Of a stretch of 64,000 nt of DNA, positions 1 through 64,000 are shown in pieces; within the stretch, counting starts at the first letter, position 1, and every line of letters starts with the position of its first letter. Made by a program: the position numbers and the translations under genes. The notes below the pieces were generated by a model that made no database searches, was not told the DNA's origin, and worked only from the letters and a program-made list of their open reading frames with translations. The DNA lies in contig OX393566.1 of assembly GCA_947652115.1 (NCBI GenBank), positions 15,926,315 to 15,990,314 of the forward strand, given 5' to 3'. The stretch is from Blastomussa wellsi (Eukaryota > Cnidaria > Anthozoa > Scleractinia > Plerogyridae).

Positions 1-1
1 T

Positions 2-442
2 GTACTCCGAACATTGTGCAGCTGTATTGAGATAGGAAATCGAATGTATGACATTTGTCGGGATAGCCTTCCCATCAGATATCTGTCTGTTCAAGAAGCT
101 GCTACTCTCGTATCCTTCTCCAATGTGCATGTGTCTGTAGCAGAGCCCTTACCAGTAAGACTGGAAGATGTTCACGAGTTGTCCACCTTGTGTGGGCAGT
201 TACGTAAATTGACCGACGATAACACCTACTTTTTAAATATTGTAATTAATGAGAAGACCTCTTTGTTTGTGCTTACTCCACCAAATATCATGTATATTGA
301 CACACATCTTCACGGATCCAGTGGTGCTGTAATAGTAAAAGGCTCCATATTAAATTTAAGTGACTTCTGTAAGTTTGTGTGGGCTTTGGAAGAACATGAC
401 CAAAGTACTTTTGGGAACCTTAGCGCTTTGACGTTTCCTTGA
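2..442 (+). CDS. 3' end of an unrecognised protein-coding gene
   Basis: An open frame enters from the left edge and ends at a stop at 440-442, leaving about 146 residues. I do not recognise the family. The segment IMYIDTHLHGSSGAVIVKG, with its acidic/histidine cluster, sits in an alternating hydrophobic context that looks like a folded enzyme core and resembles the D-S-H region of some cysteine-peptidase-like domains. That is a resemblance only. No donor splice site interrupts the frame before the stop, so this is probably the last exon. The true start lies outside the window, and the in-window start candidates are not trusted. Confidence 0.45.
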   Translation, partial: VLRTLCSCIEIGNRMYDICRDSLPIRYLSVQEAATLVSFSNVHVSVAEPLPVRLEDVHELSTLCGQLRKLTDDNTYFLNIVINEKTSLFVLTPPNIMYIDTHLHGSSGAVIVKGSILNLSDFCKFVWALEEHDQSTFGNLSALTFP

Positions 443-1680
443 AGGGGAAGTATCATGGGCTGCCCATCTGAAAACTTGTTGGTGGAATTAGGTCACTACT
501 AGAAAAATAATTATTGTTTCTCTAAATTTCACGCTTGTAGAATGTCTACAACTTCACTCTTGTAGAATGCTCACCTTCGTCAATGAATTTGACATTTAAA
601 ACCTCTCAGTACTGTGCTCTCCATCGGTTGAAGTTTAAATGTCTCTATTTCCAACGGTATTTGTCTTAACAAAGATTGGACTAGTCTTCTTCAATTTTAA
701 GTGTCGGGGCGACTTTGCAGCTCTCGCTACTTCACCTTGAAAGCAAATTGAACATAAGTAAGGCTTTGAGAATATGTTCAGTTTGCTGCCCATTAACAGC
801 AGATTGACGATTGTTTGATGGCAATAGTGCCCTACATACCCTAACCCACGTCGTCAAACACACGAGAAGGTCTCTACGCATAGCTTGCTCTCTCGTAAAT
901 CCCCTATAGGCACACACGCATCTTGTAAATATCGTTGTACACAGTTTTGCTCTTTGGGCGCTGGTCAACAGGACTTCAGCACAAGTCCCACATGTAAATA
1001 AGGCTTCCTTATTGAAAAATATACAGTGAATGGTTAATAATGCCTTGTCATTACTTTTGTTAATACCATTAAATATTATAAGTTTATTATATATCTTTCT
1101 TATTCGGTTTTATTCCTTTTCTGGCACATATTAAAACCTGTTGTTGTTATTATCATGGCCTTGCTATGGCAATATCCATCATTTTCGCAGTTGGCGGCAT
1201 CTACCGTTACATCGACATAAAGGCGTGGCCATGCCAATCAACGCAGCAAAATTAAAATGGGGTTAACATGTTAGTCATTTGACATGGCAGGTTAAAAGGA
1301 CCTTAAGTGTGCCCCCTTGATGTGGCTTAGGTAGATTAAGACCAAATTATTCCCTTGTTGAAAATAGGTCAGTTTTTGCTTTTACTTTGCTAAACAAGGG
1401 CAAATGAAATTAGAACTGGTCTGAGAAATTTTAACCCCTTCATTACTGATAAACGTCTTCATTTTACATTACACAAAATAGAGTCAAAGAAATGGGTGTC
1501 TTTATTTGTCACATAGTCATTTTGATAATAACGAAAGCGAAAAAAAAAAACCTTATAAAATCACATTGAGCTTGTAATGTAGCAACATTTCCAACCTGGA
1601 GACATTAACATCAATGTACGAATCTCACTTGCACTGTTGTGTTAAAAGTTTCTCAAAAAGCAATTCCCTATATGACAAGC
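443..1680. other. Gene-free spacer
   Basis: AT-rich sequence with short chance ORFs only. I see no gene, structured repeat or delimited element here. Confidence 0.5.
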
Positions 1681-1754
1681 GCCTGCAGGGGATCATGGAA
1701 GTTGCATTTATCGCTTCTAAGTCGTAAATACAACTACCATGATTCCCTGCAGGC
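1681..1754. repeat. Near-perfect hairpin (24-bp arms)
   Basis: The left arm at 1681-1704 (starting GCCTGCAGGG) and the right arm at 1731-1754 (ending CCCTGCAGGC) are reverse complements with two mismatches, around a 26-nt loop. It lies just before the satellite array and may be a small foldback element or a recombination relic. Confidence 0.7.
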
Positions 1755-1774
1755 ACGTCTTAGAGGGAATTCCC

Positions 1775-4620
1775 TATTCCCTTCATTTGCTGTAATGTTC
1801 TTTGTATATTGGATGCGGTGTGGGCTATATAAGAACCTATTCCTTTCTTTCCGTCATTTGCCCTACAGTGCTTGCAATTTGGGTGCGTTTTGGACAATAT
1901 TACAGCGTATTTACATCGAGCTACGTTCGGATCGTAAATTCTCTGGTGTGCGAATAGGTCCTCACTTTCGTATATTTGCCGTAGAGTGCTTGCATATTGG
2001 GTGCGTTTTGGGCAATATTGGACCCTATTCACATAGATGTACGTTGGGGTTGTAACTTCTCTGTTGTGCAAACGGGTCATCACTTTCGTACATTTGCCGT
2101 AAAGTGCTTGTAAAGTGGTTGCGTTTTTGGGTAATATTAGAACCTATTCACATAGACCTATACGTTCTAATCCCTCTTCCACTAATCTGCGGAAAGGTTC
2201 TTTCTTTCCATAATTTGCCTTAATGTGCTTGCATATTGGGTGCATTAAGGGCAATATAAAACCCAGGTCACACAGATCTACGTTCTAATTCCACTGAAAC
2301 TGTCGTTCGAAAAGGTCCCGTTTTTCGTTCATTTGCCGTAAAGTGCTTGAATATTGGGTGCGTTATGTACAATATTAGACCCTATTCACGTACTACGTTC
2401 GGATCGTAATTTCTCTGTTGCGCGAATGGGCCTTTTCCTTCAAACATTTGCCGTAAAGTGCTTGCATATTGGCTGCGTCTCAGGCAATATTACACCCTGT
2501 TCAGATCGATCTACGTTGGAATCGCACTTTCCCTGTTGTGTAATTTTGGTACATTTACCGAAAATTAAAGTACTTGCATATTGGATTCCTTTTGGAAAAT
2601 ATTAGACCCTGTTCACATAGATCTACGTTCGGATCGCAATTTCTCTGTTGTGCTAAAGGTGCTAACTTTCTTCCATTTGCCGTAAAGTGCTTGCAAATTG
2701 GTTGCGTTTTGGGCAATATTAGACCCTATTCACATAGATCTACGTTCTAATCTCTATTCCAATGTTCTTTCAAAATGTCCTTTCTTGCCGTAATTTGCCT
2801 TTAATGCGCTTGCATTTGGGGCTATTTTTGGGCAATATTAAACCCTATTCACATAAATCGACGTTCTCATCCCACTTTCACTGATCTGCAAAAAGGTCCT
2901 ACCATTTGTGCATTTGCCGTAAAGTGCTTGCCGATTGATTGCGTTTGGACAATATTAGATCCTATTCACATACATCTACGTTTGGATCGCAAATTGGCTG
3001 TTGTGTGATCAGAATAGGTGCACACTTTCTTGCATTTGCCGTAAAGTGCTTGCATATTGGATGCGTTTTGAACATCATTAGACCCTATTCACATAGTTAT
3101 ACGGTCCGATCGCAGTTTCACCGGTTTGTGCGAATAGCTCCTCACTTTCGTACATTTGCCTAAACGTCCTTGCATATTGGATGCGTTTTGGACAATATTA
3201 GACCCTATTCACATAGATGTACTTTCGGATCGCAATTTCTCTGTTGTGAGAAAGGTGCTCACTTTCTTTCATTTGCCGTAAAGTGCTTGCAAATTGGTTG
3301 CGTTTGGACAATATTAGATCATATTCACATAGATCTACGTTCAGATCGCAAGTTGGCTGTTGTGTGAATAGGTGCACACTTTCTTACATTAAACGGAAAG
3401 TGCTTGCATATTGGATGCGTTTTGAACATCATTAGACCCTATTCACATAGATGTACGTTCGGGTCGCAATTTCTGTGTTGTGCGAAAGGTCTCACTTTCT
3501 TTCATTTTCCGTAACATGCTTGCAAATTGGTTGCGTTTGGACAATATTAGATCCTATTCACATAGATCTACGTTCTAATCTCCCTTCCTCTGGTCTGCGA
3601 AAAAGGTTATTTGCTTGCATGTATATGTGCTTGCCAGTCATGTATTGGGTGCATTTAATTGAGGGCAATATTAAACCCTATTCGCATAAATCGACGTTCT
3701 CATCCTACTTTCACTGATCTGCGAAAGGGTTCTACCATTTGTGCATTTGCCATAAAGTGCTTGCAAATTGGTTGCGTTTGGACAATATTAGTTCCTATTC
3801 ACATTGATCTACGTTCGGAACGCAAATTGGCTGTGTGAATAGGTGCACACTTTCTTACATTCGCCCTATTCACATAAATCTACGTTCTAATTCCACTTTC
3901 ACTGTTGTTCGAAAAGGTCCCGCCTCTCCTACATTTGCCGCGAAATGCTTGAATATTGGGTTTCATTTGTACAAAATAAGACCCTTTTCACATAGATCTA
4001 CGTTCGGTTGGAAATTACCCTGTTGAGCGGATGGGGTCTTCACCTTCTTACATTTACCGTAAATTGCCTGTATACTCACTGGTTTCGTCTTGGGCAATGT
4101 TAGACCCTATTCAGATAGACCTACGTTCGAATCGCACCAATTCACTGTTATGCGAAAAGGTCTTTTCCTTCCGTCATTTGCCTTACTGTGCTTGCATATT
4201 GGGTGCGCTTTGGCCAATATAAAACCCTATTCACATAGATCTACGGTCTATTCCCAGAAAAGGTCCTTCCTTACTTTTATTCCTTTTGTGCATTTGCCGT
4301 AAAGTGCTTGTAAATTGGTTGCGTTTTGACAATATTAGACCCTGTTCACAAAAATCTACGCTCGGATCGCAATTTCTCTGTCGTGCAAAAGGTGCTCACT
4401 AAATTACATTTGTCGTAAAGTGCTTGCATATGAGATGCTTTTTGGACAATATTATAATTGGACCCTATTCACATAGATCTACGGTAGGATCGCAGTTTCA
4501 CCGGTTTGTGCGAATAGCTCCTCGCTTTCGTACATTTGCCTTAAAGCACTTGTATATTGGTTGTGTTTCGAGCAATATTAAACCCTATTCACATAGATCT
4601 ACAGTGCCAAGCACCGAACA
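1775..4620. repeat. Tandem satellite array, ~117-bp monomer
   Basis: The phrase CAATATTAGACCCTATTCAC and close variants recurs near 1890, 2010, 2130, 2250, 2370, 2490, 2600, 2720, 2830, 2950, 3071, 3191, 3307, 3427, 3541, 3665 and 3781, continuing to about 4590. Spacing is roughly 110-122 bp. Each unit also carries a block like TTTGCCGTAAAGTGCTTGCA. There are about 24 diverged monomers. Short ORFs inside it on both strands are repeat artefacts. Confidence 0.92.
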
Positions 4621-4784
4621 ATCACTAGCTGTGGCGTAGGTTGAGTTGACCTGTTGAACGTATGACTTCGGGTAAGGAAGGCAGACACAACGGATACCTG
4701 CACGATCGACAATTGCAGCCTGGTATATCATGAGGAACAATGTAAAGCCTTAGATCTCTGCTAGGTGCCTAGCAAAGCATTAAC

Positions 4785-4890
4785 AAGGCAGCTAGGGTTA
4801 CCCTGACGCTAGGGTAACCCTAGCAGTCATGTTAACCCTAGAAAAAGAGAAGAAATGTGTGAGTGCCAGGGTAACCCTAGCACTAGGGCT
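4785..4890. repeat. Telomere-like palindromic repeat patch
   Basis: CTAGGGTAACCCTAG and variants occur several times. Each joins a TAGGG half to a CCCTA half, making a 15-bp palindrome around one central base. The half-units resemble the metazoan TTAGGG telomere repeat but are arranged head-to-head rather than in tandem. Confidence 0.6.
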
Positions 4891-6350
4891 ATCCCACCTT
4901 CTTGTGGCAATTGGTCCCCAAAGTAGTTCATTATTGGGTGCGTTATGTTAGACAAATTGGCACCTTTGGGATAGATATCTCTTTTCAAATTACATCTTTA
5001 TTGTTGTGAGAAATATTAATTGATTTCCACGGTTTCTCGTCAAATTTTTGCATATTGGGTGTGTTATTGATAACTATTAGATCTCGTTTACATAACTCGA
5101 TTTTCTGATGAATCGACACGCAACGGCAATTTTTGTCTTGAACTGTCCATTACAAAAATAGGGCGCTTTCCGTTCACTGTAGGTCATGCCTGAAAGACAG
5201 CAAAGAATTTACCAATTCTGGGTATTCAAATTATGTTGCAAGACATTGCTCAATATATATTCACAATATTCTACAATTCTACAGCGCTCGTTGGACCTTG
5301 TAATTTCACGAGGGGTATGTCGTCAAAGCCCCAAAATGGTAAATTTTGGAAAGGTGGTGCTTTTTCATTTCATGCGAAATGTACTAAAACAATCTGATTT
5401 TAATAAACAAGTCTGTGCGAACAAGGTCCAGTATTTGACCATAACACACACCATATGTAATTCAACGGAAATGTCTGAGAATACAGAATACGGAATACGG
5501 GCTATCTTACGAAACGGTTAGTCAACAGTCCTGCTGTAGGTTGGTTCATTGTCTGAAGGACAGTACCTCATTTTTTTTTCCTTCGAGAAAAAAGATAAGC
5601 TACAAGAAACTTCACACTTTGCTTGTGCACTTCCATAATTTTTTCTACAAGTTGGTATAAAAGGAATTAATCTAAGAAATATTTCGTTTCAACCTTAACA
5701 GCGCCGAAAATTAATGTATTGTTGGTAACATATATTGCTGTAAATTGGAGTTGACGTTCTTAGTAGCATAAAACCGCAAGGCCTTAATTCAATGTATATA
5801 CAAAGTACTTCTAAAAATTTAACTGTTTAAATAAAGGGGTGAAAGGAAGAAAGGAAAACCTCGGAAGAATATTCTGCGAAGTAACACAGCAAATAAGGCA
5901 AGCTTCTTTAGTACTTGACAGCTAATTACAAGTTCATTCAGTGTATACAAGGAAACCATTGTAGCCACATTACAGCAAAACACCCCCAATTTAAAAAGGA
6001 ACAAAAAAAGTCATCCCCTAACACACAAATCATTATCATAAAGATGGAAAAAAGTTTTGACATGTCGTCATGCAGAAGGACAAGGTGTCCTGTTTCTGTG
6101 GAAAAGCACGTACATGTGACGGTTAATAACCGAACGGTGAGCAATTCCTCCATATCCAATCAGATCACATACGCAAACTAACCTAACTAAAAAAATCACG
6201 AGAACATAACAAAACGTTGGCACTTTTTGCTTTCATTTTAACAAAGCGTGAGACTTGTCGTCGCCGTAGAGGCTGCTTGATTTCCTCCGTCAACTACTCT
6301 TATCTTCGCAAGCTGTGCCCTTGGCAAAGCAAAGAAGCGCCCGGGCAAAA
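4891..6350. other. Gene-free stretch with two stray satellite monomers
   Basis: Decayed monomers resembling the upstream satellite are visible near 4930 and 5050 (TATTGGGTG-type cores). Beyond them I see no gene. The ORF at 5186-5521 has no recognisable motif. Confidence 0.5.
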
Positions 6351-6351
6351 A

Positions 6352-6725
6352 AATATTAACTTTTGCAGAAGGTACAGCAAGTGCTTTAAGAAGCTTTGGT
6401 TTAAACCTAACAACTTAAGCAGGTATGAGCACCAATAATTTAAAAAAATTTAATATTGAAACAAGCATAAAAAGCATCAGAAAAAAAATGCCCTGCACTT
6501 GCAGACAACCTCCAGCCACTACACACCAATGGCTGATAGTGTGCAGTGGCTCGGCCAATCATATTGCAGCATTTGCATTAGTGCACTTGTAAGTATAATT
6601 CTACTAAAAGGAAATAATCAGAACATGAATGAATGCGTTGTGAAGTTATGTCAGAATATTAACTTTTGCAGAAGGTACAGCAAGTGCTTTAAGAAGCTTT
6701 GGTTTAAACCTAACAACTTAAGCAG
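6352..6725. repeat. Direct repeat of 71 bp
   Basis: A 71-base block at 6352-6422 recurs, apparently without change, at 6655-6725, about 230 bp apart. Both copies read through in the same frame of local ORFs, but no recognisable protein results. Identity suggests a recent local duplication. Confidence 0.8.
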
Positions 6726-7112
6726 CATGTTAAAATTATCTAAAAAAAACAAAAGAAATGTGTGTGATCATGAATTTCAATGTGTTTTGAATCAGATGGT
6801 GGAGAGAATAATTATCATGTAATTTACATATATCGTAGTAAAGGGAAGTGAGTACCATCAGATTTTAGAGCAGCTTCATTGTAGCTAATATCTCCTAGCA
6901 TTTCTTACCCCAGCCTTGAGAAAAACTAAGAAAGGCCAGACTACACCCCTGGGAATTCATACTCTACTCTTTGTGATAGATTAATTAGGTTGTGTACTAT
7001 ATAGCTTAGAAAAGAATATGAAGCTACCAATCGTGATACTAAAATTACTTATACTAATACTTACATGTACTACAGTAATATAACTTTCACTGACTCTACT
7101 ACTAACAATAAG

Positions 7113-7257
7113 CAATTATTGGATGAGGTTGAGCATGATAGCGAGAATTATCAAGGCCGAGGTTTGTGTTATCTGCCGAAGCCGAAGGCTGAGGCGGATA
7201 ACACAAACCGAGGCCTTGATAATTTCCCTATCATGCGAAAACCGAATCCAATAATTG
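7113..7257. mobile_element. Hairpin MITE-like element, 145 bp
   Basis: Outer ends CAATTATTGGA (7113-7123) and TCCAATAATTG (7247-7257) are exact inverted repeats. Inner arms at about 7133-7173 and 7195-7236 are reverse complementary over about 40 bp. The whole unit folds on itself around a short GC-richer loop. No coding capacity. Confidence 0.75.
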
Positions 7258-7526
7258 TTTTATTATACAATTATAAATGTACAAGTGTTGAGACATTTCA
7301 CAGAACAACAACAAAGTAAGCCACGCAATGACACGTTTCAGTGTAAACATCTTTATTAATGATATCCGTGAATAACGTGTAAAGCGGAATTCAAAAGGTT
7401 TACAGAAAGGATTTAAGCTTAAAACATCTGAAAACGTTTCAGGAAAAACTGAATTGAACTGAAACTTTTGAACAAAATTCTAAAGTTAAGTTGTACGGTC
7501 TTATGAAAAATGTTCCCGATTTGCGT

Positions 7527-8711
7527 TTAATGAATGTTGACATTACAGTTAAAGAAATTAAAATTTTTCGTTATCTCTGAATGAGAGTTCTGTACAATAA
7601 ATTCCTCTTTAGAAAGGCTAATAACAGGAGATAACTGGTGCGGATTAATAGCCACTTCCTCACCTCTCACCTCGCACTCTGTCGTCAGGGTTTCCGACAT
7701 TTTTCTCTTGGTTGAAATGTCAGTCCTGCTGTAGCTCCAAATGCTGGATTCATTTCTGTGCCCGCTCACCGCCATGATATGCCTTGCTTCGAACCCTTAC
7801 TTGTCCAAGATTGTAACCGCCGTTGCCCTGATCGAGTGATTGGTGTAACACTTTGAAAGTTTGGCTTCTCGAGAGATCCTTTTCATTTTTTCACCGAGCA
7901 AACGCTCTCCAACAACCATGTTATCGTACCACACTTGATCAGATATGCCTGCGTTTTTCTTCGGCCGCTGAAACAAAAATTCGTTTGAGGGATTCAGGTG
8001 CTGTATGTACCGTTCAAATGAAGCCACAGAACAGTGTGGTCCTGGTTTCTCGAACATCACGCCTCCTTCAAATCCTTCATCATTTTCTCGTCGGTTCTTT
8101 GTGAGTTCATCTGTTGTTTTGCACACATATTTTGCACCTTTGCCATCCGTGCTGAATGAAAAATCAGTTTTTTTGAGTTCACGAAGATTTTGCCTTCCTC
8201 GGCGACAAAAGTACAACATAACCTCGAAAAAAACTTTGTTTTGAAGCGTTTCCGGGCTGTTTTGGTTAAAAACATCGCTTTCGTACAGCTTTTTAAGATC
8301 TTCTTCGCAGATCGGTGGCGTGTGTTCGACTTTGGCGAGCCCTTGTCGTTTTAGTTCAACGCACTTGGCGCCAAAAACTTTGTTTGCCTCAGCAAATGCT
8401 GGATCGTTTATTATATCGAAGCCAAGAGTCGCCTTGAAGTGTCTGCCCAGTCCAAATCTCAGGCTGTTGAGAGTGCTTTTGGAATAAGAAGTTCCATCGA
8501 CTTTTCTAGCTTCGGCATAAAATAGTTTGAGAACATTACTGATGCCATCTTTGGTTTGCGGTTCGGGAACTTTCTTCTCCTTCAAATACTGCTGTAAAAC
8601 TCTAAGAGCTGTCTTGGTAGCTCGTTTGGTGTTCTTTGCGTCCTTGTCGTCAACAAGGCGTCCTAAATCCGCTTCTGAGACTGATGCGAATCTTGGAGCG
8701 GACTCCGCCAT
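7527..8711 (-). pseudogene. Crypton-type tyrosine recombinase (DUF3504-like), split by an in-frame stop
   Basis: Tyrosine recombinases of this type cut and rejoin DNA through a covalent 3'-phosphotyrosine. The ORF I would start at 8711 (MAESAPRF...) has an N-terminal helical part. It then has the first catalytic arginine region (CRRGRQNLREL), the HxxR box (NHSIRATAVTIL), a TAA at 7797-7799, and, in the same frame, GHRNESSIWSY with the catalytic tyrosine. Family proteins read straight through this region, so the TAA removes the nucleophile. It is either a recent nonsense mutation or a stop read through at some rate. An ATG at 7775 could only start a short tail piece. An upstream extension to 8792 is open but looks unlike the family. 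There are no introns, as in many Crypton genes. Confidence 0.75.
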
Positions 8712-8859
8712 GACAATCTTGCTCAAACCGCCGGCTAGCTTGTCAGGTGACGAAAACCATTGTCTGCAAAAACGCGTCATACCTACATGCATAAACGCCA
8801 GTGTCTGTAGATGTGACGCGATGACACAGCGCCATCTAGAATTAGCGGGGTGCTTTTAG

Positions 8860-8989
8860 CCAATCAAAATTGAGATAGCATCAGCATTGTATAATAATAT
8901 TAAATAGTAGTTAGTAGTAGAATAAAAGTTATATTACTGTAGTACATGTAAGTATTAGTATAAGTAGTTAATATCATGTTAGTTAAGGT

Positions 8990-9052
<63 letters not shown>

Positions 9053-9903
9053 GTAACATAAATGAGAATGAGTATTGTTTTGTTAATCACCTATATTTCG
9101 GCCGGATAGACCGGCCTTCCTCAGGGTGAAACTATACATATATATATATAGGCAGAATAAAAAGGTTTACACAAACAATGTACTCACAGCAGAAGGATCC
9201 AAAGGTTTCACCACTCTCCCCCCCCCCCCTCCCCTGCAAAAACTTTTTTGTGACTTTCAAATCCCATCTACTAGCACACTTTGATAGCCCTGTGATTAAT
9301 AAACAATGGCAATCACAAAAAAATTAGCTTATACTATAATGGCACTCGAAATAGAGCTTACTATGATACAAATGATAAATAAATGTACAATATGAGAAGC
9401 AAATTGGCATGCATGGGCAATTTTCAAACTCTAACAAACTGAAGGTAAACCTTGCAGATCGATCTGATAAAAATATTGAAAATATTTTATTGCACTTGTG
9501 AAATGAATATGTAATTTTCAATTTCCTTTAACAATATGAAACAATAAAGAAAACTGGTCAATTAATTGGTACCATTCTGCAAGAAAATTACATCATGCTA
9601 ATTCTGTATTAAAAGGGCAGAGCAACTTTTCTGTACATATTGATTTTTACAGTGTATTTCATAATAGGGTCTACTTTATATTAATTTCTTTACAAAAATG
9701 AGACCTCTATTTTGCAATTTAGATATTTAATCATTCTTAGTTTCTTAGTGATAAATCATGACAAGGAATAAATCTTAAGGTAATCACCATATTCCTCACA
9801 GAAGGCCTCAAATATATCCTTAAATGTGGTCCCCATTACTCCTTCTCCTGAGACAAAGGCTTCCCCAAGCCCAAGAGTGCCATATGTTGAGATCGAGACA
9901 CCA
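8860..9903. other. Gene-free spacer
   Basis: AT-rich sequence containing the microsatellite, a poly-C run near 9219 and no supported gene. Confidence 0.5.
8994..9051. repeat. (TA)n microsatellite
   Basis: An uninterrupted TA dinucleotide run of more than 50 bp, with a shorter TA tract near 9137-9150. Between them, TTTCGGCCGGATAGACCGGC is a palindromic GC-rich motif of a type I associate with dispersed invertebrate repeats. Confidence 0.9.
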
Positions 9904-10088
9904 TTAACCCTTTCGCTGCGGGCCATTTTTTCACCCCTGTGCGGGCCTAAAATTGGGATTTTTGCAAACTTTTTAAAAAAATTAAATTATCATGTTTTTA
10001 AACAGCCCTTAGCTTCAGAAATCAGTTTTTTGATGAAAATTAACTGTTATTTACATTATTTATAAATTTTGTCAATAAAAAATGTCAG

Positions 10089-11843
10089 TTAATAATGATA
10101 TTCAGTGTGATAAATTTCAAAACACGGATAATAGCACAGTCCTGGATTGCTCGGACAGGATGCGCAGTGGTATCTTGAGTCCTTTCTTGTTTTCCTCTTT
10201 GTACAAACCCTGCACTTCTTCTGGGGTTTCTCCTTTTTCTCTGTGGGAGGGATTGGAGCAATAAAATGCCTTTCTGTCAGACGTGCAATTGCTTCTTCTC
10301 TCGGAATCTCTGGAGTATTTTCCACGAAAAGCAAAGAGCTAATGCAACTTCTTTGGAAATCAAGCAGTGGTTTTCTCCCACCACTTTTCTTGTACAGAAT
10401 AAAGCTATTCAACAGTGACAGCTGCACTAAGTGAAGAGCAAGCTTTTTGTACCACTTCATGCTCTTCCTGGCAACCTTGAATGGCTGCAGCAGTTGATCA
10501 GTGCGATCAACGCCCCCCATGTATTTGTTATAGTCAAAAATACACTTAGGCTTTTGCAAGGGGTTTGCAGGATTTCTTCGGTTTCTAATATTTTGCATCC
10601 TTTCATCATGAATGGTTGTTAGCATGTTGACCTCTTTGGTGTCTTTGCATTTCAGGGCCAGGAGGGCATCAGATCGATATGCAACTGTCTCTCCACGTTG
10701 ACGAAGCTTTGCTTTGCTCACTGCCTCAGGAAAACCTTTTCGATTTTTGCGTATTGTGCCGCAAGCTAGGGTGCTATTATCCTTCAAATACTGAAGCAGT
10801 GGAATGCTTGTGTACCAGTTATCCATGTACAGATGATATCCCTTATTTAGCAAAGGCATCATTAGGTCTTCCACAATTCTTTCTGAAATAGACAAGTTCT
10901 GATTTCCCTCAACCAGCGTAGTTTTACCAGTATAAATCCGAAAGCGGTAGGTGTAACCTCCATCTTCACAAAGCATGAATAACTTGATTCCAAATCGAGA
11001 TCTCTTGAGAGGAATATATTGCTTGAAATGCAATCTTCCTTTCCAAAGTAAAAGAGACTCATCAATACAGACTTGCCTGCTCGGCGTATACATTTCTTGA
11101 AATTTCTCAAACAGGTGGTCAACCAATGGTCGAATTTTGTATAGCTGGTCAGGGTTTGGCTCATCTCTGCCAGGCATATTGTCATTGTCATTGAAGTGTA
11201 AGAACTTCAGTAGCAATAAATACCTGTCCCTTTTCATGACTTGTTTGAAAATAGGTGTACTGTACAAGGGATCATTTGACCAGTACATTTGGAGGTTTGG
11301 CTTCTGGATAATTCCCATAAGAAATGTAATGCCCAGAAACTCCTTCATTTCTTTAGGGTTTGTGGGATACCATTCATGTACCCTTGATCTTCTCTTGAGA
11401 TTGTTATCACGAATAAACTGCTCAGCAAACGTGTTTGTTTCAGTTACAAGGTAGTTTACAAGGTCATCATTGATGAATAAAGTAAAATAATCAATAGGTT
11501 CAAAACCTTGTGTGTCCACTTGGACTCCAGTTTGAGCAGTGAAAGGAATATTTGGAGGTGGTGCTAAGTTAGGTCTTACCCAATGCAGGTTTGGAACTGT
11601 AGCTTTTCTTTTCCTCTGCCGCTTTGGAGGAGGACCATTCCCGGCATTATCTGCCCCAGTTTCATCAGAATCTTCGCCATCTGTTTCGGCTTCTGAAGAA
11701 TTCGACCCATCACTTTCTGTATCTTCACTCTCAGATACATAGTCATCGTCATTTTCGCCATCTTCTGAGCCGGAAAAATCATCCTCGTCACCCGAATCAT
11801 TCCAGACCCTTGCCAAAACATCATTGACTGTTAATCTACTCAT
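10089..11843 (-). CDS. piggyBac transposase (DDE_Tnp_1_7), intact
   Basis: 584 residues from ATG 11843, a usual length for the family. I reject the upstream extension to 11966 because the acidic N-terminal region typical of piggyBac proteins begins at MSRLTVND. Residues ~15-65 are Asp/Glu/Ser-rich, followed by a basic patch PPPKRQRKRK (71-80) that could serve nuclear import. The DDD catalytic triad is visible as CIDESLL (D261), LYMDNWY (D341) and YMGGVDRTD (D446). The C-terminus is a Cys/His-rich domain (CRVCTKRK...CASCPSNPGLCYYPC) that in this family binds the transposon ends. No stop or frameshift interrupts it. It performs hairpin-intermediate cut-and-paste at TTAA and presumably acts on the termini at 9908 and 12157. 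Confidence 0.95.
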   Translation of the reverse strand: MSRLTVNDVLARVWNDSGDEDDFSGSEDGENDDDYVSESEDTESDGSNSSEAETDGEDSDETGADNAGNGPPPKRQRKRKATVPNLHWVRPNLAPPPNIPFTAQTGVQVDTQGFEPIDYFTLFINDDLVNYLVTETNTFAEQFIRDNNLKRRSRVHEWYPTNPKEMKEFLGITFLMGIIQKPNLQMYWSNDPLYSTPIFKQVMKRDRYLLLLKFLHFNDNDNMPGRDEPNPDQLYKIRPLVDHLFEKFQEMYTPSRQVCIDESLLLWKGRLHFKQYIPLKRSRFGIKLFMLCEDGGYTYRFRIYTGKTTLVEGNQNLSISERIVEDLMMPLLNKGYHLYMDNWYTSIPLLQYLKDNSTLACGTIRKNRKGFPEAVSKAKLRQRGETVAYRSDALLALKCKDTKEVNMLTTIHDERMQNIRNRRNPANPLQKPKCIFDYNKYMGGVDRTDQLLQPFKVARKSMKWYKKLALHLVQLSLLNSFILYKKSGGRKPLLDFQRSCISSLLFVENTPEIPREEAIARLTERHFIAPIPPTEKKEKPQKKCRVCTKRKTRKDSRYHCASCPSNPGLCYYPCFEIYHTEYHY

Positions 11844-12076
11844 AACTGGCGGATGAATGAAAGATACACTTGAAAAACACTCGAAAATACACTCGTGAAA
11901 AATCCAAGATGGCGGCTCGCATCGACTTGAAAAACACGTGGCACAAATGATAGGTTTAAACATCATATATCTCTCACCAAATGTATTCTTCGTTACCAGG
12001 CCCTTAGAAGTCTTGTCATATGCGGTCTAATTGTTTTTACGATGTGCGTAAGTTTTCATACAAAGGCTATACTTGA

Positions 12077-12140
12077 GGACGTACTGAGTACGTCCTTGTA
12101 GCATATGAGTAATCTGAGACAGGACGTACTGAGTACGTCC
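12077..12140. promoter_or_regulatory. Two identical subterminal palindromes of the piggyBac element
   Basis: GGACGTACTGAGTACGTCC occurs at 12077-12095 and again at 12122-12140, 45 bp apart. Each is a perfect 19-bp palindrome around one base. I do not see the motif at the left end, so the two ends are asymmetric. Likely transposase-binding or promoter sites for the gene transcribed away from this end. Confidence 0.6.
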
Positions 12141-12161
12141 TTGTAGCAGCGAAAGGGTTAA

Positions 12162-13338
12162 GGTGCTTTCTTTTAAACATAATCACTATGTCATAGTCGC
12201 AATGGTGATTCAGTATATCTGCCTGCCAAAAATAATAACATCCCATTTCAAGATGCATAATAGAATGAAAATAACAAGAACCCTCCTAAGAAGCTTATAT
12301 CTTTCTTCATGCCAGATCTTGACAAATTCAGGCCCTGTCAAGTTCATCTCAATCTTTCCCATTGTTAGCTATTCCTCTTTCTTCTCAGTTGAATATTTAC
12401 CTCTGTGGTGTTGGAACCTAGTAATTGAGGTTCCCTTCGGTTTCAAGGCAATTTTATACATTATAAAAAATTTTAATTCATGATGACTTCAAACCCATTA
12501 TTATGAAAGCTGTCAACAAGAAGGTTTCTTTGTTTTGGTTTTCTTTTTTTTTTTTGGGGGGGGGGGGGTAAAAAAAATTACATATGTAAGTATTTTTAGT
12601 ATTGTGGAAGTAGTCTCGCACAATTATATACTTGCATTGAATGTTTTTAGGGGAGGGTGGCGCAAGAAGGAACTTTGGTCTTCACTACACCTCTAAGAAA
12701 GTCAAAGGCCAGAATGACCCAACAAATTAAATTCCTCATTGCATGTTGACTGGCCTCTTGAGGAGTGCAAATCATTATGGGTACTGAAGGGAATGATAAA
12801 GGTGAGGTTTGCCCCTTTGGGGCAGGGGCTATGCCTGGTTCAATTCATACTTTTATGATCCTTTGGCTCGGACACCCCCGTTTAAATCTGCCCCCTCTGG
12901 CCCAGTGGTGTGTGTTTTCTTACTGTCAAGTGCAGTTACTAACCATCAGGCCTTTTGCCTTCCACTTTGGGTAGGCCTTCAAATTAAACTGCTTTCTTCC
13001 TTTCAAGTTACTAATAGTATAACTGAAAGCCAAGTGCCTTACTGTAGAAGCTTTCCATATTTACTGACCCCTACTACTGTGCTTAGTACCCTATACTCTC
13101 TGATTCTCACATGGGTAAAACACCTGTCTGGACTGCAGGCTTGACAGATCACCCCCTTCCCCTACTGGGGCCTCCTCCACCTCTTTATATGCCACTCCCA
13201 CCTTTTTGTTCCAGCACTCGGTGGTGCTTAACAGGTCTTCTCGAGGAATGGATTAATTTCAAACACTTTCATAACTCAAATTCTTCAAGTGTCTTGTTAA
13301 CTGACTTCACGCCAAGTAGCCCAGAGAAATATTGAGCA
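12162..13338. other. Gene-free spacer
   Basis: Contains a poly-T/poly-G tract near 12540-12570 and CT-rich stretches. No supported gene. Confidence 0.45.
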
Positions 13339-13546
13339 TCATGTCACAAGTTCAATTTTCAATTCTACAATTTTCTGAATTAAATTAATTACCCTACGTT
13401 CCAAGAGGTCTCGCTGCACGGTGGGATTAGGTTTTTTAAGCTTTCTTATGGATGCCCAATCTTTTTCCTTTGTGGGAAACTCATCTCCACAAGTTCTACA
13501 TTTCCTTAAAGCTATGGGAGCTTCTTGACCACAGGCGCGACAGGTC
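13339..13546 (-). CDS. Probable terminal exon encoding a paired C-x2-C zinc motif
   Basis: On the minus strand an acceptor (CATATCTTTACAG) precedes 13546. The frame then reads TCRACGQEAPIALRKCRTCGDEFPTK-type sequence to a TGA at 13339. Two CxxCG knuckles 14 residues apart suggest one bound zinc ion. The tail is helical and Leu/Ile/Lys-rich. No upstream exon could be joined with confidence, and the protein family is unknown to me. It could be a free-standing relic exon. Confidence 0.4.
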
Positions 13547-13788
13547 TGTAAAGATATGCACAAATAACAGTGACATAGTATAAATAATCCATGTAAAATA
13601 TAAAAAAATAGTAATAAACAAATAATCCATGTTTAGTAATCCACAACCTGCAGGCTACAATTCTAACTACCTGAAGTTAACACTGTTATAAAAATGTTAT
13701 CAGACTGTTAACTTTTAAAAAAATAAAATTTTTGCAATGTGTCAGTGTCAAATTTAACAAACAATTTATGTATGCTATATCAATTTTT

Positions 13789-14121
13789 ACTATAGATGAT
13801 ATAAGGTAAAAGGTAAAGTCTGTGGTGCGAGCCAAGTGGCCCATCAGGCCGGAGCTTATCCTGGTTTCTGTAGCATGAAGCGACTAAGAGTATTTCTACT
13901 CCCCCCTGGATGGGATGCTAGTCCATCGCAGGGTTACCCCCCAGCAGTAGATTCGCCGGTACCCATTTATACACCTGGGTGAAGAGAGGCACTGTGAGTG
14001 TAAAGTATCTTGCCTAAGAATACAACGCAGTGCCCCGGCAAAGGCTCGAACCCGGACCGTTCAGCCCAGAGTCCAGCGCACTAACCATTAGGCCACCGCG
14101 CCACCCACTATAGATGATATA
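13789..14121 (-). mobile_element. tRNA-derived SINE with 15-bp target duplication
   Basis: ACTATAGATGATATA at 13789-13803 is repeated exactly at 14107-14121, bracketing a 303-bp insertion (13804-14106). Read on the minus strand the insertion starts with a tRNA-like head: GTGGCCTAATGGTTAGTGC resembles an A box and GGGTTCGAGCC a B box of an internal pol III promoter. It ends in a short CTTTTACC-type tandem tail. Confidence 0.85.
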
Positions 14122-14177
14122 CATTGTATTAATGATTGTTGCAGGGAATGTTTAGGGAAATGGCAAGTTGATTTATG

Positions 14178-14465
14178 GGAGGTGCGGTGGCCTAATGGTT
14201 AGTGCACTGGACTCCAGATCGAGCGATCTGGGTTCGAGCCTCGACTGGGGCACTGCGTTGCATTCTTAGGCAAGACAAATTACTTTCATAATGCCTCTCT
14301 CCACCCAGGTATATAAATGGGTACTGATGAATTTACTGCTGGGGAGTAACCTGAGATGGACTAGAATCCCACCCAGGGGAGTAGCAAAACTCTCAGCCGC
14401 TTAACGCTACAGAAACCGGAGTTACATGTAAGTGCTGGAGCTATGGGCCAGTTAGGCTATTAGGG
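14178..14465 (+). mobile_element. tRNA-derived SINE, second copy, opposite orientation
   Basis: The same family as the neighbouring SINE but on the plus strand: GTGGCCTAATGGTTAGTGCA and GGGTTCGAGCC boxes, followed by the shared body. The 3' boundary is approximate. Its head faces the head of the 13804-14106 copy across about 70 bp. Confidence 0.8.
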
Positions 14466-15982
14466 CAGGTTGGCCTTACAAGAACACTTTGTGAGATGGG
14501 GATGAAGTATAGAGGGGGAGTAAATACTATTTCTGGAAACCGGTCTGAATGACAGGTGTTCTCCAAATTAAGTTTTTAGGACTTAATTTCGGTGTTAAAT
14601 GAAGGCTCAATAATGCAAATGGGCAATTACCCCTGTGAGAACTGCCCGTGGGGAATCAAGGTAGTTATCTTCATTGCACCAAATTCTTTGATGAAAACAA
14701 TTTCTATCATGATTATCTGCACTCTCAGAGGTAATTAGCCACTGATAATGACTGATGAAGTTATTAATATTTCATTTTGCTTGCTTTATAACACTTTCTT
14801 CCGATTAAACTTTAAAGTTATGCTAATGAAATAATTTTTAATGTATAAATATACTACCAAGTACTTCTGAAAGCAGGAAAATCAAACTCAAAGTATATTT
14901 ATGGTTTTTGTATATTACAAAACAAAATAATAGCATAACTAAGCTTAAAGGTAACTGAAGAGTAAAAACAGATTGGAAACATAGTAGCTGCTTCATTCTT
15001 TCTCAAATTATTAATGCAAATTCAAGACATGACCCTTTTCTATTGGTAAAAAAAGAAAATTGCTTGAGACTTATGGCTCTGTCAATTTCAATGAGCACCC
15101 CCCAGGAATTTGGGTTTTAGACAAGTTGTAGGTCCCCACCATTAGGCATTTGCTCATAACGGGCTGTCTGGGGGTGGGGTATTTGACAATTCACTCAAAA
15201 ACAAAGAATTACACATCGTTACTTTTTTAAAACACAAACCTGCTGTATTAATCATCAAAAAGATTAGCCCTAAATAAACAATGTAGATAACTTTTTAACC
15301 CGTTGGAAAATAGATGTGGCCCACCACCACCCACATAAATTCACATTCCACATGAACGAAAATAAAAACAAAAAAGCCATGGCGCAGTATGGTACAACAT
15401 CAATGATTTTTAGGGGCCGAAATAAGTTAGATATTGTGGTTTGGTGGCCCCAAGAAAAGAGCCTAGAAGGTTTCATCAAAATCGTCGAAGGTAAGTTATT
15501 TTAAATTCATATTACAAATACCTATGATATCGTAGTTTTGTTTGTAAATATATGAGCTTTGAGTTTACACTGCAAAGATATGGTCTTCGTGAGTTTTTCT
15601 TTGTCTTTGCGTAGACTGGTGTGCATTATTTTTGACCATGTTTGAATCAATTTAAAAATGCTTTATTCCAAAAAAAAGTTGAGTGCATGAATAACAGTCA
15701 CAATCAAACTATAACAATCGCCTTCCCAAGGGATGTATATGTAATCTTTATTTAAGCACGAAACATTCATCAGCAATTACATCAATTCATTATTTAAAAC
15801 TATTTAAAATATGGATATGGAGGAAAAAGATAAACGACAACCTCCCTACCGACCAAAGGGTGGGGAATGGTGGGTACAAATACAATGTAACAGCATAAAC
15901 TTGTACGTACCATCCAAACACAAACGATGACTAAAACCCCTGAAATTTGAGAACTTCATGTAAACCATGTGACCCCTCCCAG
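14466..15982. other. Gene-free spacer
   Basis: AT-rich. A possible exon at about 15316-15490 ends in a good donor, but no partner exon was found, so it is not annotated. Confidence 0.4.
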
Positions 15983-16613
15983 TTAACCCATTGACACCTG
16001 GAGTTTTTCCAAAAAAGCTCATTTTTAAGACGTTTTTGACATTTTGAGGTATAGAATTGCTGAAATAGCTTCAAATCAATCAAAATGGCCTTCGAAACGT
16101 AGAACGGGGCCTTGCATTTCACTAGTAGCAGGTTTGACAACTTTTTTGCTCGAGCATGCGCAAAAGTCAAAATTTCGAGATAGTTTTTGGGCGATAAACC
16201 CTCCCACCACTTTAGGCTTTTCGTTTTTTATCATTTTTTTTTTCGCTTTCCCCTTTTCTCTTCTTCCTATCTTTTTGCTGCAGTTGTTGGCCTTCTACTA
16301 GGCTTCTTTTGAGTTCAAGAATTTCCGAGAAAGCGTTAGCCAGGCAAGAAATACTCTCCATGGACATGCAAAGGGTGGAAAGGGGAAATTTTCCTCTGAG
16401 TTTTTTACCTTAATTTTAAAACGTTTTGGTGCATATTTCAAGCGCCATCAAGCCAATTGAGCTGGTTAAGGTATTGCTGGAAAGGTCTCGTCCTGCTCCA
16501 AAAATTGAGCATAGACGATGCCTTTCTCGATAAAAGGTGATGACGTCACAAGCAGGACAAATGCCCAGATCCTTGACGGGCAGTTTAGGGCGTTTCAGGT
16601 GTCAATGGGTTAA
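15983..16613. mobile_element. TTAA-flanked non-autonomous element, 623 bp
   Basis: TTAA (15983-15986) then CCCATTGACACCTG (15987-16000); CAGGTGTCAATGGG (16596-16609) then TTAA (16610-16613). Perfect 14-bp terminal inverted repeats and the TTAA duplication mark a piggyBac-type MITE. Its termini differ from those of the element at 9908, so it would need another transposase lineage. No coding capacity. Confidence 0.88.
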
Positions 16614-18390
16614 TATTGGTATAATACATAACTTTTTTTGAGTACCCCAAAATAACACACAAATTCTGTACCGGCTTAAACTCTTCAGGCTTTAGTTCGA
16701 ATGAAGTATGTTGTGCTCCAGTCATTTGAAACCCCTGCAACCCCCCACCCCCCTCAGGCATGAGCAAGGCATTCACTTTCAATGCAAGTGAAAGCAAGTG
16801 AAGCCAGAGTAACGACCGTGAAGTCCCTGGTCCATGGGACAATAATTGAATGGAGAACTCCCCCGCCCACATATGTTCCACACAAATGGCACTCCCTTGT
16901 GAAATGAAACTTGTTATAGTCAAGCGTATTAAAACAAGGGATCAAATGAACACGCTGATTTCAGTGCAGCTAGCAATATACTTGCAAAGGCCCCACAATA
17001 GACAAGGAAGAAGACCACTATTTGAAAAAGCTAAGACATGAATCCAGACCGCCCCCAAAAAATTGCATATTAACTTTCAGCTTAATAATATTATCAAATA
17101 GGTCATAGACGATCAAGTCTTCTGAGATCAGAGCTGCAATGAGTCAATCATAATTATGAATACAATATCAATAAAATCTGCCTACCGTTCATGAACAGAC
17201 TTTGAAAATTTCTCTTGTTATAATAGCCTTCATTAACACATTTCAAAAAGAAACTTTGCAAAGCATTATAATTTGGTGTATTTCGCTTCAATAATCGCAT
17301 TAATTAATGATCTGATCAATCGAGTGAGTCAATATAATTGGCATTCCCTGCCTAACGGGGGACCAAAATGGAGTGAATGCAATCTGAAGGGAAGGTCTCC
17401 CTTTACCACGCTCATACCCAAGAAGGGGGGACAGGGGGCTTCAAATGACTGGTGCATTAATCTGTTTAATCTGTAGTATAAGTTAAAATAACTTACAATG
17501 TATTGTAATTGAGGTTTGATTTCAGCTTATACATCTATGTAAACTTTCCCGATCTCACCTACGGGTGACCAAATCTCCTGGACATGTATGAAGCAGGCTG
17601 TGCCTGTGTATGAAGTAAGAATTACATGTTTTACCCACCATTGACCTACGAATTTCTACACTTATTTTCGCCGCTTTGTGAACATCTTTGGACGATGTTT
17701 AACGCTTTTTTGGGCTTTTTTGTTGTTGAATCATCGGACCTCTACTTTTCTTAATCCAATAACTTATATTTGGAGTCGAGAAGACAGAGATCACCCGGGT
17801 TTTAATGATTTTAGGTTCGTCAGGTTGGCATCTATGCTTAACTGTCTTCTTAACAAACAACAAGATCAAGGCATACAAGAATCGGTGATGAAGCGGCAAA
17901 ATATAGGCCATATAAGGAAAAATACAAGCTTTCGAAAATGGAAATAAAAATAATAGGATCAGTCAAGCATCTACACTCGGACTGTTCGAAAATACTAACC
18001 TTGCCTATCTTCCTTTTTTCGTGGCTAACACTCCGAGACTCCTCTCTCTCTCTCCGTCCACATTTACGCCTGTACATGCATAAGACACATAAGACACATA
18101 GAAGAAGACTGGAAAAGAAAGCCAAAACAAATTAAAGCAAAACTTGTTCGCATGAAAATGCAAATTGCTTCTGAATATTCATCAGTTTCCATCCTGATTT
18201 CCATATTGGAAGCCGCCATTTTGGGAGAAAGGTAACCGATCATTTACTAGGTACCAGTGCTACACACGTCACGTAGATTATTTATATCTGATAATTTAGT
18301 TGATATTAGCAATTATTGATATGGGATAATTTAGGGGAGGAGGACATGTTGCCGCCTCTTCTTTCTAATTTGTGAACGTATCAATGTTGC
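16614..18390. other. Gene-free spacer
   Basis: No gene or delimited element supported; only chance ORFs. Confidence 0.4.
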
Positions 18391-18391
18391 C

Positions 18392-18557
18392 AAGTAGTAG
18401 AAAAAGAATGAAACTAATACTACCGAGGAGTACACCGTTGTCACAACTTTGGCGAAGTGGAACCATGCGAGCATTTGGCGAGCTTGGTTCCACTTCGCCA
18501 AAGTTGTGACAATCGGTGCACGACGAGGTGGTATTTGTTTCATTCTTTTTCTACTAC
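18392..18557. repeat. Long foldback hairpin, ~72-bp arms
   Basis: Arms at 18392-18463 and 18483-18557 are reverse complementary with few mismatches around a 19-nt loop. The innermost 25 bp (GGTTCCACTTCGCCAAAGTT and onward) are perfect. A transcript would form an extended dsRNA stem. Probably a MITE derived from a foldback element. Confidence 0.8.
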
Positions 18558-18984
18558 TAATCGGAATCGAACAAGTCCTTACCATTACACAGAGGTTTCC
18601 GAACATGGCTTTCTTGTTTTTTATCATTCGCTCCCCTTTACGTTTAAATCTTTCAAACATAGGCTAAAAATTGTTTCCAAATGAAAGACGCCATGATATG
18701 CCTGTCTTTGTCAAAGTGCAAAATAAAATTCATGAGGAAAACAGTTTGGTAAGCAAGTTTGGTATCGAATAAAAGCTCTCGAGGCGATTGTTATGATTAT
18801 TAGAATTTTACCGCGCTATGAAAGAACCATTGGCGTCAGGGGCCTTAATTTATGCTCCTCCCCAGTCCCCGTATTGACTGGTTGCTCGGCCAATATGTCG
18901 GTGGAAAGGAATGTGGACATATTTCTGGCCGGAAATGGCGGGAAAAATCCTAGCGTGAGAGGTGCATTCAAGACCTTGTCAGGG

Positions 18985-19807
18985 AAGAAGTCACTATCAA
19001 AAGAATTGCCACAGACCGCCATACATTAATCTCAAGTTCCATGAAAAAGGACCATGATGAAATCGACCACCAGTATGATGTTTGGCATTTGTCAAAGTGG
19101 GTCGTAAAAAAGCTTTCCAAGAAGGCTAAGGTTAAAGGCTGCGAAGATCTGCTTCCATGGATCCGTTCGGTCTCAAACCACCTGTGGTGGTGTTCAGCAA
19201 CATGCAATGGCAATGCTGAAGAACTGAAAGAAAAGTGGAAGTCAGTCCTCTTTCATGTCACCAACAAGCACAAGTGGAATGGCTACTCCCACTTTCATGA
19301 GTGTTGCCATCCAAGACTGACAAGTGCTCAGACCAGGAAAAAGAAGTGGCTGAAGCCTGAGACCCCTGCCTATATTGCACTGGAGGAGGTGGTGCTCAAC
19401 AAGAAGATCTTGAAAGATATCGAGAAGCTGACTGAATTTTGCCACACTGGAGAGCTTGAGGTGTCACTCCGAATATTTGAAGTACTGCCCTAAGCGTGAG
19501 CATTTTTCACATAAAGGCATGGTGGCACGTTCACAACTCACAGCACTCGATCACTGGGCCACGTGCTGGTGAAGCCAGGTACAAGGTCAGCTTCCCAAAG
19601 GCACAGAAACAGTGGGTGGCAAAGCCAATCAAAGAAAAAAAATCCTATGCACATGTTGTAGTTTTGATGGACACTGTTGCTAATGTCTGTGAAACAGGTG
19701 GAGTTGAAATTGAACCGGAAGCACACCGTCTTCCCAAAAATATCTCAAGGACTGCACCTCCAAGCAAACAAGAACTTGTTCGTAAACACCGGTCCAGGTT
19801 TAACCGA
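18985..19807 (+). pseudogene. Intronless decayed copy of a DDE-transposase-like gene
   Basis: Pieces readable in different frames match the multi-exon gene at 47.0-50.4 kb. RIATDRHTLISSSMKK corresponds to its ISDRHVSIASHMKK, and DHQYDVWHLSKWVVKKLSKK to its HYFDIWHLKK...VLSK. The copy runs through two exon junctions of that gene without an intron. Frameshifts occur near 19040 and 19470-19500, and a stop at 19491-19493 breaks the frame. The end reads as a basic C-terminus stopping at 19808-19810. The family looks like a Kolobok-type or related DDE transposase; that assignment is tentative. Confidence 0.55.
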
Positions 19808-19915
19808 TAAAAATTATTCATTTTACAAATGTGATCAACCCCAACATTGTTTCCCTGGGGATTCAGTCAGTTCTGTGCACTGCAGGGGTTTAGATTGTTT
19901 TGACTTGGCCTTTAT

Positions 19916-19953
19916 CAGTCCGGAACATCCCAATATATTAGTACAGCCGTGAC
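19916..19953 (+). repeat. Left terminal inverted repeat of the 10.6-kb element
   Basis: 38 bp beginning CAGTCCGGAACATCCC; it differs from the right end at one position (A versus G, the 25th base). Preceded by TTTAT. Confidence 0.92.
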
Positions 19954-20971
19954 TCGTGTTTCAACCAATAAGATTTCGCGTTGCGGTTCTAGTGTCACGT
20001 TTCAAAACAAACCAAAATATTCAAGATGGCGGACGAAAGCGTGGTCTGGGTTTTGGGCATTCTTAGGTTTTTTTCTTTCGTTTAGGGAGGTAGATTACTT
20101 GAAATACTGGAAATTTTGAATTTATGAATTTAAAGGGCGACCACAAAAGTATTTTTTTTTATGAATTTCGTGAAAGAGTTTAGAGATTAGCAATTCGCTA
20201 GAAGATCGTGCACATCCACACGATATGGAAACAAGCTGGTAGGCAGTGCGAATGATTTTCAGTGAATCTTTCTGCTTCAAAGCATTATGTAATTGGTGAG
20301 TAAAAGAGCTTATGAATTTTTCTTGATTAATGGGATCGGCCACTTCTTGCACGTTGCACATTGAACTGGTTCCCACTTTGAAATATAGTACGTGTTAAAT
20401 CGATCGAGTCCAGCTAATAGAAAATGCACTTGTGAACAATTAAGAATGTTTGTTATTTATTATTCCCATGAAGATTTAGACAACCAAGACTCGAGTTTTA
20501 GGTTCTTTGAGTTCCAGTACGCTATAAATAGCCCAGCAACTGAGTTATCCACACAAACACAGATAACAAATAGGGCAGTAGATTTGTATTGTCTTTTTGG
20601 AGGTGGGAAATGCTATGTTTTTACAAGAGACCTAAAACGCCTACTAAAAGAAAACTAATAAATGGTTTAAAAAGAGTTTCAACCTGTTGTGTATTTTTGT
20701 ATTAAAACTTAATGTTGTTCGGGTGTTGTTTTTTTCCACTGGCACTTCCACAGTGTGCTGTTGTTCATTATTTTAACCTGTTTTTGAGTACTTCAATTTA
20801 CAAGAATGCAAGAAACATTTGAGTTCTTCTGGATTATTAATTGAACTGATTGAGTCCCAGTACACTATATCAACGCAAAATAAATTGAATGCCAAAATTT
20901 ATTTAAACAGTCATCAATTCAAGAAAATAGCTTTTTATTGTACAAATTATATCAATCAGATCAATTCTTGA

Positions 20972-22854
20972 TCACTGCTTGACCTGAAAAAGAGAAAAGT
21001 TTCAATCAGTGGTAGAAACATGTTAGTGTGGTTGCATGCATTTTTTGTCAGAGATCAATAATCCAGTCTATAACCAACTGGCTCTCGTGTTTGCTTTATG
21101 ATTTGCTCGGTGTTGCTGACTAGTATAAATATTTAACAAAACTAACAAGACAAGACAAGTGTGTGTTTCTGATAGCAGGGTTGGGACAATATTTGGTCTG
21201 AGCTGGAGTGAAATGTAAAGATTGAGACCATTCATATAGAAAGCAGCAGCAACATCAGCAAAAGCTAGGTTTTCTGAGGGACCTCTATCAATATCCAATT
21301 AGAATGTGTTACTAATCAATATTGTGGATGGAGAAAACCAAGGGTGAGGTAAAGATTAATTAATTATTCGCAAGCTCAAGCTGCTTAACAGAGACGGCTA
21401 GATTAGAACCTGTACCACATGGGTGAGAGGCAAGTGCTCTAACCACTATCTGTGTTGCCAACAGAAAGATAGCAAGAATACTGTCTCTGTACTGTTTGCT
21501 CACCTGTACTTCCATCAGCTCATGGCCCTCAATGTCTGGAAGGCGTGACTTAATAATCTCCTCCACCCTCTCTGCCATTTGCCTTGTTGCCTTTAATACC
21601 CATGTGCAGGGGATTACAGCCCCTCCACCAGCCTGCTTGTTTTTCACCCATTTCTGAGTGGTGGCAGGTTTTCTACTGATTGTTGGCTCACCAATGACAC
21701 GACTGTAACAATGAAACTTGATTTAGTTGGTTATTGTTAAAGACATGCAGAAAGGAGAATAGTCAGCGGTCAGTGAGAGGAATGTTTAAAGAGATAAAGA
21801 TCAAGAGAAAAAAAAAGGATTTGATTCCTTATTCGAATTACAAAAAGATAACCTCTTAGTAAGAATAATAGAAATTGGGATTCCCGTACACACTGTTACA
21901 TACAAAACTAAATTTACAGACAGGGGGGGATACTATGGATATTTTTGGGGTAGTGCTGTATCGCTGGGAATTTGATACCCTTACCCTATACTTCACCATG
22001 TTCAACTGCATTTTGTAACCCTATTCTACACTTGATACTAAAAAATCCATCCCTTTTTGATACATTTTTTTTTAATAAAATTGAAAGGTTCAAGGTAAAC
22101 AGGTAAATGATACCAGGATACCCTATTCTAGACCAAAATCCCCTGATTTCCATACCATATTCTAGACTAAACTGCTCAAAAACTAAACCCTTCACAGAAG
22201 CACATACCTATATACATGATATAGCTTATACATCGGAGTACCCCCCCCCCCCCCCCCCCGTGCAACAAACATAGGGGATGATACCAAGGTTAGAAAAATA
22301 TTCATAAATTTATCAATTACCCGTGAACGGATTCTATTCGCCCTTCTTCTAGAAGCTGCACGAAAGTCTTATTCAGAAAATACTGAACTCGGCCAACAGG
22401 CTTTCCGACCACTTCTCTGACTTTATATTGAACCCGCCTTGATTTGCTCTTCATTACAGTGTCCAAGATTTCTTGGTTTAAGCCATGTGGCACTTTGCAC
22501 AACAGTGCATAGGCATCTCGAGCTGAGCCCGTGTCTTCCCTTGCTATTTCGACTGTACATCCAACAGGCAGTTTAATTCCAAACTCGTGATACCTAAGAT
22601 AGAGTTGTCAGGGAATATCAGTGGTAAATCATAGAAGGTTTGAGATAACATTTAAATTGTTTGAAAGCGTAATGCCTTACCCCTTTATCACACCATTCGA
22701 AATTTCGATTTCAACAAATTCCTCGTCGCTGTTCCCTTCTTCAAATACACTTCGATCTAGCAGTACATGAATAAAAAAGATGCAAAGTTTTATGCATCTG
22801 GTAACATTGAACGATCTAACAGGACAACTGTAGTTTTTTACCTCGTTTCGCCAT
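20972..22854 (-). CDS. Five-exon gene, 190 aa, possible HIRAN-like protein
   Basis: Exons joined by GT/AG sites in phase: 22854-22842, 22756-22681, 22593-22321, 21702-21504, 20983-20972 (573 nt). The first coding exon is 13 nt and the last 12 nt (VKQ-stop). The middle reads GVIKGYHEFGIKLPVGCTVE, then a REDTGSARDAYALLCKV segment, then VGRVQYFLNKTFVQLLEEG. This order (G-Y/H entry, R-E-x-D-A-x-A strand, late Leu-rich helix) recalls HIRAN domains, which bind 3' DNA ends. The resemblance is moderate and the protein could be a different beta-rich fold. An acidic N-terminus (FEEGNSDEEF) precedes it. It lies inside the 10.6-kb element, divergent from the MADS-like gene with 266 bp between the two ATGs, so a shared promoter is likely. 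A dispersed repeat sits in the intron at about 21.9-22.25 kb. Confidence 0.7.
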
Positions 22855-23120
22855 ATCATACGATTTAAAACCCACAAACAATTTCTATTTACAGCTGCTC
22901 TAAACTCTTACAACATGTACAATCGAGCGCGGCGACAGGCAATACAAGACACGAGTTCGCGCCATGTCTTTCCCGGCAAGAGAAATTTGGCATGTTCATT
23001 GGCTTGCGCACAATGCTATTGTCAGTTCTTCACTCGTGATTGGTTGAGAAATTATACCGGATGTTGACATGCTGCGAAAATCTTCATCAGTCGCTCGCAT
23101 TTCAATTAGCCACGTGCAAG
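22855..23120. promoter_or_regulatory. Putative bidirectional promoter inside the 10.6-kb element
   Basis: The only space between two divergent start codons (22854 minus, 23121 plus). It is GC-richer than its surroundings and includes CCAAT-type boxes (CATTGGCT, GATTGGTTG) and a CACGTG E-box just before the plus-strand ATG. No TATA box is convincing. Confidence 0.5.
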
Positions 23121-23835
23121 ATGGATTTCGAAGGGGAAAGTGCTGCTTACGATGCGACCAATGATTTGCATCAAACAGATACGAACAAGTAAGGTTAAAA
23201 ATCGATAGTTCTAGTGTTGAACTACAACATTTCTGAAGGTTTTCTGAATTTGTAACACGAGAATTCGACGACGGTCGATTAAATTAATACTCGTACCACA
23301 CGAGTCCTGCAATCATTTTTTTCTCACTTATTTTACAGGCAAGACATTCAAGACAAAGGTGTAAAAAGGTCGAAAAAGGGAAAGGATATCGTTGCATTAA
23401 AAAAAAAACCCTCGCGAGCGATCTAAAGTTTTATATTCGCGACGAAAGGGGTTATTTAACTCGGGGTTTAAACTGAACACGATGACAGGCGCAGATGTTC
23501 TCGTGGTTGTCCAAACTGAGAGGGAAAGAAGATTCTATGGAACGGGAGTCTTGCGAGAGGAATACCTTGCTGGTAAATTGCATGGTAGTGGTAGTGAAGA
23601 AAACCCAGACGGAAGTGGGAAAAGCTGTGGAAATGGTGTTGTGGTGCGTGAATTGGAGGCAACACCAAGTCCAACTGCTGACTCAAATACAAGTAGGCTG
23701 TCAGCGATAGTTGGTATACCCAGATCTAAAAGGTCACTTGACATGAGTTCTGGAGATCCCGTGAAGAAACTGCTGATGGACAAGCCAGTACCAGTTGTTC
23801 TGGGTCAGGATATGGACAAAATACAGAAGAAGTAA
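23121..23835 (+). CDS. MADS-box-like gene with a one-base frame break at an A10 run
   Basis: Exon 1 is 23121-23188 and a GT/AG intron leads to exon 2 at 23339. Exon 2 opens with a Lys/Arg-rich stretch (GVKRSKKGKDIVALKK) and meets a run of ten A at 23399-23408. Downstream in the +1 frame comes KVLYSRRKGLFNSGFKLNTM, then TGADVLVVVQTERERRFYGTG, ending at 23835. The SRRKGLF...LNTMTGADVLVVV pattern matches the helix and beta strand of MADS domains (FSKRxxGLxKKAxELSxLxxxxVxLxV), a DNA-binding dimerisation fold. In the upstream frame translation stops after about 50 codons. The A10 run is the obvious place for an indel or a sequencing error. Downstream are a Gly/Ser-rich linker and a Lys-rich tail. 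The MADS assignment is mine, by motif. Confidence 0.6.
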
Positions 23836-24884
23836 TTGGCCAGACCCAGCCCAACTGACATTTCCCAAACCACCACCACCCAAAGCCTTACAAAGTCCAA
23901 AACAAAAAAAATTGTCAAAGCTATTGTCACTCACTTAGCAATTTTAATTTTATTATCATAGTTATCTTCCTAACCTGAATGTTTTCTCAGTTGTCCTTCT
24001 TGTAACGTTCTTAACAAGAAACCTGGATGTAAACATCTGTTGTGCAGACATTTTTATTCCTCCTTAAAACTATAATATACTGTAATTGTTCACTCTAAGT
24101 AGTAGTTTAATGCCTTGAGAGAGAAAAGGCTAAAATATTAATGAAAATCAGCTAACCGATGGCATATCTAATCTGATATGTTTGCTATCAGTCAAGTAGC
24201 AAGAAGACAGTAGGACTGGTTTAGTTTTGAAGAAAGCCACCCATCCACCTCTCCTTCCCTCCTGCAAGTTTCCCAGGGGGTACCCGCAGCATACATGATT
24301 TAAGGGGGCTCCGATGCATTTTTGGGGGGTTGAGAAGTTTTGGGTCAAAAGAACTGACTATTTTTTTTTAGTTTTTAGGTTTTTAAGTCTGTTTGATTGA
24401 ATAAATCAATTTTGAGGTATTTAAGTCTTGTTTTTTTTTTCCATTTTAGGGTATAAAACTTTGATGCCAGGTCCCCCCACCATCACGTATGCTGTGAGTG
24501 CCCCCCTGGGCCCTCCCCCAATCATTCCTGTCACTTTTTGCCTCTGTTTTCATATTGCCACAGTTCCCAGACTCTTAAAGGAATTAAATTTCTCTACTTG
24601 CCTATGGATTAGTTAATGTAAAATTCTACTATGCCTACCTAAGTTTTACTAGCCTCAGCCCGCTGTTTGGGTGGAGGTGTCAGTCACAGCATTTCACCAA
24701 AGATTGATCACAAAAAAAGTGATAATTATTACTAATTATTAAAGCATGCTACCTTTTAATGCTGTAATAGAATATGAAGCTAAGGAAAGTTATTCATAAG
24801 TTACTTAGACAAAGACATATCATGAAACCCTACGTTGTATTCTCATCACTGAAATCAGCAATAAAAGAAGAAAAAATTTTGAAG

Positions 24885-27800
24885 TCAGTCATCTGTAGCA
24901 TTTTCATCACTACATGTACTTGGCTCAACTAATTGTTCAACTTCCTCACAGAGGGCAATAATGAATTCTTTCTTTGTAGAGGCAATTCTTTTTTGCACAT
25001 TACTCAACTGTTCCTTGTAGAATTTAACAGCTGATTCATCTACAAGCTTTGGCACTAGGTCTTCGATCCTTTTTACCAAATCAGCTTTTCTCATGTTCTT
25101 CAGTTGAGATGCCTCCTCCCTGTCTTCCTTTGTTACATACATTGGTGTCAGTGGCAGATCTACTCTCGCCTTTCCATTTACAAGCACTTCCTCAAACACC
25201 ATTTCACGGTTGCCAGAGGCAAGTTGTGTTACATTGACAAGGCTTTCGTCCAGAACCTTGCCATCGACAGATGCATGAGGCCTCGTTTCAAATGGTTTGC
25301 TCAAATAACTGTGGATAAGAGGAGAAAAGTCACAGCCATATTTTGACCAAAAAAACATTATATATACCCAAAATATAGAAGGTAGAAGCTACTGCATCCA
25401 GAAAAGTTTTTTTTAGCATTGCTGGGAAATACAGTGTAGCAACAGAACTGTAATGCGAAACACAGGCTAGACATTTTCACTTCACTCCTCCAACAAAAAA
25501 ATAATACAAAAAAAATGAGATGAACCAATGAATCTAATTTACCTTACTTAATTATTTTAGGTTGATGCAATGGCCTTTTGAGCTTTACTTATTCTGGTGG
25601 ATCTGCAGTCAACATGCAGAACAAATAAGCATAACTTTTTTTCAGCAACCCCTATGCAAGTTTTTCTGTTGTTAAATAATTTCTACAACAATGTAAGTGG
25701 TGTGTTATACAGCTTTTTAACAACAAATGTATTAATTACAATAAAACATTCATGTTTATCAAAGTGACCTTTCACGTCGTAGTTTGACTCGCCAGGCTAC
25801 AATTTCGTTTTTTAAGTCATCCCTTCTCCTAGAAGACTGAGCCTCGTCTTTTGGATCATGCATTCCAAACCATGCAAATGTTGTAGCACGTAGCTGAAAT
25901 ATAAACAAAGATTATATCAATGAAAAATAAAAGTGAAAAATTGTATTACATGGTGTGCTGTCATGTGCAGTTCCAACGTGACAATCCATGCGTATGGATT
26001 GAAACTAATTTAATTTAGAAATGGAAATGGCTAAAAAAATCAAGAAGATATGGAAAAGAAATTAAACAGAAATTTAACTAAAGCTTATGTATGACAGTGG
26101 TAAAGTGGAATCCCAAAGTAATTTTACAGTATAAGTTCCCTTTTTTGCTTTCCTTAGTAAAGCACCATGTTTGTACCCTCAATTATTTGAACATCCAGAT
26201 TTATCAAACCAATTTTCATTTCCCCTGGAGGTTTGAAAGACAATGATTCCATTATGTTATTGTTGAAATGTCAAAAATACCTTAGTAAGTTGGTCATGGT
26301 TCCTAAATATTGTTAACCACTCCCTTGCTGTCATCGCTCCATGTTCCCAGCATTTTGAAGCTTTGTTGACCTCTTCAAGTTGGGCATCCAGGCCTTCTCC
26401 TTTAGATTGATTTCCAGTACTGCTCACAGACTCGTACAGCTCAATGAAATTCTTGAGGTCCACAGGATACTGAGAACGATCACATCTACATATCGGGAAT
26501 TACAAATGGAATTTTGTCAATAAAACAAAAATCAATCTCTCTGCTGCTCTAGTTCATGAATAAGTTTTTGTAATTTTAGAAACCTCAACCCACCTTATTT
26601 CATGTTTAGCCAAAATATTTCTCATTTGTTAATTACAAGCAAGCTTAAATTCTTCTCTGTTTATTGTTCCTTATCTGGTGTTTATTCTAACTGCTATTTT
26701 AATGTTTTCTAATTCGATGGCAAAACAATGCTTTAGGGAGAAATCCAAATAACAATTGAGAACTAAACAACTGTTAAGAAAAATAAATGCATGTGCACCT
26801 GTCTTGTAACTCAATTAGTTGGTACTTTGAAGTGAAGGGCTTGAAACTGAAGAGGGGAGCAAATCCTGACTGGCCAGTGTTAACATAGGCACTGTTGTTT
26901 CTCCTGATGCCAACATGGTACATCCTTATTGACCCTATGTACCGCCAAGTTTGCTCAAAGAAGTAGCGGTAGTTGTTGCACTTCACAGCCGGCCACCAAT
27001 TGTAGAGGAAGTCATTCACATCAACAGGCAAATTCTTGCTCATTTGGTCGCGTACATAAGGCAACAACAATTCGCACCAGTTTCCTTTCACCATGACATT
27101 AAGCATGGTCATGGAGTGGTGATGGTTTGTGGCTCCCTTTGCGTAGTTGAGGGCACTCTCTGAAGTGAAGCCTAATTCTTTGGCCAAGCTGCTAATAAAG
27201 ACATCCCAGTTGATTTCAAAGAGTGTCTTCACCATGTTGATCTCCACATGCAATGGGCCAATCCTTAGAACTACCCAGTCAAATTCTCGGACACAATGAA
27301 CATTTTCTTCATTATTGTGGCTTCCCTTTAAGTGTTCAGTCCATTCTTTCCCATAGAAGGAAACACTTTCAGCACAAGCACCCTCCTTCTGGCCACAGCT
27401 AACACACATCAGTGTGTTCTCCAAAATACTGACTGCAAGTAGAAAGGGAAGACCATCCATTGTAATGGATACCCACTCTCGCGAACTAGCTCCCTGAAAT
27501 CCATACCGAGTTACACGTGCAGTCTGACCAACCCAACGCAGCACTTCAGTAACAGCCTTATGTGAGTTTGGATTCACAAACACAGGATCAGAAACGGAGA
27601 TTCTCACAGCACTAGGCTGATGATTGGTGGGGACATTGTTCCATTCAATTAAACTTTCCTCATGCACTTTCTTAACCTCAGGTTGAATTTCAGAAACACC
27701 AACATTCATGACAACCTCATTTTCTCTAAACCTGTATGAATACTTTTTCACAGGCTCAACAAGTGCTGTACCCAGGACATCTTCACCAGTTAACTTTCTC

Positions 27801-30014
27801 TCCGCTGCTTTCAGATCCACCCGACACTCCTTGTTCACACACTTTCGTTTTTGTTTTGGCATGACCGTCTGGCAGTTTGGACAAACCCTGCTGCTTTCTC
27901 TGAGACGTATTTCTTCCACTCGCAAATCAACATCATCTTTAAATGAACCACTGCCAGCCATCTGCTCGGAAACAACATCTTTCAAGCATTCATGAATTAT
28001 GAGTTTATTCTGAAAAACATAAACATGGAAAACAAATTTATTTCTTCAAGACCTTTGTCGTGGTGAGAGGGGTTCTGTAATCCTAATGCAACTGAACAAA
28101 AACTCTAAAATGGCTCAATCAGATATAATGAACTAAACCTGAATACCCAAAGCATCAGCAATTTATTTGCATGAGAATAAAAGTTACTTGTAGTTGCTAT
28201 CTTAAATTTTTACTTTTGTCACATTCAGCATGCAGCTCTAAATGTTTTTGATGTCTTAAGCTATAAAATACATAAAAGTGATTCACACATGGGTGTGAAA
28301 AAAGTCTACAATTTAAATTGAAGGTTGTAATTATATGAATGTGCTCTGATAAGATTAAGTTTTACCTCTCTTCTCAGTAGTTCCTCCATCTCCTTTGAGA
28401 ATTTGAGTCCCTGTTGGAGCTTTCTATACAGCACTTTGTCATCTTTAGCTTCCTTTAACGCAGCCTGCCAGCCTGCCTTAAGTTGAATTTTATAATACAT
28501 TGAATAGGATTAGTATGGAGATCAAGTTCTTTTATGTTGACGTTCAAGAAGTTTTCTTGTAAAAGATCATGCGAGGACATTGAAGTAAATAATATTATTC
28601 CAATTGAAGGCAAAATCAATACTGAGAAGCAGAGCTATCAAAACTACAGATAGCTACAACTACAGTTTAGTGCTTGTCTATGAAAAGTAAAACTACTTCA
28701 GCTCTTGTATTTTTTATTAATAACAGTAGAAATTTGATGATTATGAGTATAATGATAATGATGATGATGATGATAATAAACAACTTCGACGAAAATAATA
28801 ATAATAATAATAATTTAATATAAATTAATCAATGCATCATACCTAGGAGCCAGATCTCTTCTAGTTTGTAGGGAACCCTGAGAGTTTACCTCAGCCTGGC
28901 ACACGCTGGTGACTACACTCACTCTTGACTTCTGGCCCACTTTAACCTTCCACTTCCGCTGAACAATCTGGTCATTGTCAATGGCCACCATGCAGTCTCC
29001 CGGAGGAAATTCATTTGGGTCTGACGTTAGTTCTTTAGTCCATGACTTCAAAGTACCATAAGACCCACCAGGAAGAGCCTTTCCAAACATGTTGACCACC
29101 AGCTTAGAATTGCTGATGGCAAGAAGACTAATGTTGGTCATAAAGCTACATGGCCCAACAAATGTCATACCTTGAAGATAGTACAGGTGTTCCAGGGCCA
29201 GACAACGTTGGAAGTAGTTCTTCTCATTTGAAGCTAGCCCTTCCACAATTGATTTCACTATAGGGTTGCGACGTGCAAACCACTCCTCTGCATCAAAGTT
29301 TTGCAGCATTTCCAGATCCTTATATGTCTGGGAAAATGAAACACAGTCTGCCTGCAATTTCTGTTTCTGCACTTTAACAATTTCCCCAATGATGTTGGCC
29401 TGCTTTTCCTCTGGGAGCCTACCAACGCTGTCACTCAAATTCTCCTCCTCAAGAAAAAATACTCCTTCAATGCTGTTCTTCAGGAGTTCAAAAAGCTTTG
29501 CCTTGGGAATGATATAACAAAGCTCCTGAAAAATGGCACATTGGTCTGTGGGATGAACCTTTCTAACGCACTCACTAACTGAGTCCAATGAGATGCAATA
29601 AACTCTTGGCAGATCTTTTTCGTCCTCATCATCAGAGGCAGAGTCTGTGTCACTGCCAGGATGCACAGGCTCTCCTTCCTTGTTTGCCACAAACTTTCCT
29701 CTTTTTCTTTTGGATGGCCTGCCTATTTCTCTTTTTGAGCAAACTTCACAATCTTCATTGTGTGGAAACCACACCTTTGCTTCTTGATTTGGCTTAAACT
29801 TCTCTGTCAAATAATCTTTGTTGCTGCATTTCACTCTGCACTTCATGCACATACGTCTGGGGTGCACATGTGGTGAATCGAGCAAAACAGAGATCTTCCA
29901 GATTTGCTGGATTTCCGTCGCATGCTTGAAGACGTCTTCCCTCCTCACATTCACCTTTAATTTATCGCCACAAATGCGACAAAAAGTATCAAGACGTTGA
30001 GTGTGTTCATCCAT
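24885..30014 (-). CDS. Six-exon transposase candidate with RAG1-like N-terminal zinc region, ~1062 aa
   Basis: Exons: 30014-28890, 28464-28366 (an acceptor 12 nt upstream is also possible), 28009-26799, 26485-26281, 25893-25769, 25308-24885. All junctions are GT/AG and keep frame to a stop. Residues 1-107 hold C12/C15 (FCRICG), H51/C56/C59 (HVHPRRMCMKC), H85/C89/C92 (WFPHNEDCEVC) and a basic RPSKRKRGK. The same order of motifs precedes the RING finger in RAG1. An acidic linker (~120-134) follows. Acidic positions that could form a catalytic triad are AIDNDQIV (D346/D348), TMDGLPF in exon 3 and HVEINMVK further on; this is a guess. Exon 3 also has a CPNCQ...CVNKEC knuckle and a Cys/His cluster around CVSCGQKEGAC. 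The last exon is a predicted coiled coil with an acidic tail. The gene fills the right half of the 10.6-kb element and is transcribed from its right end inward, as expected for its transposase. Confidence 0.75.
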
Positions 30015-30501
30015 GTACTTAAAAGAGCAAAAAAAGATATCAGTCACCGTAAACATACACCAGAACAAGGGAAAGCGAGCACATTACGATAACAGATATT
30101 TGTGGTCACTTATACAGACTCCAATTCAAAAAGAGTTTACAAGATATCGGCATTGTTTACAATCGTGAAACTCGTCACAATGAAGCAATGAAAACTATAG
30201 AATCGGTAAAAAATAAAAGCAGCTCAACGAAAAATACTTAAATACTTGAAAAAAACGTTCAAACTTCGCTTACCTTTGGTTGTGACTACATGCACGCGTC
30301 TATATCGTCACTTTTCCATGAGAAAAATCACCTTATTCACATTCTCACGCTTCCAAAATGCCCGCTTATGCTTCTTCTCACCATTCGGTACAGAAAGTCC
30401 CGGATGAACGCATGTAGAGCCTGGAACCAACAGAATTCTTTGAGCGCCTTTCATTTTTCGAAAAGGTCCGCCATTTTCCTTGAGAACAATAGCTTCGTGA
30501 C

Positions 30502-30539
30502 GTCACGGCTGTACCAATATATTGGGATGTTCCGGACTG
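30502..30539 (-). repeat. Right terminal inverted repeat of the 10.6-kb element
   Basis: Inverted copy of 19916-19953 with one mismatch, ending GGGATGTTCCGGACTG and followed by TTTAT. Confidence 0.92.
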
Positions 30540-30834
30540 TTTATCATCCAATGAAACCCCCTTCCCCCCCCCTAAAAAAATTCTTTTGTGTCATAAGGTA
30601 AAAGACAAAATCATTTTTTGCTTTTATTAACAACAGAACATGTATTCGAAAATGTGTTTCTTTGTGGGATTTTCTCTAAAATATAACATAGCTGGTTTAC
30701 ATAACAGCAATAACTTTCTGTAGATGTCTTTATTGATATTACTGGTTTTTACGTAAAACAAAACCAATTTAAATCATACAGTCAAAGCACAAATGATGCA
30801 TCAATTTTGTATTGGCATATGAAAATGCTGTTTC

Positions 30835-31333
30835 TTATTCATCTCGAAAGTGGAAACCCTCAAATTGAAAGTCATCTTCAAGTCCTGGTGGAGGAAAGTG
30901 TGCTCTTATGCAGCACACTGCGCATGATTGCAAAGGGACTCTTATCTCTTTGCCAAGAACACCCCAGCACCATCTGACAAGTTGACGATAGGCTATGTGC
31001 ATGTTATGGCAGTCTGCGGCCTTTCCCTTCACCAAGGAAACACGGAAAGCCGTAAAACTCTAGAACAAAAATTTATTTTTCAAATCGGCACTCTTAATCC
31101 TCACGGTATCAACGAACGCTTTTCATTCAACTAATTTATTCCCAAGTTTTCACGTTACCAGGCACCAGCCAATAGCAAAGCTCCATCTTTCCGTATATAA
31201 AGACACACGACGCACAATTCCTTGATTCGCTCCGATGAAGGGCTAACGCTCGAAACGTCAGCACTTGAATCTCTTTACGGTGGCCAATTGACATTATCAA
31301 CCCAGTTGATAAAACCAAATTATATTGTTATAC

Positions 31334-31376
<43 letters not shown>

Positions 31377-32617
31377 ATCTATTTATGTGCATGTTCAGTT
31401 TATCTTGAGGACCTTCATACGACTGCGAATATTGCTGCTTATATTGGTACCAGGCTGTCTGCAGTACCCATCTGTTAAGACAAACTGCTTGGAAACCAGG
31501 ATGCTGAGTGATACAAACTGGGGTGTCAGCAACCTCCCCCATCTCTACTGCCTCCCTGTTTTTGTCACACATTTCAGGAAACTCTGAACAGCAGGTACAT
31601 TCCTCGTTTCTGTTCAGTATTTGGCAATTTCCACATGTACACCTAAAGTAAATAAGCTTTGTTTGACTTGGATTTATTGCACACTAAGCAACCTACCCCA
31701 AACTTTTCAGGTTAGCTTAGAAGGTTCTTTGTTATTGAATGTTTAAGACTGATCCGGCCTAGTTAGGTTTTCAACAGGTTCTGTCAGGAATACTTTCTTT
31801 ATAACTTTAATTTAGGTGGCGGCAAACCTATGGTTTTTTCGTTCTGATTGCGATTGCAAGCCCCATCACTGCTCAGTTTGTCATTACTAGAACAAAACAA
31901 ATACAGGTTCCGAATAATAACGAAATTAAGAGTTATTTGTTTTGTTTCAGAGGTAATGATGGCAATCGTTCCTTTTTTAAAAAGTAGGGTAGCTTAGAAA
32001 GCTGTTTCATAATCTTGCTGCGGTGCTACAAGAAATATGGAGTACATTGGGTTGTAGATAGGAAATTAGGGATTCAATATTACAGAATCTCGATAAAAGT
32101 GTACAATCGCCTGTTTCCACTCCAAGAGAGTGATTTTAAACTGGTTTAGTAACGTCAAAAATATAGCATAGCAGTGGATATTGCCTTCCTAAATGCTAGT
32201 GAGATCACACTGAAGAATGTATAAAGCTATGAATAAAGCAAACAAAAACCTACAAGAGTGAACTTTATTCTTTTATTGTTTACAATCATTTTCTTGAGCG
32301 CGTGAGTATTTGATTTTCACAGCACCTCCAAAACATTAAATGCTGTTTAATTATTCATGGTTCGCCTCTACAGACCAGTTAAATTGGATTGTTAAGATAG
32401 CACATAAATCTAGAAACTCTTACCAGTCTAGATTTCTGGTACGAGAATTTTCGTCCTCGTGTTGATGCTCTTCTAATTCTTCTTCTTCTACGCCTTCTTC
32501 GCTGGAAGAAAACTCTGGTTCGAACTGGCACGGTAGAATCACGTTTCCGGGCACATTTTCGTCGTCAATTGACGGACTTGATTGGTCTGAATGCGAGGAG
32601 TTATCGTCGTCAGACAT
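30835..32617 (-). CDS. P2X7-ballast-domain-like gene, three exons, 213 aa
   Basis: Exons 32617-32424, 31642-31374 and 31013-30835 join in phase (642 nt). The first encodes an acidic Ser/Glu-rich leader (MSDDDNSSHSDQSSPS...). The second encodes the zinc-rich core CTCGNCQ...EECTCCSEF, then CITQHPGFQAVCLNRWVLQTA. The third encodes AYRQLVRWCWGVLGKEIR, then a charged end. This C-x-C-G-x-C...C-x-C-C...C-I-T-x-H-P-x-F...C-L order is that of the cytoplasmic ballast domain of P2X7 receptors. Here it stands alone with no channel segment, so it should be cytoplasmic or nuclear, with unknown role. Intron 2 contains a dispersed repeat (31229-31318). The gene lies just outside the right end of the 10.6-kb element. 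Confidence 0.8.
31229..31318 (+). repeat. Dispersed repeat with hammerhead-like core
   Basis: CCGATGAAGGGCTAACGCTC followed by GAAACGTCAGC has the order of a hammerhead ribozyme: near-CUGAUGA, stem II GGGC/GCTC, GAAA, GUC, with GCT/AGC able to pair as stem I. One core base differs from consensus. I remember such sequences as common at Penelope-like element ends. Confidence 0.35.
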
Positions 32618-33653
32618 TTTGAGCGAATGGGACTAAACTAGCTAAAAAAACATGCTTCAGCTCGCTAAACGATTTGTGCAAAACAAGGGCGAAGTGACAC
32701 GCAACCCTTTGCTTTGTCATCACGATCTGACGTCACATCTCAATCCGCTGACCGTTTCAGCTCCCACGATGAAAGAGCAACATGGCGGGTGCAGTCCGAA
32801 GCTTTGGATCAATTTTTTCGTAAAATTATTAATCGTCGATATATATTATCGCTGTAAAACTAATCCATCCAATGTTAACATCAATACAAAAAATAGTTAA
32901 AATTACACTTGAGTTCCCCTTTAAAAAGGAAAATAATGGTCTGAGGATCAAGTGGTATTTGTTTAACTCCAGCTTTACTACTACTTTTCCTTCCTATTCT
33001 AATGATTTGATATTGATACTTGGATATCTCAATTTTTCACTTTTTCAAGTCAATGGTTATGATACTGACAATTCCAGAATTTGCGAGCTCAAATTATTAA
33101 GCAGCTATCATGATAATCTCATATGATAATGATCTGTTGATATTTGACATGCATATTGTTTGGAAAATGATTTCTCTATATTATTATTCTATTCTCGCCC
33201 AGATATCAAGAAAATAGCAGAATATCAATTATCAAGCTAATGATATTCTATCAAGATATTTTGATAAACCGCAATGCTGCACCTTAGTGACTTTTTATGT
33301 GGTCAAGTAATTACTTTTTATATGGTCAACTCGACTTTTCATACCTTCTCAAACTCATTAATTATTCATGCAGCTTATTCTGGTCAGGTGGATGAGTTTA
33401 GAAACCCAATGAAAAACGAATTGAAAATTACGGCGTGTTTGGAAATAATTTCAAACACTGATGCAAATTTTGTTAATCTGCATATTGATTAAGCAAGAAA
33501 AACACATGACAATAAACAACTTCATTGACAACAAATGATAATTACAGATAATTTTCTCTATTGAGACATTTAAAACAACTTTATTTAGTTAGTGACATTG
33601 AAAGTCACATTGCAGTTATTCAAGTCCCCTTTTTCCTTAATTGCAACCATCTC
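32618..33653. other. Gene-free AT-rich spacer
   Basis: Nothing supported beyond the upstream region of the P2X7-like gene. Confidence 0.45.
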
Positions 33654-33998
33654 TTACTCAGAGTCAACCTTGCTTGTATATGGCCTCGGACCCAAAATAA
33701 CACTAACGTGTGAAATAACTTTCTCCTCCGCTTTCTCATACTTCAGTAAATCATCAGATCTGTGGCCAGTTCTATCGCATATCAATTTACAATCAACCCT
33801 TGCATTAAACAGACTCGATGCACATGTAACACGTAGGCAGTGGGCGGTTTTGCATCTCAGTCCTGCAGTCTTCTTACACATATCTGGCAAAATTTGATTC
33901 AAACTGTTTATACCGACAGGACATTTATCAAATGAAAATTTTTTCACATTTGGCTTAAAATAGAAAGCTCCCATACCTTTCCCAAAAATCTCAACAAG

Positions 33999-34129
33999 TG
34001 TTATGGTCTCCCTGTGACGTTTGCATATTTGTAAATTAGATGCGTGCGCATATTTCTCATTACATGTGCTTTTAGAGTTGACCGCCATCTTGTTTGTGGT
34101 GTGTTCGTAAGTCTTGTCAATACATGACA
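33999..34129 (+). repeat. 5' LTR
   Basis: Begins TGTTATGGTCTCC and ends CAATACATGACA. It matches 37409-37537 apart from a few single-base differences (for example CTCCC versus CTCC and GTAAG versus GTTAG). Confidence 0.93.
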
Positions 34130-34218
34130 ATTTTGGCGACGAGGAATGGATCTTAAGGGATTTTTCACGGCAGAGAAGGTGAAAGACATCCTAAACAAGA
34201 TTCACACGACGTCTCAAG

Positions 34219-35046
34219 ATGCCAGACGAAGTTAATCCGGTTCGAAACATCGGAAAAGTTCAAAAGTTTGTTGTGGGAACTGACTTCGAAGCGTATGCAG
34301 AACAGCTAGAATTCTTCATGGCCAATGGAGTGACCGACTCGAAACAGAAGAAAGTTGTCCTGTTGACTAATCTCCCCACTGAGACGTACCAGCTTGCGAA
34401 AGATTTAGTGGCCCCGACATTGTTAAAAGAAGACTCTCTCACGTATGACACGATCGTTGAGCGTCTCCAAAAGCAATTGAAGCCCCAGAAATCTGCTCTA
34501 GTCGCCAGGTACGAGTTTGATAAACGAGCGCAAAACGCGGGAGAAACGGTGAGTCAATATGTTGCTGTTCTAAAGCATCTAGCTACTGAATGCAAGTTTA
34601 ACGAAGCCATGCGATTGGAAAGGCTCCGAGATAGATTGGTTTCGGGAATTCGGGATAAGAAAATGATGTCAGAGCTTTCGAAACTCAAACTCGAGGAATT
34701 GACATTTGACATTGCTGTAGCGAAATGTATCGCCATCGAGCAATCTTACAAGGATGTTGAAGCCCTCCAGGGGGGGAAAGAGTCACACCCAGTTGATTTG
34801 TTATCCCAGTCAAGGCCAGGCAAGAAGCCAGACAAGAAGCTTAAGCCTAAGTGGGAAGCTAAGCCTCAGAGAAAAAAGGGTTTCCCATCCCATAAAGAGT
34901 CTGCTGAGCAAAGTTGCTACCGTTGCTTGTGCAATCATGACCACAAAAGTTGTCCGTACAAAAAGGAAAAATGTTACCACTGTAGCAAGATCGGTCATAT
35001 TCAAAGGGCCTGTAAATCCGATAAGAGGGAGCCACAGGGTACCTGA
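34219..35046 (+). CDS. Retrotransposon Gag with CCHC knuckle
   Basis: 275 residues, uninterrupted. A helical capsid-like region (ETVSQYVAVLKHLATECKF and flanks) is followed by a basic linker. Two Cys/His knuckles follow: CYRCLCNHDHKSC and the canonical CYHCSKIGHIQRAC. It would package element RNA. It ends at a TGA just before the protease frame, as usual for gypsy-type elements that separate gag and pol by a stop or a frame change. Confidence 0.9.
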   Translation: MPDEVNPVRNIGKVQKFVVGTDFEAYAEQLEFFMANGVTDSKQKKVVLLTNLPTETYQLAKDLVAPTLLKEDSLTYDTIVERLQKQLKPQKSALVARYEFDKRAQNAGETVSQYVAVLKHLATECKFNEAMRLERLRDRLVSGIRDKKMMSELSKLKLEELTFDIAVAKCIAIEQSYKDVEALQGGKESHPVDLLSQSRPGKKPDKKLKPKWEAKPQRKKGFPSHKESAEQSCYRCLCNHDHKSCPYKKEKCYHCSKIGHIQRACKSDKREPQGT

Positions 35047-35061
35047 CCCCCAGTTAATTAT

Positions 35062-36857
35062 ATGGACAGTGATGGTGGAGACAGTGATGACTACTTAGGA
35101 TCCCTTGAGGTTCATAACATGGACAGCAAGGATCACGTGATATGGGTCAGCCCCGAGGTACAGGGAAGGGTGATCAAGATGGAACTAGACACTGGTTCGG
35201 CTGTGTCTGTACTCCCATACAAGCAGTATAAGGAACGTTTTGGTCACGTGAAACTAGCAAAGAGCGACATCACACTTAAAACCTACACTGGGGAGAAAAT
35301 AACTCCTAAGGGAGAGATGAAGTGTAATGTCAAGTTCAAGGGCCAAGAGAAAGAGCTAACCTTACAAGTTCTTGAGACACCAGGACCAGCATTGTTTGGG
35401 CGTGATTGGCTTTCCAAAATTCAGCTGGACTGGGGTGAAATCAAAGCCCTTAAACTTAGCAGAACACCAAAAGGGGGCATGCAACACTAAGTCGATCAGC
35501 TTTTACAGAAGTATGAGTCTGTGTTTTCTGAGGATTTGGGCACGCTTAAAGGTCACAAGGCTGATTTGAAGGTCGAGGAGGACTGTCAGCCTAGCTTTCA
35601 TAAGCCGCGCCAAGTCCCATATGCACTTCGCCCCAAAGTAGAAGCAGAGTTGACACGCCTAGAGAAGGACGGTATTCTGTCTGCAGTGAGTGGGCTACTC
35701 CGATTGTTCCTGTAGTTAAGCGTAATGGAACAGTATGCGTTTGAGGTGACTTCAAAGTGTCAGTCAATCCAGTACTTCGTGCAGAACAGTACCCTCTACC
35801 GCGCGTAGAGGATATTTTTGCCAATTTGGCTGGGGGAAAGCATTTTAGCAAACTTGATCTGTGGCAAGCTTATCACAAAATGGAAGTGACGGAGGAGTGT
35901 AAGAAATACCTCACGATTAACACGCACAAAGGCCTCTACCAATACAATGGGTTGGTTTTTGGCGTCACCTCTTGCCCAGCAATCTGGCAGCATGCCATAG
36001 ACCAGGTATTGCAGGGGGTACCTGACATGATCATCACAGGCAAGACAGATGAAGAGCATTTGGAGAATTTAGAGAAACTCCTCAAGCGACTACAAGACGC
36101 AGGCCTTAAAGCAAACAAAGAGAAGTGCGAGTTCTTTAGAGAGAGAGTTCAGTTCTGTGGGCATGAGATTGACAGCGAGGGTCTCCACAAAACACAAGAG
36201 AAGATTGAGGCAGTAGTTAACGCGCCAAGGCCCGAGAATGTATCGCAGCTTCGCTCATTCTTAGGACTTGTTAACTATTACAACTGCCTCCTGCCCAATG
36301 CGTTCACAGTTCTCCATCCACTACACCAGCTGCTAGAGAAAGATAGTGAATGGCAGTGGACTGAGCAGTGCGAGCAAGCCTTTACAGAGCGCATGATTAC
36401 ATCCGAGCAAGTGCTTATACACTACGATCCAGCATTACCAGTTAGGCTTGCATGTGATGCCTCGCCGACCGGCATCGGTGCTGTTCTCTCACACATAATT
36501 CCTGATGGCAGCGAAAGGCCAGTAGCTTTTGCGTCCCGATCTTTAACCAAGACAGAGCGCAAGTACACACAGATCGATAAGGTTCAGGTTTTCATCAAGT
36601 CCAATGGCATCCGCCATATCACATCAGCGCCATATCATCCGGCTACAAACGGTCTAGCTGAGAGGTCAGTACAAACTTTCAAGCAAGCCTTGTGTTGCAT
36701 GTATCAAAGCTCCAAGCCAGTGAAGGAGAAGTTGGCCAAGTTTCTTTTCGCCTGTAGGAACACTCCTCACTCAACGACTGGTGAGAGCCCGGTTCAGTTA
36801 CTCCTAGGAAGACCGTTACATACTCGTCTGGACCTGGTCAAACCCAATTTGAACTGA
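35062..36857 (+). pseudogene. Decayed gypsy pol: protease, partial RT, partial RNase H, partial integrase
   Basis: Protease is visible with the active site LDTGSAVSVLP and the FGRDWL strand near 35400. A stop follows at 35488-35490, a TAG near 35715 and a TGA at 35742-35744. The RT part from 35757 keeps LPRVEDIFANL and KLDLWQAYHK, but the YxDD catalytic segment is deleted: the sequence passes directly from LQGVP to DMIITGKTD. RNase H begins (LACDASPTGIGAVL) and after QIDK the frame jumps into the end of the integrase core (YHPATNGLAERSVQTF). The rest of RNase H and the first integrase acidic residues are missing. The copy cannot move by itself. Confidence 0.88.
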
Positions 36858-37408
36858 AAGATGGTTAACCAGCAGCATCAGCGGAGCTTAAAGGCAGCGA
36901 ATGAGAAGGGTAGGCAGCCACATCAGTTAGAGGTTGGTGACTCAGTTATGTCACGAGATTATCGAGGGGATCTGAAGTGGCGTTCAGGGATAATCTGGCG
37001 TCTACATATCGACCAGCTGAGGCCGACAGCAGTTGAACCCACTGATGTAAGAGGAGTTGCGCCCGATACTGTAGAAGTGGCAATCCAACAGAGTGCACCA
37101 CCCAATGTCGTCGGAACAGTTCCAGAGATTCCCGTGGCAGATCAACCAGGATGGCTTCTGTTCCAGCACCTGCAACTACCGATCCTCCAGACACGACTCC
37201 CGCCAGCCCTGTGGTCCGTGAGCGGCGGTACCCCCAGAGAGTGCGCAGAGCACCACAGAAATTAGATCTCTGAACTGTTATTTATTAGGGACACTGACCG
37301 TTTAATTTAGTTTGGACACTGTCTGTTTGATTGAGTTTGATTATTTTTGATATTGTAACTTAGGCACAGTTTACAAGCCAGGACTGGTTATTTTTGTGTG
37401 GAGGAGAT

Positions 37409-37537
37409 GTTATGGTCTCCTGTGACGTTTGCATATTTGTAAATTAGATGCATGCGCATATTTCTCATTACATGTGCTTTTCGAGTTGACCGCCATCTTG
37501 TTTGTGGTGTGTTCGTTAGTCTTGTCAATACATGACA
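37409..37537 (+). repeat. 3' LTR
   Basis: Second copy of the LTR at 33999-34129, preceded by the purine tract GGAGGAGA. Confidence 0.93.
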
Positions 37538-37800
37538 CAAGACCAATATACAAGCGATACAAACCAATGAGACAGGGATCATGCTTTTCACCCACTTCCT
37601 GACATACATGTTTTACAACACATAGCTCATACCTGAGATCCATCAAACCCCCGTGAAACGTCTTAGACACGTTCTCCTCAAAACGAATATAGTTATCACC
37701 AATTTCAAAATTATTTAAGCAAATATTCCTGTGCTTGCTAGCCCGTAAGCCAAACAACTTTCCGCCTGTGGCCTCGTGGTTTCAAATGTTTTCTCGCGTT

Positions 37801-39689
37801 TGGAAACCTGATGAAACCCTCACACTCATTTTTGAAATAGTACATCAAGTATTTATTTTATTTATGATCAACTTTCAAACTTAATGACAACCAGAATGCA
37901 ATGCGCCCAGACTCAATCTTCTGTGGCTTTTGATGAAGCAGAAAGAATTATGTCTCCAAACATATGAAACCCTGCAAGAGAACGCAATGAACACGGGTTG
38001 GTTTTATTCTTTGACAATCAGTCAGGTTACTGCTTTCGACAATATTCTTATTTGAAGAAGCAGAAAGATGCAATAACTTGCTTTTTGAACATATTGACCA
38101 GGCTACTGATCAATTGATTACTGCTGCAGAGACTGTTTAGTTACTCATCTCAGATATTGAAGACAAAAACGATTTAACTGATGTTACTTCAATTCTGAAC
38201 CTGACTCTGATTAAGGGTACTGAACAGGTACAACAATGAGATCATAGTCGTTTCTGTCCTGCATGTGCTTAATATATTAGCTCATATGTGGGAGCAAATT
38301 GGATTGGGGGGGGGGGGGGGGGTTAAATAAGCTTTTGGAAAAACCATAGCAAGTGACTTCAATTTAAATTTTTGGATCCCCTGAAGCCTGACCTCTTGTG
38401 AACGGCCACCACCACCACCAAATGGGCTTGGCATACCAGAGAGGTTCGGCTTCGCAGGGACGGAAAAAGTCCGATTCACCACAGATTATCCCCCGAGATG
38501 AGGTTATTGGCAAACAGAATACTTCCGTTAACATTAATTCAATTCATGCTCAGTATAGTATTTATTTGAGAAAAGACGTAAAATACATAGGGCACTAACC
38601 AGATGAAACAAGTGCTTTAATCCTACTTGCTTCATTTAGTGACGAGAATTAATTTAAGCTACAACTCTGTTCAAAACCTGTCGAAACTTTTCGTGGTTAC
38701 GTACTTCCTTACGCCCATCCTTTCCACACACGGGGAGACTGTGTAAAAACCCAGGTTAGTGTACTAAGCCGGAATATATCGTGGAAGGCTAAAAAATATG
38801 TATCAAGCTTACAAAACTTCCAAAATATTGTTGTAGCACAAAAAGTAGCTGTCATTTTACACTTATCCAGGTTGTCCTTTTTTAAGAAACATCTCATAGA
38901 GAACATTCAAAATACCATTTCCGAGCCTCTAGATTTCACATTTTTCCGGGGGAGGACCCCCAGACCACCCTACAAACTTGCACCCCTGGCGCTCATTTTC
39001 AAGCCCCCCACTTTCATATACGCTCCACCGTCCCTGCTGCATATAGTTGTAGTAACATTTATTAGTACCTCCACAACTCTTGAATGACTCCATGACCTCC
39101 TCCTTCAGTGCGACCAATTCCTTTTCTTGGTGTTTTTAGCCAGAGCCAATCGCTCTTCAGCCTGCTACTGTGCAACTTTCTGCAGCTGTCACAGATGGAT
39201 AAAATATACAAAGAAAAGTGATATTTGTGTGCTTTACATACATCACAGCTTTAATTCGCTTTATTGAAAAAACAACAACTGTAAGAAAATTGCATTAACT
39301 TGTTGTTTTCCTTTTGGAACTTGTTTTCATTGGTTTCAAATTCCAGTAGTAAAAAAAATTGTTTCAGCGGGAGAACTAAGCGCAAAGTAGTAGTTAGGAT
39401 TGTGCATGCTTTAGTAACTCTATGGTGCGATGTTTTTGCTTGGGCTTTACAGAATGACAAAACAGTCCAATAACTCAAAAGTGCATTCACGCCAACAAAT
39501 TAATCTTAGTCAGAAAGATGTTGGTTTCATTTATTTGGGATGGAAGATAAACAGCATTTATGTTCTTGCAAGTGATTTGTTTCTCACAAGAATAACAGTT
39601 GCCAGGGGCCATAATCCCGATTATGGCTCCTGTAGTTACATAGCTCTTTCTTTTTTTTTCTGATTCATCAATTGAAAGTTATACGAACG
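37801..39689. other. Gene-free spacer
   Basis: Poly-G run near 38308 and short ORFs only. Nothing supported. Confidence 0.4.
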
Positions 39690-40082
39690 TTATCCTATTG
39701 GAATTGCAAGCCCAAAAACGTCAAAAACATCTCTTGAAAGTCGTAAATTGAAAACACGATCTCCCTTCACTCTCTCATGTTTTCCCTTGTGTTCAGGGTG
39801 CTGACAAACTGTTTTACTGCAGTACCAGTGTTTACCTAGAACACTCCGATGCTTCGGACAAAAAAACATTTCCTTAACCTTGTCCTCGCTTATGGAAAAA
39901 AGACCCACCCGAGCTAAAACCAATTCATATTCAAGAACATCCTCCTTTGTGAGATGGAAGCGTTTCAAAGGGGAAGAAATGTCATCTCGACACTCATGAA
40001 GACGTTGTAGGGCGGTAATCCCTCTGAAATCCCCACACCCACTTCCATCCCTCCTTTCCATGAAGCAAATGCTTGTAGCCAT
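39690..40082 (-). CDS. Cys/His-rich N-terminal exon, 130 aa, unrecognised
   Basis: Begins ATG 40082 (MATSICFMERRDGSGCGDFR). The second half holds a compact ligand cluster (MFFCPKHRSVLGKHWYCSK then TVCQHPEHKGKH) that fits one or two zinc sites, followed by VFNLRLSRDVFDVFG. I recall similar zinc-bearing exons in coral and lancelet multigene families, but no function. The frame ends at a stop at 39690-39692 with no obvious GT donor before it. Either this is a truncated copy or the splice site is unusual. Confidence 0.45.
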   Translation of the reverse strand: MATSICFMERRDGSGCGDFRGITALQRLHECRDDISSPLKRFHLTKEDVLEYELVLARVGLFSISEDKVKEMFFCPKHRSVLGKHWYCSKTVCQHPEHKGKHERVKGDRVFNLRLSRDVFDVFGLAIPIG

Positions 40083-40599
40083 TTTTACCGATGCTAAGTT
40101 GCAAACGCATTCAAGTAGATGTCTTCAAAGTTAATCTAATTAGTATGTTTATTTCAAAGGATGACTTATGAATGGAAAGAAATACAGGTTTTCACATGAT
40201 GACCACGGCGTGTATGTCCGTCACTGAACTTGAAAATATCTAACGTTATCCCACTCAATTTTTAATTCCTGCTATACATTCTCGTTTCCAATATTAATTT
40301 TCAATTTCCAATAGCAGTGATCGCGCTGTATGCGAGGCGCAAGTGCTTTTCGTGTTTTTTTTATATTACTATTTGCTATGGGGAAGCAAGTCTCAGTAAA
40401 CATAAGCACTGATTATCCGCCAATGAAAAGCATAAATTCACCCTGTCTTCTTTCGACATCACACAGCTAAATAATATAGTCACGCTAAAATTTGTGACAG
40501 TTGTGACGTACCCACAATGCAAAAATTTTGTGGCTGTAATGGATCCTGGCCGGACAGCAACGATAATATTATGAAATGAAACGTATCAAATAGTATGTG

Positions 40600-40780
40600 A
40601 ACGTAAAGTATGTACCATAGTTTTTCGGTTATAAGGCGCACGGTTTTTTCACAAAAAAAAATATTTTTCTGTTGCAAGTTACTCCTGAAATTGGGGTGCA
40701 TCTTATAGCCAAATATTTTCACGAAACAAAATCCAAAGACCGCAATTTTATCTGAACTTACAATTAAAATGAGATAAATA
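40600..40780. repeat. Fragment of an ATAAGGCGCAC-type DNA-transposon MITE
   Basis: TTTCGGTTATAAGGCGCAC near 40622 and GGGTGCATCTTATAGCC near 40695 are approximate inverted copies. The motif recalls widespread Tc1/Tigger or hAT MITE ends. Borders are not resolved. Confidence 0.4.
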
Positions 40781-41512
40781 AAAGACTCTTCAAGTTGGTT
40801 GTTGACTATTGTAGATTTGCTGGTTCTGAAAAAGAACCGGGGTGGCTCTAAAAACAGCTGTTGGAGTGGTTCCGAAAAGAACCCTTTTATCTTGAAGAAA
40901 GATGGCCGCTGGTCTTCCTGCTCGCTACCCATGTCGAACTCATTTCGTTTTGTCACAGTGTCTGTCGAATGTCACAGCCTTCACTGCAACCTTGAATTGA
41001 AACTGTGCTTATCGGCACCACATCCTAGTAAACTGCAAGATTCGGCGGCTGGCAGTTCGAACGACATTGGCCTTTCATCTATATTGATGTGTATGCATTT
41101 TATGTTTATCATTAGAGGTGTGAGATTTTCGCGTATATAATTAAATGTGTGATTTTTCCATGTTTGTTTGCAGTTAAAAATGAAGTTCACATGGTTGTGC
41201 AAAGATAATTGCACATGATCCTTTAATTCAGCAACGCACAAGTCTATTTGAACTCTGAATTCTAAAATCGTTAATCACTTGAACATTTTAATGAATAATT
41301 ATAGTCTTTCAAGAAGTGACCTGATTATTTATGGTTCATATTTTAATTTTGCACCCACTGTAAGCTCACAATGACATTGTTCTATTATTTCATTAATTAT
41401 TAATTATTAAATCTATTGTCTTGTTAAACTTAATTTGTTATTATACAACTTGCACTCCAAATTGCATGCTACTGCATCATTTTCGCATTGAATGAGGACG
41501 CGTTTTAGAGTT

Positions 41513-43430
41513 TCACTCGTTTACTATTGACTTGAGCTGAAGTAGTTCAGTATCACGTTTTTGGCTCTTGTGGTCTTTTTTGACTGGCAGGATATTCTCT
41601 GCACCATGCAACCGCAGCAACTGCTCAGACATTCCACAGTTGTCAATGTATTTGCTTAATGGTGCACCACTCTGGCTTTTAGGCAACAGGAAGGGTGACG
41701 GTGACCACAGAATTTCATCTGAGGTGTCGAACGAGGGGATGTAGGTTGCTTTTTGGTTTAGGCATGATGTACAGCTCTTTGTCTTCTTCTTCCTCAGCAC
41801 TTTTCCCATCTCATGGCAGGGTAATCATCGGAGATACTACTGCTTGCCATCTCAACTATTGCCAATAGGGGCGAAAACACATCTCGGATACAGTCAACAC
41901 AGGCCCGTTCTACTTGCCCCTGCTCTACACATATTCTTTCTTTCTTTGACAACCTGTCGTAGTCTGAGAGCTCCTTGCTTTGTTTGGAATAAGCACATTT
42001 TGTTGCTATTAATTTCTAGAACATTATGCAACACCACTCTCTATTCCACATCCTTCATAAGGTCGACGTGCTTAACATGCTCTGACATTTCCCTTTGCAT
42101 CTCAAGAAGCCATGGATGTAAATACACTTTCTGGACCATTTCTTGTCTAGCTTTCTGTTCTTCCTTGACCTTTTTCGCTTGATACACTGCAAGGTCTGTT
42201 CTTATCGGTGTAGGAAGCAGCCCATTGACATTGTGTGTCAGCAACATCACATTCTCCGCAGCAATGCCCCTGGACATTAGGTGTCGTTGGTAACTCTGGC
42301 ACCGCATTTTATCATGTGGCATCCTCTCTTTGTTTTGCTGCGCACAGGATTCCAGCAAGAAACTGTTATGCCGATAGCGCAGAGACCCCATTGAAGAATG
42401 GGCCAGGGACATCTTTAAAGCAGCTGTGATCTTATCATTGTCATCATGGTCATTGTCGTCAGAAACATCAATAAAGTCGTTTTGATTCTGTCCTTGTGCA
42501 TGTTCCCCTTTGTCAAGTGGCTTTTCACCTGAATGAGCTGAAATATCAGTGAGCTGTTCATTTCTTAAATTCTCCTTTTAGGTTTTGAGCAGCGTGCCTT
42601 CATTGTTTTGCGTGTCTCGCTCCGCTTCTTTACCTTCATCAGAACTGCACTCTTCATTGCTGTCCACTCTGGCTTTCGATGCCACCAACACGATACACTC
42701 CCTTGGGTGTTTTCTAGCCACTGTACGGCCTTCTTTTTAGGACTTGAGGGGCTCTTCAAATAAAAATACCTCAGCCTTCGGGCCATAGCCTGTTGGTCTT
42801 CTGGTTTGAATTGGAGTTTCTGCTGCGCAGTCATGAACATGGGGCATCGGTTCATGAAAGACCTCGCATCTTGTACTTTACATCACAGGCTGTGAATTCA
42901 CTCTGTGTCAAGCATTGAGGGAAATGCCTCATCTATGAAAATGACTTCTGTTTCTTTGCTGATCATAGACTGTGAAGACTTTCTGCTTTGTGATCGTAGC
43001 TACATTGTTGTGGTGAAGGATGCCCAGTATCGGATAAAACAGGCTTGTCTTCCACTGTCTGCATCTCCCACTAAACATGCTGCCTTTTCCTTTTGTTTCT
43101 TGAGATTGAAGCTGAGGATCCGAAGGACATCTTCACGGAATAGTGAAATCTGGCTCTCTGATGAGCTGTTTTAGAGAATCTCGATAAAATACTTTGGATG
43201 TGGCTCCTTGAATGGGTAGTAGTGGGAGAACGCTCTTGGAGTGATTAAGATCACTTTTTCGGCGGCAGTTGGGTGTTTCAAGAACTTCAGTTACGAGATG
43301 GCCCAGCAGTACCCTTGGTTGACTTCGATGAGATTGTAGTCCACAGGGATGGGACGGATCAGTTCACAGTCGGCATCACTTAGAAGGTAGATTACTTTCT
43401 TATTAGGGACCTTAAGCATAGATGACGAGA
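41513..43430 (-). pseudogene. Decayed SF3-helicase-like gene
   Basis: Read in shifting frames on the minus strand, the order is as follows. A leading segment contains SDADCELIRPIPVDYN. Then comes REDVLRILSFNLKKQKEKAA. A P-loop-like CLVGDADSGR follows, where the frame is lost just after the Walker A glycine. ISKETEVIFIDEA is a Walker B. NRCPMFMTAQQKLQFKPE, then MARRLRYFYLK, is the sensor/arginine region. This is the order of superfamily 3 helicases (papillomavirus E1, parvovirus NS1 class). A long charged C-terminal segment follows (42412-42041 and 41809-41513 still open). Several stops and frameshifts make it nonfunctional. It could derive from a host multigene family or an integrated element; the sequence does not decide. 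Confidence 0.55.
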
Positions 43431-43439
43431 ACAGAGGAC

Positions 43440-44609
43440 GAGGACGAACCGGAATTCATTTTAAATGATAAGATGATACTGCGCAAGTCACATTTGGTCT
43501 TCTCTGACGTCATTCGTCGTCCACCCAACGTCGAGAAAAGCTGTTTTGGCATCCTCTGCTCTACGTAAGTACTTGTCAAATTATTTTGTCTCCTTTTACA
43601 GGTTTAATCGTGCAAAAGTTTCCTTTTGTTTATAGCTTTAACTTGAAGGAATTAGTCTCTGTGAAATTGTTTTGTAGGAGCTGAAAAGTCAGGCATGGAG
43701 TGTCAAACTCCCGCGTCAGGGTAAGATCAAATTGAATTGTTCATGAACTTAATTTCCTTGTGAAAAATTGTAGTTGCTTTGAAACACTTACATCAGTGGG
43801 TCAGTCTATCTTTCAGCAACGTTCCTCGAGAATAAAAGCAGAGCATCTGCAGTTTTAGATCTTTTAGCTAATGATGTTTACTGACTAATCAAGTTCAACT
43901 TTATTCTTTGCTTAATCTGTCTGAATATATTTCGGAGTCATGATACTGATAAGGCTGTTTATAGTATACAGAGATTAATGCTAGAAATAAAAAGCTACGA
44001 CGTAAAAATAAGCTGGAATTCCAAGGGATTGAAATAACAGACCTGTAGATCGCAGAATTGCAACATATCTCCATAATTTAAAATTTAGGGATTACAGTGA
44101 ATCATCGGTTGTCGATATCATTAAATATTTATGTTCAGGAATATAGCTAAACTGCAATACAGAGCAGAGTGGTTTCAAGCCTGATTATTAACACTAATTT
44201 AAATTTAACTGTCATGGACAATTGTATGCTATTATTAAAGATATGATAAGCAGTTGACCCAGGATTAGTTTGGATCCAGCAAACCTGCTCAGAATTTAAA
44301 GTGCACCTAACCCCAAATTTTTTTTTTCGCTAAAATTAATGTACTCATTATTTAAACTAATTCTGCGAAAAAATTTCTTAATTTGGTTGAATCCTCGATT
44401 TTCTATGGCCCGCGAAAGTCGTGCTTGAGATGTTGCGCGACCGCGTTTCGAGGAGTCTGGGTCGAGCAAGTCTGTGACGTCTACCCAGTAACCAAACAAA
44501 ACAGCCCCGCAGTCATTTCTCTTTACTTACTTGGATCGTCGTACTGTAGAATACTAGGGTTTGTGTGTTTTAGCTCGAAATCGTCCAAATTTCCGTCCAA
44601 AAGATCACG
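43440..44609. other. Gene-free spacer and upstream region of the P2X7-like gene
   Basis: AT-rich to about 44380, then GC-richer up to the start codon at 44610. No coding signal. Confidence 0.4.
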
Positions 44610-45595
44610 ATGTCTTCCTCGTCGGAGTCAGAGATGTCCGAGACGAGTGTAGATTCCGATGACTCGGAAATTAACTTTATTCCAGAAGTGGAAATCGAGG
44701 ACGCGAATGTGGACAAGCGGCAACGCGCGGTTGTCAAGCGAAATTCGTCTTGTGACGAAGATGATTTATTCGGCGATGAGACCCTCGCAGATGAAGAATG
44801 GACAGCTAGATACGAGCAGGAGTTAAAGGAAACTGAAGAGCTGGAAAGAAAGCTTAATGCTCGGCTTGATGGCTCTGTAAATGTCAGTGAATGGTAAGCC
44901 ATTCTCGCGATTTTCGTCACCTTTTGTCGAAAACAATCATTCCATTCATTTGCCTTTGATGCTTATTTTGCGTTCGTGTTCGTTTTTTCCTTTTGTAGGT
45001 GCTTATGTGGAAACTGTGCTGTCGAAGGTTTGCAAAACATAAGCGAGTGTTACTGCTGCCAAGAACTAGAAGGTTGTGTGGAGTCCATGAGCAGCGACCT
45101 TGTTATGCAAGATCTTGCCGAGGGCCAGAAGTTATTTTTTTTCTGCATCACAGCACACCCTGGCTTCAATGCAGTTTGCTTGCAAAGATGGAGCCTTCGA
45201 TTAGCCGCAGAAAAATACAGAACGAAAGGCAGGCAAAAGTATCGTCAAACAGGATCTGAAGAAAAGTAAGTCGCTCTGTATGTTTATTCTATCATTGCGC
45301 TTTACTCGCTTGATTCTGCAAGTGGTTTCGATTGTCAACTGCACGGAAAGAGTCCGGAAATACAACATTTCTATTTTCTTTCGCAATCAACGTTTCTCTT
45401 ACTAAGCTCTTTTTTGTTGAAATTTATAGGTTTTTGCGCGGAGTTTCATATCGTGAGTTTTCAAGACTAGTTTATGGTTTTCTTGGAAACAGGAGGATTC
45501 CCCTGCCTGCGTGCGCTTATGTGGCCATCAGAAAAGAATTTCCGGTTGGCAAAGATGAGCACTTCACAGGATTCGATCTTGACGAGGAGGACTGA
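44610..45595 (+). CDS. P2X7-ballast-domain-like gene, three exons, 238 aa
   Basis: Exons 44610-44893, 44999-45265 and 45430-45595 (717 nt), with GT/AG junctions in phase. Exon 1 is an acidic Ser/Asp/Glu-rich leader with a coiled stretch (EQELKETEELERKL). Exon 2 carries CLCGNCAVEG, ECYCCQELEGC and CITAHPGFNAVCLQRWSLRL. Exon 3 carries FLRGVSYREFSRLVYGFLG and an acidic end (GFDLDEED). The Cys/His order matches the gene at 30835-32617 and P2X7 ballast domains, which in the receptor bind zinc and guanine nucleotide. There is no membrane segment. Same exon structure and phase as its paralogue at the first junction, with a different phase at the second. No defect seen. Confidence 0.85.
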
Positions 45596-46436
45596 CAAAA
45601 AGACTTGATTACTAGTTATATATAATAAACATAAAGACACAAATTTCGGTAAGCTTTTCGCATAGAACCCTACATTTATTATCCATGCAGCATTCTCATA
45701 CTATTTCACAGGAACAATGTTTAAAATGTAATATGAATGGAAAAGAATCTTGGATGCATAATAAATGCATGGGGCTGTGGGGAAATCTCACCACAATATT
45801 TATTTTCTTAATGCAATGGCTTGAGATTAATTGAAATTATTTGACTGAAGTATTGTCATACCGCTTCATTCTATTTATGTTATTTTACCTCTTCTTTTAT
45901 ACAGTTTAATAAATTTGTTACTGTACTCCAGTGAGTGGAAGAAAAATCTGATTTGGAGGGATTAACCACTAATTTATAGATGTTTATTCTTGTAGTTGTG
46001 AAACCGCATTGCTTACTCTCTTATTGCAAACTTCATAAACTTTCACATGGTTTTGTGGAATAATCCTGATCCTCCACTACAGAGAGTCATGCACAGTTTG
46101 GAAATGATCACGAGGGTCAGCATTATAAAACATAACATTTTTTTTACTCCTTAGTAAAGATTTAACTGATTGATGTTCCTGTCGTGAACACACTCTCAGG
46201 AAGACCATAATAATTTACATCCCTAAATAAATACAAACTTTCTGGAACAGAGTCTAAAAAAATTGGCCTATTCTCTAGGTATCAGTTTAGGGCAAATGCA
46301 GTTCCGGGCGGTACATACACACATCAAAGAAATACCCAAGTCCCCCCCTCCCCCCATGGAGAATCTCTTTCCCTTTTGTATGGGTTTTTCCCAATGGACT
46401 GATAACAAAACATAAATGAACAGTAAGCGCAGTGTG
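45596..46436. other. Gene-free spacer
   Basis: 3' flank of the P2X7-like gene with ATAATAAA-type AT-rich sequence near 45620. Nothing else supported. Confidence 0.4.
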
Positions 46437-46742
46437 GTAAAGGTTAACTTTTTATACGAATCAAGCGGCCCATGCGAGCAAAAGCTTATCTCGGTTTCCT
46501 TGGCATGAAGCGACAAGATATATTTCTTCTCCCCACCCCCCTGGATGGGATTCTAGTCCATCAACAGTGTTAACCCCAACAGTAAATTTGCTGGCAGCCA
46601 TTTTTACACCTGGGCAAAGAGAGACACTGTGAAAGTAGAGTGTCTTGCCCAAGAACACAATCCAGTGCCCTGGCCAAGGCTCGAACCAAGATCACTCTAT
46701 CCAGAGTCCAGCGCACTAACCATTAGGCCACTGCACCTCCCA
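46437..46742 (-). mobile_element. tRNA-derived SINE
   Basis: Same family as the copy at 13804-14106, with A-box-like GTGGCCTAATGGTTAGTGC on the minus strand near 46735. No target duplication found. Confidence 0.8.
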
Positions 46743-46743
46743 C

Positions 46744-47005
46744 AAGTGCAGTGGCCTAGTGTTAGTGCACTGGACTCTAAATTGAGAAGTTCAATTTGAG
46801 CCCTGGCCATGGCACTGCGTCGTGTTCCTTGGTAAGACACTTTACCCTCATATTGTCTCTCTTCGCACGAGTGTTTAAAAGGGTACTAGCAAAGTTACTG
46901 ACAGGGGTAACCCTGCTATAGACTACCATCCCAGGGAGAGTTAAAATATTTCTAGTTGTTTTATGGTCCAGCAAAGCACTGATGGGCCATTTGTCTCAAT
47001 GCAGA
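46744..47005 (+). mobile_element. tRNA-derived SINE, head-to-head with its neighbour
   Basis: GCAGTGGCCTAGTGTTAGTGC at about 46750 and a decayed B box. Its head starts within about 10 bp of the head of the preceding minus-strand copy. Confidence 0.75.
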
Positions 47006-47019
47006 TTTAACCTAAGAGC

Positions 47020-50000
47020 CTATTTGCTATTATTATTAAACTGTTTCTTTGTGGTCTTTCTCTTGTGGGCGGTCTTTTTCCCTTTTTTATTCTTTGGGCA
47101 GTCAAGAACGTTCTTATGACCCTTCACTGGATTTTTGCATGCGGTACACTTCTTGCTGTGCCCCTTTGATTTTGCTTTTTGCTGATTTCGTTGTGTTTCC
47201 TCATGGACTAAAAGGAGAAAAGAGAAAAAATATATATATATTTTTATGTAAGCAATTAAAAATATGACAGTGATTAATGTTCTTGTTACCCTGCCTGAGA
47301 GTCACACTAATTATTACTGTTAGTCAACGGTAAAAAGTATTATAAGCAGATGGTATGTGCGACCCTCTATAGCAATTTGAAGAACAAAAATTGCATCAGG
47401 TGCCTTGCATGTTATAGTGCATCACATAGGTCAGATTAAAAACATTTTACTGTTCAGTGGATTTACACAAAATGTACCTGGTGTGGTAGGGGGAACATCT
47501 TTCACTGTCATTTTGCTTCTGTCATCCTTCTTTTTTAATGCTACATCTCTGGGCTCCTTCTGCAGCATTTCGTTCATTGGTGCAGGGGACTTCTCTTTCA
47601 ACTTTTCAGCAGCATCTTTCATGTCTTCTTTTGATGTTTTTAAGTATGTTTGAAATATCTCCTCGACATAATCTAATGTAAATAACCAAAAGCACGCATA
47701 AAATATTACAAATACATAAAGCATGAAAGAAGAGCTAGTTACATTTTACCTTTTGAACATTTTAGACACATAACCCTTATTAATTGAAGTGCTTTCATTT
47801 TCAATGAGTAGACCTGGGCTTGAAAACAAAACGGGTTCCTGTTTAAATTAAAAAAAGACTAAAAAAAGGTTTTACCTTTATAGATCTGAATCTATGTGGT
47901 CCTTAATAAATTATGCAAGAAGTATGGTGGCCTAATGGATAGTTTGCTGGACTCCAGATCAAATGGTCCTGGTTCAGTCCTGGCCAGGGCACTTCATTGT
48001 GTTCCTGGGCAGAACATAAAAATTGCTCAACCAGTGCCTCTCTTCACACAGGCACATATAAATGGATACTAGGGAATTTACTGCTTTGGGGGGGGGGGGG
48101 TGGGGTAACCCAGTGAAGGATTAGCATCATCATTCACAAGGAGCATTCAGTGGGAGTAGAAATGCATGTACTCCTAGCCGCTTGGCTGCGAAGCTGAAAC
48201 TTACCAAAGTTTTGGGCAATTCTGACATCCCGCACAGTTGCTTCGCCATTTTTAAATTTAGGATAGGAGAGCTTCACCCTTTCCACTCCATCAACACCTC
48301 GTTTTTTCACATCTCTGTGGAGATTGTAGTTAAAATGTATAGCAGCCAAAATGTGCCTAAAAAAACAAACAAGGAACTATTGGCATAAAAAGCTCATGCT
48401 AAGACTAACACAAGTTGCCACAACCCAATAAGCCAAGGCAATCGAAGCCTGCATTTTAATCTCTTTCTTAAAGGGATTTTTTATTGGGTACACGTATACA
48501 AAAGTACCAGTAACATTTTACCTGCAGTACAATCCAATGTAGGAGTAGGCAATCATTTTAGGGGCAAACTGATTGAGCACAGAATGAAAACCTTCTAGAC
48601 AGCTGGTCTGGGCTAGTGGCGATGCCTTCATGATCCCTTTCATTAATGCATTGTTGGTGAGTGCACTGTACAGGCGATCATAAACAACTGACCCTGAGGA
48701 TTAACATAAAACAAACTTGAATATGAGAAACTGAACTATTTTTTTGGTTTACTTATGAACACCTTATGTATTGCACTTTTTCCTTTGCAGACACATCCTT
48801 TCCAATACAAAAAAAAAAACTACCAGAAGAAAATTCTCTGTAACATACCAACTTGTAACCACTTTGTGGGTTGCAGATTTCCATGTGCGCATTGGTTGAA
48901 CAGCGGTTCGTCGAGATTGGTATGCTTGTTGAGAACATGACTCAAGAACGACTTGAACTTTGCCCAAATTACAGTTCCCTTGCCATTAAAAGTTGAGGTA
49001 GCACTCCAGTGAAGATGCCTTTTACAAGGTTTTATCCACTCTGACAATATCTCGCATCCCTTCTCCTTTGATATCTTAGAGAGTACCTTGCGAATTTCTG
49101 TAACAGATTAAAAAAGAATACAAACATTACATGATCTGAGTGTATGTATGTACAAAATATTACTTTTGGGAAATAAATGTCAATATTTAACAAAATGTGA
49201 TGTACTCTATAACACGAGTGCATGGGGATTTTACAGTTTGCTGTAAAACCGTTCCCTTAGTTTATTACAGAACATTATGCATTTAGCCAGAAATTAATAG
49301 TCATACAGTAAGTACATGTTGATTTTATCTCTTACAAGGGGAGGGGGAGGGGACATTTCCCACAGAAAATTACCATGATTTCATACATACCAAAAAGGTT
49401 TAGCCATAAAAAAAATGGATGTGAAATAAAACCCAAAAAACTACTAATTAAACCCCTCTAGCAAATTATTCACCAACGTATACATGCATTTCCTTACTTT
49501 TCTTAAGATGCCAGATGTCGAAGTAATGTACGACCTTTGTCAAAACTTTTTTCATGTGGCTGGCAATTGACACGTGGCGGTCTGAGATGAAAGTGGTTAT
49601 AAGCAGGCCATAACCAATGAGATACTCCATACATTGTTTGAATCCTACAAATTCCATCGCTGGGCTACTTCCTGCTTGATTCCTCTGTAGGTTAAAAAAA
49701 GGTGCATGTGAAAAATATAAAGCAAAAGTTAGATTGGACTAAAACAACTTGCACCAACCCTATGACACAATTTTGGTCTAAGCACTTAAATGCCTGCCTG
49801 AGGAAGTTAATTAAAATTAGTGCTGGTTTACCCTGAGGCATCCACAAATGAGCCTGTTATTGACAACTGTTATGCTATGTTGTATTGTGTAGTTCCAAAA
49901 AATATCCATACTCCCCCACGAAAGGGATTTTTTATAACAACCCCCCACCCCTCTTGGAATTCCAATTAAACTCCATACATTTCTTTAAATTTTTTGGGCT

Positions 50001-50395
50001 TTGAGAATTCCCACACTCCCCAGGAAATTCCCATCCCTTCTGTGGGGGGAGTATGGATATTTTCTGGAACTACACATCTTGAAATATAATTACATTTTAC
50101 ATATATTTACCATGGCCCCACACAAGCTAAGATCAAAATATTTGCATTTTCTTCATACATCGAGTTGCCCTTGCATAGCTATTGAAATTTCTCTTACCTG
50201 TACAAGCGCAAAATGGATAATCATTGGGACGGTGCAACAAAAGATGGTGTAAGCACCAAACTTGGCACTGTGGCCCATGCTATCGTGGCGGCCATCTCCA
50301 GCAATAACAATCCCCTCCCGCAATGCCTTTAGCTTCGCAAGCATTGCACTTTGGTACTTCTGCCAATAAATATAGATTGTCGGGAACAGCTGATT
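47020..50395 (-). CDS. DDE-transposase-like gene, seven exons, 5' end missing
   Basis: Exons 50395-50198, 49684-49498, 49097-48849, 48693-48522, 48356-48205, 47672-47478 and 47207-47020 join in phase to 446 codons and a TAG. Motifs that look catalytic are IAGDGRHDSMGHSAKFGAYT in the first exon, TFISDRHVSI and HYFDIWHLKK in the second, and a Cys/His-containing middle. The last exon ends in a CTACKNPVKGHKNVLDC knuckle and a Lys-rich tail. The GDGRxDS and DRH acidic motifs suggest a DDE nuclease fold, possibly Kolobok-type; I am not sure of the superfamily. The first visible exon opens in phase 0 with an acceptor, so more exons are expected upstream, where the Polinton starts about 400 bp away. 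A SINE and a MITE sit in introns. Confidence 0.65.
47925..48190 (+). mobile_element. tRNA-derived SINE in an intron
   Basis: GTGGCCTAATGGATAGTTTGC and GGTTCAGTCC boxes followed by the family body. Contains a poly-G run. Lies antisense in the intron between 47672 and 48205, so it has little room at the acceptor side. Confidence 0.7.
49887..50079. mobile_element. MITE with ~31-bp terminal inverted repeats
   Basis: GTGTAGTTCCAAAAAATATC at the left and the complement of GATATTTTCTGGAACTACAC at the right continue for about 31 bp with one mismatch plus a length difference in a C/G run. About 190 bp, intronic. A similar fragment (TACTATGGATATTTTTGG) is near 21930. Confidence 0.65.
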
Positions 50396-50815
50396 CTGCA
50401 AATTTGACAGTAATTTGATTAGTTGGGACATAGAGAATAATACGTATGGGTGAATGTATAAAACTATTATCACAAATTATTATTAAAATAAAGCTTTGCT
50501 CTACTGTCTAGCAAACGACTTTAACCATACTTTTACCTACTTCTGCGCCTAAGGAGAAAACATGGCTGCATTGTTGCTCATGTGGAGCAGCTTTATGTGG
50601 AAAAATGTCCTGAAGATGCAGAGGATGTGGAAGTGAGCAAATTATGCGGATAAGCACTACCACAGCCTGTCAGATACCCTGCTTATAAAAGAGCTATGGT
50701 TTTAATTAAACTAATGATCTAGAATGTAAAAAAGGGGGTTGACCAATAACTTACTCTTTGATACTTGAAAAAAGTGTTCAGAGAGACACATCCCAGGCCC
50801 ATGTGAGAAAATATC
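50396..50815. other. Region between the transposase-like gene and the Polinton
   Basis: No exon could be joined to the gene at 47020-50395. A plus-strand open stretch near 50553-50652 has no recognised motif. Confidence 0.35.
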
Positions 50816-51160
50816 AGTAGTATAGGGGATGGGGGTACGAGCACATGTACGAGCACATTAATTTTCAACCAATTTTTTCAGCAAATTTTTTGACTGAATT
50901 TTTTGACTGAATTTTTTAACTAAATTATCAAACTAAAATCTAATATTGAAATCCAATATTGAATTTCAGTATTTGTATATTAGCTAGATAATTCAGTATT
51001 GAATATTAGTCCTGTTGTTAAAACTGGGGAATTGAATGATATTATCTATACTTTGTGTAGATTTATCTGAACGAAGTATAGATAATGTCCATTATAAATC
51101 AGTATTAAATTTCAGTATTGGATTTCAGTATTATATATAAATATTAAATTTCAGTATTGG
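50816..51160. repeat. Putative left terminal repeat region of the Polinton
   Basis: GTACGAGCACAT is doubled at about 50835-50858. A 13-bp unit (AATTTTTTGACTG) repeats three to four times at about 50870-50935. ATTTCAGTATTGGA-type units recur to 51160. A perfect 13-bp inverted repeat (ATTATCTATACTT at 51041-51053 and its complement at 51074-51086) forms a hairpin with a 20-nt loop. Polinton termini commonly have such subterminal repeats; the matching right end is not visible. Confidence 0.55.
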
Positions 51161-51162
51161 AA

Positions 51163-54100
51163 TTATTGTTTTATATTATAATGTCCATAAGCATAACTTA
51201 TAACACCATCTTCTAGTATGTATCTTTTATCATCAAAACAGCTGAGCGATACTTTATTGATTTCATAACTACCGAGTTCATGGTTTTGACTTCTGATTGT
51301 TTTCATCTTATGATACATCTGTTTATTATTGAATAGTGTTTCTTTATAGTTTTCATGTTGAATGTCTTTTTTGATTACATTCTTTTTTATTTTTTTAGCA
51401 GTCTTACAACCTTTGTTATCATCTTTGATATAGCTGTACATTTTTGATCGTAGACCAACAAATTCATAAATAGGGACACCAGCTGCTTCATCTTTAAACT
51501 TTCCAATTACTTTTTTATTTGACTTATCAAAGTAAGGTGAATTTTCTGCGTAGTCGCTATTATCGAATTTATCTTTATCAGCCCAAAATTCTTTATAAAC
51601 ATTTTCAGCCTCTATTTCATAAGTTAAACTATCAGTATCTGTGAATAATAGTTTGGCTTTATCACCATACTTCTTTTTAATATAATTATAATGAAAATCA
51701 TACATGAGAGTCTTACTTAGATCTAATATGCACATGCCTACATAAGCAGGTCTGTTTAATGTAAGTGTTTCTTTTATCTTATGAACAGCTACTAGATTTT
51801 CATTGAATATTTTACTACTAACATAAGTTGGTTTACTAGCTAACTTTAATAGTTTCTTTTCATTAGTTACAAGTCTTACATCAACTCTCTTTCTAAGGTT
51901 TTCCATAGTTTTACCAAATACACTGTTATTCATTAATTTGAAGAAATCTTTTTCAAATGAATTTTTTGCATTCTTTCTTTTTTCTGTATTGTAATCAATA
52001 TATTGTTTTAACCAAGGAGATTGATTAAATTGTAAAACACGATGTACATTAGTCAGTTTTAAACCTAGATCTAAATATAATTTTAAGTTTCTGTAATGTA
52101 ATACATATTTATCTTTTTTGCTTAATGTAGGTATTAATTTATGTACTAATCCAGTTGATATATTATATTTATCAGCAATAGTTTTACAGTAATAAGATAA
52201 CATCTCTTTTTGAACAGTTATTTTTTCAGCAGCAGCTGGGTAGTCATTATGCAAATCATGAAGTTTTTCTGGATAATCTAAATCAACTTCTAATATGTAT
52301 CCTTTTTCACTATCATCTCTGATATTATTAACATTAAACTTATCAATCTGTTTTTCTGTAAGCCATCTAAATCCTCCAGTTGGAAGATATTGACTCATAG
52401 CCCATCCATATAAATTATTAGCATCAAGATACATAATATATTTAGATGGTTCATTTTTATTATAATTTTTCATATATTTATTATTAGCTTTTCCATAACG
52501 ATTAGCAATATAACTGATTCCCCCTCTCATTCCCTTTTCAATGAATAAAAACATATCAATATCAGTTATTAATTCTAATTTAATATCAGTCATTTTTAAC
52601 ATAGCATCCCATGATAACCCTGGAGATGAGAAATAATGACAAGGATCTAGCTTATAATATTGTAAACATGTTTTTCTAAAGTTTTCAAATACATCAGCTA
52701 ATAGTAATATGTCTGATTTAATGTATAAATTATGATAATCTCCCATATTTTTCAAATGAAATGTATTCCAAACATTTTGAGCATGTTTATGGTCTTCATC
52801 TGATATATGTTCATTATTTAATATGCTGTAAAACTCTTCTTTTGTTGGTAGCTTTTTATTGAACTTATCAAAACTATCCATATAATCATAAGGATAAACA
52901 CCTTTCCTAGCCATTAAATCAAGCTTTTTACCTTTAAAAATTTCTGAAGTATATTTTAATGCTTCTTTTGGTATATTACTTACAAGTTTTTCTAAGCTTG
53001 AACTCATAAATTGGAAACTGTCAATAAAAGTTAGATGATTACCTAACATGAAAGCCATATACTTTTCCATATTGTTGGGTATAGCATTAATATGCATTTG
53101 ACATTTTTTACCTTCTTTATCTATGTATTCATGTTTCTTAACAATATTTCCAATCTCTTGCATTATGAAATGGCTATCATAACCTCTCAAGTTGTGAAAT
53201 ATGACTGGTATTTTTAATTCTTTTGAGTTAAATTTGTTACTGAATTCTTTTGTAACAACTTTTTTACAATATTCGACGTCATCTATCATCTTCTCAAGAA
53301 ATGTATAAACAGCTTTTTCACCTCTATATATTGTAAGAGGTTTGCTATATTTATCATTATAACAACATACAATTTTATAGCCAAATCCGCAATCTGTATG
53401 CTTTTGATATGCTTCAGTATATGACTTTGAATCTTTCTGCTGGCAGCCTGATATCTTTTCTGTTATAGCTTCAAAGTCGGCATATATAACAAAAGGTACT
53501 AATTCTTCATGATGATGATTATTAAATTTCAATATATTGTTATCCTTATCAGGCATTTTTACTGCCTGTATTCCATTTACTGTGATGCAATTGTCTTTAT
53601 GATCAGTCAATACTCTTTCAGAGCTGAAACATTGTAGACAATGCATACAAAAGTGTTTTCTTTCTTTGTGTTTTGTTTGATTGTACATGAACTTATTGAA
53701 ATCATTAATAAGCACATAATGTGTACTTTTCTTTTCTTTTATCAACTCAGTTATCAATAATAAATTCACATTATCTTCAAACTTTTCTTTTGACACATAT
53801 ATGGGATATGGTTGTTTGTTTTCATAACCGAAAACATTTATGTTAATCTCATTTTGCTTCTCAATTTTATTATACTGCTTAGTAGTTACTGGGAATTCAA
53901 TCCCAGTATAATTTAGCTTTTGTATATATTGTTTATCAGATTCTTTAATCCTCTGCGGATTTTTATCTTGTGGGTTTAAGCATCTAATATGACACCATCT
54001 AAAACATTCATTATCCTCATTCTTAATATTAATCAATCCTTTTTTACTATTTCTAAGTTCTGGTGGTAGATTAATATATGATGTGCCTTTCATTGGTTCA

Positions 54101-54285
54101 TATTTCACAACATTAAGATAATGATTATCAACAGATTTAATAGTCCAACCAGAACCTTCAGATACCCATTTAGCAACTTTATTTAATATTTGTTGTTTTG
54201 ATAAATTGAATGATTCTTTTATTTCAGTTTCATTTAAAATAAGCAGCTTTATTAAAATAAGCAGCTTTATTAATTTGTCCATCAT
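51163..54285 (-). CDS. Protein-primed DNA polymerase B of the Polinton
   Basis: 1040 residues, uninterrupted. Exonuclease motifs: YADFEAI (D270/E272), FHNLRGYDSHF (364-373) and YIKSDILLLADVF (521-533). Polymerase motifs: A, YLDANNLYGWAM (D621); B, KLMNNSVFG (783-791); C, FTDTDSL (D883/D885). A KMY triplet is at 948-950. A Cys/His cluster lies at 213-233 (FCMHCLQCF...DHKDNC). It should replicate the element from protein-primed ends. The first ~17 residues (LIKLLILIKLLIL) are an out-of-frame reading of the upstream ORF's 18-bp tandem duplication, so the biological N-terminus is doubtful. The ORF overlaps the upstream one by 56 nt in +1 register and has no promoter motif of its own. All catalytic motifs are present, so the enzyme part looks functional. 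Confidence 0.95.
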   Translation of the reverse strand: MMDKLIKLLILIKLLILNETEIKESFNLSKQQILNKVAKWVSEGSGWTIKSVDNHYLNVVKYEPMKGTSYINLPPELRNSKKGLINIKNEDNECFRWCHIRCLNPQDKNPQRIKESDKQYIQKLNYTGIEFPVTTKQYNKIEKQNEININVFGYENKQPYPIYVSKEKFEDNVNLLLITELIKEKKSTHYVLINDFNKFMYNQTKHKERKHFCMHCLQCFSSERVLTDHKDNCITVNGIQAVKMPDKDNNILKFNNHHHEELVPFVIYADFEAITEKISGCQQKDSKSYTEAYQKHTDCGFGYKIVCCYNDKYSKPLTIYRGEKAVYTFLEKMIDDVEYCKKVVTKEFSNKFNSKELKIPVIFHNLRGYDSHFIMQEIGNIVKKHEYIDKEGKKCQMHINAIPNNMEKYMAFMLGNHLTFIDSFQFMSSSLEKLVSNIPKEALKYTSEIFKGKKLDLMARKGVYPYDYMDSFDKFNKKLPTKEEFYSILNNEHISDEDHKHAQNVWNTFHLKNMGDYHNLYIKSDILLLADVFENFRKTCLQYYKLDPCHYFSSPGLSWDAMLKMTDIKLELITDIDMFLFIEKGMRGGISYIANRYGKANNKYMKNYNKNEPSKYIMYLDANNLYGWAMSQYLPTGGFRWLTEKQIDKFNVNNIRDDSEKGYILEVDLDYPEKLHDLHNDYPAAAEKITVQKEMLSYYCKTIADKYNISTGLVHKLIPTLSKKDKYVLHYRNLKLYLDLGLKLTNVHRVLQFNQSPWLKQYIDYNTEKRKNAKNSFEKDFFKLMNNSVFGKTMENLRKRVDVRLVTNEKKLLKLASKPTYVSSKIFNENLVAVHKIKETLTLNRPAYVGMCILDLSKTLMYDFHYNYIKKKYGDKAKLLFTDTDSLTYEIEAENVYKEFWADKDKFDNSDYAENSPYFDKSNKKVIGKFKDEAAGVPIYEFVGLRSKMYSYIKDDNKGCKTAKKIKKNVIKKDIQHENYKETLFNNKQMYHKMKTIRSQNHELGSYEINKVSLSCFDDKRYILEDGVISYAYGHYNIKQ

Positions 54286-54718
54286 TTGCTAATTTTTCAA
54301 ATGTTACCTTCAATGTTTCAACAAATTTTAATCCTTTTTCAGATTTTAATATTTCTATGATATGATATGCAAGTGCTTGTCTTGTTGACTTTAATTGTAT
54401 AAGTGGGTCTTTATCATTTTTAATACCAATTTCAAAAGACTTAGTATAACCCTTCAATGCTTGATTCAATTGCTCTATCTTAGTTTTTGGTTTATATTGT
54501 TTCATTATTCTCTTATGCTCTTTTTTGATTTTTTCTAATTGTTCCAAGTATTTTTTATTTTTGATTTTATCTTGCTTATGTTTCTTAATAATTTGATGTA
54601 ATTCAACATTATTAATTACATTTTGTCTGGTTGTTTTTCTAACTAGATCTAACCATTTATGACCTAATTTTTTAGCGGTTTTGTAGTATCGAGTTGAGAG
54701 TAGCTGGAACAAAGACAT
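54230..54718 (-). CDS. Lys-rich coiled-coil ORF upstream of the polymerase, 162 aa
   Basis: MSLFQLLSTRYYKTAKKLGH at the start, then a long Lys/Glu helix (residues ~45-90) and a C-terminal region ending in NKAAYFNKAAYFK. That ending is encoded by an 18-bp tandem duplication (two adjacent copies at about 54237-54273). The C-terminal half (LIQLKSTRQALAYHI, LKFVETLKVTFEKL) looks like the N-terminal region I remember from cnidarian Polinton polymerases, which suggests the two ORFs were once one. Its ATG is preceded by the early-type motif TATAATATAGA. A separate accessory or terminal-protein role cannot be excluded. Confidence 0.75.
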   Translation of the reverse strand: MSLFQLLSTRYYKTAKKLGHKWLDLVRKTTRQNVINNVELHQIIKKHKQDKIKNKKYLEQLEKIKKEHKRIMKQYKPKTKIEQLNQALKGYTKSFEIGIKNDKDPLIQLKSTRQALAYHIIEILKSEKGLKFVETLKVTFEKLANDGQINKAAYFNKAAYFK

Positions 54719-54841
54719 TCTATATTATATATTTATATAAAAATATTTCTTTAATTGCGTTTATTTTTGGATATCAGCTAGCTAGCTAATTTGGTTTAGT
54801 ATTAAATTTAATACTAAATCAAATTCAGAACGAAATATAAT
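54719..54841. promoter_or_regulatory. Intergenic region with early-type promoter motif and 24-bp palindrome
   Basis: The early-type motif abuts the start codon at 54718. At 54795-54818 a perfect 24-bp palindrome is centred on AAATTT (arms TTTAGTATTAAA and its complement). AGCTAGCTAGCT lies just before it. The palindrome could be a terminator for the gene at 54842-55069, an operator or a replication element. Confidence 0.55.
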
Positions 54842-55069
54842 TTAATACTTATTTTTAGCTTGAGTGTTAGCATTTTTCTTATGCTTCTTTGTTTTTAAAT
54901 GACTGAATTTACCAGCCATAGTATAATTTCTATTTCCACAGTCGATACATCTCCATTCTGTAGTTAACATGTATTTAGTAAAGTATGGTCTGTTTGCTGT
55001 CTTTCTTTCTTCTTCAGTGAAATATTTTCTTGGTCTTCCAGGGCCTCTCTTTAAAGTCTGATTTTCCAT
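54842..55069 (-). CDS. Small AT-hook plus C2H2-type zinc-finger protein, 75 aa
   Basis: An AT-hook core (RGPGRPRKYF, residues 8-17) that binds the minor groove of AT-rich DNA is followed by WRCIDCGNRNYTMAGKFSHL and KTKKHKKN, with C-x2-C and H-x5-H ligands of one finger. The C-terminus is basic. Likely a DNA-binding regulator or nucleoid-type protein of the element. Its ATG is directly preceded by AATATATATAGA, the early-type motif shared with its neighbours. Confidence 0.8.
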   Translation of the reverse strand: MENQTLKRGPGRPRKYFTEEERKTANRPYFTKYMLTTEWRCIDCGNRNYTMAGKFSHLKTKKHKKNANTQAKNKY

Positions 55070-55098
55070 TCTATATATATTATATATATTTTATATTT

Positions 55099-56022
55099 TT
55101 AATTGTGTTTAAAATTTCTACGTTTTAAATATTTATAACTTTCTTCCAAATGTTTCATTATTTCAAATATAACATCATCATAAGAATTGCTGATAAAGTA
55201 TTTGCATTTGTTTTTAATATACATATCCTTCATTTCCAACTGTTTTTTACTCACTTGATATGAACCAGTAGGGCTTTTAAATTCTAAACAAAGAGCATTA
55301 TATTTACTTGTTGGATTCATTATCATGAGATCACATTGTCCTGGCCTATATCCTTTCTTCCAAGATGTTATTCTCATACTTGATGTTATTTGATGTTCTC
55401 CAAGACCAGCAATCATAAGAGTTTGTGGGTATTTTTTTCTTATAAAATTAACAACTTTATAATGTAAATCATTTTCATTCTCAATTACTAATTTATTGCT
55501 GTTAATTTTATAATAACCTTTTTTTCTAATTGATGGTAATACTTTACTTGTTATCCAGTGTTTGAATTCTTTAGCTTGTGGTTTTTTAGAAGAAAGCATT
55601 AATGAGTACAAACCGGATTCATTTATAAAATAACATTTTCGAGTTGTTTCTTGGGGTGTATTTGAGACACCTGAAGGATTTTTGCTGTCAGCTTGGGGGA
55701 CCGTTTTTGTCCATGAAGGATTTTTACTATCAGCTTGGGGTGTATTTGAGACACCTGAAGGATTTGATAATTTATTGTCCTCTATTCTGCTGTAAGCTTG
55801 GGGGGATTTTTTGTCCCCTGAAGGATTTTGCCATATTTTGAAATCAATTAATTTTTTATCCTCAATATGTACATTTTTTTTAATTGCTTGTTTCGTATCA
55901 GCGTAATCCAATATCTGAGCTATCTCCTTACCCCGAAACCATAACTCATTTTTCTTATCAATATAACAATTGATTTCAACATTTAATTTTTCATTTTTGT
56001 ACAATGTTTTTTGGAGTTCCAT
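55099..56022 (-). CDS. BRO-N domain protein with repeat insertion and C-terminal PD-(D/E)xK/VRR-NUC-like nuclease
   Basis: 307 residues from ATG 56022, chosen over 56040 because the early-type motif ends right before it. The first part (ELWFRGKEIAQILDYADTKQ) and the part after the insertion (YFINESGLYSLMLSSKKPQA, FKHWITSKVLPSIRKKGYY) are the two halves of a BRO-N domain, a DNA-binding fold of large DNA viruses. Between them lie about 55 residues of imperfect repeats (NPSG, PQADSK, NPSGVSNTPQ). The C-terminal third (GYRPGQCDLMIMN, then LCLEFKSPTGSYQVSKKQLE) has the D-x(n)-E-x-K core of restriction-like nucleases, closest to VRR-NUC. It could resolve or process replication intermediates; that role is inferred. 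Confidence 0.82.
   Translation of the reverse strand: MELQKTLYKNEKLNVEINCYIDKKNELWFRGKEIAQILDYADTKQAIKKNVHIEDKKLIDFKIWQNPSGDKKSPQAYSRIEDNKLSNPSGVSNTPQADSKNPSWTKTVPQADSKNPSGVSNTPQETTRKCYFINESGLYSLMLSSKKPQAKEFKHWITSKVLPSIRKKGYYKINSNKLVIENENDLHYKVVNFIRKKYPQTLMIAGLGEHQITSSMRITSWKKGYRPGQCDLMIMNPTSKYNALCLEFKSPTGSYQVSKKQLEMKDMYIKNKCKYFISNSYDDVIFEIMKHLEESYKYLKRRNFKHN
55645..55835. repeat. In-frame minisatellite within the BRO-N gene
   Basis: Four imperfect units of about 42-60 bp, each starting near CTTGGGG and carrying CCTGAAGGATTT. Units 1 and 3 share GTGTATTTGAGACACCTGAA exactly. All lengths are multiples of three, so the reading frame stays open. Confidence 0.85.
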
Positions 56023-56040
56023 TCTATATATATTATACAT
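56023..56040 (-). promoter_or_regulatory. Early-type motif of the Polinton (BRO-N gene copy)
   Basis: TATAATATATATAGA ends right at the start codon. The same string precedes the zinc-finger gene (55070-55086), and TATAATATAGA precedes the coiled-coil ORF (54719-54730). The three genes are of replication or DNA-binding type. Confidence 0.7.
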
Positions 56041-56992
56041 TTACTAAATCCCTCATTGGAATCCAACTATTGAAATCATCACTATATCCCTTCCACTTCA
56101 CTAAAGCTTGTTTCTTTTTATAATCTCTACGAATGACTTTATCAATACGAAAAACATCCTGCTTAGCTTTCAACAACTCAAACTCATAGAAACTTCCCTG
56201 AATATCTTCACCTCTGAGATCTTTTACCTTATAAGTTATTGGATTCGTGTATTGAATCTTATCAACTGTAAACACTTCTTCTGTCCAATTTGGTGTGTAA
56301 CCCTTATCAAATACCTTTCTTTTATACTTAGACATTCGCACCTTATCACCTATTTTGAATTTCGGTTTTTGTTTTGATGTTTCCATATCACCATATAGAT
56401 TAAAATAAACTATACCTTCATTCTTTTTCTTTGATGCCTCAACTGGAGTCATTTTTATGCTTGAATGTTTTGTGTTGTTGTATTGATTTACTAATTTTGG
56501 TAACATATCAAGATATTGTGTATTACCTTGAACAGTGAACTGTTTCCACATTTTGGATTTAATTGTTCTATTCCATCTTTCAACCACTGAGGACTTCTCT
56601 TCATTCTCAGTTGAGTACATATGTATCCCATTTTTCTCTAATAAATCTTTCACATGTTTGTTATAGAACTCTTTACCCTTATCAACCCAAAGATATTGTG
56701 GTTTTCTACCTCCTTTGAATATTGATTTAAATGCTTCAGTGACAGATTCACCTTTCTTATCCTTTAATGGAATAATCCAACCATATTTACTGAATACATC
56801 AATAACCATTAGAAGATATCGATAGCCTTTATTCCATTTACTAAACTGCTGCATTTCAACCAAATCACTTATTTCATCGATATGATTTGTAATCACACGC
56901 CGCCGAGTAAATTTACGATGTATTGGTGTATGTAATTCATCTGCTAATTTTACTTGCCAGTTTTCTTCACTCGACGGCTGTTGACGTTTTTT
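56033..56992 (-). CDS. Polinton integrase (rve family) with C-terminal chromodomain
   Basis: The frame is open from a stop at 56993-56995 down to 56033 and lacks an ATG before the catalytic core. Core motifs: SDLVEMQQF (first Asp), LWVDKGKEF (second Asp) and SSVVERWNR (Glu), spaced D-x33-E. The C-terminus has an SH3-like segment (KFKIGDKVRMSKYKRKVFDK) and a chromodomain (ALVKWKGYSDDFNSWIP) that in related integrases steers insertion to chromatin. Upstream of the core, WQVKLADELHTPIHRKFTRR looks like genuine integrase N-terminal sequence, so translation should start further up. The preceding ORF ends in the other frame across an A8 run reading A AAA AAC; see findings. The first Asp box lacks a residue or two compared with the W-x-A-D-L pattern I remember. 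Confidence 0.9.
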   Translation of the reverse strand, partial: KKRQQPSSEENWQVKLADELHTPIHRKFTRRRVITNHIDEISDLVEMQQFSKWNKGYRYLLMVIDVFSKYGWIIPLKDKKGESVTEAFKSIFKGGRKPQYLWVDKGKEFYNKHVKDLLEKNGIHMYSTENEEKSSVVERWNRTIKSKMWKQFTVQGNTQYLDMLPKLVNQYNNTKHSSIKMTPVEASKKKNEGIVYFNLYGDMETSKQKPKFKIGDKVRMSKYKRKVFDKGYTPNWTEEVFTVDKIQYTNPITYKVKDLRGEDIQGSFYEFELLKAKQDVFRIDKVIRRDYKKKQALVKWKGYSDDFNSWIPMRDLVNV

Positions 56993-57168
56993 TTAACCCC
57001 CATACCTAGCTGTTTCCCATGTTGTAAATCCCACATTAATCTATTAAATTTCCAATGATCCTCAAATGGCCCACCAATATACCAATCTGGTCCATAATCA
57101 CGCGCCATAGTATTAAATACCTCTTGCTGACTCTTTTTCTCAACAGGTGCATATCCTTGCTTCCTCAT
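56950..57168 (-). CDS. Short ORF joining PLA2 and integrase reading frames, 72 aa
   Basis: ATG 57168 overlaps the TGA of the PLA2 ORF (ATGA), an arrangement typical of coupled termination and reinitiation. The protein contains YGPDWYIGGPFEDHWKFNRL and a Gly-Met-Gly basic end. It has no recognised domain. The frame passes through A AAA AAC at 56988-56994 and stops at 56950-56952. A -1 slip at that heptamer would enter the integrase frame. It may therefore be the N-terminal part of the integrase polypeptide rather than a protein by itself. Confidence 0.6.
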   Translation of the reverse strand: MRKQGYAPVEKKSQQEVFNTMARDYGPDWYIGGPFEDHWKFNRLMWDLQHGKQLGMGVKKNVNSRRVKKTGK

Positions 57169-57965
57169 CTTTTCTTTTTGTATTTTCCCTGTTGTCCAGT
57201 AATTCCAGCCCAAGCACGTTTGATAGTGTCTCCACTTGCAAAATCATCAAATGATTCTTTTGCCCCTTCTTCTTTTATCAATTTTGGTATGACTGAAGAA
57301 AGAGTTTTATTTGCTGCAGAATAACCAGGAATCGCATTTAATGAATCCATTACTCCCATACCTAATTTTGACTTAGCTGCTATAGTATTTCTAGCAATTG
57401 CATGTCCCCATTGTCTGTCTTTCCATGGAATAGCATCAAGAGCTTTAACCATTTTTCTATCAGCTTTATTCTTACATTTAACTTGATCACTTTTTTTCTT
57501 ATTTCCACATACAGAATAATCAACATCATGTTGCATACTTACAGCGTCTGTTTTACCAGTAGGTTGTTGATATATCTCAAGTATTTGACCAGTTTTTGGA
57601 TCATATCTCAGCTGCTGCTCTAAAGGATTACCAGGACCTGTATATCTATGTCCAGGCATAACAAAACCTTTCTTTGGCGCTACTTTTAATATAGCCTTGT
57701 GTATATCTATTGAACCACCTTTTATTTTTTTACTTAAGTCATTTGTAAAGCTGTCAAGGGCTTGATCCAAATATTTATTTGCAACATTTTTTATTTTCTT
57801 CTTTGCATAATCTGATTTGATAGCCTTTGCAGCACCCCGTCGAGCAAGCAAAGCCCCAGAATTAGCCAAACCTTTTAAAGCAATCTCACCAATTGAATGA
57901 CTATCATAAATGTCAAACAAATTGCCCCCAGCTTGTGGGGGCACAGCTAGTTTTCCTGTTTTTTT
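57165..57965 (-). CDS. Virion-type phospholipase A2 domain protein
   Basis: The frame opens after a stop at 57966-57968 and has no ATG at its head (GTG at 57944). The calcium loop RYTGPGNPLE (residues 100-109 from the GTG) and catalytic HDVDY (His139, Asp140), followed by ADRKM, are the hallmarks of the parvovirus VP1-type secreted-PLA2 fold. Such domains breach endosomal membranes during entry and occur in some Polintons and adintoviruses. The N-terminal part (NLFDIYDSHSIGEIALKG) is helical. IKGG-S at residues 74-78 fits the adenain consensus. The reading frame is -1 relative to the DUF5679-like ORF across an A9 run, so it may be the C-terminal part of that protein. Confidence 0.88.
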   Translation of the reverse strand, partial: KKTGKLAVPPQAGGNLFDIYDSHSIGEIALKGLANSGALLARRGAAKAIKSDYAKKKIKNVANKYLDQALDSFTNDLSKKIKGGSIDIHKAILKVAPKKGFVMPGHRYTGPGNPLEQQLRYDPKTGQILEIYQQPTGKTDAVSMQHDVDYSVCGNKKKSDQVKCKNKADRKMVKALDAIPWKDRQWGHAIARNTIAAKSKLGMGVMDSLNAIPGYSAANKTLSSVIPKLIKEEGAKESFDDFASGDTIKRAWAGITGQQGKYKKKR

Positions 57966-58456
57966 TTAGCTGGTGCTTTTTTAGCTTTAGCTGTTTTCAA
58001 ATTACCTACTTTTAAACCTAATTTTTTAGCGAATTCTTTTACTTCTTTATCAGTTTTCAAATTACTTGATTTTAAACCTAATTTTTTTTCTTCATATTTT
58101 TGTTTTCTTTTTTCTTTTTTTTCTTTTGCCCACTTATCGAAAACATCTTGATCAAGCGCAACTCTTCCATAATATCTTACTTGTTTTTTGCATTCTTCCC
58201 AATCACCGAGTGCAGTTCCTTTTGGTTGTGGAACTTTAGAACCACAATATATTTTTGCTTTAGCATCTTTATCAGTTTTATTTTTTATAGCACCACCACT
58301 TGTTGTATCAAGCTTCTTAACAAATTTTGTCTTTGTTATTCCACATTCAGCACAAGTACAAAAAAACATTAACCTTCCATTCTTGGCTTGTTTATAACCA
58401 GATGGCTCAACACATTCTGTTTGTTTCTTTTGTTTCACACAATATGATTTTACCAT
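57947..58456 (-). CDS. DUF5679-like zinc-ribbon protein, 169 aa
   Basis: Start at ATG 58456, directly after the motif AACATATATGTATAC; the upstream extension to 58507 is AT-rich noise. SYCVKQKKQTECV, then KNGRLMFFCTCAECG and KTKFV, follow the DUF5679 pattern (short zinc ribbon with K-N-G-R and C-x2-C-G). The remainder is Lys-rich with a repeat (KLGLKSSNLKTDKEV and KLGLKVGNLKTAKAK). The frame ends at 57947-57949 just past an A9 run; in the -1 frame the PLA2 domain follows. Role unknown; a virion-associated basic protein is plausible. Confidence 0.75.
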   Translation of the reverse strand: MVKSYCVKQKKQTECVEPSGYKQAKNGRLMFFCTCAECGITKTKFVKKLDTTSGGAIKNKTDKDAKAKIYCGSKVPQPKGTALGDWEECKKQVRYYGRVALDQDVFDKWAKEKKEKRKQKYEEKKLGLKSSNLKTDKEVKEFAKKLGLKVGNLKTAKAKKAPAKKKQEN

Positions 58457-58469
58457 GTATACATATATG

Positions 58470-59738
58470 TTATATATTTTTGAAATAATGTTTGATAAAT
58501 TTCTCATTTTTCATTGTATTATGAATGTCAAACACTTTTAATAAATCATGATATGAATTACCCTTATTCATTTCATTTAAAAAGTATAAACAGAAGTAGC
58601 CGCATGTTGTTGTTTTTATGTTCTGAATATGATTATTTTGGTGAAGCAAAGTCAAATTCTTTCTTTTCGCATGATTTACAAGCTCTTGAAAAGGAGGCAT
58701 ACCAAAACTGTCGAAATAATTGATAATGTTGTCTTTTACAAAAGTTGCTACCCAATGGCTTCCACTCATATATGATGGTTCAAGATTGTAAATGAATAAT
58801 GCTTGGCTATGATTATGTGGAACTCTTTCATCCCTTGATAGAACATTATTGATTGGGATGTTTAGATATCTGCACCATTTTATTAAATCATGATTGCTCA
58901 TCGGAATGTCTTTTTCAAATTTAGGTTTTACAATATTGCCCCTACGAGTGGGATTGAATTGAACGGGCTGTTTGGTCCTAATAGTAGACCTTTTCCCTTT
59001 ATCTTTTTTTTTTTTGTTGTTTTTTTTTCCCATACCAGCTTGTGTCTTAGGCCATGATCCAATGAATGGTGGTGGTTGCCATGCACCCATTCTTGGTGCT
59101 CCTTTACCTCCTTGTGGGGGGTAAGGTGGAGGTCCAATCTGAGGAGCACCACTTCCAGTCAAAGCTTTCAATACCAGGGGAATTCCAATACTGGCGAGTA
59201 AAGTACCAAGGAAACCACCATATTGTTTTTTAGTTGGCTTAACAACAACACCTGAACCTGATTGAAGAGCATATAATATGTCTTTCTTTTGTTTTGAAGA
59301 CAATAGGTGTTTGTTTGCAATTAGTGTGTCAATTTTGTTTTGTGGAATTAAGAAACCTCCTGTTTGTCCTTTGCCAGATATCTTTTTAACAATTTGACTT
59401 GCACCTTCACTAGCCAATCCTGCCAAAGCTGACAATCCTAATGTTTTTCCAATAGTAGGTAAAGCTGCACGACCAAGGGTTAGAATGGTAGTTAACAAAC
59501 TTCCTCCAACTTGTTTTCTGATATTGGTCTTTGACAGCTTGATATCCATACCTTTATTATCTTTACGATTTTTTTCTAATCTCTTTTTTACTGTTGCTGG
59601 GACGTACAAAGTGTCATTTCCGCTGAGAGAGTTATTTGTTAGCCTTATAACAATCGTTTCCCTTTTATGGTAAGCGGCACTCAGATTCTTCTTCTGATTT
59701 TCAGATAGTTTTACTTTTATTTCAAAAAGTTGAGTCAT
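58470..59738 (-). CDS. Fusion of a membrane-active, PPxY-bearing segment with an adenain-like cysteine protease
   Basis: 422 residues from ATG 59738; the ORF is open to 59789, but the promoter-like motif ends before 59738. The N-terminal ~70 residues (QLFEIKVKLSE, IRLTNNSLSGND) are beta-rich. Two hydrophobic, amphipathic stretches follow: LLTTILTLGRAALPTIGKTL, then YGGFLGTLLASIGIPLVLKA. The second leads to GPPPYPPQGG, a PPxY motif, and a Lys-rich linker. The last ~125 residues are the protease with GSHWVATF (His328), YFDSFG (Asp343) and TTCGYFCLYF (Cys379). In adenoviruses the membrane-lytic protein VI and its protease are separate; here they share a chain. ISGK-G and LTGS-G in the N-terminal part fit adenain cleavage sites, implying self-release. 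Confidence 0.9.
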   Translation of the reverse strand: MTQLFEIKVKLSENQKKNLSAAYHKRETIVIRLTNNSLSGNDTLYVPATVKKRLEKNRKDNKGMDIKLSKTNIRKQVGGSLLTTILTLGRAALPTIGKTLGLSALAGLASEGASQIVKKISGKGQTGGFLIPQNKIDTLIANKHLLSSKQKKDILYALQSGSGVVVKPTKKQYGGFLGTLLASIGIPLVLKALTGSGAPQIGPPPYPPQGGKGAPRMGAWQPPPFIGSWPKTQAGMGKKNNKKKKDKGKRSTIRTKQPVQFNPTRRGNIVKPKFEKDIPMSNHDLIKWCRYLNIPINNVLSRDERVPHNHSQALFIYNLEPSYMSGSHWVATFVKDNIINYFDSFGMPPFQELVNHAKRKNLTLLHQNNHIQNIKTTTCGYFCLYFLNEMNKGNSYHDLLKVFDIHNTMKNEKFIKHYFKNI

Positions 59739-59821
59739 TTCTTGTATATAATATATGTTATACAATTTTTGATTATATAACATATACAAAATAAGGAATA
59801 TCTGATTACTGTCAATACTTT

Positions 59822-61075
59822 TTACACTATGACTAATTCATTTCCAACCTTGTCGATGACAACTTCTTCCTCATATAGGACAATAGCGTGCACGTTGAAA
59901 GGAGCTGCACTATTTGCGTTAAGTTTATACCTAAAGATCAACTGTTTTGGATCTCTTGTTACTTTCTCTGTTTGATATGACAGATCAAAATATATGATGG
60001 AATAAAGAGAGTTGTAATTAGCCAGGTTGAGTTGTGTGCCGGTGTTGTAATCATTCTTTCTCATGGCATAGGACATCAAATCATTGAAGATCCTTACTTT
60101 TGACTCTGAGTCGTATTCGGTTTCTGGATAAAATACTCCATTCCCATATTCCAATCTGCAATTTGTAAGACTAGAATTATTATCAGCTGCATTTAGTTTA
60201 AAAGTGTCAAATATGTATGGATTCGCATTTTCATCGTCTGTTTTAGCTCTTTGTAGATACACTAAGATAGTCTTAACATTGTCAATACTGGAGGAGATCT
60301 GGAAAAATCCACTGCTTTGTGTTGCTGCGGAAACTTGATACATTTCTCTGTTATACTTCCAAGTTTTTTTTGTTAAAAATGAGTTGACGAACTTATCATA
60401 TAAGCTGTCCTTCGGTATCATTTTTGGGACCCATAGTAAAAATCTATTGATGACCACTCGACTTGCAGCGCCAGCAGCTGCTTTAAAAATTAATTCATTA
60501 TCATTCTGCAACTCTATATCAAACTGAAGTTGCATTGGAACCAACATTCGACCTTCTAACTCTTCGAAGAAACTGTAACGATTGAGTGGTATTAATACAT
60601 TAACATCTTTAGCTGTTTCTGTCAAAAGGCGTCTAGCTTCAAACCCTTTATTAGTATCGGCTGTAGTGATATCAGTATCCAAATACCATAGACTATTTTT
60701 ACCAACACTACGACTGAAATCATCACTATATTCAAGGAGGTTCTTGACAAAAGTAACTTTATGGAGATTATTAGTATCATACACAATCTTACCAGCACTC
60801 TTTATCATAATATGATTAATCAATGAATGGGATCCGTTGATAATTGTTGTACGTGCATCATTTGGAATTCCAGCTCCATCAGCTAAGACTTGCAGCTGAA
60901 ATTGCACCTCGAAATAAGCATTATACCAATCATAGAATGCAGATCTGTCATTAATTGTAAACTTATATCCACTTTTTTGTTGATGCTGACCATCATCTGG
61001 AGCTCGAATGACATCATCTAGTTGAAATCGAACTAACTCATATCTTTGTAAATATTCACTTGTTCTGAAAGACAT
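59822..61075 (-). CDS. Probable major capsid protein (double jelly-roll type)
   Basis: 417 residues, beta-rich, intact. No short motif identifies the fold. The assignment rests on size, position between protease and minor capsid genes, and resemblance to proteins I remember as F54H12.2-like in cnidarian Polintons (NGSHSLINHIMIKSAGKIVY, TFVKNLLEYSDDFSRSVGKN). The C-terminal third has alternating strands (LANYNSLYSIIYFDLSYQTE). It would assemble the icosahedral shell. Its ATG is preceded by TAACATAATAGTATA, the late-type motif. At 417 residues it is shorter than some Polinton capsid proteins, so structural confirmation is desirable. Confidence 0.75.
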   Translation of the reverse strand: MSFRTSEYLQRYELVRFQLDDVIRAPDDGQHQQKSGYKFTINDRSAFYDWYNAYFEVQFQLQVLADGAGIPNDARTTIINGSHSLINHIMIKSAGKIVYDTNNLHKVTFVKNLLEYSDDFSRSVGKNSLWYLDTDITTADTNKGFEARRLLTETAKDVNVLIPLNRYSFFEELEGRMLVPMQLQFDIELQNDNELIFKAAAGAASRVVINRFLLWVPKMIPKDSLYDKFVNSFLTKKTWKYNREMYQVSAATQSSGFFQISSSIDNVKTILVYLQRAKTDDENANPYIFDTFKLNAADNNSSLTNCRLEYGNGVFYPETEYDSESKVRIFNDLMSYAMRKNDYNTGTQLNLANYNSLYSIIYFDLSYQTEKVTRDPKQLIFRYKLNANSAAPFNVHAIVLYEEEVVIDKVGNELVIV

Positions 61076-61090
61076 TATACTATTATGTTA
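61076..61090 (-). promoter_or_regulatory. Late-type motif of the Polinton (capsid gene copy)
   Basis: TAACATAATAGTATA directly before the capsid ATG. Near-identical copies lie at 61401-61417 (small basic protein) and 63265-63287 (PPxY protein), with a variant at 63396-63411 (ATPase). Related AT-rich strings precede 58456, 59738 and 62193. Confidence 0.7.
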
Positions 61091-61103
61091 GATAATTTTG
61101 TAA

Positions 61104-61400
61104 TTATTTACACCTTCTTTTTACACCATTACCTGATATCAATCTATTGATGAACATATTAGTACTTTCATTTTGTGGGGTAATTGAATACATATTTCTA
61201 AGCTTTTTCATTATCAAATCTCCTGACTTCGCTGGTGTCTTTTTACCAACATTTTTCTCAGCCAACGTTTTTGCAGCAGACGACATAATACTCTTTATTG
61301 GTTTGAAAATATTATCAATGATAATCCCAGACCCTTTATGCGCATATACAAATTTACCAAGCTTTGGATGATAAAACCTCTTAAATTCATATGGTTTCAT
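61104..61400 (-). CDS. Small basic protein, possible minor virion/core protein, 98 aa
   Basis: A basic protein with a Lys/Tyr/Phe-rich start (MKPYEFKRFYHPKLGKFVYA), a hydrophobic patch (SGIIIDNIFKPIKSIMSSAA) and a C-terminus ISGNGVKRRCK containing the adenain-type site ISGN-G. Size, basicity and position recall adenovirus core protein X or the short virion proteins of adintoviruses. ATG preceded by GTAACATAATAGTATAAA. Confidence 0.65.
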   Translation of the reverse strand: MKPYEFKRFYHPKLGKFVYAHKGSGIIIDNIFKPIKSIMSSAAKTLAEKNVGKKTPAKSGDLIMKKLRNMYSITPQNESTNMFINRLISGNGVKRRCK

Positions 61401-61419
61401 TTTATACTATTATGTTACA

Positions 61420-62193
61420 TTATTCTACCCTTTTCAGAATCAGTGAAAAAGCTGTATCTGCTCCATTTAGGTTGATTAATCTCCTTTTTCCATCTGTGAT
61501 ATGTATCCTGATACTACTTATACTAATTTTATTGACGGGACTAAATGTGACTCTTCGCGGTTCGATGGTAAAGGAGTAACTAGGTCGAAGCACGCTGGTT
61601 GAGAAGGAATAAATGATGTCTGTATCTTTACCGTCTACAAGTGAATCGTTGATAAGGTCGCAATGAATATTGAGTACGTCAGTATCTTGACTGAGATTAG
61701 GCACTTTGGGTCCTAAATTCAATTCATCTTTCAGCAATACCTTTTCAAACCCAATCAGTTCATTGAAATTGCTTGCTGTTAAATCAAGTTGGTAATTTTT
61801 AGCTAATGTGACTGTGACTCTGAATGTTGTATTGCTGAATTCAAGAGTGATGGGATAATCAACAGTATTTGGACCATTTGGTACAACTTTTTCAATCTTA
61901 GTTATGTCCTTGATGTATGTATCGAAATCTGTATAATTCCAAACTCCTGCTGGGAAAGTAATTTCATGAAATGTTGAGCCGTTATCAGAGCTATACTTTA
62001 TTAATTGATTATTATATGAGGAATTTACATTAAACCATGTGAACGACATGTTAATGATTCGGTTAAGGCCTACCACATATTCAGAATTTTTACCCAATAT
62101 TATGGGATTTGTGAATCTAGTTTTAAAATTCTGAGGAGTGTTGTTTCCTTGATTTTTAACACTATATGATGACAATACAATCTCTCGATCCAT
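61420..62193 (-). CDS. Probable minor capsid (penton-type) protein
   Basis: 257 residues from ATG 62193 (MDREIVLSSYSVKNQGNNT). Beta-rich with few charged clusters, ending in KISISSIRIHITDGKRRLIN and FSLILKRVE, a C-terminal strand pattern I associate with single jelly-roll minor capsid proteins of Polinton-like elements. It sits next to the major capsid gene in the same orientation. The reading to 62208 adds five residues and is less likely, because the AT-rich motif ends directly upstream of 62193. Confidence 0.65.
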   Translation of the reverse strand: MDREIVLSSYSVKNQGNNTPQNFKTRFTNPIILGKNSEYVVGLNRIINMSFTWFNVNSSYNNQLIKYSSDNGSTFHEITFPAGVWNYTDFDTYIKDITKIEKVVPNGPNTVDYPITLEFSNTTFRVTVTLAKNYQLDLTASNFNELIGFEKVLLKDELNLGPKVPNLSQDTDVLNIHCDLINDSLVDGKDTDIIYSFSTSVLRPSYSFTIEPRRVTFSPVNKISISSIRIHITDGKRRLINLNGADTAFSLILKRVE

Positions 62194-62217
62194 GTGTATA
62201 TAATACATTTACATAAA

Positions 62218-63264
62218 TTATACTTTGAAATACTTATTATACAATTTATTATACTGCGATCTATTAATTGTTGCCATTTTCAATAATGTGTCCAATATAT
62301 TGACTCCTGTATTTCTCATCTGAATTGATGTGTTACCTGCAATAACTTCACCAATTATTAATTCTAATTTCTTGAGAAGCTGCTTTACATCGTTGAAAAA
62401 CATAATATTACCACCTCTCTGTCTTCTTCGGCCTTTGATGCCTGAACCTTTCATTGTTTGCAGTTTAGTATCATAATGTTTTATGTATTCATTTAAAATA
62501 CTTCTTCTATCGTCTATTATTTTATTTCTCACCTGCTTTTCAGCTTCTGTTATATACCCTTTTTTGAATTTATTTGTAACATCTGCTTTAAAACCATTCA
62601 ATCGTTGTTTTTCCTTTCTTGCTTCAGTTATTATTTTTTTGAGATAATTTTTGGTCCTTTTATCAGTCATTTCTGGCTTATTAATAAACTTTTCAACATT
62701 TTCATAATCTGTAATACCAATATCATTTAAAATAAATTTGATTTGATCCTCATCCTTTATTTCATAATCAACTCCTTCATCATCATCATATTCAGGTGGC
62801 AGCTCCTGAGGATCTTGGGGAAAATATTGCAGCTCCTGATGATCTTGGGGAAAATATTGGGGATCAACATTAATCTCCTTCTTTCCTTCCATAAGATCTT
62901 GTAAAGATTCTTCATATGTTGGTGGTTTTGGTACTATTTGTTTTTCTTGCTCTGGTGGCACATAATCACCATAATCAATCAGACCTTCTACATCCATGTC
63001 TTCATATGGATCTTCCTCAATACCATAATCCGGAACTTCCCCTTTCTTCAGTGGTTGTTTTCTCTTTCTAAGTATATTTGAAACCAAATTAGTTTTAATT
63101 ACATCATCTAATTTACTTGTCACTGGTTTGAATACCTTCTGTAATGACTCTTGGCTTGTCTGCTGACCAATATTATGTTTTGTAATTGTATCATGGACAT
63201 AATTGATTTTATTCCCTAATTCAGATTTACTTTTTGCGAGTTCTTTCCATCTAAGTAAACTCAT
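62218..63264 (-). CDS. Virion-type protein with two PPxY motifs and an adenain-type cleavage site, 348 aa
   Basis: The N-terminal part is helical. Residues ~75-165 are acidic and Pro-rich with KPPTYEES (PPTY, 114-117), a repeat QYFPQDHQEL/QYFPQDPQEL (136-155) and LPPEYDDD (PPEY, 156-159). Then come a Lys-rich coiled stretch, MKGS-G (271-275), a basic GIKGRRRQRGGN and a hydrophobic helix (LLKKLELIIGEVIAG). PPxY binds WW domains of NEDD4-type ubiquitin ligases and works as a late or entry motif in several virus families. The protein is probably packaged and cut by the neighbouring protease. Preceded by GTAACATAATAATATAACAACAA. Divergent from the ATPase gene. Confidence 0.7.
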   Translation of the reverse strand: MSLLRWKELAKSKSELGNKINYVHDTITKHNIGQQTSQESLQKVFKPVTSKLDDVIKTNLVSNILRKRKQPLKKGEVPDYGIEEDPYEDMDVEGLIDYGDYVPPEQEKQIVPKPPTYEESLQDLMEGKKEINVDPQYFPQDHQELQYFPQDPQELPPEYDDDEGVDYEIKDEDQIKFILNDIGITDYENVEKFINKPEMTDKRTKNYLKKIITEARKEKQRLNGFKADVTNKFKKGYITEAEKQVRNKIIDDRRSILNEYIKHYDTKLQTMKGSGIKGRRRQRGGNIMFFNDVKQLLKKLELIIGEVIAGNTSIQMRNTGVNILDTLLKMATINRSQYNKLYNKYFKV

Positions 63265-63411
63265 TTGTTGTTATATTATTATGTTACATAAAAAATGAAA
63301 ATCGTACATAAAAAATAACGTTAAACATTATGTTGAACACCATGTTGAACACAACGTTGAACACTATGTTGAACACCATGTTATATTAAATTAATATACC
63401 AATATAGTATA
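63265..63411. promoter_or_regulatory. Divergent promoter region with 12-bp tandem repeats
   Basis: Five and a half units of period 12 (AACGTTAAACAT, TATGTTGAACAC, CATGTTGAACAC, AACGTTGAACAC, TATGTTGAACAC, CATGTT) occupy 63317-63382. They lie between the PPxY gene (minus) and the ATPase gene (plus), with late-type motifs next to both start codons. Likely a shared regulatory array. Confidence 0.7.
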
Positions 63412-64000
63412 ATGAAAATACCAAATTTTGATGTTAAAGATGATGTAGCCTCAAACTTCAGACAACTATACAATTTCATGCCTCATCAATGTTTCCGGAT
63501 GCTGATTTGTGGTCCAAGTGGTTCAGGAAAAACAAACACACTGATACATATGATCTACAATCTACTATATTTTGATAAAATTTATCTCTACGCGAAAAAC
63601 TTAGAACAGTCTAAGTACCAGAATCTTATGAACGTCTTCCAACCTATCAGTAATGAAGTTGGTTATGATGTTATTGAAGCAAGTAATGATGATATTATTC
63701 CAGTTCAAGAGCTTGATAGTAACTCACAGAAAATTGTTATCTTTGATGATTTTGTATGTGAAAAGAACCAAAAACCACTGGTTGACTATTTTATACGAGG
63801 ACGACATAAAAATTGCAGTGTGATTTATCTGAGTCAAAGTTATTATAAAACGCCAAAAGACATAAGATTGAACTGTTCACACTTCTCCATTTATGAATTC
63901 CCAAGTGCTAATGAGAAGAGTTTAATTTGTCGTGAAAACAGTATTCCAAAAGAATCATATGAGAAAGCAACGGAAGAACCATACAGCTTCATATACATTG
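63412..64000 (+). CDS. FtsK/HerA-type genome-packaging ATPase, 5' part
   Basis: ATG at 63412; the frame runs open off the window end (196 codons seen). The Walker A is CGPSGSGKTNT near residues 34-44, and the Walker B KIVIFDDFV near residue 111. The conserved order IRGRHKNCSVIYLSQSYYK follows. This is the A32-like packaging ATPase of Polintons and related double jelly-roll viruses, which drives DNA into the capsid. It is the only plus-strand gene of the element in the window. Start choice is supported by the motif CCAATATAGTATA immediately upstream. Confidence 0.93.
   Translation, partial: MKIPNFDVKDDVASNFRQLYNFMPHQCFRMLICGPSGSGKTNTLIHMIYNLLYFDKIYLYAKNLEQSKYQNLMNVFQPISNEVGYDVIEASNDDIIPVQELDSNSQKIVIFDDFVCEKNQKPLVDYFIRGRHKNCSVIYLSQSYYKTPKDIRLNCSHFSIYEFPSANEKSLICRENSIPKESYEKATEEPYSFIYI

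Follow-up and report, generated by a model that had tools for sequence, protein, structure and literature searches.

Transposons that carry a RAG1-like head are already known, Chapaev and N-RAG-TP being the cases in point, and it is on these two leads, the Chapa domain of the former and the protein of the latter, that the question of the origin of the RAG1 N-terminal region had rested. Chapaev target duplications are 4 bp long, and the RSS heptamer is CACAGTG-like. According to PMC4411706, Chapaev carries its RAG1-like head (the Chapa domain) on a DDE core, in sea anemone and lancelet. N-RAG-TP of Aplysia is, in the second-hand accounts of PMC8355894 and PMC2996935, a mobile element encoding a protein similar to the N-terminus of RAG1. 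The CMCT clade, as described in PMC12730594, shows the order D, D, C(2)C, H(3-4)H, a further H and E, together with CA..TG ends and duplications of 2-5 bp. Mouse RAG1 itself has D600, D708 (19 residues before C727xxC730), H795 and E962-S-G-N-K, the roles of these residues being taken in part from PMC7204232. We will examine here how a locus of the scleractinian Blastomussa wellsi, lying in a stretch of 64,000 nucleotides (the 64-kb window, contig OX393566.1), compares to these systems.

Ends, copies and insertion site

The initial annotation of this locus had described 38-bp terminal inverted repeats with one mismatch, a matching TTTAT outside both, and a block that moved as one unit, and all of this holds. 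The left repeat (19916-19953, plus strand, first bases CAGTCCGG), which is common to other copies, and the right one (30502-30539, minus strand) are identical at 37 of 38 bases, and the TTTAT at 19911-19915 is repeated at 30540-30544. The element so delimited is 10.6 kb long, with termini CAGT...ACTG. Near its two ends and in opposite orientation stand AAGATGGCGGAC (20023-20034) and AAAATGGCGGAC (30466-30477), motifs that we take to be YY1-like, and ten CArG-like sites with at most one mismatch are scattered within it, with no clear placing.

The first 20 bases of the element find no further site with fewer than 6 mismatches in the whole 64-kb window. In the host assembly (367.8 Mb, 124 contigs), where the annotation had proposed to look for further copies by their ends, the first 101 bases find 28 matches, not all of which were opened, and 6 of them are at 98-100% identity. 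Over the parts shared with the window element, five copies (C4:1878802, C1:22030699, C1:15657996, C16:11175776 and C9:18661817) have 99.6-99.8% identity to it; C1:15657996 carries a 2.4-kb insert, C16:11175776 is reduced to 4.2 kb by an internal deletion, and the second end of C9:18661817 was not found. Among the members of a second subfamily are a complete copy of 10.1 kb (C16:5794508) and derivatives measuring 2.2-3.4 kb, and a third set of ends is found at L027. The 5-bp duplication anticipated by the annotation is exact in 10 of the 11 copies with both ends, with nine different sequences (TTCAT serving in 2 of the ten), and the eleventh has 6 bp. This count excludes C9:18661817, L019, L023, L024, L025, L026 and L028, for which the retrieved sequence showed a single end; L018, whose two left ends share one flank, was entered once. 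These two left ends (G000:C5:9088484 and 9091807) lie 3.3 kb apart and are possibly a local or assembly duplication. At L013 (G000:C16:11175776), a 6-bp GTAAAC repeat is found in place of the 5-bp duplication, and it was scored as a miss.

When the two flanks are joined at a single TTTAT and used as a query, the host assembly returns, besides the window's own flanks, six paralogues at 95-98% identity, and the junction is crossed with one TTTAT in all six (two of them share a contig, at a distance of 4 kb, and may stem from duplication of a single site). As the joined flank recurs at six other places of the assembly, the insertion target is itself repetitive; the ends of an enclosing TTAA-type element were sought around the insertion, and none were found. 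Because of the copies, the duplications and the empty sites, we treat the ends and the insertion as matters of observation: this is a DNA transposon with terminal inverted repeats, with a duplication of fixed length, empty sites and several copies. The multi-exon structure of its genes is the one feature that would suit a host-gene cluster merely lying between inverted repeats, a reading to which we give practically no credence, considering that copies with the same ends have their own duplications, that 14 of the 18 loci matching gene 3 (grouped by eye) coincide with element ends, and that the single one opened among the other 4 has all three genes. It was rejected on the six empty sites, to which the copies and duplications add. 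The annotation had allowed that no other locus might share the ends and gene set; the family does recur, with the three genes.

The transposon sits in the gap between two convergent frames (18954-19810, plus strand, and 30838-31059, minus strand), whose 3' ends lie in its flanks, and the right one resembles P2RX7_C (E=7.5e-5, just under the Pfam cut-off). Elsewhere in the window, we observed a Polinton/adintovirus-like block (51100-63300, minus strand) with polymerase-, integrase-, protease- and capsid-like frames, as judged by eye, of which the polymerase-like one gave no Pfam match; a piggyBac-type transposase frame with a zinc finger (10089-12026, minus strand; DDE_Tnp_1_7, E=3e-98); and a DUF3504 frame (7797-8855, minus strand; E=3.5e-11) that is possibly Crypton-like.

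Three genes and their conservation

The gene models confirm that three multi-exon genes lie wholly inside the element, as had been annotated. Gene 1, the likely transposase (24885-30014, minus strand), has 6 exons (30014-28843, 28476-28366, 28009-26799, 26485-26281, 25893-25769 and 25308-24885) and encodes 1,081 amino acids in four other long subfamily-1 copies. The donor of its exon 1/2 junction was set from other copies and subfamily 2; the Pfam scan of the window and the metagenome homologue, PDB profile, hhalign, viral-contig and diverged-locus searches used a 1,066-aa model that differs only at this junction. In the window copy, a net gain of 2 nt in exon 2 causes the loss of the frame. 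Full-length relatives of gene 1 are found in metagenome assemblies at 29% (P0001) and 26% (P0002) identity, and scans of viral contigs turned up no relative.

The head of gene 1 (residues 3-105, at 29700-30008, minus strand) is a RAG1 N-terminal-like zinc region. Its first ~105 residues match Pfam RAG1_imp_bd at 28.1 and 30.7 bits in the two subfamilies, for a cut-off of 23.3. In the PDB, a profile built from two sequences reaches RAG1 at E=3.4e-7, with CRICG and the subsequent HP..C..C and PH..C..C motifs aligned. The RAG1-like region of the initial annotation thus stands, but not as a gene on its own, as it is the head of a complete, transposase-sized protein. Further along, the stretch at 26374-28979 (minus strand) contains D346, D612 (with C629xxC632, H658 and H681 after it) and E868, which are the putative catalytic residues; all of these, together with N871 and K872, are invariant in 4/4 aligned members. 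Shuffling the invariant columns 5000 times never reproduced the order and spacing of this constellation, which is support rather than proof, the pattern having been chosen after seeing the data. The spaced His pair adjoins the CxxC and is not near the E, and the second His pair, which precedes the Glu in RAG1, is not conserved in gene 1.

The similarity of this core to that of RAG1 is weak. The profile search of the PDB matched the RAG1 N-terminal region only, with no match to the RAG1 core, and whole-profile hhalign gave E=0.23. Taken block by block, the comparison to RAG1 of the D612/CxxC block was beaten by 3 of 400 shuffles, pairing the CxxC only and not the two aspartates. For the E block, 29 of 400 shuffles did as well or better, and for the D346 block 53 of 60 did. 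This weak core similarity to known transposases, and the fact that the structure could not be modelled (the prediction for the homologue P0001 was dropped at pLDDT 42), would fit gene 1 being a RAG1-headed accessory protein, in an element that relies on another transposon's enzyme acting in trans. We find this improbable, as gene 1 is the largest gene in the element, is conserved over its whole length both in distant relatives and across the lineages studied here (in the third from residue 580), and carries the invariant acid/zinc constellation, while genes 2 and 3 resemble no nuclease. We regard the DDE assignment of gene 1 as likely. A suspected kinship with DUF6589 was abandoned, with no Pfam match and no paper found.

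Gene 2 (23121-23835, plus strand; exons 23121-23188 and 23339-23835) had been annotated as MADS-like. It matches Pfam SRF-TF at E 3.8e-5 to 6.8e-5, with scores of 22.7-23.5 that are below the curated cut-off of 26. Searched against the PDB as a single sequence, it finds MCM1 and SRF at E 0.07-0.12; with a two-sequence profile that joins both subfamilies, E falls to 0.0011 for SRF and 0.0019 for MCM1. Compared to SRF/MCM1-type MADS proteins, it shares a MADS-like stretch, but it is diverged, below the cut-off and transposon-encoded. Its protein likely binds DNA, as its resemblance to these factors suggests. The window copy has ten As at 23399-23408, where four other copies have nine, and its frame is lost.

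Gene 3 (20972-22854, minus strand; 190 aa) has 5 exons (22854-22842, 22756-22681, 22593-22321, 21702-21504 and 20983-20972), of which the short first and last ones were placed from splice signals only, and it is open in the window copy and in 4 other copies. Its annotation as HIRAN-like is backed by homologues, as the predicted fold of the homologue P0003, and not of the window's own protein, resembles the HIRAN domain (Foldseek best E 0.006). Pfam HIRAN matches 2 of 7 family members weakly and does not match the window protein. In contrast to the HIRAN domain of HLTF/Rad5, gene 3 encodes a stand-alone transposon protein of ~190 aa, which is 8-9% identical to it over the aligned part.

In the window copy, gene 3 is thus open while genes 1 and 2 are out of frame, so this copy would need the proteins of other copies to move; both genes are open in 4/4 of the other long subfamily-1 copies examined. 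The conservation of the three genes, to which the annotation had also pointed, extends over subfamilies 1 and 2 and a third lineage. In subfamily 2 (L017, and the retrieved part of L023), their order and orientation are those of subfamily 1, the proteins of the two being 66.0, 64.8 and 62.9% identical, with dN of 0.25-0.27. As dS could not be computed, which we read as saturation, all three genes appear to be under constraint. Among 12 diverged loci, all three genes are found in 2 (at one of which, L023, the stretch lacks exon 1 of gene 1), fragments in 5 and none in 5. The third lineage (C1:19.292-19.300 Mb) keeps the three genes with order and orientation unchanged; identities are 29-60% by exon for gene 1 (from residue 580 onward, where the stretch starts), 29-31% for the MADS-like protein and about 31% for the HIRAN-like one. 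It also keeps 11/11 tested residues of gene 1, from D612 to K872 (D346 is outside the stretch fetched), and no matching element end was found in this stretch. By these comparisons, the trio is old, its order and orientation being kept in three lineages of which the third is at about 29-60% identity, and this argues against a recent capture. Distant relatives of gene 3 at 34-35% identity also occur on G000:C1 at 16.30, 17.08 and 20.42 Mb, possibly representing additional lineages of the family.

Relation to known transposons and candidate mechanism

The family has several features in common with Transib, the RAG-like elements (ProtoRAG, TransibSU) and RAG1: a RAG1-type head, 5-bp duplications and a putative D-D-E with CxxC and His. 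It differs from them in its ends, which read CAGTCCGG instead of an RSS heptamer, in its AT-rich duplications and in lacking significant similarity to the core of RAG1. Nor was a RAG2-like gene seen within the element. Its CAGT...ACTG termini, with duplications of 5 bp in 10/11 copies and 6 bp in 1/11, agree with the ends of the CMCT clade. N-RAG-TP of Aplysia, compared by description only, likewise combines a RAG1-N-like protein with a mobile element.

Chapaev and Chapaev3 (CMC) are described in PMC4411706 as having a likely DDE transposase headed by a RAG1-like zinc region, as in gene 1. The head of gene 1 has the traits of a Chapa domain when judged against RAG1 rather than Chapaev itself. 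One could thus see here an ordinary Chapaev (CMC) transposon, whose MADS-like and HIRAN-like genes would be the trait of one subgroup or passengers, and we regard this as unlikely, even though such a head on a DDE core is reported in anemone and lancelet (PMC4411706) and CA..TG ends with short duplications suit the wider clade. Against it, the element proteins show no RING finger above Pfam cut-offs, a finger that two Chapaev subgroups possess, and there are two partner genes, although the family is set apart here by descriptions; passengers would also fit poorly with a trio that persists in three lineages, with ~29-60% identity in the third. In addition, duplications of 5 bp in 10 of the 11 copies (6 bp in the other) contrast with the 4 bp of Chapaev. 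Among the papers listed, which were mostly off-topic, none has HIRAN-like and MADS-like proteins as standing partners of a transposase. The view of the initial annotation, to which the pairing of a RAG1-type zinc region with a MADS-like protein and a third gene was not known, must then be split: RAG1-headed transposons are known, but the gene trio looks new. The family may already stand in Repbase or Dfam.

We consider it probable that this 10.6-kb transposon moves, likely by cut-and-paste, through an enzyme with a RAG1-N head that is predicted to be a DDE transposase in the RAG/CMCT clan, and which the MADS-like and HIRAN-like proteins would probably help. The gene 1 protein would bind the 38-bp ends, cut through D346, D612 and E868, and join the cut ends to AT-rich target DNA with a 5-bp stagger, while its RAG1-like head may recruit partner proteins. 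The roles of these partners are suggested by similarity and neighbourhood. The MADS-like protein may recognise element DNA, serving either to identify the ends or to regulate the divergent promoter common to genes 2 and 3. The HIRAN domain of HLTF is reported to hold 3' ends and fork-like DNA, and by analogy the HIRAN-like protein may shield or present the 3' ends once freed, or else the branched joint formed by strand transfer. A more ambitious proposal, which we advance only tentatively, would be that of a separate superfamily with a three-protein machine, made of the RAG1-N/DDE transposase, a DNA-reading MADS-box subunit and a HIRAN subunit gripping the freed 3' ends. If true, this would be a way for a RAG-type transposase to control cut ends that does not involve RAG2.

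Meaning for the origin of RAG1

The initial annotation had suggested that the family, if it recurs, bears on where the N-terminal part of RAG1 came from. The family does recur, but it does not hold a free-living RAG1 N-terminus: the RAG1-like region being the head of a likely DDE transposase, it gives no evidence of one. What it adds to the two earlier leads is a lineage where the RAG1-type head already forms one protein with a likely transposase. This lineage is a well-bounded and recently multiplied transposon, with 5-bp duplications and open copies in a sequenced animal, so that the role of the head in transposition could be tested in cells.
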